Below are positions 1-36,874 of a DNA stretch of 36,874 bases, one piece after another. The notes below the pieces were generated by a model, which worked only from the letters and a program-made list of their open reading frames with translations, did no database searches and was not told where the DNA came from. The stretch spans positions 1 through 36,874 of the IMG/VR virus record IMGVR_UViG_3300030329_001356. The stretch is one strand, 5' to 3'. Positions within the stretch are counted from its first letter, which is position 1. Every line of letters begins with the position of its first letter. Source of the DNA: a virus. Made by a program: the position numbers and the translations under genes.

Positions 1-95
1 TTCCTGTAACCGTCATGTCTGTGACGTTTACTTTGTCACCAGCTTTTATCCAACGGACGTTAGACCCATAAGTGATCTTGACATCCATAGGGATT
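1..95. repeat. Terminal direct repeat (copy 1) marking a circular assembly
   Basis: These 95 bases are identical to the last 95 bases (36780-36874). The repeat lies inside an open reading frame that continues correctly when the ends are joined. It is therefore best read as the overlap left by assembling a circular or circularly permuted molecule, not as a physical terminal repeat. The non-redundant length is 36,779 bp. Confidence 0.95.
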
Positions 96-262
96 CGGGA
101 AGCAGTTGAAGTTGTGATAGACCACTTACCGTTAGAGTCGGTGGTGGTAGAAGATTCAGCAGTTGTTGTTGCATTATCCGCGCTAACGTAACCCTGAACT
201 GTTGCGCCAGAAATGGCGTTGCCAGCGTTGTCGTAAACGAATCCAGTTAGGGTCATCGCCAT
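1..262 (-). CDS. Tail fibre, N-terminal part (gene continues at the right end of the window)
   Basis: The true start of the fibre gene is the ATG at 262-260. The frame runs to base 1 and continues from 36779 down to 35029, giving one protein of 670 residues. The first 58 residues are new relative to the ATG at 36867, which is only an internal methionine (Met59). They contain the pattern G-F-V-Y-D-N-A-G-N-A-I-S-G-A-T-V, typical of carboxypeptidase-regulatory-like or transthyretin-like beta-sandwich domains that often start phage adhesins. The gene begins 7 bases after the stop of the Vsr-like nuclease gene. The complete frame is certain; the adhesin role is inferred from fold pattern and position. 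Confidence 0.85.
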   Translation of the reverse strand, partial: MAMTLTGFVYDNAGNAISGATVQGYVSADNATTTAESSTTTDSNGKWSITTSTASRIPMDVKITYGSNVRWIKAGDKVNVTDMTVTG

Positions 263-268
263 AGTTAA

Positions 269-664
269 TTACCTGCCAAACCTTGATCGGTCTATTCCTG
301 CTAAGGCATCTCCTACGATAGCCCTTGCATCATCTATCAAATCGTCCTCGTCAATAAAGATTAGTTTTATTCCCAATGTCGCTAGGTACTCTCTGGTAAG
401 AATGTCTGACTGTCTTACCGCTGCACCTTTTTCGTAATGATAAAACACTCCCTGTACATTTATCGCAATGTTAGGGGGATTGTATATCTCAAAGTCAACG
501 ACCCTCCCCCCTTTTGATTGCCTGCCACCAGATAGTTGAGACTGATACGAAAAATCTATATTTGGCTTGAGTCCTAATTTTAGTAATGCTTGCCAGCATA
601 AATACTCAGGACCACTGCCTGCCCACCATTCTGGTGTGACAATCGTGTCAATGCTTTCAGCCAT
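269..664 (-). CDS. Vsr/DUF559-like PD-(D/E)XK nuclease
   Basis: A 131-residue protein with the layout of small Vsr-type or DUF559-type endonucleases. An N-terminal helix carries Glu20 (G-P-E-Y-L-C-W-Q-A-L). It is followed by a glycine-rich loop (G-G-R-Q-S-K-G-G-R, about 46-54), a V-V-D-F strand with Asp57, and an I-A-I-N-V-Q-G-V-F-Y-H strand (66-76). In related proteins this last strand usually reads V-D-G-x-x-W/Y-H, so Gln71 replaces the usual acidic residue. An I-F-I-D-E-D-D strand ends the core. It overlaps the upstream gene as TAATG and sits among tail genes, which is odd for a nuclease. It could be a virion-packaged or homing-type nuclease, or a catalytically weak relative. The family match is from recalled motifs, not a search. 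Confidence 0.6.
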   Translation of the reverse strand: MAESIDTIVTPEWWAGSGPEYLCWQALLKLGLKPNIDFSYQSQLSGGRQSKGGRVVDFEIYNPPNIAINVQGVFYHYEKGAAVRQSDILTREYLATLGIKLIFIDEDDLIDDARAIVGDALAGIDRSRFGR

Positions 665-2547
665 TACGTTTCAACCAACTGGATTTGTATCTGACCTCTT
701 TCATCTAAACCAGTAAATTCAAAACCGGAAGCACTTATCAAATCAACGTAATAAGTCCTGTCGGAATCATTGTCCCTGTAAGTAAATGCAACAAGTGTGT
801 TGGTGTTAATAACAGTTGTTATGTTGTCTAATAATTCTTTAGGAGTTTTGCCCCTAAAGGTTTTATTAGCATCTATGGTCACGCTAAATCCATACTTCGG
901 TGGAATCTTTTCTCTCCACCTAAGTTCTATTAGGTTTAGATCAGGACTAGATAAAACTGAATTACTCGTCAGAGTTACCTTGAACTTGATAGATGCAAAC
1001 TCAACACCTACACCAGAAGCAAAATCATAGGTGGTTGTACCGTTAGTAGTAATTGTCCCAAGCGATGTGTATGACTCGTTAAAATTAGTCGCATAAGAAA
1101 TAGCTATGTTTACATCAGCAGAACAACTTGATGTAACGGCTCTTAAAGAAATGGCTGTCTTGTTACCAGCAGCATCTCCTCCGTCAAACCAAGGTGTTTC
1201 CATTGTTCCGCTACTTGCGTACTGGAATGTTGAAATTTCGTCAGGGTTTATTACATCAGGCGATATGGCTGTCCAGTAAAGAGCATTCCCAACACCAAAC
1301 CACATTCGGTATTCGTTATAGGCAAACCCTACATGAGCGTTCTCAAGCCCTGTGTTATCGTCGCCTGTCCACTTTACTTCCCAAGCTGTTTCGTTGTAGC
1401 CCAAAATAGCAGAGGTTCCTGTACCAGAAACAACAGCGGAGGCTCCACCCATACCTGAAGACTGTCTACCAGTGGCGAAAACGGTATAACTTGTATCTAT
1501 ATCTGCATTTACAAACGCAAGTAAATCATTGTGGGTTCCGATTAGTTTTATAACCTGACCTGCGTAAGCTTCAGGAATACCGTGGTCACGGTCAAAACCA
1601 ACAAGGCTTACTACTGCTGTGTTAGCACCTGTTTGATATTTATAGATAGCGTTGCCAGCAGGGTAGTAGACAGCATCCCGCCAAACAACTGTCCCCTTAC
1701 CAGAGTTGGAGTGGAACGGAAGCCTTAGTTCTGTTTCTTCCCAGCGGTTGTTAGTCTCATCGTAAGCCCAAAGCCCAACCTTTGTACCTGCATAAATAAT
1801 TGGAGTACCCGCAGCATCCCGGTAGACGAATAGGGATGTGACGTAATCGTCTGGAAGCGGTAGCGCAGCCTTCTCTGTAGGGTTAGCAGTTGGTCCAGAA
1901 GCCCACTGTTTTAGAACGCCTTCTTGGTCTATGCCCCATAGCTGTCCATGCCAGACAGCAAAGTATTCGACATTCCTTGCAGCACCAGCACTAACGTCCA
2001 TGTCTGTAAACGTAGAGGCATCAGTCGTGTATGAGTACCCAGACTCCCCTCTGGCAAATATCAAATAGTTAGCCGTGGTGTCCCTAAAGACAATAGTTTC
2101 TTTTGTTGGGTTAGTTAAAGTTTTAAGACTAGAAGACCACGTATCACTAGCGTTTAGATACTTGTAAACCTTGTTGTCGGAATGAACAACGTACACATCT
2201 GTACTAGCACCAACAGTAAATTCTGTAATTGACTTTATGGTTCCGACAGACTGGGACGAAGCAGCGGTAGATTTTCTGGGCAAAAGAAGATGCCCTTTGA
2301 ACCTAGTCTGACAATCAGTCCACCACACCCTGTCTACTGTTGAAGGGTCAAGACCACGCTCCCAGCCAATACCGCCACGGAAGTCGTTCTGTGTAAGGAT
2401 AGAAGCCCTTGGGTCAGCACCACGCTGGGTGTCACCGATAGTAAATCTTGGAGCAGCAATACTTACAAGAGTCTTGCGGACTGGTCCTGAGATTCGATAT
2501 CGCTCACTGTTAAGAAGTATTTCGTTCTTGCCAACAACAGATGCCAT
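664..2547 (-). CDS. Virion structural protein, beta-propeller-like (probable tail protein)
   Basis: A 627-residue protein rich in short aromatic beta-strand repeats (for example V-Y-V-V-H-S-D-N-K-V-Y-K-Y-L and Y-A-G-T-K-V-G-L-W-A-Y-D). These resemble propeller blades between about residues 100 and 430. The last 150 residues look like a separate beta-sandwich domain. There are no catalytic motifs and no membrane segment. It is coupled by TAATG overlaps to the genes on both sides, between a connector-like protein and the nuclease/fibre genes. That position suits a tail-tip, nozzle or fibre-attachment protein of a short tail. The exact family is not recognised. Confidence 0.55.
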   Translation of the reverse strand: MASVVGKNEILLNSERYRISGPVRKTLVSIAAPRFTIGDTQRGADPRASILTQNDFRGGIGWERGLDPSTVDRVWWTDCQTRFKGHLLLPRKSTAASSQSVGTIKSITEFTVGASTDVYVVHSDNKVYKYLNASDTWSSSLKTLTNPTKETIVFRDTTANYLIFARGESGYSYTTDASTFTDMDVSAGAARNVEYFAVWHGQLWGIDQEGVLKQWASGPTANPTEKAALPLPDDYVTSLFVYRDAAGTPIIYAGTKVGLWAYDETNNRWEETELRLPFHSNSGKGTVVWRDAVYYPAGNAIYKYQTGANTAVVSLVGFDRDHGIPEAYAGQVIKLIGTHNDLLAFVNADIDTSYTVFATGRQSSGMGGASAVVSGTGTSAILGYNETAWEVKWTGDDNTGLENAHVGFAYNEYRMWFGVGNALYWTAISPDVINPDEISTFQYASSGTMETPWFDGGDAAGNKTAISLRAVTSSCSADVNIAISYATNFNESYTSLGTITTNGTTTYDFASGVGVEFASIKFKVTLTSNSVLSSPDLNLIELRWREKIPPKYGFSVTIDANKTFRGKTPKELLDNITTVINTNTLVAFTYRDNDSDRTYYVDLISASGFEFTGLDERGQIQIQLVET

Positions 2548-3809
2548 TAGTCCACCATCTTTGTGCCGGGTCTAATCGCAGGAAGTGACCTCTCTGCTTG
2601 AGCAGCTATCCCTTCAAAATACGCAGCCCTTCGGTCGTTGTCATCAGGGTCTGTTGTGCGCCCTCTGGCAAGGCTAAACAATGCTTTGCTTGTGGCGCGA
2701 GCAACTACTAAATCAGGGTCTATTTCACAGGTAGCAGAATCACTACTTAGCAATGATGGAAGGTTGTACCCGATAAGACGTACTAGGCTGTAACCTACTT
2801 CTTTTCTTGCAGACTCCGACAAAAAGACTTTTCTTGCTTCCCTATCTACCCGGTAAGTTCCAGACCACAGCCTGTTATACACAGCAGATTCTGTTTCAAC
2901 AGCTTTGATGTCGTTAATCCAAACGTACCTAGCACCAGTAGTTTCATACTTGAGTCCAACAGAAATGATTGCGTTGTCATCTTCAGGATTTGCTAGCGAA
3001 ACACGGCAGTAAGTCCACGTTCTTGCAGACAAAGCAGGAACCGAAAGAGTTTCCTTGATTGTCCCAAGATTCGCAGCACTACTTAGACACAGAGTTATAT
3101 TGCCTGCTGATGTAGCAGTAGAGGATTTAATCCAAAACTCAACAGCGTCGTACCTTCTAAGGTCTTTTGAGCCGATAGCGTGTGACGCTAAGATATCTCC
3201 AGAAGAAACAGAACTGGTTATGTAAAGACGAGAAGACGCATTGTTTGCTTTGAAGTCTTGCGTGTCTTTGGTCATCGTTACATCGCTATCAACTTGCTCT
3301 GTCCAAACAAGGTTAGCGTCTTGAATCTGTTCTCCAGAAAAATGATGACGGTAATCTACCTGTGTTACCGCTACCATCGCTGAAGGAATGTCGTAACGAC
3401 TATCTTTTATATGCCCGTGGTTAGAGATGTCTTCGTTGATAACAAGACCACGAGGTGTCCTCTGAGTTATCGACTGATTGATAAACTCATGGATTCGGTC
3501 AGGCGGGTACTCAGCGCGCCAGTATTCATAGGTGTCGTTAGTGGCAGTGGAAGCTGTAACAGCAGGCTTGAAAGTAAATGTGCCTGTGCTGCTAGCGTAG
3601 TCAGTTACTCGACGGATAAGACCGTCATTGGTTCCAGATGTAAAGACAAGCCAACCTCCGTTGAACTCGTCATCCCCACCTATGTAACTTGTATCAAGAA
3701 GGGTTGTGGTGCTGCCATTACCTGACGCAGAACTTGCTGGAGCCTGATCTAAATTTGCAGCAATAGAACGTCTAATTTCTTCTCTAGTTCTGCTTTGAAA
3801 TGCAGCCAC
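2547..3809 (-). CDS. Virion structural protein (probable head-tail connector or tail tubular-like)
   Basis: A 420-residue protein with GTG as start codon (3809-3807), preceded by AGGTAAGTC. The N-terminus (R-T-R-E-E-I-R-R-S-I-A-A-N-L) is helical. Next comes a beta-rich segment with T-L-L-D-T-S and N-G-G-W-L-V-F-T-S-G-T-N-D-G, a pattern I associate with marine phage virion proteins. The middle part (about residues 180-310) looks like a carbohydrate-binding-type beta sandwich, and the C-terminus is alpha-helical (Y-F-E-G-I-A-A-Q-A-E-R). It lies downstream of the capsid block and is TAATG-coupled to the propeller-like protein. A connector or adaptor role is inferred from gene order only. Confidence 0.5.
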   Translation of the reverse strand: MAAFQSRTREEIRRSIAANLDQAPASSASGNGSTTTLLDTSYIGGDDEFNGGWLVFTSGTNDGLIRRVTDYASSTGTFTFKPAVTASTATNDTYEYWRAEYPPDRIHEFINQSITQRTPRGLVINEDISNHGHIKDSRYDIPSAMVAVTQVDYRHHFSGEQIQDANLVWTEQVDSDVTMTKDTQDFKANNASSRLYITSSVSSGDILASHAIGSKDLRRYDAVEFWIKSSTATSAGNITLCLSSAANLGTIKETLSVPALSARTWTYCRVSLANPEDDNAIISVGLKYETTGARYVWINDIKAVETESAVYNRLWSGTYRVDREARKVFLSESARKEVGYSLVRLIGYNLPSLLSSDSATCEIDPDLVVARATSKALFSLARGRTTDPDDNDRRAAYFEGIAAQAERSLPAIRPGTKMVD

Positions 3810-3816
3810 GACTTAC

Positions 3817-4158
3817 CTACTTGTTTGATCTACGCTTTCTTCTCCAGTCAGCTATGGACTTTAGACCACCCTTTAGATCGTCTAGTTTTTCCTTGCTAAC
3901 CGGATGGGTTGACTGTTGCTTTGCAAAAGCTTTTGCTTCTTGGTCAGCAACTTCTCGCTCTTTGTGAAGGAGTTCCTCTAATTGGTGTCCTTCAAGCCTT
4001 GACGCTCCGGGGATGTAAACACTCTTCCCACTCCCAACATCAAAGGTTTCTTCGTATGGTTGCCCGATTACACGTTCAACTTCTTTAGAGAGGCTAACTT
4101 GACGATGCCCTGCTTTTCTACCTGCGGATACAGGTAACCATATTTGCTGCTTCGCCAA
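3817..4158 (-). CDS. Hypothetical protein, basic, TTG start
   Basis: A 113-residue protein starting at TTG (4158-4156) just after a good ribosome-binding site (GAGGGGGC, seven bases upstream). The frame has no closer ATG. Residues 70-105 are strongly charged and probably helical, ending in R-R-K-R-R-S-N-K. There is no recognisable domain. It sits between the probable decoration protein and the connector-like protein, so a small head-completion or assembly role is possible but unproven. Confidence 0.6.
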   Translation of the reverse strand: MAKQQIWLPVSAGRKAGHRQVSLSKEVERVIGQPYEETFDVGSGKSVYIPGASRLEGHQLEELLHKEREVADQEAKAFAKQQSTHPVSKEKLDDLKGGLKSIADWRRKRRSNK

Positions 4159-4175
4159 GCTAGCCCCCTCTAAAT

Positions 4176-4943
4176 TTATGCCCTGATCTGAAGGTCAATC
4201 AAAGAGTATTCAGTGTTCGCGCCAACAGCGAGAACCGTTCCTACTCTGCACTCTGCTGAGTTGTCAGAAGCAGATGGACCTACAGCACCGTCAGTAGAAC
4301 TGAAAGCTTCGTTACCAAGAACAAGAGTCCCGGCAGTCAGTACGGCTGCTGGTCCTGCTGTCTGGTTCCAGAAGTATTCACCTGAAGCGATGTCGTGGGT
4401 TGGTACTCCCAAGGCTGGACCATCAATGTCATCTGCGTCCCAAACTTCTACAGAATGTCCAACAGGCTTGTGAATACCTGCCTGTGAAGAAGTGGTTAGC
4501 GCAGTCTGAACAGTGTCATTGTCGTACAGATCAATGGTCAATGTTGCACCAGTAGCTGCCGTACTGTGGTCTGCGATTTGGAAAATCTGACCTTCACCAG
4601 TTACGTCGTTGATAAAAACGTAGCCATCTACATAGTCACCACGAGTACCAAAGTTACCTGTGTACTTACCACTGCCTGTGATAGCAGTAGAGCCACCGTT
4701 GGTTAGCTTGATCTGGTTTGCTCCAGCAGCAGCAGCCTCAGCGACAGCAAGGTCTTTGATGTGGTCAGAAGCTGTCTGCGACCCCATCGTCAGCTTGCCA
4801 GCAGTGATTGCTTCCGCTGCGTAAGAGTAGTAAAAAACTCGCCCGTCAGAAAACGTCATCTTTGTTCCAAGACGATGCTTCTGGCTTGTAGTGGCGGTCT
4901 TGTCGTATCCGGGCGAACCCTGAACGACGGTTGGAAATGCCAT
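4176..4943 (-). CDS. Probable capsid decoration/structural protein
   Basis: A 255-residue protein composed almost wholly of Gly, Ala, Ser and Thr with regular beta-strand spacing and no cysteines except one near the C-terminus. It contains no enzyme motifs. It lies two genes downstream of the major capsid gene in the same operon, the usual place for head decoration or head-fibre proteins. The N-terminal segment (G-T-K-M-T-F-S-D-G-R-V-F-Y-Y-S) reads like a surface-exposed virion protein. The family is not identified, so the decoration role rests on position and composition. Confidence 0.5.
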   Translation of the reverse strand: MAFPTVVQGSPGYDKTATTSQKHRLGTKMTFSDGRVFYYSYAAEAITAGKLTMGSQTASDHIKDLAVAEAAAAGANQIKLTNGGSTAITGSGKYTGNFGTRGDYVDGYVFINDVTGEGQIFQIADHSTAATGATLTIDLYDNDTVQTALTTSSQAGIHKPVGHSVEVWDADDIDGPALGVPTHDIASGEYFWNQTAGPAAVLTAGTLVLGNEAFSSTDGAVGPSASDNSAECRVGTVLAVGANTEYSLIDLQIRA

Positions 4944-5017
4944 AACTATTTACCTCATTGTTTTTACAGGCTTTGTAAATCCTGCGATAGTCCGATGTTA
5001 AAAGGCTCGGTCTATCG

Positions 5018-5332
5018 TTACACCTTTTTAGACTGCTCCGCTTTTTTCTTTACTCTCAAAGAAGGAGCATCTGTGCCTAGTGTACCTGATGCCACAGCTT
5101 CAGAAAAAGTAGAAGGTTTTTCTTTTACTACTTCTACGACTTCTTCCACTTTTGGCTCAGGCTTAGGGGGGCTTTCAACAAAGCCTCTTTTCAAGTAGGT
5201 CTGAAGATAAGTTTTTGGAAGATTAGGATGTTCCTCCCAAACTTCCTCTCCTTCAATTACTGCCATCTTCCATAGTGAGATTTTCTTTACCCCACCTACG
5301 GACATTTCAATCCTACTTTGCCTAGAAACCAT
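5018..5332 (-). CDS. Hypothetical protein with acidic/basic disordered tail
   Basis: A 104-residue protein with a short folded N-terminal region (residues 1-55, containing W-K-M-A-V-I-E-G-E-E-V-W). A proline, glutamate and lysine-rich low-complexity tail follows (P-P-K-P-E-P-K-V-E-E-V-V-E-V-V-K). The ribosome-binding site GAGGGGGC upstream of the ATG at 5332 matches the one used by the TTG-started gene at 4158. It is placed directly after the capsid gene. It may be a head-associated or capping protein; no family is recognised. Confidence 0.6.
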   Translation of the reverse strand: MVSRQSRIEMSVGGVKKISLWKMAVIEGEEVWEEHPNLPKTYLQTYLKRGFVESPPKPEPKVEEVVEVVKEKPSTFSEAVASGTLGTDAPSLRVKKKAEQSKKV

Positions 5333-5351
5333 TATTAAAAGCCCCCTCTAT

Positions 5352-6230
5352 TTAGCTGTTGTTAGTAACTGGGTCACCAATTTCGTAACGAGAAGCAGCA
5401 CCCTTGGTGTCATCAACCTCAAAGACTGCATAGTCTTCAGTTACAACAACTTCAAAGGCACGAAGCGAAGCATCTCGCTCACGCTCTTCTGAGCGACCAC
5501 TTGCGGACAAGTGACCCATAGCGGATCGGTCAGCAATAACACCGTAGCCTGAATCGGTTGTGCCGATCTTGGCAATGTTTCCATCCTCAAAGAACGGAAC
5601 ACCTGAAAGCTTGACTCCAGAGTAATAGTCTTTTACTGCTGGCTTGTTGAAAGCATCAGGCAGCGGGTAAGTTGCCAGAGTGTTTCCAATGTCAGTTGCA
5701 AGGTTCCAGATTGCATTAGGGTGGTGAACTACAAAGAGGTCACTTCCAAACTTACCTGACTTTGCATTTGCAATAATTGCAGAAGCATTTGCCAAGTTTA
5801 GGTTTTTATCATCAGCACCAAAAGCAGTTCCGCCATTCAAAGAAGGGAACAGAGCAATGATGTCTGTGTCCTTCTTACGAGCCATAGCGTCACCCATCTG
5901 GCGACCAATGATTTTGTAAACGTCTTCGTTGTTCTGGCGAAGAAGAGTGTCAGTAATAATTACTTTCAATCCAACTTCAGCAGTTGTTGCCGTAACAGTT
6001 GAGACATCAATGTCCTCACTGTCGATCATGTCCTGACCTTCTACAAGGTCTTCGGCATCCATCTGGGCAACTTTTGGAATCTCCAGCTTGTACTCGCCTT
6101 TACCTAGTTTGAACTTTTCAACAAGGTCAACCAAGGGGGCGTTATGCTCTTCTGTGTATCGTGCCTGTGCAAGCATGATACGAGACATATTTTGGAGATT
6201 GCCAGTTGTACTTGTTTGTACGCTAGCCAT
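5352..6230 (-). CDS. Major capsid protein (HK97-fold type)
   Basis: A 292-residue protein directly downstream of the scaffold-like gene. The order, length and alternation of alpha and beta segments suit an HK97-fold coat protein. Visible features include an N-terminal helical arm, a long spine-like helix (V-Y-K-I-I-G-R-Q-M-G-D-A-M-A-R-K-K-D-T-D), and a V-V-H-P-N-A-I-W-type segment typical of coat P-domains. The C-terminal strand (Y-A-V-F-E-V-D-D) and motif S-R-Y-E-I-G-D-P follow. The ribosome-binding site GAGGTAAATAAAG precedes ATG 6230. No protease gene is adjacent, so the coat is probably not extensively processed. Assignment is by context and fold pattern. Confidence 0.75.
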   Translation of the reverse strand: MASVQTSTTGNLQNMSRIMLAQARYTEEHNAPLVDLVEKFKLGKGEYKLEIPKVAQMDAEDLVEGQDMIDSEDIDVSTVTATTAEVGLKVIITDTLLRQNNEDVYKIIGRQMGDAMARKKDTDIIALFPSLNGGTAFGADDKNLNLANASAIIANAKSGKFGSDLFVVHHPNAIWNLATDIGNTLATYPLPDAFNKPAVKDYYSGVKLSGVPFFEDGNIAKIGTTDSGYGVIADRSAMGHLSASGRSEERERDASLRAFEVVVTEDYAVFEVDDTKGAASRYEIGDPVTNNS

Positions 6231-6241
6231 CTTTATTTACC

Positions 6242-7081
6242 TCAATCAAAGATAGAAAAGCCTAACTTCTTAGAAGCCATCTTTGCCATCTCTGTAGTTA
6301 TCGCAGGGTCACCTGCGTTATATCTATCTAAAACGTCTTCAGAATTAGTAGGAGCCACATCTGCTGCCGGGTTTGCACTGTTCAAGCTTTGAGCAGGAGT
6401 AACTTGTTGCACCCTGCCTTCCAACTTTTTAATTGTTGCCAAAGCTTTTGCATGCTTTTCCATAGTTGCAGGGTCAGGCAGGTCTTGTAACTCAGCATAT
6501 GAAACACCATATTGAGTTGATAACTCATACGCTTTAGCAAGCTGAGTACGAGTGTTCAACTCGTTCTGCATTTGCTTGGAGTTATTAATAACCTGATCCG
6601 CCCGCTGTTTTGCAAGGTACGCTTCTTTTGCAAAAGCAGTCTGCTGTTGAGCCATCTGTATAGAAGTTTGCTCATCCAACCCTTGATCTAAAAATCTCTG
6701 GGCTAGTTGCCGACCATACTCATTCACCTCAGCTTCTAAGGTAGAAGAGTTCTGAAGTTGCTCGGCTCTCTGGCGCGCTGCTCTTTCATTTTCTAGTTGC
6801 GTTTCCATTTCTGCTATTCGTTTATCAGTAGCAGATTGGTACTTGCGTAACTCTTCACTTGGCGCGCGAGTGGGTTCTAGTTCTGTTTCAGTGTTGGCTT
6901 GAGGCTCAGGAGCAGGAGGAACCTCAATAGATGAGTCATCCGGTTTTGCTAAATCATCAACGGGGTCTGGAGCAGGCGTTTCTGCCGGGGCAGGAGCCTC
7001 TACGCTTTCGTCAATTTTCAGCGGAATTTCGGTAACTTCTACCGTAGATTCTGTTCCTTGATCGTTTGTCTCAGTAACCAT
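6242..7081 (-). CDS. Capsid scaffolding/assembly protein
   Basis: I start this gene at ATG 7081 (M-V-T-E-T-N-D-Q), preceded by GGAGAGAAAAC, rather than at the upstream ATG 7117, which lacks such a site. The 279-residue product has an acidic, proline-rich N-terminal third and a long charged coiled coil (about residues 75-185, with repeated E-N-E-R-A-A-R-Q-R-A-E-Q type heptads). A short C-terminal helix that could bind the coat protein ends it. This is the usual layout of phage scaffolding proteins, and the capsid gene follows 11 bases later. Confidence 0.75.
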   Translation of the reverse strand: MVTETNDQGTESTVEVTEIPLKIDESVEAPAPAETPAPDPVDDLAKPDDSSIEVPPAPEPQANTETELEPTRAPSEELRKYQSATDKRIAEMETQLENERAARQRAEQLQNSSTLEAEVNEYGRQLAQRFLDQGLDEQTSIQMAQQQTAFAKEAYLAKQRADQVINNSKQMQNELNTRTQLAKAYELSTQYGVSYAELQDLPDPATMEKHAKALATIKKLEGRVQQVTPAQSLNSANPAADVAPTNSEDVLDRYNAGDPAITTEMAKMASKKLGFSIFD

Positions 7082-7158
7082 GTTTTCTCTCCAAAATATG
7101 ACACCGTTAGATGGCACACTTTCTTGTTTAGGTTTTCAAATAATAAGGTAGCCCCTAC

Positions 7159-10100
7159 TTATTGAGCAAGTTCTCCAGCAGGCTGCTTAATAATAGGCTT
7201 GCCATATATAGATAAAGGCGGAGGCTGTGGCTGCCCTTTATAAGATTGCGGTTCACCCGGACCATAATTGCCTCTAGCGGCAGAGGCATAGTCTTTGGAA
7301 GAATAGCCTGCTTCGTTTTGGATTACATTCCAAATTGCATTATTGAGATACCCATATCTCAAACTAACTTCTTTCCCATTTTTATCAATGCGTTTTGTAA
7401 AAGGAAGGTCTAAAATTTCTTGAACACCCGGAACCTCAGCATATCTTTCGCGCCATGTTTTCAAATCAGCCGCCAGTTGCGGTGACAGATTCTTTATAAA
7501 AGCTTCTTGCGCTGATTCCAAACCGGGGACTTTTGCGCCTGTACGGTCATTGTATTCATCCCACTGAAGTCCTCCGGCAGGTTTTTCATACTTTTCGTAC
7601 AGGTCGTACCAAGCGTTTAACATTCGGTCAAAATCATTAGTTGGTTCTTTTCCAACATAATTGTTTATGCCGTTGTTTTTTCGGTACTCCTTCATTGATA
7701 TGTATTGTTCATCTTCAGCATCTCTTACTGCTGTTCTAAGGTTACTTAGTATCGAATAAACACCATTAAAATGTCCACGAGTACCGTTTTCTCGTATCGT
7801 ATGAACTTGTTCAGGATCAAGCATGTTTTTTACGAACTCATCTAATGCTGTTTTTGTTCTTCTTTGAGTGTCATTTCTTGCAGCATTATTAGTAACAATG
7901 TAGGCAGCATATGCGTTGCCACGTTTAGCTGATAACAAATCATATTCATACAACTGTTCAGCTACATCAGAACTTGTTTTTAGTTGATGACGCTCTAGCA
8001 TATTTAGTTCAGCATACGGCTTGCCAAAAAATTCATTTGCTTTTTCGTCAAATAATTGCGGCTTACCTGCTTCGTAAGCCCTACCTCCAATAAACTCAAC
8101 ACCCCCCACTTTGAGTTTTGTTTCAACACTAGACGAACCAAGAGCAGCTTCTTGCATCCAAATAAACATTGTTTTCTTGGCAAGGTATTTACCAAGATTT
8201 GGCAGCCATTCACCTGCTGAAAGCCACCCGCCTTGGTCTTGACCTAGCTGTTTCCTTGCCCAAGGAGCAACAGGGTCGCCTTCAAAAGTTCTACCTTGTA
8301 CGCCAGTAAAAACATCTTGACCTAGGAATGAAGTTTGACCACGCACCCATCTTCCAATGTCAGTCAGGTGCTGCTCTGAAGACCTGTTAGGGTCTAGCAT
8401 TTTTGCCATAAACCGAATATCAGAAAGAGTTTTGCCCCCAAAGCCTAATACCGCATCACCCGCTTGGACTACAAAATATTTACTACTGCCCGGAGTCAAA
8501 GACTCTTGTAAATCTTTATCCCACTTTTTTCCTTCAGATTTATTTTTGGCAATTAACAATGCAGCAAATGTTAGGTGTAGACCGACAAAGCCTGAAATAA
8601 GACTTTGGCGAGCAACATCCCCCCTAACGCCACCTTGCATGGCATTTTTGTACAGGTTTAGAACAGCCTTTCTGTAACGAGGAGCAAGCAAAACCATGCT
8701 TTCCCACCATCGTTGTTGTGGTGAAATTCCAAGGCGGGCACTAGATGACAATCCCCGTAGACTATTAATCGTATCTTCTACATCTTGTAATTTTTTTGGA
8801 TCAAAAGACCCGTCTGCTTTTTTTGCAAGAGGGCTAAAGGCATCCCATAAATGAAGGGCTGCCATATTCTGCGTTGCCCCAAACGCTTCTGCGGCAGCGT
8901 CTGCAAAACGCCTAACGGGGAATGTCAGCGTTTTTGCAATAGGGGCTATTGCGCGACCTATAACTGGAATGCTTCTTGCAGTGCCTTCTAGCCAGTTACT
9001 TATTTGTTCTACTTTGCCAACACCTTCAAGGATTTCAGTACGATCCCCCGGCATCTGGAACATGATAACTCTACTGCCTGCAAGCTTATTTCTTGCATCA
9101 TCTATTGTCGCAGCAGACATACGCCGAACTCTCTCAGGGCTGCCTAGTCCAATTACAAAATCTTTTGCAAATTGCTTACCAGTCTTCATTCCTAACATAC
9201 CCGGAATAGAAACTCTTCCTTTATAAACTGGATAGTAGAGGTCCCGCATAATTGCAAAAAGAAGTTGAATCGTAAATAAGCTAGCATCTCCTGCTAATTC
9301 GTAAGACCGACCAAGTTGTATGTAGCCTTGAGCGGCTCGTGCCAGTGCCGATTCAGGGGCTTTTTTCAGGTGAGCAGCTTGTGCTTTTTTGAAGTCATCA
9401 GCTAATGCTCTGGCATCCTGAGAAGTTCCAACAACGCCTCTGAATAACTCGTGTTGTTTTTCCTCAAAACTTCTTTTAGAAGCTGGAATCTTTTTAAATT
9501 CATAATTGTCAAAAACGTATTTAGAAACTGACTCTTCAGCAGCTAATCTGTACACCGCAGCGATTTTTAGTTTTACCGTCTCATCGTATGGAATAAGAAT
9601 AAAACCTTCAGCCTCAGCTTCCCTAGCTGTTTCATAAACTCTAGCTTCTTCAAGTTGTCCTTTTACAAAGCCACTAGGAAAATCCCCGGAATCAAATGCA
9701 ATTTGTGTAACATTGCCTTCTGAATCTAATTTTCCATAGACTTTTCTTGAAGCAAATAAAACTTTATCTTCTGGAGAAAACCCTACTTCTGCTCCATAAG
9801 AACGAGCAAAACTAGACCCAGCTTCATCTAATTCAGCCAAACGAGTTACATAATCTAATGCTGTAAACGGTTGTCCTGTTTCACTATTTATTTCTTTAAG
9901 TTTTATTTCTTCAAGCAGTCTTATTACGTCAGGGTCGGCTCTGTTTTCAACAATGTCGTTTAGGCTTCGCCCAGCAAATGGTCCTTCAGTAAACTTGAAC
10001 TGTTCGTCTACTGGTCCGAAGATAGATTCTCTAGTCCCCAGCCTACTAATGTAAGTATAAGCACGATCTGCTTTTACTCTTCCCTCTTCCATTAAGTTTG

Positions 10101-13100
10101 CAAGAACAATTACAAGTCGTTTGCCGATTGAAGATTCAGGGGCTGCCAAACTAGGGTCAAAGTATTTTGAAATAGGACTGAGGGCTTCACCAATTTTTCG
10201 GAAAAGATTGTCAGCAAAAGCTACGTTGTACTGAATTTCAGTGTCCTGAAGAGACTCTAAGAACGGTCTGTTTTTGCCATTGCCTATAGGCGTACTAAAT
10301 GCACCTTCTGCTACGGGAGGCTTTGGAATAATAGGAGGCAAATCTCCTGCAACATCAGGGGTTAGTTCAGCAGACTTCGCAACATCTACGGTGTTATCTA
10401 CAGGGTCGGCTAGCTTGCTTTCCCAAAAGAAGTCTCCTTGTGCTTGCCTCACTACATTAGGAGTAAGACGTTTTCTTTCTGCTGCACTATATGCTCTGCC
10501 CGCAACTTCTATTCCACGCTGCTGCTGATCGCCAACTAGCCCCATTGGTAGTTGTCTAGCTGGAGTGGTTGGTGGATCAACAAGGGCAGTACGTCCTTTC
10601 CATGCTTCTTCTGTACCCCGTATTGCTGTTGCCACTTCATCTAACGACGCATCTGTGGTGTCTACGACCAATTTCACAGGAATTGAGTTAGCACCTAATT
10701 TCTGCATAGCAGCGATACGATGTGCGCCCTCGATAACGACTGGCTCACCATTTTTACCAACCCCAATAATGACAGGGTCAATATGGTTGCTTTCACGAAT
10801 CGCTTTAGCTAACTCATCTACCTGCTCAATGTCAGAACGAGTTACAAATCCCCCTTCATCACCCCATGGACGCAAGTCCATTTCTCTAATACCCGGAACT
10901 TCTTCAAAGGAGGAGTATGTAGAACTTACAGAATCGAAATTATCAACTTTAGTGCTTGTTGTTCTCCCGTCTACGGTATCTCCCACAAGAGGGTAGAACT
11001 CATCAAGCGTACCCTCAACTCCCCCAGCCCCCCTAGCAGCAGCGTCTGCCTGTCCCGCAACTTTAGACCTGCCCAGCATTCTGTTTTTTACAGCGGGAGA
11101 ATATTCTCCAAGAATAAGATTCCGGTATATGCGCTCTGCTTCGTCTCCCTTTCCGTTGCGAATTAGTAAGTTGTACGCAGCAATAGCAAGCTGCTTTACT
11201 ACATCCATAACTTTCGCGAAAGCCATTCTTTCTGCGTTAGAGTTTAGGCTTTTTTCAAAAGTATCTCTTACAACCTTGTCTGCTATTACTTCCGCAAAGT
11301 ATTCAGGAAAACTTTCATACCGATACTCTCGTGGGTTTGTAACAAATCCTTTTCTTGTAAGAACTATCCTACGCCCACTTAAATCTTTTATTTTTTCTAG
11401 CCTAAGATTTCGTTTGTAAACCTTCTCCAGTACCGCCAAATCTTTTTTGGGAACAAACTGCATTAGGTGGTGAGCCACTTCGTGCGGAATAACCCGTAAT
11501 TGATGTTCAAAGTTTGATGACTTTAAGATATTGACTGGAATATTTAGAAGAGCATTACCGGAGTCATACCAGCCTGTAACCCTGCCTGAAACAATCGGAG
11601 AGCCAACGCTTGTTGTGCCAGCAGGGTAGCCTGCAAGTATTCTTGGGTCATCAAGAAATAACTTAAAGAATGATGTTCCAAGTGTCTTCAGTAGTTCATC
11701 TGGAAGAGAGCGCACAAAAGCATCTGCTGTGCTTCCAACTTCTGGATCAAGCTTTCCTTTAGAAACTTCAAGTCTTATTCGATCAATAAAAGTACGCTTA
11801 CCACGAGAAATTTTTCCAAGGTCGGTGCTGGTATGAGCATCCTCTATATCAAGAAAAGCTTTGTTTGAATCTATTTGTTCTTGACGAAGACTAACTACTT
11901 CAGAAAGTTCAGCAATAAGATCATCGGTTTCTTTTAGTTCGGGAGACTCCCTTAAAACCACCCGCTGATCGGCACTAAGTTCATTCCAAGACTTTCCAAA
12001 AGAAGATTGAGCAAATTCTTCTTGCTGTTGCGTTTGTTCTTGTATTAGCTTACGTAGGTTTTCAGCCTCAAGACCCTGTTGGCGCGAACCTTCAATCATA
12101 TTGATGTTCAAGCGACCCACTAACGGGGAGTTATTTGAAACAGGAATAATCTCTCCGTTAGACCCAATTACTCCACGCCTTGTGCCGCCCGCTCTTGTTT
12201 CGTACCGAATACTGGTTCCCGCTGGAGCTATGTGGTGGAAAGTTTGCCTTGACTGAACGGAACTAGGGGCTATTCGGGGATCATCTATTGGTACAGAAAT
12301 TCCTCTTGCAAGTTCGATCTGCCCTTCATTTACACCCTTAAGCTGTCTTCGTTCTGCTGCGGGGACTGGCTTGTCATCACCTATTGCTCTAAGGTCTAAG
12401 CCTTCCATTTCAGATGCGGTCTTTTGCATCTGCCTTACAATAGGATTGGCTGCTCTTGTTACTGCTGGAGCAGTTACTTTACGAACCTTTGAAATAACAG
12501 GTCTACCTATAGCCTGACCAGCTCTGGCGATCTGGCTTAATTCATCACCAGCCAAATCTAATCCTAGCGTTGACTTCAATCCGGGTGCACCCTGTATTGG
12601 ACGACCTGCGGCTCTCAGCCCTGCAAGTTCATCTGCTTGCCTTAATACACTTGCAGGATTTTTAGGAGTCATCCCTAAGAACGACCCACCTAAAGTACCC
12701 CACTTTTCAAATTGTGCAGGATCACCTATTCCGGTTGCCTCGGAGATTTTTCTTGCACCCTGTCCAACAATAAGTCCTCCTAAAAGTTCACCCATCCCAA
12801 ACGCTGTCGTAAGGGGAAGACCGGGGAAAATCTGTAAAAGAACAGCAGTGTTTGAGCCACCTCTAATTGCTTGCTCTCCTCTTGTTTGTCCTGTCGTTGG
12901 ACTGACATCGAATGCAGATTGCAAACGTATTCTTGCCTTTTCTACTTGTTCTTCAACAGTTCTGCCGGGGATAGTAGTATCATGTCCTATCGACTCAAGC
13001 TGCTTTTTTACTATATAAAGATCCTGCTCTGCCTGTGGGCGAGGATTACCCTTATAGTCTGTTCTGAGATCATCTCCTGTTTCTTCAACCTGTTTATATA

Positions 13101-13605
13101 TCTCTTCTGCTGTGGGAAGTCCTTGTGGTCCTTTTTGCAGGTTTTCAATCGCATTGAAAGTCTCGCCAGTCAAAGGGTCGCGCACCTCCCCCGGAGTCCC
13201 GACAACAGATTGAGAGGTTCCTGATACCCACCTTCCGAATGCACCCGTGCCTCTGCCTACTTCTCTTGCAACAGGTCCAATATATCGTCCTATTGTCTGC
13301 CCTATGAGATTCGTGCTTCTGGGAGGAGCCGGGGGCTGAACATCTACAGCCTGTGTAGGCTGCGCTACTTGCGGTCGGGCAGAAGGCGCAGAAGGCGCAG
13401 GGGGCGCACCGTAGATGTTGCGAAGTCTAGAGTCAGCTTGTAAAGCTTCTATCCCGCCCGGAATAGAACGCAATTTTCTAAGGGCGATTTGACCGTTGCT
13501 ACCGCCCTGCTTTACCTGTGCTAATAATTTAGCTATTTCATTTTGCGGAGATTGGTAAAGACTTTGCTGCCCTCTTGAAACAAAATCTGTAAAAGATTGA
13601 GTCAT
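7159..13605 (-). CDS. Giant polyvalent-type virion protein with zincin-like and ParB-like segments
   Basis: At 2148 residues this is the largest gene. The N-terminal 170 residues are proline-rich and disordered, and a hydrophobic glycine-rich stretch lies around 250-290. Near residue 708 is a zinc-protease motif, H-E-V-A-H-H, followed about 50 residues later by E-S-F-P-E-Y-F-A-E-V-I-A-D, the usual second half of such sites. Residues about 905-985 form a ParB-like domain (D-E-L-A-K-A-I, then G-E-P-V-V-I-E-G-A-H-R-I-A-A-M). Beyond residue 1150 come long helical regions and another hydrophobic stretch (G-L-H-L-T-F-A-A-L-L-I-A). Multi-domain proteins of this kind are known as phage polyvalent proteins, thought to be injected with the DNA and to disarm host defences. 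It overlaps the upstream gene as TAATG. Its place before the scaffold fits an internal, ejected virion protein. Confidence 0.7.
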   Translation of the reverse strand: MTQSFTDFVSRGQQSLYQSPQNEIAKLLAQVKQGGSNGQIALRKLRSIPGGIEALQADSRLRNIYGAPPAPSAPSARPQVAQPTQAVDVQPPAPPRSTNLIGQTIGRYIGPVAREVGRGTGAFGRWVSGTSQSVVGTPGEVRDPLTGETFNAIENLQKGPQGLPTAEEIYKQVEETGDDLRTDYKGNPRPQAEQDLYIVKKQLESIGHDTTIPGRTVEEQVEKARIRLQSAFDVSPTTGQTRGEQAIRGGSNTAVLLQIFPGLPLTTAFGMGELLGGLIVGQGARKISEATGIGDPAQFEKWGTLGGSFLGMTPKNPASVLRQADELAGLRAAGRPIQGAPGLKSTLGLDLAGDELSQIARAGQAIGRPVISKVRKVTAPAVTRAANPIVRQMQKTASEMEGLDLRAIGDDKPVPAAERRQLKGVNEGQIELARGISVPIDDPRIAPSSVQSRQTFHHIAPAGTSIRYETRAGGTRRGVIGSNGEIIPVSNNSPLVGRLNINMIEGSRQQGLEAENLRKLIQEQTQQQEEFAQSSFGKSWNELSADQRVVLRESPELKETDDLIAELSEVVSLRQEQIDSNKAFLDIEDAHTSTDLGKISRGKRTFIDRIRLEVSKGKLDPEVGSTADAFVRSLPDELLKTLGTSFFKLFLDDPRILAGYPAGTTSVGSPIVSGRVTGWYDSGNALLNIPVNILKSSNFEHQLRVIPHEVAHHLMQFVPKKDLAVLEKVYKRNLRLEKIKDLSGRRIVLTRKGFVTNPREYRYESFPEYFAEVIADKVVRDTFEKSLNSNAERMAFAKVMDVVKQLAIAAYNLLIRNGKGDEAERIYRNLILGEYSPAVKNRMLGRSKVAGQADAAARGAGGVEGTLDEFYPLVGDTVDGRTTSTKVDNFDSVSSTYSSFEEVPGIREMDLRPWGDEGGFVTRSDIEQVDELAKAIRESNHIDPVIIGVGKNGEPVVIEGAHRIAAMQKLGANSIPVKLVVDTTDASLDEVATAIRGTEEAWKGRTALVDPPTTPARQLPMGLVGDQQQRGIEVAGRAYSAAERKRLTPNVVRQAQGDFFWESKLADPVDNTVDVAKSAELTPDVAGDLPPIIPKPPVAEGAFSTPIGNGKNRPFLESLQDTEIQYNVAFADNLFRKIGEALSPISKYFDPSLAAPESSIGKRLVIVLANLMEEGRVKADRAYTYISRLGTRESIFGPVDEQFKFTEGPFAGRSLNDIVENRADPDVIRLLEEIKLKEINSETGQPFTALDYVTRLAELDEAGSSFARSYGAEVGFSPEDKVLFASRKVYGKLDSEGNVTQIAFDSGDFPSGFVKGQLEEARVYETAREAEAEGFILIPYDETVKLKIAAVYRLAAEESVSKYVFDNYEFKKIPASKRSFEEKQHELFRGVVGTSQDARALADDFKKAQAAHLKKAPESALARAAQGYIQLGRSYELAGDASLFTIQLLFAIMRDLYYPVYKGRVSIPGMLGMKTGKQFAKDFVIGLGSPERVRRMSAATIDDARNKLAGSRVIMFQMPGDRTEILEGVGKVEQISNWLEGTARSIPVIGRAIAPIAKTLTFPVRRFADAAAEAFGATQNMAALHLWDAFSPLAKKADGSFDPKKLQDVEDTINSLRGLSSSARLGISPQQRWWESMVLLAPRYRKAVLNLYKNAMQGGVRGDVARQSLISGFVGLHLTFAALLIAKNKSEGKKWDKDLQESLTPGSSKYFVVQAGDAVLGFGGKTLSDIRFMAKMLDPNRSSEQHLTDIGRWVRGQTSFLGQDVFTGVQGRTFEGDPVAPWARKQLGQDQGGWLSAGEWLPNLGKYLAKKTMFIWMQEAALGSSSVETKLKVGGVEFIGGRAYEAGKPQLFDEKANEFFGKPYAELNMLERHQLKTSSDVAEQLYEYDLLSAKRGNAYAAYIVTNNAARNDTQRRTKTALDEFVKNMLDPEQVHTIRENGTRGHFNGVYSILSNLRTAVRDAEDEQYISMKEYRKNNGINNYVGKEPTNDFDRMLNAWYDLYEKYEKPAGGLQWDEYNDRTGAKVPGLESAQEAFIKNLSPQLAADLKTWRERYAEVPGVQEILDLPFTKRIDKNGKEVSLRYGYLNNAIWNVIQNEAGYSSKDYASAARGNYGPGEPQSYKGQPQPPPLSIYGKPIIKQPAGELAQ

Positions 13606-13913
13606 TAGTAATACAGGAATCTAGTACGGGGGCTGTACCTACTTTGCTGACTGTACTGCCTGCCTAGCTGGGCGAACCGATCTGTAAACGGAAAGTCTTG
13701 AAGGAAACTAGAGAATGTCATCGTTGGTTGTTCACCGCCAAGAATTTGTTCTCCAAGCTTCCCGTAAAACTCAGTCATTGCCCCTGAGTAAATATCTTCA
13801 GCGCGCTTTCTCCTGCTAGGAGAATCAAGCATTCCTTTTTGCCCAAGCGTTCCAAAGAAAGCAGCGCGTGGTTCTTCTTCAAGAAAGCCTGCGAATGTAG
13901 GATTGATTGCCAT
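13605..13913 (-). CDS. Hypothetical protein between portal and polyvalent genes
   Basis: A 102-residue protein with no recognised domain. It is rich in Phe, Arg and Gln (for example F-S-S-F-L-Q-D-F-P-F-T-D-R-F-A) and ends in R-T-R-F-L-Y-Y. Both ends overlap neighbours as TAATG, so it is almost certainly translated as part of a coupled series: portal, 437-residue protein, this protein, giant protein. The short F-x-x-F-L pattern also occurs in its larger upstream neighbour, hinting at a shared interaction motif. Confidence 0.6.
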   Translation of the reverse strand: MAINPTFAGFLEEEPRAAFFGTLGQKGMLDSPSRRKRAEDIYSGAMTEFYGKLGEQILGGEQPTMTFSSFLQDFPFTDRFAQLGRQYSQQSRYSPRTRFLYY

Positions 13914-15226
13914 TAGAGTCCAAAACTTGGAGCGGCAAAGTCAAAGAAGTTTTGTGCCCCAAGTCCTTGTTTTGCACGATCTTGTGAAGCAAGAGTGTAA
14001 TCCCCAAACGCTTTTTCAAAACTTGGAGTTCTAAACAAGCTACTAACGAGTGGTGAATATTTACCCCTTTGAGCAGCTTCTAACATGCCAAAAGCATTTT
14101 GTACATCGCCATATTGTGTTGGCGAAAACAAATACGATAACGATTCAGGGGCTTGGCTTGCTGAAAGCCCTCTTAGCGTTTGGTAATTTTGCAAAGCGTT
14201 AGCATACGCAGAGTTCAATCCTCTTGGATCAGCTTGACGTTCCCTTAGAAAGCTTTCAAACGTCCCTGATTGAGGAACAAACTGGTTTTGTAAAGGATTT
14301 GAACCGGGGAAAGCAACTGGCGCAGTTGGATCAAAAGCATCCGGACCCACAGCACCTACTGTGCCATCAGGTAGTCTTCCTGTCGTTGAAGTGTAATTGT
14401 GACGGGTCGGACCTTGTAATCCTGCGTTTACCATCTCTTGATCTAGCGCAAAATCATTCAGATAATCAACAAGTGATTTTGCGCGAAACGCATTAGTAAG
14501 CCCCTGCCTTTGCCTGTCAAAATACCCTGACAGAGGTCCACGACTTGTTATGTCATCGCCAAATACGTTACCAAAAGCGCGCTGATAGCCAGCATCGGAA
14601 GATATGTTAAATAAATCTTGGTCGCTTAGATTGAATGGTAGCGAATCTCCAACGACTTCTAAAGGATCAACGACTTCTTCTACTTCGTTTTTCTCTACTT
14701 GGTTGGCTCCATCTGTGGGAGGAACAAACGTAGAAGATTGAGGGTCAAAAATATCAGGGTTTATCTTCTTGAGTTCTTCTAGGGTTAGGTCTTCTAAGGG
14801 TTTCTCAGGTTCGCCATACTGTGGTATAGCCATGTCTGGCATACCTTCTTCACCCCCGGCAAAAGGGGCTAGTTTTGATACAAAATTAGTAAAATTCTGC
14901 GGCTCGACATACGTAGAAGAACCTGCGTCGTAAAGATCAGGGTTTAGGTCTTCTACGGTTAGCGAACTAGGTGAATCTAGGGGAGGGAGTCCTTGCCTGT
15001 ACCGAAGATAGTCAGTAGCACTTTCGCCGGGGCGTCTTTCTCTAAAACCTGTTGGAGTCAAGGAAGAGGAACTAGGCTCAGGAGCAAGAACTGGAGTGCC
15101 TGCTGTTGCTCCTGTTTCTTCGCCGACAAGAGCCTTTCGTCTTGCTTCTGCAATATTATCTGCATCTACAGAGACGTTAATAACTTCTCCGTCCCCTAAA
15201 GTTATCGGGACATTATATTTTGCCAT
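13913..15226 (-). CDS. Hypothetical virion-associated protein, largely disordered
   Basis: A 437-residue protein. The first 35 residues form a small beta-alpha unit (Y-N-V-P-I-T-L-G-D-G-E-V-I-N-V-S-V, then A-E-A-R-R-K-A). I have often seen this at the start of phage internal proteins. The rest is proline, serine and asparagine-rich. A near-repeated phrase, L-N-P-D-L-Y-D-A-G-S-S-T-Y-V and I-N-P-D-I-F-D-P-Q-S-S-T-F-V, appears twice, about 80 residues apart. It is coupled to the portal gene upstream and to the 102-residue protein downstream. Probably an internal or ejected virion protein; no family is assigned. Confidence 0.55.
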   Translation of the reverse strand: MAKYNVPITLGDGEVINVSVDADNIAEARRKALVGEETGATAGTPVLAPEPSSSSLTPTGFRERRPGESATDYLRYRQGLPPLDSPSSLTVEDLNPDLYDAGSSTYVEPQNFTNFVSKLAPFAGGEEGMPDMAIPQYGEPEKPLEDLTLEELKKINPDIFDPQSSTFVPPTDGANQVEKNEVEEVVDPLEVVGDSLPFNLSDQDLFNISSDAGYQRAFGNVFGDDITSRGPLSGYFDRQRQGLTNAFRAKSLVDYLNDFALDQEMVNAGLQGPTRHNYTSTTGRLPDGTVGAVGPDAFDPTAPVAFPGSNPLQNQFVPQSGTFESFLRERQADPRGLNSAYANALQNYQTLRGLSASQAPESLSYLFSPTQYGDVQNAFGMLEAAQRGKYSPLVSSLFRTPSFEKAFGDYTLASQDRAKQGLGAQNFFDFAAPSFGL

Positions 15227-17097
15227 TACATATTTCCTAGAGGATTAACTCTTGGTCCTGCCCCACCCGGTGTTCCGGGCGGAGCCTGTTGGGGGTCACC
15301 TGTTCGTTCAAAGCCCTGCATCTGTGAAGATATTATCCCACCAGATACATCTATAGGGCTTCTTCCTGTTGCACCCGGATTTTGGGGTTGAGGCTGTGGC
15401 GCAGCCCCCGGTGGTGCTTGTGAAGCACCCATGCCAACAGAGTTTAGTAGCTGCTGGAACTGCAAGTCTTGAGCAGCTTCTTCTTGCTGGTCTTGCTTCA
15501 ATGTTTTCCGCAGAAGGTCTACATAAATCAAGGCTTTTTCTTGCTCACCTGTTTGCATTAGACCTTCTATCAACGTAAGCAACAAAGCTTTTGGTTCTGT
15601 TACTTGCGCTTGTTGTGCTGAAATTGAATTACGGAATTGATCTACATCATTGATTTGTAAGATATTCTCCCAAATCCATTCATCTGGGGCAAGTGGCTTT
15701 GTACCTTCACGCATCATCTGTGCCATCGTTACAAGCTGAGGCTCGTCCTGTGGCATGCGTACACCAAAGCTGATATCAATAGCCCCTGCTCCTTCAAGGT
15801 CGGCGGGCTTTATCTCTTGGTTAAAGTAGCTAGCAATGTCGTTATGGCGACCTCTTACTTCTAGTGGACTGTAACCACCTGACTCATATTGCATTGAAAC
15901 AATTTCAGCAATCTGTTTATAGCAGGCAGTTATGCCTTTTACTCTGGGTTCGATCTGATGAGCAGAGCCTTCCTGCAATATCTTTGCTGCAAACCCTGAG
16001 ATCGCAAACGGCAATTCACCATAGCTTACGTTCGATAGTCCACCACGCTGCAACTCTCCTGAAATCAGAGCCACAAATGCCCCGGTGTCAAGAGGCATTG
16101 TGACTTCTTCCATGAGTTTTATGTCAGTTCCTGCGGGCAGTGGAACCTCTGACCCATCCTGCCACGGATCAGTATCAAGAGTTGTCGTTCCATCCGGGGA
16201 AACAATCTTGTATGGTCGCCTTACAGCGCGCCGAACAAGTGTCTTATAGGCACTCATTGCAAAGTTGTAATCTTCGTAAAGGGTGCGGTTTGCGGAGAAA
16301 ATAGATTCTCCATAATCCCTAGCGGTGTCATCACCTGACAGATCGTCTTGAACCCAAGGAGCAGGACCTACTGCGCCAAGGAAAACAGGAGCGCATGGGT
16401 TCCCGTTCATGTCAACGACATTGTGTTTTGTAAGACGCTTGCCGTATTTGAGTTGGTCTTTGTCGCCAGAAATCAGAACCGCGTTTTCTGTTCTTGAGTA
16501 ATAATCCCAAACAGTTACGCCTGAAGATGTTTCTCCCTCAATTAGAGGCTCAACATCTACGTTGAATGTGTTTTTTACGGACGAGGCAGAGCGTTTGGTT
16601 TTGTGTGCAAGCCAAACAATGCCTTTGTCATCCATCTCGTAGCAAACATGAAGCGGGTCAAAGGGTGTTATATCAACATAGGTAGAGCCATCTTCGTGTT
16701 TGTTTAGCATGGCGCGCCCTGCATACCATCCACGCAGGGTTACATAAAAGGCTAACTGTTCTCTGACAGATGGCTGCCCGTATCTTTGCATGCGTTCATC
16801 AGCAAGATTCAGCGCGCCGATAACGAACTTTTCTTTTAGTGTTCCGGGAGTACGGTCATCAACCTCAGAACTGAGCGGAACTCGTACCGACATCTGGGCG
16901 TTTGACAGATAAGACATGATCTTATCCGCAAGAATTTTAGGGGCGTTAGACGTATAGCTTTGATAACCGTTGCCTGCTTCGTATGGATTCATACGATACA
17001 GACCGTAATCGCTTTCCATGCGAGTTCTTCTGGTACGGAAACCGGGCGACTCCCAAACATCTTCTATCTGGGAGATTAGGTCATCAATTTTTGCCAC
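15226..17097 (-). CDS. Portal protein
   Basis: A 623-residue protein immediately after the large terminase gene (one-base gap). The N-terminal part carries a portal-like pattern: a helical region, then Y-R-M-N-P-Y-E-A-G-N-G-Y-Q-S-Y-T-S-N and W-Y-A-G-R-A-M-L-N (about 130-138). Next is the D-P-L-H-V-C-Y-E-M-D-D-K-G strand, and later a long C-terminal helical region. The last 75 residues are proline, glycine and glutamine-rich and probably disordered. Length and place suit the dodecameric DNA gateway of tailed phages. The gene overlaps the next as TAATG. Confidence 0.85.
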   Translation of the reverse strand: MAKIDDLISQIEDVWESPGFRTRRTRMESDYGLYRMNPYEAGNGYQSYTSNAPKILADKIMSYLSNAQMSVRVPLSSEVDDRTPGTLKEKFVIGALNLADERMQRYGQPSVREQLAFYVTLRGWYAGRAMLNKHEDGSTYVDITPFDPLHVCYEMDDKGIVWLAHKTKRSASSVKNTFNVDVEPLIEGETSSGVTVWDYYSRTENAVLISGDKDQLKYGKRLTKHNVVDMNGNPCAPVFLGAVGPAPWVQDDLSGDDTARDYGESIFSANRTLYEDYNFAMSAYKTLVRRAVRRPYKIVSPDGTTTLDTDPWQDGSEVPLPAGTDIKLMEEVTMPLDTGAFVALISGELQRGGLSNVSYGELPFAISGFAAKILQEGSAHQIEPRVKGITACYKQIAEIVSMQYESGGYSPLEVRGRHNDIASYFNQEIKPADLEGAGAIDISFGVRMPQDEPQLVTMAQMMREGTKPLAPDEWIWENILQINDVDQFRNSISAQQAQVTEPKALLLTLIEGLMQTGEQEKALIYVDLLRKTLKQDQQEEAAQDLQFQQLLNSVGMGASQAPPGAAPQPQPQNPGATGRSPIDVSGGIISSQMQGFERTGDPQQAPPGTPGGAGPRVNPLGNM

Positions 17098-17098
17098 G

Positions 17099-18475
17099 TT
17101 ACCACCTATTTACCGTAATAATCTTCGTTGCACCTGCTGCTCGCGCATATCCAAAGTTTACAACTAATCCGTAGGTTACTGCTTTGACGCTGTGATTGAA
17201 AGCGTCTCTAGGCTGCCTTCCGATTACATTATTGTCTTTGTCTGTGCGCCACGTATAGACATGAATCTGGTCATCAAACGGGTTAGCACAGCCCCCTAAT
17301 TCGGAGATCAAGCCCCTAGCTTTGTGGTTGATTATAAGATTTGGTTGTTTTGTTGAGGGGTTTTCTTTCAGGAACGTGTTGAATCTTTCGATACCGTCCA
17401 TAATGCCGACACGTTCTGACTGCATATACAGTTGAGCCTTCTCAAGCCAAGTATCAACAGGTCTTGATTCGCCCATATTGTGCGCTGCGATGTCGATTAC
17501 TCCCTGTTGAACGTCCTTCCACCACGGGCGCATCTGGCATATCTCAATAATTTCCTCTGTGATCTTTTCTCTTTCGTAGATTTCGTCAATAATTCTGACC
17601 TGACTGCCGATAATCTGTACTGCTACTACCGCATATGCTGATTTTGTGACCTGAGAATAGCCGGGGTCAACCCAAAGATGGACGGGTTCTTCTTCGATGT
17701 ACTCTGCTTTGTCTGATACGTGGGTTGATATATCGAACATGTTGTGGACAAGCCCTTTTGGTGGGGCAGGTTTACCAGCAACACGTTCATTGAACCAGTC
17801 TTCGGAGTGTAATCGTTCTAGTGACAGGATTTCTTCGTCTTCTCTGCCGTTAGGGTAGACAACATTGTTGGTCCAAGAGGGCAATGAGAAAGATATAGCG
17901 TCATCGTCGGGGTTATAAAACTGCCAAGACTCCCATTGGGACGGATACCAACCCAACGACATCTCAAATGTTCCCTCTAGGAACAAATACCCACGTTTTT
18001 CTGCAATTCTGCCCCTCAATCGCAGGAAACTTTCGTAGTCAATCTGTGATGCTTCGCAGGCAACTACCATTCTTGGTGCTTCCATGGCGAGACTTCTGTG
18101 ATCTTGGGCAGATTTAGTCTTGATCGTAAAAACGCCGGGCTTTTCGCTAGTACCACACGCCACAGACATCTCTCCGGGGTCAATGCGTTTGGTCTGCTTT
18201 ATCAAAAACCCCAACTTAGTCAGGATTTCCGACAAATAGTTCCACTCAGCACGAGTTCTCTCGTAATCCCTAGCAACCAACCAACATATATCACCACTCT
18301 CAAACTCATCCAAGCGGTTGATAATCGACAATGCGCCCAAGAAACTCTTACCAGCACGTTCTCCACCAGCTACCAGCTTTATTCGAGCCTTGTGGTCAAG
18401 TATCTCGTCCTGCTCTACCCACGTTTCATAGCCCGCTGCTGACAATAACGCCTTGCGATCCTCAGATAACAACAT
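17099..18475 (-). CDS. terL: Terminase large subunit (packaging ATPase/nuclease)
   Basis: A 458-residue protein. The Walker A motif is G-G-E-R-A-G-K-S (37-44). A Walker B-like strand, M-V-V-A-C-E-A (136-142), supplies the catalytic Glu141. The C-terminal RNase H-type nuclease domain shows V-D-P-G-Y-S with Asp270, then R-I-I-D-E-I-Y (Asp297), V-I-D-I-A (Asp328) and a final F-D-D-Q-I-H-V-Y near residue 414. It is the first gene of the leftward late unit and directly precedes the portal. The small subunit is not adjacent; it lies far along the same unit (32182-32664). Upstream is a four-copy 9-bp repeat. Confidence 0.92.
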   Translation of the reverse strand: MLLSEDRKALLSAAGYETWVEQDEILDHKARIKLVAGGERAGKSFLGALSIINRLDEFESGDICWLVARDYERTRAEWNYLSEILTKLGFLIKQTKRIDPGEMSVACGTSEKPGVFTIKTKSAQDHRSLAMEAPRMVVACEASQIDYESFLRLRGRIAEKRGYLFLEGTFEMSLGWYPSQWESWQFYNPDDDAISFSLPSWTNNVVYPNGREDEEILSLERLHSEDWFNERVAGKPAPPKGLVHNMFDISTHVSDKAEYIEEEPVHLWVDPGYSQVTKSAYAVVAVQIIGSQVRIIDEIYEREKITEEIIEICQMRPWWKDVQQGVIDIAAHNMGESRPVDTWLEKAQLYMQSERVGIMDGIERFNTFLKENPSTKQPNLIINHKARGLISELGGCANPFDDQIHVYTWRTDKDNNVIGRQPRDAFNHSVKAVTYGLVVNFGYARAAGATKIITVNRW

Positions 18476-18515
18476 GTCGTAGAAACTCCTAGTCGCTACG
18501 CTACCTCTCTCGGTC

Positions 18516-18550
18516 GTAACATCGGTAACATCGGTAACATCCGTAACATT
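18516..18550. repeat. Four tandem 9-bp repeats (GTAACATCG type)
   Basis: GTAACAT occurs at 18516, 18525, 18534 and 18543 with an exact 9-bp period, about 40 bp upstream of the large-terminase start codon. The core GTAAC is the same as in the CGTTACA/TGTAACG cluster 400 bp away. It could be a binding array for the same protein, placed in the late leader. Confidence 0.8.
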
Positions 18551-18600
18551 CAGTTCAGATTGCTGGGCAAGCTCGGCTTTTTACCCCCCCAAATTACAAA

Positions 18601-18636
18601 CTTCCCGTGTAGCAATTGGAGGAACTACACAGGAAG
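18601..18636. other. Inverted repeat / hairpin
   Basis: A 12-base arm (18601-18612) pairs with 18625-18636 with one mismatch across a 12-base loop. A second small hairpin (CATCT-AAA-AGATG) follows at 18650-18662. On the minus strand these would lie in the leader of the late message. There is no clear T-tract, so a terminator call is not supported. Confidence 0.5.
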
Positions 18637-18932
18637 CCTGAAAAGCTGCCATCTAAAAGATGCTAGCCGTACCAACTAAACACCTGCATGGAAACCTGAC
18701 GAGGAAACCGAGTAGAGAAAGCACCCCGGATACGCCAGCAACAACAGCTTCCACAAAGTATAACCAATTACAAATTTACAAATCCATCCGCAACTGCTCT
18801 CGCAAATAACCACAACCCACTTCACGCAACGCTCGCAAATGACAAACCCAACAAAATACACCAGTAGAACTCTTACGATCACAAAGACAATGACACTGAC
18901 AATACATATAAAACACCCTACCAATACCTAGA

Positions 18933-18977
18933 CGTTACACATACCCCCTCTCCCCTTAAGGGGAGGGGTGTGTAACG
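18933..18977. repeat. Large palindrome with CCCCTTAAGGGG core and CGTTACA/TGTAACG flanks
   Basis: The outer arms are CGTTACACA and TGTGTAACG, and the centre is CTCCCCTTAAGGGGAG. The arms match apart from a few extra bases in the left arm. A second palindrome with the same core and the same outer 7-mers lies at 26341-26366 (arms extending left to 26328), over the stop codon of the primase gene. The shared design points to a common binding protein or common structural role. Confidence 0.8.
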
Positions 18978-18984
18978 GCAGTAG

Positions 18985-19100
18985 CGTTACATATACCGTT
19001 ACATAACCGTTACACCCGTTACAGGTAACCAAATCCTAGTTCAACTTACCCACTTCAAAGTGTAACGGCAACGTAACAGCACCAAAAAATACAGTAACGG
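18985..19100. repeat. Iteron-like cluster of CGTTACA / TGTAACG
   Basis: CGTTACA occurs at 18985, 18997, 19008 and 19017, and TGTAACG at 19061. Close variants GGTAACC (19024), CGTAACA (19072) and AGTAACG (19093) are also present. Together with the two copies flanking the adjacent palindrome, this makes about ten related sites in 170 bp. Several are spaced 9-12 bp apart, about one helical turn. This is the usual look of an initiator-binding array at a replication origin. Confidence 0.75.
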
Positions 19101-19179
19101 GACTCCACAATGGCGATTCTACAACAACAGGGTAGGCAACTTTTGCAATTTCAAACCGTCAGAGGGGTACCTAACATCG

Positions 19180-19262
19180 CACCCAGCACAACCCCAACAG
19201 CACACCCCCCTCCCAGCCAGCGCCACACCACCCCACACACACCGCCCCACCCCCCACACAGC
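19180..19262. other. C/A-rich tract (G-rich on the minus strand, quadruplex-capable)
   Basis: About 80 bases contain very few T or G. The minus strand therefore has several runs of 3-6 G separated by short spacers, which meets the simple pattern for a G-quadruplex. It sits between the iteron-like cluster and the TTGTGAA array. Strand-biased tracts at origins can aid strand opening; that role is inferred here. Confidence 0.5.
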
Positions 19263-19279
19263 GGGCAAAATGTTGGACT

Positions 19280-19500
19280 TTGTGAAACGATTCACAATAT
19301 GCCATAGAACCAACGTTCTGCGAGAGATGAGCGGGCTTGTGAAACAATTCACGATCTACCGAATGGACATTGTGAAATAAATCACGATAGGCGATCTAAC
19401 ATTGTGAAAAGTTTCACGATATAGGCAGAAATACGCCTTTTGCAAAGTGCCCAAAATGTGGAATATATGCCCCAAAATAGACTTGTGAAGTATTTCACAG
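19280..19500. promoter_or_regulatory. Five-copy operator-like palindrome array TTGTGAA-N4-TTCAC(A/G)(A/G)
   Basis: Copies start at 19280, 19337, 19370, 19402 and 19483, each 18 bp long. The first is a perfect palindrome (TTGTGAA acga TTCACAA); the others differ at one to three positions, mainly in the right arm. Spacing between copies is 57, 33, 32 and 81 bp. Dyad-symmetric sites of constant length in a divergent control region are the mark of a dimeric repressor or activator, or of an initiator protein. A small helix-turn-helix protein encoded at 26722-26928 is one possible partner. Confidence 0.75.
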
Positions 19501-19852
19501 ATGAGCGGACACATGCGCGCGCGAAGGATTTGTGACCATAAACACCTTTTCACGCTCCAGCGTCTCTCTGCGCTTATCTGTGGCGTAGTAGCACCTACTC
19601 ACGAGAGAGGCGAGGATTTTAGGGCAAAATGCACAGCCCGTACAGGTAGTGTGAATGTGCTTTACTACCACTACCACTTCTGTACGCTCTGTGTGTGATT
19701 TAGGTATAGACTTGTTAACTTAGGGCAATGTTCAAAATTGCTCGAAAAACTACCCGTTACCGTGTAGAAATACTTGCTACTACTATTGGGAAGTGGTACG
19801 GTTTAACCACAACTTAATAGAGATTCTTTAGTAACAGTCGATCTCATAGCAC

Positions 19853-19887
19853 GGATCAATCGTTCACTCGATAGGCTGGATCAATCG
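19853..19887. repeat. 10-bp direct repeat GGATCAATCG
   Basis: Exact copies at 19853-19862 and 19878-19887, 25 bp apart, upstream of the first early gene. Purpose unknown. Confidence 0.55.
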
Positions 19888-20074
19888 CTCTAGAGATGAC
19901 ACCAGACAACCCGAGAGACAACGGCATATTGCAGAGTGTTACAGCTACCTTTTCAGCGGTCATCCTGATTAAATGCAACGGTTTCGCCCACAATCAAAAA
20001 GGGCAAAAATACATATCGCAATCACACAAGATCGCAAACAATAGCGAGAATACGAGAATCAATAGCATCTAATG

Positions 20075-20106
20075 AATAGGGGCAAGCTTCACGGCTTGCC
20101 TCTATT
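20075..20106 (+). other. Stable hairpin in the leader of the early message
   Basis: A 13-bp stem (20075-20087 with 20094-20106, one G-T pair) closes a 6-base loop, about 50 bases before the first early start codon. There is no T-tract after it, so it is more likely a leader RNA structure than a terminator. It could stabilise the early message or mark its 5' end. Confidence 0.6.
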
Positions 20107-20130
20107 AGTGAGGGGTTATTTACTCTCAAC

Positions 20131-20159
20131 AACTAGCAGAAATACGAGAATCAATCATG
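20131..20159 (+). repeat. 29-bp start-site leader, copy 1
   Basis: The sequence AACTAGCAG-AAATAC-GAGAATCAATC-ATG is identical at 20131-20159 and 20451-20479, ending in the start codons of the first two early genes. Shorter forms (AACTAGCAG and/or GAGAATCAA) precede most genes up to 26457. Confidence 0.9.
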
Positions 20160-20441
20160 CAGCTAATCAAAATCAAATTCCTAGGTCCAACAAACTTCAG
20201 AGGCTCACGATACAAGGCAACACTTAAGGATGGTGAATACTACCAGTATTCCGCGACGGTTCCGTCAACGTATGCAACTGACAATAGCGACGCACTAGCA
20301 GCAGCGGAAGCGGTCGCCGAGAAAGTACGCGCCGACCTATTCGTTGATGGTGATCTAAAGAGAATCACGCACCGGGTCGAGATTGTCGGAAGTTATGACG
20401 GCGACCTATTCGCCACTATGACGCCTATCTATAACGACTAA
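20157..20441 (+). CDS. Hypothetical early protein
   Basis: A 94-residue protein and the first gene of the rightward early unit. It begins I-K-I-K-F-L-G-P-T-N-F-R-G-S-R-Y-K-A, suggesting a small beta-sheet fold, and has an alanine-rich helix in the middle (about 45-60). I recall the G-P-T-N-x-R-G-S-R pattern from other phage early proteins but know no function. The start is fixed by the GAGAATCAATC leader directly before the ATG. As the first early gene it may act on the host. Confidence 0.7.
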   Translation: MQLIKIKFLGPTNFRGSRYKATLKDGEYYQYSATVPSTYATDNSDALAAAEAVAEKVRADLFVDGDLKRITHRVEIVGSYDGDLFATMTPIYND

Positions 20442-20450
20442 ACCAAAACC

Positions 20451-20479
20451 AACTAGCAGAAATACGAGAATCAATCATG
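20451..20479 (+). repeat. 29-bp start-site leader, copy 2
   Basis: Exact copy of 20131-20159, ending in the ATG of the next gene. Confidence 0.9.
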
Positions 20480-21073
20480 GCAATTCCACTAGCAGAAATC
20501 ATGACAGGATCAACGCAGAACATCATTGATGTTTACGAATCCGCTACCGAATCGCAGCAAATCGCCGGTGAGAACTGGTATTGGATGGCGCGGCACCTCG
20601 CTGAAGAGTTAGCAGATCGCCACGAGTACCCGGTAGAAAACGTAGCGTATGCAATCGCAGCATTGTCACCCGTTACCGATTGGATCACTAACCAGATCGC
20701 AGCATCTGAAGTTTGCGCCACTGGTTTTACCCGGTTCCAATCCGGCGCAAATATCCACAAGGCGAACCGTTGCCTAGCAGGTGAATTGAGCGCGCTCAAA
20801 GGTCCCAAAGTTGAGAGGTTCGCAGAAGCAATCATTGACCCTGTCGGAAACTCGACAGCATGCATTGATCGCCACGCATTCTCGATCTGGATGGGAACCA
20901 AACAAACTGACATTCAGCAGAAGGTGCTTCAGCGAAAAGGTGCTTACGAGATCGTGGCAGATGCCTACGCTGAAGCTGCAAAGATTCTGGATGTACCAGT
21001 TCACATTGTGCAAGCGACTACATGGGTGGTATGGCGTGACATGCACGATGTGATACGCAAAATCGGAAAGTAA
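20477..21073 (+). CDS. Conserved phage protein of unknown function (possibly DUF7178-like)
   Basis: A 198-residue, mainly helical protein. Features include G-E-N-W-Y-W-M-A-R-H-L-A (31-42), A-I-A-A-L-S-P-V-T-D-W-I-T-N-Q-I-A (61-77), G-P-K-V-E-R-F-A (about 108-115) and C-I-D-R-H-A-F-S-I-W (about 129-138). This set of motifs recurs in many phage proteins of unknown function, especially from actinobacteriophages, as I recall. The A-L-S-P and I-D-R-H-A elements resemble helix-hairpin-helix base-excision proteins in spacing only. No function is claimed. The start is fixed by the duplicated 29-bp leader. Confidence 0.65.
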   Translation: MAIPLAEIMTGSTQNIIDVYESATESQQIAGENWYWMARHLAEELADRHEYPVENVAYAIAALSPVTDWITNQIAASEVCATGFTRFQSGANIHKANRCLAGELSALKGPKVERFAEAIIDPVGNSTACIDRHAFSIWMGTKQTDIQQKVLQRKGAYEIVADAYAEAAKILDVPVHIVQATTWVVWRDMHDVIRKIGK

Positions 21074-21106
21074 ACAATCACAACTAGCAGAGAGAGAATC
21101 AATCCA

Positions 21107-22015
21107 ATGTCAAAATTCGACATCGCATACGACAAAATCACCAACCAAATAATCGAGGCTCTGGAAGAGGGTCACATTCCATGGGAGAAACCATGGGCAG
21201 CAGGTAACACCGCCGCCCGATCAATTCATGGGAAACTTTACCGAGGATTCAACAAGATGTGGCTGGAGTTCATAGCGTGGAAACTAGGATACTCTGACAC
21301 TCGCTGGGTCACCTACAATCAAGCTAAGAAGATGGGAGGACAGGTACGCAAGGGTGAGAAGTCGCAGGTCGTAACGCTCTGGATGCAGAGCTACAATCAC
21401 CAGAGTTCATGCCCGGTTAAGAAGAGCAAAACCCCATGCGACAACATCGGTAAGAATAAATGCTCACGATATATGTTAATGCGCTACTACAACGTGTTCA
21501 ACGTCGAGCAGGTCGACGGGCTGGACATCAAGCCGATGCCCGCCGGGATCGAGAATGATTTCGATCCTATCGAGGTCGCTGAAGAGATCGTGAACGACTA
21601 TCTGGAACGTGAAGGCATCATGCTAGCGACCGGATCGGAAGCGTACTACACGCCAGCAATGGACTCGATCACGATGCCACCACGAGAGACGTTCCGATCT
21701 GCGGAATCGTACTACTCCACACTGTTCCACGAGTGCGGGCACTCGACAGGTCACGAGTCCAGACTAAACCGCAAGGACAATAAAGTGAGAGTCAAATTCG
21801 GTGATCCGGTCTATGCACAAGAGGAACTCGTAGCCGAGATGTCCAACGCATTCATCGGAGGCGTGACCGGGGTAACTAACAAGATCGAAGGCGAACAGCG
21901 GGTCGCATACATCCAGAGTTGGCTGAAGGCACTTAAGAACGATAAGAAGATGGTGGTGATGGCAGCCCAGCAAGGACAGAAGGCAGCCGACCTGATACTA
22001 GGGGAGGCTGCATAA
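21107..22015 (+). CDS. ardC: ArdC-type antirestriction protein with zincin domain
   Basis: A 302-residue protein. Residues 1-100 match the ArdC N-terminal ssDNA-binding domain (I-I-E-A-L-E-E-G-H-I-P-W-E-K-P-W, Y-R-G-F-N, W-V-T-Y-N-Q-A-K-K-M-G-G, V-R-K-G-E-K). Residues about 195-250 carry the polyvalent zinc-metallopeptidase site, H-E-C-G-H near 207-211 with downstream E-E-L-V-A-E-M. Known ArdC proteins protect incoming DNA from restriction and are often carried into the recipient. Here the gene is early, third in its unit. An unusual insert at about residues 100-120 adds three cysteines and many lysines. Leader: AACTAGCAG, then GAGAATCAATC. Confidence 0.85.
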   Translation: MSKFDIAYDKITNQIIEALEEGHIPWEKPWAAGNTAARSIHGKLYRGFNKMWLEFIAWKLGYSDTRWVTYNQAKKMGGQVRKGEKSQVVTLWMQSYNHQSSCPVKKSKTPCDNIGKNKCSRYMLMRYYNVFNVEQVDGLDIKPMPAGIENDFDPIEVAEEIVNDYLEREGIMLATGSEAYYTPAMDSITMPPRETFRSAESYYSTLFHECGHSTGHESRLNRKDNKVRVKFGDPVYAQEELVAEMSNAFIGGVTGVTNKIEGEQRVAYIQSWLKALKNDKKMVVMAAQQGQKAADLILGEAA

Positions 22016-22022
22016 ATAACCT

Positions 22023-22048
22023 AGCCGACTGGCGGGATCGGCTCCGCC
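22023..22048 (+). other. Overlapping alternative hairpins after ardC
   Basis: AGCCGA (22023-22028) can pair with TCGGCT (22038-22043). Alternatively, GGCGG (22031-22035) can pair with CCGCC (22044-22048). The two pairings exclude each other. No T-tract follows. This could be a small RNA switch or simply an mRNA-processing structure. Confidence 0.4.
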
Positions 22049-22078
22049 TAAACCAGACACCTAGAAAGAGAATCAATC

Positions 22079-22339
22079 ATGACCGACACACTTTACATAG
22101 ACCTAGCGAAACCATACCGCACTGTCAAACTAAACCGACGGCGCGCCACTGTGCCGGGCGACAGCGGGCATCGGTTTAAGAACCCTAAGCTTCAAGAGAT
22201 GACCGATGCCGGGTTCGTTATTGAAAAGAACGGCTCCCGGTACGAAGTTTGGCACAACAAGTTGATGCCGGGATCGACTGATATGTACCGAACACTAAAA
22301 GAAATAGACACCGAGTTCTACCTTGAACTGGTGAAGTAA
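22079..22339 (+). CDS. Hypothetical early protein
   Basis: An 86-residue basic protein with no recognised family. The middle part (V-P-G-D-S-G-H-R-F-K-N-P-K-L-Q-E-M) looks like a loop-helix unit and the end is acidic. The leader AGAAAGAGAATCAATC directly before the ATG supports the start. Confidence 0.65.
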   Translation: MTDTLYIDLAKPYRTVKLNRRRATVPGDSGHRFKNPKLQEMTDAGFVIEKNGSRYEVWHNKLMPGSTDMYRTLKEIDTEFYLELVK

Positions 22340-22360
22340 TAAACAAGAGAGAGAATCAAC

Positions 22361-22627
22361 ATGCGCTGGATACACATACGAAACTTTGACCTGATAAATA
22401 AGACGATGGATGAGGAGGTGACTGCAACAAAACTAATCTCAGACCTGACATCCCAGATGACGGGCGACTCGATCTTCGATGAGTTCATGGAAGATATCGA
22501 GGGTGATATGTTCAAGCACTTCGCCGAAGACACCGCCGACATGGATGAGGATGAGCGGATTGAGAAGGCAGATGAACTGCTTGAAAGCCTGTACAACTAC
22601 GCAGACTCAGAGCGAATAGCACTTTAG
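22361..22627 (+). CDS. Hypothetical acidic early protein
   Basis: An 88-residue, strongly acidic, helical protein. The stretch from residue 40 to 75 is dominated by Asp and Glu (for example E-D-T-A-D-M-D-E-D-E-R-I-E). Small acidic early phage proteins often mimic DNA or bind host polymerase or nucleases; no such family is identified here. The start follows the GAGAGAGAATCAAC leader. Confidence 0.65.
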   Translation: MRWIHIRNFDLINKTMDEEVTATKLISDLTSQMTGDSIFDEFMEDIEGDMFKHFAEDTADMDEDERIEKADELLESLYNYADSERIAL

Positions 22628-22641
22628 AAAGAGAATCAATC

Positions 22642-22788
22642 ATGGAATACACATACGAAGTAACAATGCGGGTCGTGTTCGACAACGAAGAGGATCAAAT
22701 AAATCTCTTGGATGCGCTAGAGGAATTAGAAAACGAGGGACACTTCCCGACTGGCGCAGAGATCAAAACAAACTGGAAACCCAGGTAG
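22642..22788 (+). CDS. Small hypothetical protein (48 residues)
   Basis: Begins M-E-Y-T-Y-E-V-T-M-R-V-V-F-D-N and ends in TAG. It is a small beta-alpha protein with an acidic helix (L-L-D-A-L-E-E-L-E-N-E). The same AGAAAGAGAATCAATC leader precedes the ATG, as for its larger neighbours, and this is the main reason to accept so short a gene. Confidence 0.6.
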   Translation: MEYTYEVTMRVVFDNEEDQINLLDALEELENEGHFPTGAEIKTNWKPR

Positions 22789-22797
22789 TAGTAGCTG

Positions 22798-22806
22798 TGA
22801 TATAAT
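22798..22806 (+). promoter_or_regulatory. Extended -10 promoter (TGATATAAT-type)
   Basis: TGTGATATAAT contains a perfect extended -10 element (TG-N-TATAAT). The expected start of transcription, near 22813, lies about 15 bases before the ATG at 22829. Two other intergenic sites share the core TGTGATA-N-N-AT (26415-26425 and 29786-29796). A good -35 box is not seen, which extended -10 promoters do not need. Confidence 0.6.
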
Positions 22807-22828
22807 AACTAGCAGAGGAGAATCAACC

Positions 22829-23029
22829 ATGGCAAACGACACAATGCTTCAACTTATGGACTTAGGACTCACAATTTATGTGACCTGCAAGGGGTACGAT
22901 GCGTCACTGGATGCACCGTACATCAAGTACGGATTGCCTGATGACTACGATGGTGACACACATGCACACTTGCTATCGAGTCACTGCAACCCAACCAAAA
23001 TTGTTAGCGTTCGATACGAAAATCAATAG
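22829..23029 (+). CDS. Small hypothetical protein
   Basis: A 66-residue protein of mixed alpha/beta character (L-G-L-T-I-Y-V-T-C-K-G-Y-D-A-S) with no recognised family. It directly follows the candidate promoter at 22798 and has the strongest form of the leader, AGCAGAGGAGAATCAACC-ATG. Confidence 0.6.
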   Translation: MANDTMLQLMDLGLTIYVTCKGYDASLDAPYIKYGLPDDYDGDTHAHLLSSHCNPTKIVSVRYENQ

Positions 23030-23039
23030 GAGAATCAAC

Positions 23040-23243
23040 ATGAAAGTCCGAGTAGAACAGTTCCCTAAGTTCACACTCATAGATTTATCGCTGGAACACG
23101 TAGTAGACGACGATAACTTCCAGCACTACACAGTATCAGTCCGACCTACCGGGTCAGAAATCTCTCTGTTTCTCAGAGACAAGGACGAGGCGAGAAAGTT
23201 AGCCAACCAAATACTCAGCGCAATAGAAGAGACAGAGGAATAG
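23040..23243 (+). CDS. Small hypothetical protein
   Basis: A 67-residue protein starting at ATG 23040 after AGGAGAATCAAC; an upstream in-frame ATG at 22899 overlaps the previous gene and lacks a leader. It looks like a beta-hairpin followed by a charged helix (R-D-K-D-E-A-R-K-L-A-N-Q-I-L). No family is recognised. Confidence 0.65.
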   Translation: MKVRVEQFPKFTLIDLSLEHVVDDDNFQHYTVSVRPTGSEISLFLRDKDEARKLANQILSAIEETEE

Positions 23244-23252
23244 GAGAATCAC

Positions 23253-23558
23253 ATGCGTATGACGGACGTAATAGACCAACTCAATTGGCTCGACGGAAGA
23301 GACTACAGTTATTACGAAGGCAAAATCTATAAACAGAAGCCTCAAATAGCAGCCGTATACAAGGCAGACATCGAGCGGTTACTCGACTACGTTGATTGGA
23401 CAGACGAGCAGCAAGCAATCGACACCGACGCTATGCAGATCACACTCAACGAAGCCGTCGATAACTACTTCGGCTTTATCAACCTGAAGAGCATTGTCGA
23501 ACATGAGATTGTTGAGCCGATCACTAAGTGGGCAACTACAAGCAGGAGAATCAAGTGA
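23253..23558 (+). CDS. Hypothetical early protein
   Basis: A 101-residue acidic protein rich in Tyr and Asp (W-L-D-G-R-D-Y-S-Y-Y-E-G-K-I-Y), with a helical C-terminal half. No domain is recognised. The start follows AGGAGAATCAC. Its last codons contain the ribosome-binding leader of the next frame, whose GTG overlaps its stop (GTGA). Confidence 0.65.
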   Translation: MRMTDVIDQLNWLDGRDYSYYEGKIYKQKPQIAAVYKADIERLLDYVDWTDEQQAIDTDAMQITLNEAVDNYFGFINLKSIVEHEIVEPITKWATTSRRIK

Positions 23559-23734
23559 CACATTCATCCAAGTACGACTACAAATACACAATGGTGTGCA
23601 TGAAGTGCGAGTAGACCTACCGCTCAGTGAGCGGTGTCGATGATGTGTGTACACGATGCCGAGGTGCGATACACGCAAAGAACTCACCAAAACAATACGG
23701 CGTGTGGGTAAAGCAGGATAAAACCAATGACTAA
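23555..23734 (+). pseudogene. Zinc-ribbon gene interrupted by an in-frame amber codon
   Basis: A GTG at 23555, preceded by the leader AGGAGAATCAA, opens a frame that stops at TAG (23612-23614) after 19 residues. The same frame then continues without further stops to TAA at 23732-23734. Together the halves form a coherent zinc ribbon: C-M-K-C before the stop and C-T-R-C after it, about 20 residues apart. TAG is one base change from CAG (Gln). This may be a broken gene, a sequence error, or a case of amber readthrough. TAG is used as a normal stop nearby (22788), so general recoding is not suggested. Confidence 0.55.
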
Positions 23735-23882
23735 CAAAACACCTGAGAGGTTCAAGAAAACACAGCAGGTTTGGGTACGAAAATCTGAACTGATCCATGC
23801 CAGAATTACTTTTGTAATGACACTCACAGCTTTACTTGTTGCGATTGCAGGAATGTTTCTAATCAGAAACGCATGCCCCTAG
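23727..23882 (+). CDS. Small single-pass membrane protein
   Basis: A 51-residue protein with a basic N-terminal half (K-T-P-E-R-F-K-K-T-Q-Q-V-W-V-R-K) and one hydrophobic helix (F-V-M-T-L-T-A-L-L-V-A-I-A-G-M-F-L-I). It overlaps the end of the interrupted zinc-ribbon frame by eight bases and has no clear leader, so confidence is limited. Early one-helix proteins may target the host membrane. Confidence 0.5.
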   Translation: MTNKTPERFKKTQQVWVRKSELIHARITFVMTLTALLVAIAGMFLIRNACP

Positions 23883-23953
23883 CAATTTTGTTACACTACT
23901 ACTCTGCCCTAGCAGGCAGATCACACACCTAAATCCAGAGAGAGAGAGAATCA

Positions 23954-24064
23954 ATGACAGCACTTATATGTCCTATTTGCAACGGCTCAATGGAGCCGGG
24001 CGATTACCGGGAGTACGGCTACTGCTATTCATGTCGGCTGGCTGAGTGGGAGGAACGCCAATGA
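23954..24064 (+). CDS. Tiny zinc-ribbon protein
   Basis: A 36-residue protein with C-P-I-C near the start and C-Y-S-C near residue 24, a complete four-cysteine zinc site. It starts right after the leader GAGAGAGAATCA. Its final codons overlap the start of the next gene as ATGA, suggesting coupled translation. Confidence 0.6.
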   Translation: MTALICPICNGSMEPGDYREYGYCYSCRLAEWEERQ

Positions 24065-24288
24065 CTATCAACCGATGGTGGGAACGCCCGAACACTACTG
24101 GTGACAGGAACTCCACAACAACACGCGTTGCTGCTAAGTATGTTTCGATGGGACTAAATCACAACGAAGTTATATTCAAACTGTTTGACTACAACAAACA
24201 ATATAACGAGCCACCGTTGATGCCATCTGAAATCTTTAACATCGCCAACCATCTTGCAAAGTATGAGATATACAGAGGGAATCAATGA
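24061..24288 (+). CDS. Stand-alone PriCT-like (primase C-terminal) protein
   Basis: A 75-residue helical protein. I start it at ATG 24061 (site GGGAGGAACGCC), not at the upstream ATG 24046. The body reads R-N-S-T-T-T-R-V-A-A-K-Y-V ... N-E-V-I-F-K-L-F-D-Y-N ... P-P-L-M-P-S-E-I-F-N-I-A. This follows the PriCT pattern: R-N followed by helices, then a P-P-L/M and E-(I/L) signature. The adjacent primase has a second such segment (about residues 205-255). It overlaps the primase gene as ATGA, so the two are probably made together and may act in one complex. Confidence 0.6.
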   Translation: MTINRWWERPNTTGDRNSTTTRVAAKYVSMGLNHNEVIFKLFDYNKQYNEPPLMPSEIFNIANHLAKYEIYRGNQ

Positions 24289-26351
24289 CAGAGAACACAA
24301 TGTTGGAGCATGCTTTGAAGTACGCAACGGCTGGCATTGCCTGCCTTGCATTAGTAAAGAACGGCAAGATACCACTCAAGCACCCGCTCCAGCCGAGCGG
24401 ATCGAAGTCTGCCACGACAGACAAGGAGACACTAACCAAAATCTTTACGGACCACCCTGATGCTAACGTTGGGATCGCCTGCGGTGATTCCTTCGTGGCA
24501 GTGGACATCGACGGAAGGGAAGGCGAAGAGGCAGTCATTCTGGCAGGGCTGAAGCTACCCGACTGCCGGACTCATAGAACTCCCAGAGGATTTCACATCC
24601 TGCTAGAACCAGACACTCAGCTAGACCAGACAGCAGGTCTGTTCACCAAGGTTGATGTCCGAACCGGGAAGTCGAATGGATACCTAGTAGCACCACCATC
24701 TGTAGTGGATGGCAAGAAGTATGAGGTGTTCAAGAACCTACCACTAGGCAGATGGGACGAGTTGGTCGAGTACACAAAGGCTAATAAACAGTCCTCTCGT
24801 CCACGCACAGGCGATACAGCAGGCTGGGGTGATGTTGGACAGCCTAGCTGGGTGAGCGAGTACCTCTCCGGGGGCGCACCTGACGGTCAGCGCAACGATG
24901 TAGCTGCTCGACTGGCTGGCTACCTCAACAGTAAGCACATCCCAATGGACGTTGCTCGTCAGTTACTGGAGACATTCCGATTGGCGTGTGACCCACCGAT
25001 GGGTGAGCGGGAACTAGACCAGACGATCCAGTCTATATATAGGTACGTGCCAGCAGAGGATGTGTTCGTATCGGCTGAACTATCAGCACCAGTGGTTGAC
25101 CAGTCAGTGGCTAACCGGAGAACTATCCGGTGGGCTGATGAAGATTTGATAAGTGAGTTATCAAGAATCACAGACAACAGTAGTGGTCTTCACTGTCGCA
25201 TCCTGTTTAGGACACACACCGATGCTATCTATGGTCCAGTCCGATTGAACCTGTTGTCTTCTTCAAGTCGTGAGTCGTTGATACGACAACTCAAGACACG
25301 CAATAAAGAAGTCAACTGGTCAATGGCACTCGACCAGATCACCAACCTTGTGTCCACCAGCTTAGACGATGCTGGTTCTGGCATAGACATGCGCTACTTC
25401 AAGCCATCAGATGAGAAGCAGGGCTGGGCTATCAGACCATTCTTGCAGGACAAATCTGCAAGCCTTGTCTTTGGGACTGGAGGTGAGGGCAAGTCAACAC
25501 TTGTCATAGCTATGCTACTGAGCAAGGCATCAGGTCGTGCGTTCATACCGGGCATAGACCCCGGCGCGCCAGCGGGTGTCATGTTCTGTGACTGGGAAGA
25601 TAACGAGACTCAGTTCTACCAGACCTGTAGTGCCCTGTTAGCTGGCATGGACATGACCTTCGATGACCTGCTAATGCCAGTGGTTTATCGGCATTTTGCT
25701 GGGGCACTAGCCGATTATTCCGACACAATCTCTGACGAGATAGCGCGCCACCGTATCGAGGTGCTTGCTATCGACTCACTCGTAGCCAGTAGCGGGAGTG
25801 AACACTCGCCCAATGATGCTGAAGCAGCACGAGTATGGCATCAGGTAGTGAGCAGTTTCGGCATAGCTTCGATTGGCATTACGCACATAGCCAAGAGCAG
25901 TGCGAACAAGGATGGCACACCCTACGGCAGTGTCTATTATTTTAATCTGGCGAGGTCAATTTTCCAGTGTTCTCGTGAGGTTGAATCAGAACACAGCAGT
26001 GTCCTAGCTGTTGCTCATCGCAAAGGCAACAACACGGGCATCATGAAGACGATGGGATTGAGGGCTGACTTTGAGTCAGATGAGTTCGACCGGGCAACAA
26101 AGATTACTTACTCAGAAGCCGACCTAAATACAACAGAGGTGCTGGCTACTAAGTTATCTGTGACCGACAGGATTCTGTACCTAATCAAAGACAGGGCAAT
26201 GGAGCCTAAAGAAATTACAGACGAACTCGACATACCTAACAACACTGTCCGACAGGCATTGCTACGAGCCAAGCAACGGGGGCTTGTAATACAACTACCT
26301 AATGGACAGTACACAGCTAACCCCGAGGACGTTACAAACCAAACCCCTTAA
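24285..26351 (+). CDS. Bifunctional prim-pol primase / RecA-fold helicase
   Basis: A 688-residue replication protein. The N-terminal prim-pol domain (about 1-190) carries V-A-V-D-I-D-G (about 70-76, catalytic acids) and T-P-R-G-F-H-I-L-L (about 99-107). A PriCT segment follows (Q-R-N-D-V-A-A-R-L-A ... D-P-P-M-G-E-R-E-L). The ATPase domain has Walker A G-T-G-G-E-G-K-S-T near 397-405 and a Walker B-like strand, I-E-V-L-A-I-D-S-L, near 490. A G-I-T-H-I-A-K motif follows, typical of RepA/AAA_25 hexameric helicases. The C-terminus is a winged-helix (K-E-I-T-D-E-L-D-I-P-N-N-T-V-R-Q-A-L). Such fusions start and drive replication in plasmids and phages without their own polymerase. The stop codon lies inside a palindrome matching the one at the origin. 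Confidence 0.88.
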   Translation: MTENTMLEHALKYATAGIACLALVKNGKIPLKHPLQPSGSKSATTDKETLTKIFTDHPDANVGIACGDSFVAVDIDGREGEEAVILAGLKLPDCRTHRTPRGFHILLEPDTQLDQTAGLFTKVDVRTGKSNGYLVAPPSVVDGKKYEVFKNLPLGRWDELVEYTKANKQSSRPRTGDTAGWGDVGQPSWVSEYLSGGAPDGQRNDVAARLAGYLNSKHIPMDVARQLLETFRLACDPPMGERELDQTIQSIYRYVPAEDVFVSAELSAPVVDQSVANRRTIRWADEDLISELSRITDNSSGLHCRILFRTHTDAIYGPVRLNLLSSSSRESLIRQLKTRNKEVNWSMALDQITNLVSTSLDDAGSGIDMRYFKPSDEKQGWAIRPFLQDKSASLVFGTGGEGKSTLVIAMLLSKASGRAFIPGIDPGAPAGVMFCDWEDNETQFYQTCSALLAGMDMTFDDLLMPVVYRHFAGALADYSDTISDEIARHRIEVLAIDSLVASSGSEHSPNDAEAARVWHQVVSSFGIASIGITHIAKSSANKDGTPYGSVYYFNLARSIFQCSREVESEHSSVLAVAHRKGNNTGIMKTMGLRADFESDEFDRATKITYSEADLNTTEVLATKLSVTDRILYLIKDRAMEPKEITDELDIPNNTVRQALLRAKQRGLVIQLPNGQYTANPEDVTNQTP

Positions 26352-26366
26352 GGGGTTGGGATGTAA
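26328..26366. repeat. Second CCCCTTAAGGGG palindrome with CGTTACA/TGTAACG flanks
   Basis: Outer arms CGTTACA (left) and TGTAACG (right) enclose a perfect ACCCCTTAAGGGGT centre. The TAA stop of the primase gene is in the middle of the core. A further GTGTAACAG follows at about 26374. The layout matches the origin palindrome at 18933-18977. As RNA it could form a strong hairpin ending the primase message; as DNA it could be a second initiator site. Confidence 0.75.
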
Positions 26367-26414
26367 CGGCTAGGTGTAACAGTAAGAAAGAGGTTATATC
26401 TAACTACTACTATT

Positions 26415-26425
26415 TGTGATAGAAT
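26415..26425 (+). promoter_or_regulatory. Extended -10 promoter (TGATAGAAT-type)
   Basis: TGTGATAGAAT contains TG-A-TAGAAT. The expected start, near 26432, is about 25 bases before the ATG at 26457. It shares its core with the sites at 22796 and 29786. It would restart transcription just after the primase palindrome. Confidence 0.55.
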
Positions 26426-26456
26426 TATTAGACACTACTACAGAAGGAGAATCATT

Positions 26457-26708
26457 ATGTTGTCTGTAGATAAAGGCTTAGTGAGAGCCTTGGACGGTAT
26501 GAGGGATGTGTTGTCAGATGAGATGCTGAACCACCATTCCTCCGGTAGCGAGGGAACCCTTTCCCACAACGTGTGGGTTACGTGCGATATATGTAACCAC
26601 GCTGGAGAATCTGATATCGAGTTAGAACACGATAGTTCGTGTCCGGTTGGGCACATCACGGATTTGTTCAGTGATATCGAATACCCACACCTCAAGAAGA
26701 ATCAATAA
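26457..26708 (+). CDS. Hypothetical protein with possible zinc site
   Basis: An 83-residue protein. The C-terminal half contains C-D-I-C-N-H (about 41-46) and later S-C-P-V-G-H (about 61-66), a plausible C-x-x-C / C-x3-H zinc site. The N-terminal half is helical (V-R-A-L-D-G-M-R-D-V-L-S-D-E-M-L). It is the first gene after the promoter at 26415 and the last with the GAGAATCA leader. No family is recognised. Confidence 0.6.
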   Translation: MLSVDKGLVRALDGMRDVLSDEMLNHHSSGSEGTLSHNVWVTCDICNHAGESDIELEHDSSCPVGHITDLFSDIEYPHLKKNQ

Positions 26709-26721
26709 CAAAGGAGTTGTT

Positions 26722-26928
26722 ATGAACAACACAGTATCAATGACATCCATGATTGCCACACTGAGAACCCAGTTGTCGGCAAAAGAATTAGCAAACGCTG
26801 TCAACACACCGAGTGCTGAATTAGTCAGGCGGTGGGGTCGTGGTGAAGCACAGCCTGTTGCTAAATACCAAGACAAGATCAAAGAACTTTATGAACTCTT
26901 TATCAAAGAGTTTGGAGAGGACAGCTAA
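26722..26928 (+). CDS. Small helix-turn-helix protein
   Basis: A 68-residue protein started at ATG 26722 after AAGGAG; the longer frame from 26647 overlaps the previous gene. S-A-K-E-L-A-N-A-V-N-T-P-S-A-E-L-V-R-R-W-G-R-G (about 19-41) reads as a helix-turn-helix of the Cro/XRE-like type, followed by a charged helix. It may be the phage's small regulator and a candidate binder of the TTGTGAA array, but no direct evidence links them. Confidence 0.6.
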   Translation: MNNTVSMTSMIATLRTQLSAKELANAVNTPSAELVRRWGRGEAQPVAKYQDKIKELYELFIKEFGEDS

Positions 26929-27660
26929 ATGCCAGAAATAAAAGCAATACCGTTAGATATGTTTCCGCATGACGTAGACACCACTCATGGTGGAGCAAAG
27001 TACAAAGAAGGGCGCACTGTATTCCTGTTCAAGAAGTTGACAGTTGAGCGGGACTTTGACGGGCAGTATGGGTACGGTCTGAAGTTTGTAGAAGATAAAA
27101 ACAAACTAGATGAAGACGGTAACGTGGTCTATGAAGGCGGAAAAATCTGGAACATAGATGGCGAGTACGATAAAGACCAAAGGAAGTACCTTGATTATGC
27201 AGGGGTTCACTACCAAGCAGGTCAGATCGTAAACGTACAGCTTGTCCACGAAGAGTACAAGAAAAGAGATGGGACTCAGGGTGAAGCACGTAGAATCTGG
27301 GGCATCTCTCTTTCCGATGAGTCACCCACAGAGTTAGCAACACCTGCTGCTCAAGCAACACCTGCTGCTACAGTCGCACGATCCTACGATCAGAACCGAC
27401 CTGCTGCTCTTGGCATGACAGCAAACATGCTGCTCGCAATAGAAAATGCAGGGAAGTCTGAGGAGATTTTAGGGATTACTCCTGAAGCTGCAAAGGCAAT
27501 CATCAAGGATGTGATGACCTCTAACTTAGAAGGTCGCCCTCTTGACGAGGCTCTTGAACCCTTGCACTCACTGCTAGTACCAGTAGTAGAAGAAGAATCT
27601 TCAATGGTTGAGGCTGCACTGGATGCAGGCGCAGAAAAAGTGGAGAAGCTTGAATGGTAG
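26929..27660 (+). CDS. Putative DNA-binding protein (possible single-strand-binding role)
   Basis: A 243-residue protein. The N-terminal 125 residues are beta-rich with many aromatics (Y-G-Y-G-L-K-F-V, I-V-N-V-Q-L-V-H-E-E-Y), compatible with an OB-like fold. A low-complexity Ala/Thr/Pro linker follows (about 130-150). The last 90 residues are helical and acidic, ending in K-L-E-W. A beta-barrel with an acidic tail just before a recombination nuclease is the usual place for a phage SSB or annealing protein. That role is inferred; I do not recognise the family. It overlaps the nuclease gene by seven bases. Confidence 0.5.
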   Translation: MPEIKAIPLDMFPHDVDTTHGGAKYKEGRTVFLFKKLTVERDFDGQYGYGLKFVEDKNKLDEDGNVVYEGGKIWNIDGEYDKDQRKYLDYAGVHYQAGQIVNVQLVHEEYKKRDGTQGEARRIWGISLSDESPTELATPAAQATPAATVARSYDQNRPAALGMTANMLLAIENAGKSEEILGITPEAAKAIIKDVMTSNLEGRPLDEALEPLHSLLVPVVEEESSMVEAALDAGAEKVEKLEW

Positions 27661-28586
27661 TTGTAACTAATATCAAGGGGTTCCCTGACGCTCTCGTCAA
27701 GGCTGTCGAGAATGACAGTTACAGCAAGGGGAGGGCAGACCGGAGTGTTACCGGGCTGCTCACCCCGCCAAGGCAGGCTGCACTCAAAGAATTTTATGGT
27801 GACCTGATTACAGAGGATGTATCTGAGCGAACCTTTGCTCTGTACGGGCAGCTTATACACCTGCTACTAGAACGCGCTGGTGAACATGACCGCAATGCTC
27901 TGACCGAGGAGCGAATGTTCACCGAGGTATTGGGCTGGACTATCTCTGGGCAGACAGACACCATCACGCTGACTGAAGAAGAAGGCTGGACTGTATCCGA
28001 CTACAAGTTCGTGACTGCTTACAAGTTCAAGCGTGACTACTCAGGCGAACTCGTTATTCCAGAAGAGTACGAGCAGCAGCTAAACATGTACGCCTACCTG
28101 CTACGAGAGAATGGATTCAAGGTAGACGGTCTAAAGATTGTCGCCATCTATCGTGACTGGTCCAAGCTAGAAGCCAAGCGTGACAAGAACTACCCGCAGA
28201 CAGGAGCAGAGACACACATAGTAAAGCTGTGGTCTGAGCCTGTAGCCAAGGCTTTTATTGAAGAGCGTGTCCGGTTACATCAGCAGGCTATGGCGGGAGA
28301 CATGCTTGGTGGTTTTAGTGAGGAAGACCTGCCCGAATGTACCGATGAGGAACGCTGGGCAAAGCCTGATAAGTATGCGCTGAAGACTAACGCTACCAGT
28401 GCAAGAGCGCGCAAGCTGTTCGACACTGAAGTCAAAGCAGTTAGATGGGCATACGAAAAGAACTTCAGTGAAGGCTGGGTAGTTGAACACAGAAAGGGTG
28501 CAAACACTCGCTGTGAAAACTACTGCTTAGTCAGTGAATACTGTGAACAGTTTAGAACCTTGCAAGGATTCCAAGACCAACATTAG
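27654..28586 (+). CDS. PD-(D/E)XK exonuclease, RecB/Cas4-like
   Basis: A 310-residue protein with a clear nuclease core: G-Q-L-I-H (65-69), Glu86, G-Q-T-D-T (99-103, Asp102), D-Y-K (116-118) and Q-Q-L-N-M-Y-A-Y-L-L (141-150). These are the G-x-x-H/E, D, (D/E)-x-K and Q-x-x-x-Y motifs of the RecB-type family. Near the C-terminus Cys287, Cys291 and Cys297 recall the iron-sulphur region of Cas4/AddB-like enzymes, but no partner cysteine is seen in the N-terminal 150 residues, so a cluster is uncertain. It probably acts in recombination-based replication with the upstream putative SSB and the RusA resolvase. Confidence 0.8.
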   Translation: MVVVTNIKGFPDALVKAVENDSYSKGRADRSVTGLLTPPRQAALKEFYGDLITEDVSERTFALYGQLIHLLLERAGEHDRNALTEERMFTEVLGWTISGQTDTITLTEEEGWTVSDYKFVTAYKFKRDYSGELVIPEEYEQQLNMYAYLLRENGFKVDGLKIVAIYRDWSKLEAKRDKNYPQTGAETHIVKLWSEPVAKAFIEERVRLHQQAMAGDMLGGFSEEDLPECTDEERWAKPDKYALKTNATSARARKLFDTEVKAVRWAYEKNFSEGWVVEHRKGANTRCENYCLVSEYCEQFRTLQGFQDQH

Positions 28587-28637
28587 AAAACTGTCCTAAC
28601 AGTTTGGAATGTATTCCAAGTGAGGAGGAAATTTGGA

Positions 28638-28964
28638 ATGCCGAAGCCATTGGAAAACTGCCCTGCCGGGCACAAGATGACCACCGAAAATACTTACTGG
28701 CAACGCAAGCATGGCAACACATACGCCGTATGTCGAGAGTGCAAACGGCTGGCGAGTAAAGAACGAAACAAGCATCGGTACACAAAGATCGAACAGAACA
28801 AGATTGCTAGAAGACCTGTTATTCAACAAGACACAAAAGGTCTAACGCAATGTCCGAAGTGTAAGGGTCGATTACATTTCGGAATAGGTAATGAAATCGA
28901 AGACGCGCTGTCCTGTATCTATTGCGGATGGCGACCAAGCGCAAAGGTTGAGGCTGAACTATGA
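28638..28964 (+). CDS. Two-zinc-finger hypothetical protein
   Basis: A 108-residue basic protein started at ATG 28638 after AGGAGG (a GTG at 28620 has no site of its own). The N-terminal segment C-P-A-G-H-K-M-T-x-E-N-T-Y-W ... C-R-E-C (7-41) is a zinc unit seen next to HNH nucleases in many phages, but no HNH residues follow. The C-terminal half has C-P-K-C ... C-I-Y-C, a zinc ribbon. Probably binds nucleic acid. It ends in an ATGA overlap with the next gene. Confidence 0.6.
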   Translation: MPKPLENCPAGHKMTTENTYWQRKHGNTYAVCRECKRLASKERNKHRYTKIEQNKIARRPVIQQDTKGLTQCPKCKGRLHFGIGNEIEDALSCIYCGWRPSAKVEAEL

Positions 28965-29167
28965 CCAGCACTGATGACATCTTGTGGGTTGCCAAGATCA
29001 TCGCAGGTGGTGACCCAGACACTACTCACATCATCGAATACCAGAACCAGTTCGATGGGCGTACTGCTTGGAAGCTATGCCGTGGGGAGAAGATGTATGA
29101 GTACGCAATGGAAACAGGGGTGTTCATCAAGCCGAGGCTAGTCTGGACGAGAGAGGAAACAGAATGA
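28961..29167 (+). CDS. Small hypothetical protein
   Basis: A 68-residue protein of mixed alpha/beta type (D-I-L-W-V-A-K-I-I-A-G-G, T-A-W-K-L-C-R-G-E-K-M-Y-E-Y). No family is recognised. It overlaps its upstream neighbour as ATGA. Between it and the next gene lies a seven-codon frame (29164-29187) overlapping both, which may only serve to carry ribosomes across. Confidence 0.55.
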   Translation: MTSTDDILWVAKIIAGGDPDTTHIIEYQNQFDGRTAWKLCRGEKMYEYAMETGVFIKPRLVWTREETE

Positions 29168-29183
29168 CTGAAGAGGAAGCACA

Positions 29184-29384
29184 ATGACCCAAAATGAATT
29201 AGAGGCAGAAGTCGTTGAAGATGACAGGGCAATCGAGTGTTCACGGTGCAATGAAACTGTGAAGCCTGAGTTCAGCCGATCTGGGCAGCACATCAAGGCA
29301 ACTTGCCCTAACTGCAACCGTTACCTGAAGTTCGTTAGACAGATAGCGTTTGTCGGAAAACCGTGGTGGCAAAAAGATGACTGA
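29184..29384 (+). CDS. Zinc-ribbon protein
   Basis: A 66-residue protein with C-S-R-C (about 18-21) and C-P-N-C (about 41-44), a standard four-cysteine zinc ribbon, followed by a basic aromatic tail ending W-W-Q-K-D-D. The ribosome-binding site AAGAGGAAGCACA is inside a seven-codon mini-frame that ends at its start codon. It overlaps the RusA gene by eight bases. Confidence 0.6.
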   Translation: MTQNELEAEVVEDDRAIECSRCNETVKPEFSRSGQHIKATCPNCNRYLKFVRQIAFVGKPWWQKDD

Positions 29385-29781
29385 ACTTCGACTGACAGTC
29401 CCCGGTGTTGCTGCGCCTAAGAGTATCCGCATCATCATGAAGAACGGTCACCCAAGCATGGCGAACAACAAGAAAGTCCGGGCATGGATGGACGAGGTGC
29501 GCTGGGCAGCACATGGTTCTGAGTCTGCTCCGAAGGGCGTACCAGTAGGAATCATGGTAGATGCGTACCTTCCGTGGCAGAAGGCAACGCCAAAGAAGGT
29601 GGCTGCTACCACCGGAGCGCACGTACAGAAGCCTGACGCAGATAATCTACTCAAGCCTGTCATGGACGCTCTCTCTGAAGCAGGGATTTGGGAGGATGAC
29701 AACCAAGTGGACCGAATCTTCCTGCAAAAGTGGCGATGCCCTAGAGGAGAGGAAAGAGTAGAGATTGTCGTGACATGGTAA
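29377..29781 (+). CDS. rusA: RusA-like Holliday junction resolvase
   Basis: A 134-residue protein (ATG 29377; the upstream frame start at 29350 overlaps the previous gene). The family signature K-P-D-A-D-N-L-L-K-P-V-M-D-A-L (85-99) is complete, and I-W-E-D-D-N-Q-V (104-111) supplies the remaining acidic residue. Asp87, Asp89 and Asp107/108 match the catalytic triad of E. coli RusA, which cuts four-way junctions. It is the last gene of the early unit, with the RecB-like nuclease upstream. It probably resolves branched replication intermediates before packaging. Confidence 0.88.
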   Translation: MTELRLTVPGVAAPKSIRIIMKNGHPSMANNKKVRAWMDEVRWAAHGSESAPKGVPVGIMVDAYLPWQKATPKKVAATTGAHVQKPDADNLLKPVMDALSEAGIWEDDNQVDRIFLQKWRCPRGEERVEIVVTW

Positions 29782-29785
29782 GCAC

Positions 29786-29893
29786 TGTGATATCATAGAT
29801 GGAAGCCACACTAACTTTCTGCTAGAAGTTGGACAGGCTTCCGTCTAGTACCCCGCCTTGTTTTATTGATTCTCCGAGGCGGGGTACTTTTTT
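29786..29893 (+). ncRNA. Candidate small RNA gene with own promoter and terminator
   Basis: Just after the RusA stop, TGTGATATCAT (29786-29796) gives an extended -10 element (TG-A-TATCAT). Transcription would begin near 29802. There a nested structure starts: GGAAGCC (29801-29807) pairs with GGCTTCC (29836-29842), enclosing a second stem, AACTT (29813-29817) with AAGTT (29826-29830). A strong terminator follows at 29848-29893. The predicted transcript is about 90 bases with no reading frame of note. Alternatively the stems are only the 3' end structure of the early message. Confidence 0.55.
29848..29893 (+). terminator. Strong rho-independent terminator of the early unit
   Basis: GTACCCCGCC (29848-29857) pairs perfectly with GGCGGGGTAC (29878-29887), and the stem extends inward by three more pairs. 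It is followed by six T. It lies at the meeting point of the rightward early and leftward late units, and its stem could also slow leftward polymerase, although there is no T-tract on that strand. Confidence 0.92.
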
Positions 29894-29895
29894 AT

Positions 29896-29982
29896 TTAAC
29901 AGTCATTGCATATCGCAACACCAAAGTATGCGACCGCTCCGTAAATAGCGAAGAGAATCAGTAAATCAAACAGGTTTTTCAT
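29896..29982 (-). CDS. Tiny membrane peptide at the end of the late unit
   Basis: A 28-residue frame, M-K-N-L-F-D-L-L-I-L-F-A-I-Y-G-A-V-A-Y-F-G-V, ending C-N-D-C. One hydrophobic helix follows a lysine, as in single-pass inner-membrane peptides. Only a weak ribosome-binding site (AAGG) precedes it. It is the last possible gene of the leftward unit, 98 bases after tatC, and may belong to the same membrane or lysis group. Being so short, it could be chance. Confidence 0.35.
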   Translation of the reverse strand: MKNLFDLLILFAIYGAVAYFGVAICNDC

Positions 29983-30080
29983 CGTAGCCTTGGATTACTA
30001 ACACCTCCCGCCAGCCCCGCCGGAGGCTGACGAGAGGCGCAGAGGGCGGTCGCCCTGCAACCAGAGAGCAACAGAACGAC
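29983..30080. other. Short GC-rich structured gap after tatC
   Basis: About 100 bases without a gene. Two small hairpins are visible: CAGCC with GGCTG (near 30012-30029) and AGGGC-GGTC-GCCCT (near 30043-30056). Neither is followed by a T-tract on either strand. They may be late-message processing or pausing structures. Confidence 0.4.
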
Positions 30081-30995
30081 CTACAAATTAGTAACCCGCT
30101 TCCACCACCGCACAGCCTTCATGCCACCACGTTGGAGTGCCCTCACCACTAACCCTATCTTTTTGCCTATCTTTCGGGCAAGCCGTAAGACCTTTGATTT
30201 TATTGACCTGTATAGCCTGATGATTAGCCTGTATATCTTTTGAACCATCGGCAAGTCGGCAAAGTAATTACCCTCACGGTCAGTTAGCCACCCTGCTATT
30301 AGACCCATCTCGTAAAGTATCAGGATAGGTAGGGCAACAAGGAACGTGAGTGTCCCGTCTAGTGACGGTGTGATAAGAGCAGCAAAGATAAACGCTGTCG
30401 GAACAATCCACTTGCGTAGTGTCCTAGCTTTTGAGTACGGGACAAATCTGAACTTAGCCAGTAGCTGCATCACTATAGGCAACTCGAACACTATCCCTAT
30501 CCAGAACAAGAGGCTCAACAGTAGAGCCATGTACTCTGTAAGCAGGATTACAGGGACAGCTATGCCACTACCAAAGTTCAGAAGGAAGTGGAGTGACACT
30601 GGCATCATCACCCAGAAAACAAATGATGCACCCAGCGCGAACATCGCTATAGATATTGCTGAATAGGTTGTTACGAATAGCCAAAACCGCCGTGGCACAA
30701 ACGGCTTCAGCATACTAAGCACTCCCACTAGAAGAACTGGGAACGCCACGAACTGCCCGCCCTTCATAGACAGGCTCAGGGTGGAGCCGAACATATCTTG
30801 GGGTGCTGTGAAAGTAGGCTTCCCCTCAAAGGGGGACAGCATCTCTTCTGCGGGGGCAAGCAGGAAAGCGAACACCTCTGGATGCCACCAGAAGGTAGCC
30901 CCTGCCCCAATACTCCATGCCAATATGCACAGGAATACGGTGTTCCTGAACCGCTGACCGAACCTGAACCCCCGCTCGTAAGCGGAGAGGCTCAT
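30081..30995 (-). CDS. tatC: TatC-like twin-arginine translocase subunit with basic tail
   Basis: A 304-residue membrane protein whose first 240 residues follow the six-helix TatC plan. The landmarks are L-L-A-P-A-E-E (45-51), K-G-G-Q-F-V-A-F-P (78-86), W-I-G-I-V-F-E-L-P-I-V (165-175, conserved Glu171), T-P-S-L-D-G (209-214, conserved Asp213) and A-L-P-I-L-I-L-Y-E-M-G (221-231). TatC binds twin-arginine signal peptides and, with TatA/B, exports folded proteins. The site corresponding to the conserved Glu after P-G/A-L reads K-P-F-V-P-R-R here, without that Glu. The N-terminal H-L-x-E-L-R motif is also poor. The last 60 residues are an unusual, strongly basic, probably soluble tail. It is a late gene directly after several one-helix peptides. 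Phage-encoded TatC is rare; its role in infection is unknown. Confidence 0.82.
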   Translation of the reverse strand: MSLSAYERGFRFGQRFRNTVFLCILAWSIGAGATFWWHPEVFAFLLAPAEEMLSPFEGKPTFTAPQDMFGSTLSLSMKGGQFVAFPVLLVGVLSMLKPFVPRRFWLFVTTYSAISIAMFALGASFVFWVMMPVSLHFLLNFGSGIAVPVILLTEYMALLLSLLFWIGIVFELPIVMQLLAKFRFVPYSKARTLRKWIVPTAFIFAALITPSLDGTLTFLVALPILILYEMGLIAGWLTDREGNYFADLPMVQKIYRLIIRLYRSIKSKVLRLARKIGKKIGLVVRALQRGGMKAVRWWKRVTNL

Positions 30996-30998
30996 AGA

Positions 30999-31124
30999 CT
31001 ACGCGCCTTTGTTGGTCTTGTCTTTGTCGCCCTTACCGCTGTTCATCATTCCGTTGATTGCTGTGTAACCAAGAACAGCGATAGCAATAACTGCTATACC
31101 TATGATGATTGGATCGTTTGGCAT
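30999..31124 (-). CDS. One-helix membrane peptide upstream of tatC (TatA-like or holin-like)
   Basis: A 41-residue protein: M-P-N-D-P, then a hydrophobic helix I-I-I-G-I-A-V-I-A-I-A-V-L-G-Y, a short polar segment, and a charged tail (K-G-D-K-D-K-T-N-K). The start has a good site (AGAGGGCAAC). The gene ends four bases before tatC. An N-terminal helix ending near a glycine with a charged tail recalls a very short TatA, but the amphipathic helix and F-G hinge of TatA are missing. A pinholin-like or spanin-like lysis peptide is an equal possibility. Confidence 0.6.
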   Translation of the reverse strand: MPNDPIIIGIAVIAIAVLGYTAINGMMNSGKGDKDKTNKGA

Positions 31125-31133
31125 GTTGCCCTC

Positions 31134-31238
31134 TTATTTTTTCTTTGTGTTCCCGAAGTTGAGAACACCTAGTTTGTTTATCTTACCGAAAATGTTTCGA
31201 CGGACACCAATGACTGAACTATCAAAGCTAGTCATCAT
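31134..31238 (-). CDS. Tiny basic peptide
   Basis: A 34-residue frame beginning with two methionines, overlapping the previous gene's stop. It contains V-R-R-N-I-F-G-K-I-N-K-L-G and ends in three lysines, giving a positively charged amphipathic peptide. AGAGGG lies just upstream. It has no homology I recognise. Its place between two membrane peptides in a coupled chain is the main support. Confidence 0.45.
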   Translation of the reverse strand: MMTSFDSSVIGVRRNIFGKINKLGVLNFGNTKKK

Positions 31239-31395
31239 CCCTCTTGTGTTTATTATCGTGAACACCGAGACGAAATATTAGTCCCTCAACAGTGTTCCCC
31301 AATTCAAACTTAGCTATCTTTACCGCTTGCACAACTGTAGCTGCGCCAACAATTGAAGCGAAAAAGTATTTGAACATCCAGCCTAGTGGGTGCAT
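31228..31395 (-). CDS. Small membrane-associated protein (TM helix plus amphipathic region)
   Basis: A 55-residue protein that starts within the stop of the lysine-rich gene (TAATG). Residues 6-24 (W-M-F-K-Y-F-F-A-S-I-V-G-A-A-T-V-V-Q-A) form a hydrophobic helix. A second helical stretch (V-K-I-A-K-F-E-L-G-N-T-V-E-G-L-I-F-R-L) follows, and then a charged tail (K-H-K-R-D-D-D). This arrangement occurs in both TatA-type proteins and class III holins. No clear family match is possible by eye. Confidence 0.6.
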   Translation of the reverse strand: MHPLGWMFKYFFASIVGAATVVQAVKIAKFELGNTVEGLIFRLGVHDNKHKRDDD

Positions 31396-31742
31396 TACCT
31401 TCTACGCTTACGGCTAAGAAGCCCTGCAAAGGCTCCGCTGATTGTGTCTCTTACAGTCTGAGACAGAGAACCCACAACTTCTACAGCAGGCTCAACAACA
31501 GCGTTGACTATTTCTTGCTTGGCTTCTCTGCCCTGCTCTTTGAGTTCTTCAATCGTTAGGGGAGGAGGAGGCTCTGGTGCTAATGTTTTAGCAGCAGGCT
31601 TGCGTCGTTTGCTTTTCGCAGTCGTAGCTTTACTTCGCCTCTTCGCTGGTTTCTTTTTAGGCTTAGTAGCTTTTTTAGCACCGCCAGAAGTTTCTTCAAC
31701 ACCCTCCGCTTTTCCTAACTCCTCTGGTTTTATTTCTTCCAT
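31395..31742 (-). CDS. Lysine/alanine-rich histone H1-like protein
   Basis: A 115-residue protein. Residues 20-55 are a low-complexity basic tract of Lys, Ala, Pro, Arg and Thr (A-K-K-A-T-K-P-K-K-K-P-A-K-R-R-S) like histone H1 tails. A proline run (P-P-P-P) and a helical segment (E-E-L-K-E-Q-G-R-E-A-K-Q-E-I) follow, then a final R-K-R-R-R. Such tails bind DNA without sequence specificity. As a late gene it may help compact the genome for packaging. A nearby 37-residue protein is equally basic. Start ATG 31742 follows AGGAGGG. Confidence 0.65.
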   Translation of the reverse strand: MEEIKPEELGKAEGVEETSGGAKKATKPKKKPAKRRSKATTAKSKRRKPAAKTLAPEPPPPLTIEELKEQGREAKQEIVNAVVEPAVEVVGSLSQTVRDTISGAFAGLLSRKRRR

Positions 31743-31751
31743 GTTTCCCTC

Positions 31752-32066
31752 CTAAACAGTTATAGCTATGTAAGAAACAGTGTCCTTGAGATGGGCAAAT
31801 ATTGCTAGCAAATCTTGTCCAGCACCCGGCGATTCTTTAACGTCATGCCGATATATAAATTCCTTACTTTCACCCGGCTCAAGTACAGGACAGAGTGGGT
31901 TTACCCCTATGCTAACCGCCCCGGTGTTTTCTTTATTAGCCTGAATCCATATAGATTTTAGTTCTACCGGGTCTGTAAAAAAGGGGACAGGTTCACGACT
32001 GGCAACCTGTGCCCCATCTACAGTAATACTAGGGCACTCTATAAACCCTGATTGAGTACGCGCCAT
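31752..32066 (-). CDS. Hypothetical small beta-rich virion-like protein
   Basis: A 104-residue protein predicted to be all beta (S-I-W-I-Q-A-N-K-E-N-T-G-A-V-S-I-G-V, then L-E-P-G-E-S-K-E-F-I-Y). The strand pattern, with the phrase P-G-E-S, resembles small immunoglobulin-like or decoration proteins of phage heads. It is late, between two basic DNA-binding-like proteins. No family is assigned. Confidence 0.6.
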   Translation of the reverse strand: MARTQSGFIECPSITVDGAQVASREPVPFFTDPVELKSIWIQANKENTGAVSIGVNPLCPVLEPGESKEFIYRHDVKESPGAGQDLLAIFAHLKDTVSYIAITV

Positions 32067-32075
32067 TTGCTGCCA

Positions 32076-32189
32076 TTACTTTCCGTAGCGTCTAGTGGTC
32101 TTAGACTTCTTCTTACGCTTACGAGCAGCAGAGGCTGCCTTCATACCAGCTTTGGTGTATGGGAACTTTCGCTTTCCAACTTTAGGCAT
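32076..32189 (-). CDS. Small arginine/lysine-rich protein
   Basis: A 37-residue protein started at ATG 32189 (M-P-K-V-G-K-R-K-F-P-Y-T-K-A-G-M), overlapping the end of the small-terminase gene by eight bases. Nearly half the residues are Lys or Arg. I recall very similar short proteins (F-P-Y-T-x-x-G-M-K-A-A) from other marine phages. Probably a DNA-binding packaging or virion peptide. A longer frame to 32273 lies inside the terminase gene and is not favoured. Confidence 0.65.
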   Translation of the reverse strand: MPKVGKRKFPYTKAGMKAASAARKRKKKSKTTRRYGK

Positions 32190-32664
32190 TAGATTCCTCT
32201 TTTGCTTCTGATAGTTGTAATGGCTGAATCTCTTCGCCTTCTTCTGTCGCAGCAGCCCTGCTACGCAGAGCATCTAAGATAGACGCAGCGGGTGCTAGCT
32301 GCGCAGAGATTGTAACATTCTGCGACCAACGATCTCTTGATGGACCACGCTCTAGCAACCATGCCTTGGCGCGCCAGTCCTCTTCTCTGCGAAGGTCTTT
32401 TACTAAACTCTGCTCTGCTTTTGCCAAGGCATTGTCAATTTCTTTAGCAAAAGTTACAAAGGGTTCAACAGCTTTTCTTGTAGGGTGTTCCCCTCTTCCG
32501 ACCTGAACCCACCGCTGTACTACTCGTGGGTCAACCCCAACAGACCGGGCTGCTGTGGTTGTCCAATTGCCTTCACTTACCGATTCAAGAATTGATTTGT
32601 AGACAAACGGGGTTAGCTTAGTTTTCCTATTTACCTTTACATCTGGATACTTTGCTATTTCCAT
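32182..32664 (-). CDS. terS: Terminase small subunit (probable)
   Basis: A 160-residue protein with an N-terminal helix-turn-helix (S-V-S-E-G-N-W-T-T-T-A-A-R-S-V-G-V-D-P-R plus V-V-Q-R-W) and a central helical oligomerisation region with K-A-E-Q-S-L-V-K-D-L-R. The signature W-R-A-K-A-W-L-L-E-R-G-P-S-R-D-R-W (97-113) is common in small terminases of this type. It would recognise the packaging site and stimulate the large subunit at 17099-18475. The two subunits are at opposite ends of the late unit, an unusual separation. Confidence 0.75.
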   Translation of the reverse strand: MEIAKYPDVKVNRKTKLTPFVYKSILESVSEGNWTTTAARSVGVDPRVVQRWVQVGRGEHPTRKAVEPFVTFAKEIDNALAKAEQSLVKDLRREEDWRAKAWLLERGPSRDRWSQNVTISAQLAPAASILDALRSRAAATEEGEEIQPLQLSEAKEESNA

Positions 32665-32669
32665 TTGTT

Positions 32670-32840
32670 TTATTTGTCTTTCTTAGACTGAACCTTAGCG
32701 TTCTGTTCAGCAGCCTGAGTCATTTCCATCTCAGTTACTGTGCGACTCAACGCAGCAATCGTTGCGTCTTTGTCGGCTAGCTGTACTGCCTGTGACCTGA
32801 CAAGATTACGCAGGTCTTCTTCTGTTACTCGAATTTCCAT
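32670..32840 (-). CDS. Small coiled-coil-like protein
   Basis: A 56-residue, highly charged helical protein (E-D-L-R-N-L-V-R-S-Q-A-V-Q-L-A-D-K-D-A-T-I-A-A-L) ending in K-K-D-K. The start is well supported by AGGAGGCAGT just before the ATG. It lies between the assembly-like protein and small terminase. Function unknown; it could be a small chaperone or tail-fibre accessory. Confidence 0.7.
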   Translation of the reverse strand: MEIRVTEEDLRNLVRSQAVQLADKDATIAALSRTVTEMEMTQAAEQNAKVQSKKDK

Positions 32841-32848
32841 ACTGCCTC

Positions 32849-33175
32849 CTATGGCTTTTGGTACTTAGCTTTCACCGCTGCAACGTGGTCCTGCCATGTT
32901 GTCGTGCCGTTTACAGAATCGTGGTACTGCATGTCTAGCTGGTCGCCGATAGATCCGTAGGCTTCCCTGCGGTACGCAGCGTAGTTAGCAGACGCTCCAC
33001 CGTTCTCCCGTACATCGTTTTCTTGCTGCTGGTTGAAGGAGTTCTGCGCCCACTCATCAATCGTCTTGCTGTACTCGTCAGGCGAGAGAGCAATCAACTC
33101 GCCATTTACCATTTTATTGAGTGTCGGGTTGTCGTTCTTTAGGTTTGTTTTCCATTGTTCAAGAGTAGGCATCAT
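32849..33175 (-). CDS. Phage assembly-like protein with Y-x-S-I-G-D-Q-L-D-M motif
   Basis: A 108-residue protein. The C-terminal half has the string R-R-E-A-Y-G-S-I-G-D-Q-L-D-M-Q-Y-H-D, then T-T-W-Q-D-H-V-A-A-V-K-A-K-Y. I recognise this from many small phage proteins encoded after tail-fibre genes. They are often labelled XkdW-like or fibre-assembly, but their function is not settled. It lies right after the three fibre-like paralogues, in keeping with that. Start ATG 33175 or the next codon. Confidence 0.65.
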   Translation of the reverse strand: MMPTLEQWKTNLKNDNPTLNKMVNGELIALSPDEYSKTIDEWAQNSFNQQQENDVRENGGASANYAAYRREAYGSIGDQLDMQYHDSVNGTTTWQDHVAAVKAKYQKP

Positions 33176-33181
33176 TATCTC

Positions 33182-33727
33182 CTATGAAGTGGTGTATTCG
33201 TACAGGGTAAATACCCCAGTAAACGTACCACCGGCTAATGCTTTAAATCGAACTTTTGTTATTGCCTCAGTTGTGTTTATGTAACCACCAACGTGGGCAT
33301 CGAGTGTTGCCGAGCCAGTTTCAGTATTTGACCTTGATATAAAGTTTTTGACAAGGCTTGTGCTGGTGTGGCTAAAAAGCCTAAGTTCTCCTGACCCCGA
33401 TGAGTCAGCTTGGTCTTGGTCAACATACGTTCCAATCCACTGTAACCCAGTATCGTTTGATTGTGACCCGGAGCTATACGCCAGAAGATTTGCAGTCGAA
33501 TCAGCTTCGTTGTGATACGCCCTGTGATACACGCTTTGAATTGGTGCAGCGTAGGCATAGCTAGATGTTGTAACTTGAAAAGATAACGTATCGTCGGAGC
33601 CGCCTGTCGGGTAAAAGTTGACCCACGTAAATAGAAGTTCGTGCGCTGTCCCTAAACTTTCAAAGTCAACTGCTGTCGCTGAGTCTGCGGACACTACAGT
33701 TTGTTTTTCAATCTTTATTAGAGGCAT
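33182..33727 (-). CDS. Fibre-like paralogue 3
   Basis: A 181-residue protein. I start it at ATG 33727 (M-P-L-I-K-I-E-K), within the TAATG overlap of its upstream paralogue, not at 33766. It aligns with its two neighbours over most of its length. All share the order beta-rich start, x-H-N-E-(A/S), S-x-T-x-V-K-x-F-x-S, and D-A-H-V-G-G-Y-I-N-T-T-E-A-I near the end. It is the most divergent of the three (E-L-L-F-T-W replaces Y-E-F-H). Probably a receptor-binding or baseplate-like surface protein; no catalytic motif is seen. Confidence 0.6.
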   Translation of the reverse strand: MPLIKIEKQTVVSADSATAVDFESLGTAHELLFTWVNFYPTGGSDDTLSFQVTTSSYAYAAPIQSVYHRAYHNEADSTANLLAYSSGSQSNDTGLQWIGTYVDQDQADSSGSGELRLFSHTSTSLVKNFISRSNTETGSATLDAHVGGYINTTEAITKVRFKALAGGTFTGVFTLYEYTTS

Positions 33728-34374
33728 TACGATACTCCGTACATGTAAACCGTACCGCTGCCCCAAGTGCCGTTATGGTAATAAAATTTTATTTCATCTA
33801 TTGGTTCTGTGGTGTTGACGTAACCCCCAACCTGACCATGAAAAGTGTAGATATTGGCAGCAGCCTTAACCCCGCCCATGCAATTGAAATCGCTTGTGAA
33901 ATGTTTGACATAGGTATCGCTTGACGGGTTATAAAGCCTGAAAATCCCACAGCCTGTACCGTCTGGAACAAGATAGTCTGTCGGGTCAGGTGTATAGCCA
34001 TCATTTCCAGATGTGTCTGAAAACTGACCTCTAGTTAATGACTGGTAAACTTGTTCATTATGCAAACTCATCATATTTGTGTTTGTGCCGCTAGATTCGT
34101 CCCAAGAATTTTTGAATGACCAGCCAATGTTAGTGCCAGCCTCGTTATGCTGGGCATACGTTACGGCAGAAGTAATTACTTGGTTAAAACCACTGGTGTT
34201 ACCTCCACTGGCAGCATTAAATTGAACGCTAAATTTTCCGTCCCAAGCAGTACCCGTTACTAGGTTGTAGCAATGGAACTCGTATAGGTCATAGGTTGAG
34301 TCAATCCCTGACGTAATTTCTAAACTCGATACTGCTGATGTGATGTTGTGTTCAGAAATCAGTGTAAGAGCCAT
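33727..34374 (-). CDS. Fibre-like paralogue 2
   Basis: A 215-residue protein related to the genes on both sides. Shared elements include S-G-I-D-S-T-Y-D-L-Y-E-F-H, T-Y-V-K-H-F-T-S, and G-Q-V-G-G-Y-V-N-T-T-E-P-I-D-E-I-K-F-Y. It ends in Y-M-Y-G-V-S, parallel to R-M-Y-G-V-K-G of paralogue 1. A variable middle region (about 90-140) is longer than in the other two. TAATG overlap downstream and adjacent overlap upstream tie the three into one coupled block. Likely surface or adhesion proteins of the virion. Confidence 0.65.
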   Translation of the reverse strand: MALTLISEHNITSAVSSLEITSGIDSTYDLYEFHCYNLVTGTAWDGKFSVQFNAASGGNTSGFNQVITSAVTYAQHNEAGTNIGWSFKNSWDESSGTNTNMMSLHNEQVYQSLTRGQFSDTSGNDGYTPDPTDYLVPDGTGCGIFRLYNPSSDTYVKHFTSDFNCMGGVKAAANIYTFHGQVGGYVNTTEPIDEIKFYYHNGTWGSGTVYMYGVS

Positions 34375-35036
34375 TAGCCTTTTACCCCGTACATTCGGAT
34401 TTCACCAGCGTCGATGTTTCCGTTACTAAACTTGAAGTCAATTTCGTCGATAGCGGAAGTCGTGTTTATGTAACCAGCAACATGAGCATCGAAAATATAA
34501 TTGCTGTGTTGGCTGTATGCTGCCCTGCTTGTAAAGTGCTTGACGTAAGTGGTACTTGATGGCGCGTACAGCGTCAGAATCCCCGATGCGCTTTGGTCAT
34601 TATCTGCCCCAACCCACCAAGCCATACTTTGATATGAAGTCCCTTGTGCTTGGTCATAAGGACTTCCTCCCCCCTGATATTCCAGCGAGCCAGTGGAGCC
34701 ACTTTCATTGTGTACTGCACGAAACATGGTGCTGGTTATTGTTTCATTGAAACCCGACTGCCCTGCTGCGTTTACTTGAAACCCAAAATAGTCTGAGTTA
34801 TATGAAGGGTGCATATCTATAAAGTGGAACTCATACACATCGTAGGTTGAGTCGATGCCAGAGGTGAACGACAGGGACGAACTGGAAGAAGCTGTCTGCG
34901 AACTGATAAACGTATGAGCGTCTGTAATCAGACTGACACTCTGGTTGTTGACCTTCTGACCGTCGGCAAACGTAATCGAATCCAACTTGGAAATGTTGGC
35001 AACTTCGACGTTATTTATCTTGGATATATCAGGCAA
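34374..35036 (-). CDS. Fibre-like paralogue 1
   Basis: A 220-residue protein overlapping the end of the tail-fibre gene by eight bases. An N-terminal segment (I-S-K-I-N-N-V-E-V-A-N-I-S-K-L-D) precedes the domain shared with the next two genes (S-G-I-D-S-T-Y-D-V-Y-E-F-H near 55-67; T-Y-V-K-H-F-T-S; D-A-H-V-A-G-Y-I-N-T-T-S-A-I-D-E-I-D-F-K). The short N-terminal segment may attach it to the fibre or tail. I recall similar S-T-Y-D-x-Y-E-F-H proteins from marine phage virions. Confidence 0.65.
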   Translation of the reverse strand: MPDISKINNVEVANISKLDSITFADGQKVNNQSVSLITDAHTFISSQTASSSSSLSFTSGIDSTYDVYEFHFIDMHPSYNSDYFGFQVNAAGQSGFNETITSTMFRAVHNESGSTGSLEYQGGGSPYDQAQGTSYQSMAWWVGADNDQSASGILTLYAPSSTTYVKHFTSRAAYSQHSNYIFDAHVAGYINTTSAIDEIDFKFSNGNIDAGEIRMYGVKG

Positions 35037-36867
35037 GCAGAACCTCAGTCGTGTTGAAGTTCACATAGATTGAATCAGCAGTCAAAGCCACGCCAATCTT
35101 CTGAACCGTGTCACCGCTACCTGACGGAGCAGTTGCAGTTATCTCACCCGCTGTAGTGCCGATAAACAAGTCAGCCCCCGGTGTGAAGTTGTAAGTATCG
35201 TCACGCAATACACCTGAAACTAATATCTTGGTTGCTTCGCCGTCACCCTTTGCCTCTAACGCAACACCGATTGCTGGCATTGTTGAAGCAGCGTCCGCAT
35301 CTGCCGGACCAACCTCTCCGTCGCTACGGATGTAGACAGCGTTGAAGGCAGCAACAGACTCTCCTGATGCTATAGAAATAACTACACCTGTGGCTGTGTG
35401 GTCTGACGCTGGTGCTGTGTCTGAAAAATAAACCTGTCCAGCATCACCAGCAGTAAATCCAGCAGCAGTAATTGTCCCTGTTGTGGCATCATCTGCGTCG
35501 TTCTTTAGAAAGGCATCAGCAATGTAAGTGGAAGCTATCGCAGACCCTTGCCATACACCCGAAGCAATCGTACCTACCGCATCAATGTTGGCTTCAATAG
35601 CAGCAGCAACTTCGGCTGCACTCAGTCCTTCTACAGATGTCCCGTCTATTCGTAGAAAGTCATCATCGGCAACACCTGCTGCAAACTGTGCAACGTCGTA
35701 CTGAGAAATACCTTGAGCAACAGATAGTTCTGTGCTTTGTATTTCTAAACCACCATTAGATTTTAGATCAACAGAAAATTCTGTACCCGACAGGTCAAGA
35801 CCGTCACCGGGGGTGTAGGTTGTGTCGGTGTCTCCAACATACGTGTTGATGTCTGAGGCAGGGATTGTCTTCATCGTCCCGCCATCGTTGACAACAAAGC
35901 CATCAGTGTCAGCTATTGTGATTGACCCGCCTACAGATGTATTGCCATCTAGCAGGTTGAGTTCTGATGCTGTAGCAGTTACTCCGTCAAGGATGTTTAG
36001 TTCGGCTGGAGTTGAAGTAATAGCGGTGTCGCTATCTGCTGCCAGAACCGCAAGAGTACCGGACACGTTAGGGATAACAACAGTTCGGTCTGCTGTAGGG
36101 TCTTCGATTGTTAGTGTTGTTTCATAGTTGTCTGCTGTAGCACCTTCAAACACAACAGCGTTGGCTGCGTTCATGGTTACAGTGTCAACGATTGTTTGCG
36201 TTCCGCTAACAGTTAGGTTTCCTGTGACAGTCAGGTTGTCTGCAACAGTTACCTCAGAAGTGCTGTGACCTAGCGTTATTGCAGTACCTGAAACACCTGT
36301 GCCAATAGATACAGATTCGCTGCTATTAGCGGTGTCGATAATCAGGTAAGCGTCAGACCCCTGCTTGACTGTCAAAGCCGTTGCAGAGTTGTCGCTTACA
36401 GCAACATTTATATCTGTGCCATCTGCGCTGATTGAGTCGAGTGCAATGTCGCCTACATTAGTAATATCAGCGTCATTAAATGAAGTAGCACCAAGAGTGT
36501 TGCTGGCTGCGGTTGAAGTAATTCCTCCGCTAACAGTTGTCGCTCCAGTTATTGTTAGAATTGACCCATCTGAAGACAGGTACTCTCCGCCCCTGTCATA
36601 GAAGTAAAGCTTGTCTACTATCCTTACATCACCGTCTAACACATCGAGTGATGTATTACCGTCTTTACCTGTTATCTGTAGCACCTCTTCAGATGCGTCC
36701 CAAGTAAGACCATCTCCAGAAGTGTCAGAAGAGAACAGAGAGAAATCAAAACCAGCAGCATCTTCACCGACAGTCAGGGTTCCTGTAACCGTCATGTCTG
36801 TGACGTTTACTTTGTCACCAGCTTTTATCCAACGGACGTTAGACCCATAAGTGATCTTGACATCCAT
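35029..36867 (-). CDS. Tail fibre, main part (complete gene starts at 262 across the circle join)
   Basis: This is the body of the 670-residue fibre; the ATG at 36867 is internal, and 58 more residues lie at 262-89. After the N-terminal beta domain come repeated beta-helix-like stretches (V-T-G-T-L-T-V, L-T-V-T-G-N-L-T-V-S-G). They include the classic phage-fibre phrase A-E-L-N-I-L-D-G-V-T-A-T-A-S-E-L-N-L-L-D-G (about residues 345-365). The C-terminal part (from about 540) is a compact beta domain with V-V-I-S-I-A-S-G-E-S. There is no chaperone self-cleavage motif visible. It probably forms the trimeric host-contact fibre and heads the block of three fibre-like paralogues. Confidence 0.8.
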   Translation of the reverse strand: MDVKITYGSNVRWIKAGDKVNVTDMTVTGTLTVGEDAAGFDFSLFSSDTSGDGLTWDASEEVLQITGKDGNTSLDVLDGDVRIVDKLYFYDRGGEYLSSDGSILTITGATTVSGGITSTAASNTLGATSFNDADITNVGDIALDSISADGTDINVAVSDNSATALTVKQGSDAYLIIDTANSSESVSIGTGVSGTAITLGHSTSEVTVADNLTVTGNLTVSGTQTIVDTVTMNAANAVVFEGATADNYETTLTIEDPTADRTVVIPNVSGTLAVLAADSDTAITSTPAELNILDGVTATASELNLLDGNTSVGGSITIADTDGFVVNDGGTMKTIPASDINTYVGDTDTTYTPGDGLDLSGTEFSVDLKSNGGLEIQSTELSVAQGISQYDVAQFAAGVADDDFLRIDGTSVEGLSAAEVAAAIEANIDAVGTIASGVWQGSAIASTYIADAFLKNDADDATTGTITAAGFTAGDAGQVYFSDTAPASDHTATGVVISIASGESVAAFNAVYIRSDGEVGPADADAASTMPAIGVALEAKGDGEATKILVSGVLRDDTYNFTPGADLFIGTTAGEITATAPSGSGDTVQKIGVALTADSIYVNFNTTEVLLA

Positions 36868-36874
36868 AGGGATT
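36780..36874. repeat. Terminal direct repeat (copy 2)
   Basis: Exact copy of bases 1-95. Joining the two copies turns two truncated frames into one complete tail-fibre gene, which supports circular closure. Confidence 0.95.

Follow-up and report, generated by a model that had tools for sequence, protein, structure and literature searches.

PrimPol-helicase fusions are widespread in phages. P4 replicates with two cis sites, ori and crr, lying kilobases apart, and its alpha protein has an SF3 helicase and an octamer different from CGTTACA; to our knowledge, P4 has no GC hairpin centered on TTAA. The plasmid pRN1 of Sulfolobus encodes a PrimPol-helicase Rep with a winged helix-turn-helix (wHTH) and needs a stem-loop on the 3' side of the rep gene; this hairpin is essential and works when moved, and its structure is conserved while its sequence turns over (PMC4234260). 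The RSF1010 oriV, which is served by RepA, RepB', and RepC, has iterons and hairpins (ssiA and ssiB) with priming by an AEP primase (PMC4434180, PMC4234260), and in the SaPI Rep and SCCmec Cch2 systems the gene for the initiator helicase is followed directly by iterons (PMC7581432). The NrS-1 phage PrimPol-helicase is described as recognizing a specific template word, single-stranded TTTGGTTA, to start DNA (PMC8718748). No mapped origin for phages of the family described here is found in the open-access papers searched.

The window, which is the whole 36,874-nucleotide stretch that was analyzed, is a phage genome that maps circularly, as the original prediction had it; this is borne out by a 95-bp terminal repeat and one 670-amino-acid open reading frame (ORF) that reads across the junction. 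Its arrangement joins features of several known systems, namely, the hairpin 3' of the PrimPol gene (pRN1), the winged helix on iterons (P4 alpha), and iterons together with hairpins (RSF1010). The proposed initiator resembles ORF904 of pRN1 in having PrimPol, helicase, and a predicted C-terminal winged helix and a hairpin just 3' of the rep gene, but pRN1 lacks iterons and has an SF3 helicase with a 100-nucleotide stem-loop, whereas the window has 7-bp iterons, a RecA/RepA-type (AAA_25) helicase, and two sites; because iterons are present, we do not file it as a pRN1-type member. P4 alpha differs in having a bacterial-type primase, and the Prim-Pol and AAA_25 domains of the window fusion place it outside the P4 type. 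RSF1010 relies on three separate proteins, and its ssi sites are unpaired and lie on opposite strands, in contrast to the one fusion protein of the window and its iterons that form the outer hairpin arms. The SaPI Rep and SCCmec Cch2 arrangement, with iterons behind the initiator gene, is like that in five of the loci discussed below (L095, L096, L098, L135, and L137), but the helicase and primase families are different, and there is a single site and no matching TTAA hairpin. NrS-1 shares a phage PrimPol-helicase with specific word recognition, although that recognition is single-stranded and the accessible part of PMC8718748 reports no CGTTACA-type array.

The CGTTACA array and hairpin upstream of TerL

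Site 1 is situated between divergent operons, ∼460 bp upstream of the TerL start codon. Seven exact copies of CGTTACA/TGTAACG fall within 135 bp (18933 to 19067), beginning at 18933, 18985, 18997, 19008, and 19017 on the plus strand and at 18971 and 19061 on the minus strand. Across 18933 to 19099 there are nine copies with one mismatch or fewer and 10 GTTAC/GTAAC cores, such that the "about ten" 7-mers of the original prediction is a fair count for the cores and too high for exact copies. Four direct iterons (18985 to 19023, plus strand) are spaced 12, 11, and 9 bp apart, near one helical turn as had been proposed, and the outlying iterons (19061 to 19099) include the exact TGTAACG at 19061 to 19067 and one-mismatch copies at 19072 and 19093. 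The inverted repeat noted earlier beside these repeats is present at 18933 to 18977, with outer arms of CGTTACA/TGTAACG, inner GC arms, and CCCCTTAAGGGG at its center (18952 to 18963); it is predicted to form a hairpin, and 18925 to 19030 folds as single-stranded DNA with a z score of -3.4. No other 7-mer in the whole genome is as clustered as CGTTACA. Against the seven exact copies at site 1, 200 dinucleotide shuffles gave CGTTACA clusters of at most two, and the best cluster for any 7-mer in 30 shuffles is four.

Site 1 thus has the several short, helically phased, and conserved direct repeats of iteron origins, but not the AT-rich unwinding element beside them; none stands out near the array, and the AT content of the adjoining 100-bp segments is 0.50 to 0.58. 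The TTAA-centered palindrome may stand in for an AT-rich duplex unwinding element. The cumulative GC-skew minimum, proposed at the outset as a check, is at ∼20.0 to 21.0 kb and near site 1, but it coincides with the divergence of transcription, and the third-codon-position (GC3) skew of the window genome has no origin signal; GC skew is therefore uninformative as to the origin.

Searches of the window identified no Rfam RNA family and no tRNA, and the intergenic region has no DNA similarity to GenBank phages. A noncoding leader between TerL and the array (18580 to 18760; CCTRACGAGG...CACCCCGGATACG) is strongly conserved in all TerL relatives; it has no Rfam match, and RNAalifold on 18590 to 18740 gives no convincing structure. 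Tandem GTAACATCG-type repeats are located just upstream of TerL (18510 to 18555), are present only in the window and L008, and are an insertion relative to L009. Some five TTGTGAAN4TTCACRA palindromes lie at 19280 to 19500, with six TTCACAA-type 7-mers in 250 bp; this 7-mer is the second most clustered word of the genome, and the palindromes recur in L052/L004 and L013. They are likely operators of a regulator upstream of the early genes. Elsewhere, the genome codes for an ArdC-type antirestriction protein with a metallopeptidase domain (21107 to 22015) and, on the minus strand, a TatC homologue (30081 to 30995; Pfam E value, 3e-34), an 82% identical relative of which is in L073.

A second palindrome at the PrimPol stop codon

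The prim-pol/helicase fusion that had been predicted is present (24285 to 26351, plus strand), with Prim-Pol (10 to 151), PriCT_1 (193 to 256), and AAA_25 (372 to 539) domains and a predicted C-terminal wHTH, although the helicase is a RecA/RepA-type (Pfam AAA_25) domain and not SF3. In profile comparisons, the N terminus matches pRN1 ORF904 structures (E value, about 1e-4) and the C terminus matches wHTH proteins weakly but consistently. The isolated C-terminal stretch has many matches to HTH/wHTH families, all below curated cutoffs, and the equivalent stretch of L083 passes the Sulfolobus_pRN cutoff. As judged from these matches, PrimPol ends in a wHTH (26127 to 26348, plus strand), the proposed iteron-binding domain, in which the recognition helix is likely T(V/I)RQxLLRxK in CGTTACA genomes and (A/S)VxMALxRG in L064, L067, and L068. 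We note that an 80-amino-acid ORF just before PrimPol (24046 to 24288) weakly resembles the C-terminal portion of a primase family (phrog_2135; E value, 0.007).

A second CGTTACA/CCCCTTAAGGGG palindrome, overlooked in the original prediction, overlaps the 3' end of PrimPol at 26330 to 26368 (site 2), with outer arms CGTTACA and TGTAACG flanking AACCAAACCCC TTAA GGGGTTGGGA, and is adjoined by a one-mismatch iteron, TGTAACA (26375 to 26381, minus strand). The PrimPol TAA stop codon (26349 to 26351) is the center of this palindrome, the left CGTTACA is within the coding sequence, and the hairpin folds with a z score of -4.9. CCCCTTAAGGGG occurs exactly twice in the genome, once in each site (26344 to 26355 for site 2), and the expected count of such 12-mers, with one mismatch allowed, is 0.02.

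Behind the PrimPol stop codon, 13 of the 14 genomes in the family proper have a strong inverted repeat that ranks first or nearly so among post-stop windows and is typically centered on CTTAAG or CTTTAAG; the sole exception is L081 (PrimPol 61% identical), in which site 2 is absent after PrimPol. Site 2 and its counterparts in relatives thus show the pRN1-type pattern of a 3' hairpin with conserved structure and variable sequence. The gene that follows site 2 varies among relatives and from its translation appears to be HTH_17-like, resolvase-like, or RusA-like; in the window it is a small HTH-like ORF (26713 to 26928) seen only in CGTTACA genomes. Site 2 could be merely the PrimPol transcription terminator, with the two-site claim wrong and only site 1 of importance, and both the GC hairpin straight after the stop codon and a terminator-like prediction on the minus strand would fit this. 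We consider it quite improbable, as the coding strand has no T-run, the stop codon is inside the hairpin, the site 2 outer arms are the genome's own iteron word in three clades (CGTTACA, ACTAACA, and GTAACAC), and the terminator hairpin of pRN1 is dispensable whereas its ori stem-loop is not (PMC4234260).

Repeat words, terminases, and PrimPol clades

Conservation of the repeats in relatives had been set beforehand as a check, and the CGTTACA repeats are indeed kept with fixed spacing: TerL relatives of the CGTTACA type have 4 to 11 copies each, and most retain an inverted copy at a distance of 14 bp as well as the 12/11/9-bp spacing. The inner hairpin arms vary (CCTCTCCCC, CCTCCCCCC, CACCCCC, AACACACCCCC, and others) yet still pair, and they do so in 25 of the 27 listed palindromes, although these were picked by eye or by scan and the P values show only inner-arm pairing; the exceptions are L030 and L032 at site 1, where the palindrome is shorter and the inner part has no fold of its own. 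Because the spacing varies, a scan of viral contigs for CGTTACAN9CCCTTAAGGG gave zero matches.

PrimPol is 60 to 81% identical in CGTTACA genomes and 26 to 29% identical in genomes with other iteron words (ACTAACA in L102 and L067, and GTAACAC in L094), whereas TerL is 77 to 95% identical over the same comparison, even though the repeat word is replaced. These identities support the view that the iteron word tracks the PrimPol clade and not the neighboring terminase or the other conserved boxes. The clades compared are few and TerL divergence shows the same split, so the co-turnover is to be read as occurring in a handful of clades and not as many independent events. When site 2 k-mers are used as the query, site 1 is the top-matching 200-bp window in the rest of the genome in the CGTTACA (window, L006, L007, and, beside TerL, L004), ACTAACA (L102 and L067), and GTAACAC (L094) clades, and in these both sites share the genome's own iteron word. 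The agreement fails in L082, L083, L091, L104, L106, and L098; L089 contains too little sequence for this comparison, and L067, the same genome, includes site 1. We note that L082 has six CGGTTAA copies in 200 bp (L082 positions 1501 to 1800), unlike its own post-PrimPol palindrome.

Three other boxes in the same gap, GGGACTCC (19099 to 19106), CGTCAGAGGGGTACCT (19157 to 19172), and CAGCACACCCCCC (19198 to 19210), are present in most TerL relatives whatever the iteron word, with GGGACTCC, GTCARRGGGGT, and CARCAYACCCCC recurring in most genomes of both the CGTTACA and other-word groups, and they are candidate packaging or promoter elements. It is very improbable that site 1 is itself a cos/pac site at which the small terminase subunit would recognize DNA for packaging. 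Its position ∼460 bp from TerL would suit such a site, but the repeats change completely while TerL does not, contrary to the conservation with terminase expected of cos/pac, and the three boxes are better packaging candidates. Moreover, site 2 and the arrays 3' of PrimPol are not close to TerL, and the L083 array has no link to a detectable relative of the window TerL.

Six more distant phages with PrimPol-type fusions (L095, L096, L098, L110, GenBank MW202867.1 [L135], and Arthrobacter phage Bennie [L137]) have a full iteron array directly 3' of the gene, and in all six this array ranks first for repeats among the 160 to 361 windows per locus. MW202867.1 has eight copies of TGGGACA with a CCTATAGG palindrome, and Bennie has five of AGTTACA. 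Their position implies that the array belongs with the PrimPol gene, and in the window family the main array is 7.3 kb from PrimPol and beside TerL. L083 to L086 have a TATAACA array of 10 to 11 copies 4 to 6 kb from PrimPol, and no TerL of the window type is detectable. Three other fusion or PrimPol loci (L134, L108, and L093) have neither array nor palindrome behind the gene, and a search of genome contigs identified one distant PrimPol relative in a Chloroflexi metagenome-assembled genome.

These arrays also bear on whether the CGTTACA sites are operators, bound by a regulator that would control the genes after PrimPol from site 2 and, from site 1, the divergent promoters of the late (TerL) and early genes. 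The divergent operons around site 1, the HTH-like ORF restricted to CGTTACA genomes, promoter-like sequence after site 2 in L007/L081, and the nearby TTGTGAAN4TTCAC palindromes, which show that operators exist in the region, are all in keeping with this. However, no promoter-like match lies over the site 1 array, the only one being at 19462 to 19489, and the gene following site 2 is not conserved, whereas the six distant phages have the array right behind PrimPol whatever follows. A simple operator would also hardly need 7 to 11 phased copies together with a hairpin, and we regard regulation of this kind as unlikely.

A candidate two-site replication origin

The conserved repeats, the word that follows the PrimPol clade, the matching stop-codon palindrome, and the 3'-of-gene arrays together support the reading of this region as a replication origin. 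We put the probability at roughly 70% that site 1 is the main iteron/hairpin origin bound by the PrimPol C-terminal domain and site 2 a reduced secondary copy, a reading that draws on sequence comparisons. The PrimPol-helicase would bind the CGTTACA iterons of site 1 through its C-terminal winged helix, and the RecA/RepA-type helicase would oligomerize on the helically phased array and open the duplex, such that the GC hairpin with its TTAA center is extruded and the AEP domain could prime DNA synthesis on the exposed strand. Site 2, as a reduced gene-linked copy presumably bound by PrimPol, may serve in secondary initiation, loading, or copy control, and it could be a loading site like P4 crr. 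Steps comparable to these are described for pRN1, P4 alpha, and RSF1010. The mechanism itself, from binding through melting to priming, and what each site does are inferred.

More tentatively, and at somewhat less than even odds, these phages may represent a class of origin with two sites that serves phage PrimPol-helicase initiators, in which the iterons double as the outer arms of a TTAA-centered hairpin, one copy is at the initiator stop codon and the full array is ∼7 to 10 kb away, and the initiator keeps both words identical, with the word replaced in each clade. The pattern would provide a rule for locating origins, through a TTAA-centered palindrome 3' of the fusion gene whose arms are the iteron word, and it offers a testable pairing of initiator and iteron, the two changing together from clade to clade.

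Follow-up and report, generated by a model that had tools for sequence, protein, structure and literature searches.

Predicted host Rex operators and a LexA-box-like site in the early/late control region of a marine-type phage

Rex is a bacterial repressor that senses NADH/NAD+, and LexA is a repressor that responds to DNA damage. Co-option of host regulators by phages is already known for CtrA, LexA and Spo0A. Phages rich in CtrA sites have been described under the term lytic deferment (Mascolo et al., 2022; PMC9437464), and the same source mentions that host Spo0A binds several promoters of phi29 and suspends its development, and that LexA is read by several phages. In the temperate phage GIL01, which has one canonical LexA box, a half-site and the co-repressor gp7, host LexA acts on promoter P1 (PMC4551915). 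The Rex operators described in Gram-positive bacteria are promoter sites on the host chromosome, with the consensus TTGTGAANNNNTTCACAA in S. avermitilis (PMC5355995) and TTGTGAAW4TTCACAA in S. aureus (PMC2883068). Rex sites in phages did not come up in the literature searched, which counts as weak evidence given the incomplete coverage of the searches.

The window analyzed here (the whole 36,874 bp of the viral contig IMGVR_UViG_3300030329_001356, from a marine-type phage) contains the same 18-bp palindrome, TTGTGAA-N4-TTCACAA, strictly at one site and with 1-2 mismatches at the others; in contrast to the chromosomal promoter sites of PMC5355995 and PMC2883068, five of them lie in a row in a phage. 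In our view, these five palindromes are probably operators for host Rex. They lie in the control region that separates the leftward late genes from the rightward early genes, and a single putative LexA box stands in their midst. Like Spo0A on phi29, as mentioned in PMC9437464, the regulator would reflect the state of the host, although Spo0A is a sporulation regulator and recognizes another site. The array also differs from that of the CtrA phages (PMC9437464) in its predicted regulator, Rex (redox) together with LexA. With GIL01 (PMC4551915) the locus shares a putative host LexA box of Gram-positive type in a phage control region, whereas in the window this box is mixed with Rex-like sites and no lysogeny genes were recognized.

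The palindromes and their surroundings

The sequence-only reading had reported five 18-bp palindromes at 19280-19500, between the early and late units, and all five are present (Table 1). The near-equal spacings that it noted are likewise borne out, with start-to-start distances of 57, 33, 32 and 81 bp. The motif as it was given, TTGTGAA-N4-TTCAC(A/G)(A/G), describes the row except for site 3 (TTGTGAAATAAATCACGA), which ends in ATCACGA and does not fit the inner base of TTCAC. The left half TTGTGAA is invariant in 5/5 sites and the variation is confined to the right half (TCACAA, TCACGA, TCACAG). Hits with at most 1 mismatch averaged 0.0 per sequence in a set of 60 first-order Markov copies of the window, and 3 hits with at most 3 mismatches within 221 bp occurred in 0/60 copies. 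Between sites 1 and 2 lies a palindrome of another kind, AGAACCAACGTTCT, the only GAAC-N4-GTTC in the window, which had been missed in the earlier reading.

Table 1. Features of the window, in order of position; mismatches of sites 1-5 are counted against TTGTGAA-N4-TTCACAA.
Feature	Position	Strand	Sequence	Remarks
Major capsid	5352-6230	leftward		leftward unit (packaging and capsid genes)
2,148-aa protein	7159-13605	(-)		late unit; ParB-like nuclease domain
TerL	17099-18475	leftward		late unit
Early/late control region	18476-20156			~1.7 kb, largely non-coding, between the leftward late and rightward early units
CGTTACA/TGTAACG cluster	18933-19100
Rex-operator-like palindrome 1	19280-19297		TTGTGAAACGATTCACAA	exact consensus, 0 mismatches
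LexA-box-like palindrome	19305-19322		ATAGAACCAACGTTCTGC	core GAAC-N4-GTTC at 19307-19318
Rex-operator-like palindrome 2	19337-19354		TTGTGAAACAATTCACGA	1 mismatch
Rex-operator-like palindrome 3	19370-19387		TTGTGAAATAAATCACGA	2 mismatches
Rex-operator-like palindrome 4	19402-19419		TTGTGAAAAGTTTCACGA	1 mismatch
Promoter-like sequence	19462-19489	(-)	TTCACA-16-TATATT	toward terminase/late genes; -35 inside site 5
Rex-operator-like palindrome 5	19483-19500		TTGTGAAGTATTTCACAG	1 mismatch; holds possible -35 of leftward promoter
Early unit	from 20157	rightward		DUF7178, ArdC-like protein, Prim-Pol primase-helicase, PD-(D/E)XK exonuclease
Xre-like helix-turn-helix protein	26722-26928			reads as one domain
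TatC homologue	30081-30995	(-)		twin-arginine translocase; Pfam PF00902, E 2.7e-34

The promoter-like sequence that overlaps site 5 was the one match in the region, against 2.7 expected from shuffles, and because one match is no more than chance predicts, the promoter step of our reading is weak. The spacing TTCACA-16-TATAT is legible also in the related contigs L016, L022 and L015.

No close relative of the phage was found in the isolate collection. Its TerL has distant matches only to Actinobacteria phages (45 records, ~28% identity), its capsid protein has distant matches to Pelagibacter phages, and a search of genomes with TerL returned no prophage or host relative. The TatC homologue has only distant matches among phages and plasmids, and its similarities, taken as a clue, gave no host. 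The late unit also encodes a very long protein with a ParB-like nuclease domain (Table 1). The CGTTACA/TGTAACG cluster in the same control region occupies the same place in relatives down to ~88% TerL identity and is absent from relatives below that value.

Likeness to Rex and LexA sites in bacteria

The statement of the sequence-only reading that the motif matched no site it knew was mistaken, as TTGTGAA-N4-TTCACAA is the published Rex operator (PMC5355995, PMC2883068). The window sites are 18-bp palindromes with few mismatches to that operator, the consensus being one from Streptomyces and Staphylococcus.

Bacterial sites of the same kind were followed in Acidimicrobiia genomes of ~1 Mb, which, from their size and an actinobacterial-type rhodopsin, we take to be marine and Actinomarina-like. 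Each genome has 2-5 copies of TTGTGA-N6-TCACAA, while counts of the reversed pattern are mostly 0, and one Rex-like site lies ~1.5 kb from rex in 6/6 genomes. In the one case inspected, this site near rex presumably stands just upstream of nuoA; other inspected sites lie at whiB and in the gap between rhodopsin and photolyase genes that diverge from each other, the gene names being our reading of the sequence. Thus, in all six genomes the palindrome marks targets in the rex/nuo neighbourhood. Rex is encoded in 9/9 tested Acidimicrobiia genomes; a cNMP-binding protein (PF00027) was found in 0/6 of those with the sites, and in those genomes the palindrome is therefore not a CRP site. The Rex-like palindromes between rhodopsin and photolyase genes (L285 at 1783 and 1824, L290 at 1791, both marine Acidimicrobiia) suggest that light-related genes may be under redox control in these bacteria.

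The second palindrome is assigned from recA promoters. Either TAGAACATTTGTTCTA or TAGAACATATGTTCTA stands directly upstream of recA in eight inspected Acidimicrobiia loci, and LexA is encoded in 7/7 tested genomes. Palindromes of this GAAC-N4-GTTC type also match the B. subtilis LexA core CGAAC-N4-GTTCG, as quoted in PMC4551915. Read in this way, the GAAC-N4-GTTC at 19307-19318 is of the Gram-positive/actinobacterial LexA-box type.

Distribution among related and unrelated viruses

Related TerL proteins were found at 53 loci in IMG/VR, and further loci were reached via the primase and DUF7178. Five sites occur at the same place in two groups of contigs with TerL 94-96% identical to that of the window (L016-L018/L001; L019/L020/L022). 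In L016 and L022 the site spacings of 30-34 and 77-81 are kept, while most of the spacer sequence has diverged. In L015, with a TerL 99% identical, the three right-hand sites are kept and GAAC-N4-GTTC palindromes replace Rex-like sites 1 and 2. Some relatives have the inner bases ATCAC, not TTCAC. The motif is thus conserved in only part of the close relatives, with five, five or three sites at the same place at TerL identities of at least 94%, but 0-2 sites or different repeats in others at 91-95%. Among the relatives, L021 and L024 have 1-2 Rex-like sites plus GAAC palindromes, L048 and L049 have GAAC palindromes only, and L025 and L029-L033 have neither. These inventories indicate that the place is kept while the kind of operator changes, and the lack of Rex-like sites in L025 and L029-L033 indicates that their function is not essential to this type of phage.

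L029-L033 carry repeats of other kinds in that place. In L029, L031 and L033, ~650-770 bases from the TerL start, about six ATnCATG repeats with a 14-bp period replace the Rex/LexA row, alongside two TGCAA-N4-TCGCA dyads. TTCGCG repeats are present in L035-L038.

Across IMG/VR, a tandem pair of TTGTGA-N6-TCAC was found in 87 stretches, against 8 for a scrambled palindrome pair, and a tandem GAAC pair in 66 stretches. The mixed pair of a LexA-like site and TGTGA-N6-TCACA occurred in 40 viral stretches and its scrambled control in none; bacterial and archaeal genomes totalling 257 Gb gave 5 such pairs, all of them isolated. Within the set of Rex-like (TTGTGA-N6-TCAC) arrays, AGAAC-N4-GTTCT was the only other non-trivial palindrome to stand out. 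Some 20 contigs contain between 3 and 9 sites that differ from the Rex consensus at no more than 2 positions. The largest mixed array, in L108, has about ten Rex-like sites (9 within the Rex-consensus count) interleaved with five LexA-like ones, and L067 and L132 are similar. Exchange of site types is seen here as well, since L067 has mixed sites and L156 and L170, with a terminase region 95% identical, have LexA-like sites only. The arrays are placed at control regions, in the window and, ahead of terminase operons, in several groups, their spacing is conserved, and the same palindromes recur in phages with unrelated terminases. As in phages that co-opt host regulators, the sites are concentrated in the control region and appear to have arisen independently in several lineages. 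A search for a protein common to the array phages gave terminase, portal and other genes within related groups as the largest shared clusters, and no regulator.

We give an even chance to the wider reading that arrays of operators for host Rex and LexA were assembled independently in several unrelated, largely aquatic phage lineages, with close relatives freely exchanging site types. Such phages would set the early/late switch by reading both the NADH/NAD+ balance and the DNA damage of the host, which would amount to a redox-gated lytic programme.

Candidate binders and a possible switch

The data fit the first suggestion, an operator with several sites for a dimeric regulator between the early and late units, except that the site is not of an unknown kind. 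The binders first suggested, the small helix-turn-helix protein and the primase, gain no support, as homologues are present in L003, L004 and L038, all of which are without the sites. Homologues of the small protein occur both with and without the palindromes, with a differing recognition helix, and the primase is ~60% identical in relatives lacking them. No Rex gene was found in 43 viral records (0/43) and no LexA DNA-binding domain in 35 (0/35), many of these records being fragments. As the array phages examined yielded neither gene, a host protein is the most likely binder, and the simplest candidates would be host Rex and, for the single GAAC palindrome, host LexA. Two further phage-encoded candidates were rejected: the window has no LexA/S24 regulator (an S24 peptidase was found in 1/48 viral records) and no CRP (all matches in 48 viral records were below the cut-off).

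We had initially taken the sites for CRP-family sites of the host, through which the phage would sense cAMP or a similar signal and not redox. The TGTGA-N6-TCACA core is identical; sites 1 and 5 contain it without a mismatch, sites 2-4 each depart from it by one base, and another group of phages (L220, L236, L240, L225) has TGTGA-N6-TCACA adjoining LexA boxes with few or no Rex-like flanks. This core does not separate CRP from Rex, but the Rex-specific flank bases (T1, A7, T12, A18) match in 18/20 cells across the window sites. CRP was downgraded because the Acidimicrobiia with these sites, where the palindrome adjoins rex/nuo, lack any cNMP-binding protein, and we now regard it as unlikely. 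Operators for a repressor or activator encoded by the phage, such as the Xre-like protein, would make the switching of site types a matter of heteroimmunity. Consistent with this, the recognition helix is altered in relatives that carry other repeats (SAELVRR versus SSEQVRR), and site types swap at 99% TerL identity (L015). However, this covariation rests on only two lineages, unrelated phages with the same palindromes share no such protein in the stretches compared, and both palindromes are standard sites of host regulators, which leaves this explanation a slim chance, on the order of one in ten.

Palindromic iterons are bound by lambda O, and a row of palindromes spaced at close to three helical turns, within extended non-coding DNA beside the CGTTACA cluster, would suit a replication origin recognized by an initiator of the primase/helicase module. 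Against this, the primase is conserved in relatives that lack the sites, and the motif is that of known host operators and recurs, with LexA boxes, in phages with unrelated terminases; we find an origin very improbable. The sites could also act as a decoy that titrates host Rex and LexA off host promoters and controls no phage gene, a use suggested by L108, where one array combines as many as 9 Rex-like with 5 LexA-like sites, a density of mixed sites not seen in the 257 Gb of cellular genomes. The conserved spacing of the arrays, their location at control regions (ahead of terminase operons in several groups) and the overlap of site 5 with the promoter-like sequence argue against a pure decoy, which we consider improbable, if slightly less so than a phage-encoded regulator. 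RNA hairpins with a 7-bp stem and a 4-nt loop were considered as well, since U-G pairing would survive the A-to-G changes of the window sites; they were rejected because the inner bases of TGTGA-N6-TCACA are mismatched in relatives.

For operators of host Rex and LexA, the likely role is a redox- and SOS-gated early/late switch, suggesting that the virus may time gene expression according to the energy state of its host cell. In an oxidized cell, with high NAD+, dimers of host Rex would sit on the five sites and repress a promoter of the region, possibly the leftward late promoter with its -35 inside site 5. Rex on NAD+ would then cover this -35, sites 1-4 would add more obstacles downstream of it, and a rise in NADH would release Rex and allow the unit to be expressed. 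LexA would add an input from DNA damage, and the presence of several sites may give a sharp switch or titrate the host repressor.

If this reading is right, phage development takes a signal from the NADH/NAD+ sensor of the host, and the outcome of infection is linked to respiration, oxygen and light in the water column. The array signature offers a way to find other such phages by sequence, and the exchange of Rex and LexA sites among near-identical phages would offer a means of studying how phages change the host signal to which they listen.

Further palindromes were noted in the viral stretches compared. A third type, like AGTTAGT-N4-ACTAACT, lies among the Rex-like sites of the low-GC phages L083, L091, L101 and L121. 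Contigs L220, L225, L236, L238, L240 and L252, with terminases 46% identical to those of Streptomyces phages, have CRP-like TGTGA-N6-TCACA sites and LexA boxes, and the Streptomyces phages FlowerPower (L254) and Percastrophe (L255) have two CRP-like sites each in their first 370 bp, ahead of the terminase. Two stretches hit by the scrambled control (L312, L313) contain perfectly symmetric TTGAGT-N6-ACTC tandem palindromes, perhaps another operator array.

Follow-up and report, generated by a model that had tools for sequence, protein, structure and literature searches.

The closest described systems are the TatC proteins of bacteria such as E. coli and A. aeolicus (PDB 4b4a). In a TatBC–substrate structure (2026), the twin arginines contact TatC residues E15 and E103 and are surrounded by F94, H12 and Y100 (PMC13323110). 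Laboratory TatC carrying F94A/E103A (the FEA variant of E. coli TatC), which is altered at two of these receptor positions, is blocked in substrate binding (PMC5102672) and retains TatA and TatB binding (PMC5201420). A further comparison is offered by the TatA-like small holins of the TpeE/BhlA type, small membrane helices from late phage or toxin-secretion loci for which a TatA-like weakening of the membrane has been proposed; TatA-like and holin helices may share a common membrane-weakening principle (PMC9527704). Among viruses, Fig. 6 of PMC10564846 presents two circular marine genomes (39.7 and 35.1 kb) with Prim-Pol, TatC, terminase and portal genes, which we compared by annotation alone; TatC is only named in the legend, and its function, origin, receptor residues and cassette are not discussed. 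The preliminary description of the locus studied here had called TatC a rarity in phages, which is broadly right, although those two genomes mean that this is no first sighting. Our literature search found no paper studying a phage TatC. TatC matches in Salmonella and Acinetobacter records of a phage collection were rejected as phage genes, the annotated ones being bacterial TatABC operons; the remaining matches are unannotated metagenome contigs, with a 'Listeria phage' and human-gut clones among them.

The phage TatC described here has in common with the bacterial proteins a six-helix core, R17, P48, T208, D211 and, in 10 of 11 sequences, P97 and E170, together with a small membrane gene directly upstream of tatC. 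It differs from them in replacing H12, E15, F94, Y100 and E103, in carrying Thr for Q215, in its basic amphipathic tail and in its distance (~36% identity at best, nearest in Dehalococcoidia), and no twin-arginine substrate was found for it. Although the same two receptor positions are altered in the FEA variant, the phage TatCs form a lineage that occurs in nature and is conserved, with additional changes and with neighbour genes of its own. No sequence relation to TpeE/BhlA-type holins was found, and in contrast to them the small phage helices travel with TatC and without an endolysin.

A conserved tatC gene in a complete phage genome

The window, that is, the whole stretch of 36,874 nt analysed, is IMG/VR record IMGVR_UViG_3300030329_001356, from a marine phage. 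An exact terminal repeat of 95 bp (1-95 = 36780-36874) and a tail-fibre ORF that runs on over the window ends establish that it is a complete, circularly permuted phage genome of ~36.8 kb (Table 1). The tatC gene is the final gene of a leftward operon that also carries the tail-fibre and small-terminase genes, which agrees with its earlier description as a late gene. Elsewhere in the genome, a little-conserved 2148-aa protein (7159-13605, minus strand) contains a ParB_N-like domain (residues 925-990), an HEVAHH zincin-type motif and one possible transmembrane (TM) segment, and is perhaps an ejected polyvalent protein. Three tandem paralogues (33182-35036, minus strand), each matching phrog_14820 (function unknown), adjoin the tail-fibre gene; an ArdC-type antirestriction protein with a metallopeptidase domain is encoded at 21107-22015 (plus strand), and ~1.7 kb poor in genes (18476-20156) lie where the leftward and rightward operons switch.

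Table 1 Features of the tatC locus and its genomic setting
Feature	Positions	Strand	Remarks
TatC-like protein, 304 aa	30081..30995	-	Pfam E 2.7e-34; fold match 4b4a; median dN/dS 0.14
Basic amphipathic tail of TatC, residues 245-304	30084..30263	-	17 K/R versus 1 D/E; high helical moment; model helix 249-302
P101-R102-R103-F104 codons; F104 at E. coli E103 position	30684..30695	-	Alignment
R15 codon (E. coli E15 position)	30951..30953	-	Alignment
41-aa single-TM protein; stops 3 nt before tatC	30999..31124	-	90% mean column identity, 11 loci; median dN/dS 0.07
34-aa basic peptide; start overlaps end of 55-aa gene	31134..31238	-	Same ORF and length in 11/11 loci
55-aa hydrophobic/amphipathic helical protein	31228..31395	-	87% mean column identity; median dN/dS 0.14; one helix in model
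115-aa protein; Lys/Arg-rich N-terminus, conserved amphipathic C-terminus	31395..31742	-	Upstream of 55-aa gene in 10/10 loci reaching so far
Major head protein	5352-6230		Hallmark gene
Large terminase (TerL)	17099-18475		Hallmark gene
Prim-Pol protein	24285-26351		
Small terminase	32182-32664		Hallmark gene
Alternative membrane cassette (109, 288, 50 aa) in relatives	L108 16528-17872; L085 14551-15864; L228-L242		

The assignment to TatC, first made from motifs, was borne out by profile and fold. The protein matched Pfam TatC (PF00902) at 119 bits (cut-off 25; E-value in Table 1), and a PDB sequence search returned solved TatCs as its only significant matches. Foldseek comparison of its AlphaFold model (mean pLDDT 74.5) with the PDB likewise gave TatC chains as the sole significant matches (E 1.4e-8 for 4b4a). 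All three landmarks of the six-helix fold are present (F170-E-L-P, T209-P-S-L-D213 and P223-I-L-I-L-Y-E229), and we regard this reading of the anatomy of phage TatC as highly likely. A literature search on haloarchaeal tailed viruses as the source of the sole viral fold match (UPI0003282282) gave no mention of TatC. The added 60-residue basic tail noted earlier was also recovered; AlphaFold models it as one long helix, it is strongly amphipathic (0 of 1,000 shuffles reached the same helical moment) and it is shorter in some phage relatives.

The median dN/dS of tatC over 55 pairs (Table 1) indicates purifying selection; tatC is therefore maintained by selection, unlike an ORF that arises by chance. 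Contamination or a chimera with host DNA, which the preliminary description had named as a way for its reading to fail, can be dismissed, because independent contigs of many samples have the gene within this operon, and the window is closed by its 95-bp repeat.

The signal-binding face is altered and the core is kept

Residues of 11 phage TatCs were compared with those of 39 Chloroflexota TatCs in Salmonella/E. coli numbering. The earlier suggestion that a P-R-R segment replaces E103 proved close, since F104 occupies that position in the window protein with P101-R102-R103 just before it, and the change extends to five contact positions, not one. At H12, E15, F94 and Y100 the window protein has Y, R15, M and P, and all 11 phage TatCs are replaced at the five positions by Y, R (10 sequences) or Q (1), M, P and F, respectively. 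By contrast, the Chloroflexota TatCs keep E15 (39/39), H12 and F94 (38/39 each) and E103 (37/39); the Y100 position is variable among them too. The core residues R17, P48, D211 and E227 are retained in 11/11 phage TatCs, and P97 and E170 in 10/11 each. Of the polar docking site for TatA and TatB (M205, T208, Q215), by alignment, T208 is retained, Q215 is Thr in all phage TatCs and M205 is replaced by Ala. As judged from these alignments, the change is focused: the receptor pocket is gone, and what remains is the core, together with part of the site for TatA/TatB docking.

Given the loss of the contact residues and the block in substrate binding of the F94A/E103A variant, we infer that phage TatC is unable to read twin-arginine signals. 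Sequence and fold both place it in the TatC family, yet it lacks the residues that define a twin-arginine receptor (H12, E15, F94, E103), and we therefore class it as a variant rather than a working Tat translocase. Among the credible genes of five TatC phages, no twin-arginine signal was found; the RR matches were confined to TatC, to ORFs on the reverse strand of the cassette and to other ORFs of doubtful status. As no credible phage gene showed such a signal and the receptor residues are lost, the initial idea that TatC routes a phage protein bearing a normal twin-arginine signal is disfavoured.

Four small genes accompany tatC

Four small genes precede tatC in an order (115, 55, 34 and 41 aa, then TatC) that recurs across related loci. 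The median dN/dS of the 115-aa gene is 0.23 (other values in Table 1), and the 55-aa gene was not found apart from TatC, save where a contig ends within the cassette. The TM helix of the 41-aa protein shows weak in-register similarity to that of TatA/TatB, scoring above 49 of 49 TM decoys and being equalled by 1 of 40 shuffles, which hints at, and only hints at, a likeness between them. No TatA-type amphipathic helix follows its TM segment, and the 55-, 34- and 115-aa proteins showed no similarity to TatA/TatB. An identification of the 55-aa protein as TatA was rejected for want of a profile match, and that of the 41-aa protein as a TrbC/VirB2 pilin was set aside, as the match was of TM type and below threshold.

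In a hydropathy scan of the window, the clearest TM proteins lie in the cassette, the only other segment among credible genes being that of the 2148-aa protein. Two relatives (G008 and G040) each have an additional multi-helix protein alongside TatC, and a third (G037) has single TM segments in a few large proteins. Small membrane proteins are thus present at the end of the late operon, as in phage lysis modules. No match to a holin family was obtained, and no lysin family was found among the phage proteins scanned; a missing endolysin would be expected if the host had no peptidoglycan.

The cassette is mobile and is replaced by another

Synonymous divergence between the window and two relatives (G037 and G045) is 0.47-0.49 for TatC and 0.79-0.87 for TerL. 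The relative G008 has a terminase 95% identical to that of the window and a TatC 82% identical, and the TatC of G037 is 87% identical. Because TatC is less diverged than TerL in the same pairs, and G008 is no closer in TatC than G037, these comparisons indicate exchange of the cassette among lineages of phages; some contigs end in or near TatC, which weakens those cases individually. One mosaic phage (G042; L092/L093) has window-like replication genes, part of a tail fibre and the TatC cassette, and a head protein just 29% identical; no terminase match was found in it.

In low-GC relatives this locus is occupied by an unrelated membrane cassette that encodes a two-helix protein of 109 aa, a 288-aa protein in which a single helix is joined to a large second domain, and a membrane protein of 50 aa (Table 1). 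The 288-aa protein has no family match. TatC was present at 16 loci and the alternative cassette at 15, with both together in none, and every relative whose contig spans the locus has one or the other. Of the near-complete relatives in which TatC seemed to be missing, one has a contig that breaks within the expected place of the gene (G015) and another has the alternative cassette in its stead (G022); in a further genome without TatC (G018), a 10-N scaffold gap adjoins the alternative cassette. That two unrelated membrane cassettes replace each other at one late locus suggests that they have a common role at the host envelope.

Origin and probable host

A scan of a genome collection, counting TatCs close enough to share a pattern with phage TatC, yielded 11 close cellular TatCs, all from Chloroflexota. 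The best match (36% identity) belongs to a Dehalococcoidia genome recovered from the depths of Lake Baikal. All phage TatCs grouped as one clade (100/100) in a maximum-likelihood tree; this clade sits among Dehalococcoidia sequences (95/93), and its stem measures 2.26 changes per site. The long stem and a small outgroup (14 non-Chloroflexota TatCs, many plasmid-borne) make the exact branch uncertain. Phage tatC was apparently derived from a Dehalococcoidia bacterium, and the tree proposed in the preliminary description for finding the host thus points to this class as probable.

A large-terminase search of 393 Dehalococcoidia genomes gave two matches. One of them lies on an 82.5-kb contig (G400 contig 49; L219/L217/L218), which contains at ~37-56 kb a prophage-like region with relatives of TerL, portal and two tail proteins, and with flanking genes that look chromosomal by eye. 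The marine SAR202 bacteria, which fall within Dehalococcoidia or close to it, have no peptidoglycan and span 29 to 69% GC (PMC11994032). Together, the TatC tree, the close cellular TatCs, the prophage-like region and the SAR202 data make a SAR202-like Dehalococcoidia bacterium the probable host.

Discussion

Four co-conserved small genes, a Dehalococcoidia origin and a mutually exclusive alternative cassette are added here to what had been described. The three functions first put forward for the gene (routing a specific phage protein across the membrane, blocking host Tat export or destabilizing the membrane in lysis) are inseparable by sequence alone. We tentatively favour over its rivals a signal-independent membrane role, most likely egress by means of this cassette, because the receptor residues are lost, no lysin was found, SAR202 bacteria are free of peptidoglycan, the cassette encodes membrane proteins and an alternative membrane cassette takes its place. 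We suggest that a phage ancestor captured tatC from a SAR202-like Dehalococcoidia bacterium. As the comparison shows, the protein has lost the pocket that reads twin arginines and retains the TatC core and, by alignment, at least some of the site at which TatA/TatB helices dock. It is encoded last in the late operon, alongside four tiny proteins, at least one of which (41 aa) is a plain membrane helix, and it could act without a signal peptide, using its own small helices or host TatA. It might then build or trigger an assembly that weakens the membrane, to which the basic amphipathic tail could contribute, and progeny would exit from a peptidoglycan-free host with no need of an endolysin. For such a host, exit through the membrane alone is plausible.

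Against egress, the lytic activity of the cassette is one that we infer, and lysis could reside in an unrecognized gene; by sequence comparison, likeness to TatA/TatB appears absent in three of the small proteins and weak in the fourth, and no holin family is matched. Moreover, making a hole needs no TatC, and an inhibitor role accounts for the TatC nature of the protein equally well. As such a poison, a signal-blind TatC would enter host TatB/TatC complexes and, late in infection, shut off host Tat export; the gain might be, for instance, a saving of membrane energy, a halt to remodelling of the cell surface or the exclusion of other phages. TatC functions as an obligate oligomer, tatC alleles with a dominant negative effect are known (PMC5102672), and the phage protein, which stems from the presumed host class, keeps its core and, in part, its docking residues without the signal site. 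Yet the single substitutions known to be dominant negative map to the periplasmic cap and do not prevent substrate binding (PMC5102672), co-assembly is uncertain when the closest cellular TatC found is 36% identical, the four co-conserved small genes are unaccounted for and a takeover gene placed so late would be unusual; we consider inhibition of host export rather unlikely.

The purifying selection on the whole cassette would also suit a dedicated translocase of changed specificity, in which a positive receptor face (R15, R102, R103) takes a non-standard phage substrate, perhaps acidic or signal-less, and the small helices stand in for TatA/TatB. Receptor charge is reversed, which goes beyond mere loss, and the 41-aa gene, with its faint TatA/TatB resemblance, lies directly upstream of tatC, as do tatB-like genes in many of the Chloroflexota loci examined. 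However, the search for a phage protein bearing a twin-arginine signal, or any other clear signal for export, found none and the TatA-type amphipathic helix is missing, and we judge this function unlikely. Replaceable cassettes are typical of accessory functions. The replaceability of this one, and its mobility relative to TerL, would fit superinfection exclusion, or some other function in the membrane or in host takeover that has no connection with Tat or egress, but the place of the cassette at the end of the late operon, and the presence of TatC or the alternative membrane cassette in relatives with the locus covered, speak against it, and we hold such a role to be improbable.

How phages exit from bacteria without peptidoglycan is poorly known, as are the phages of the abundant marine SAR202, and our literature search found no study on SAR202 phage egress. 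It is conceivable, though unlikely, that SAR202-type phages exit by a TatC-based pore that recruits host TatA or tiny phage helices and dispenses with a holin/endolysin pair. As a natural and conserved TatC with an altered signal pocket and a retained core, the phage protein offers a clean test of TatC roles beyond signal recognition, and it may serve as a tool for asking whether cargo is needed to trigger TatA.
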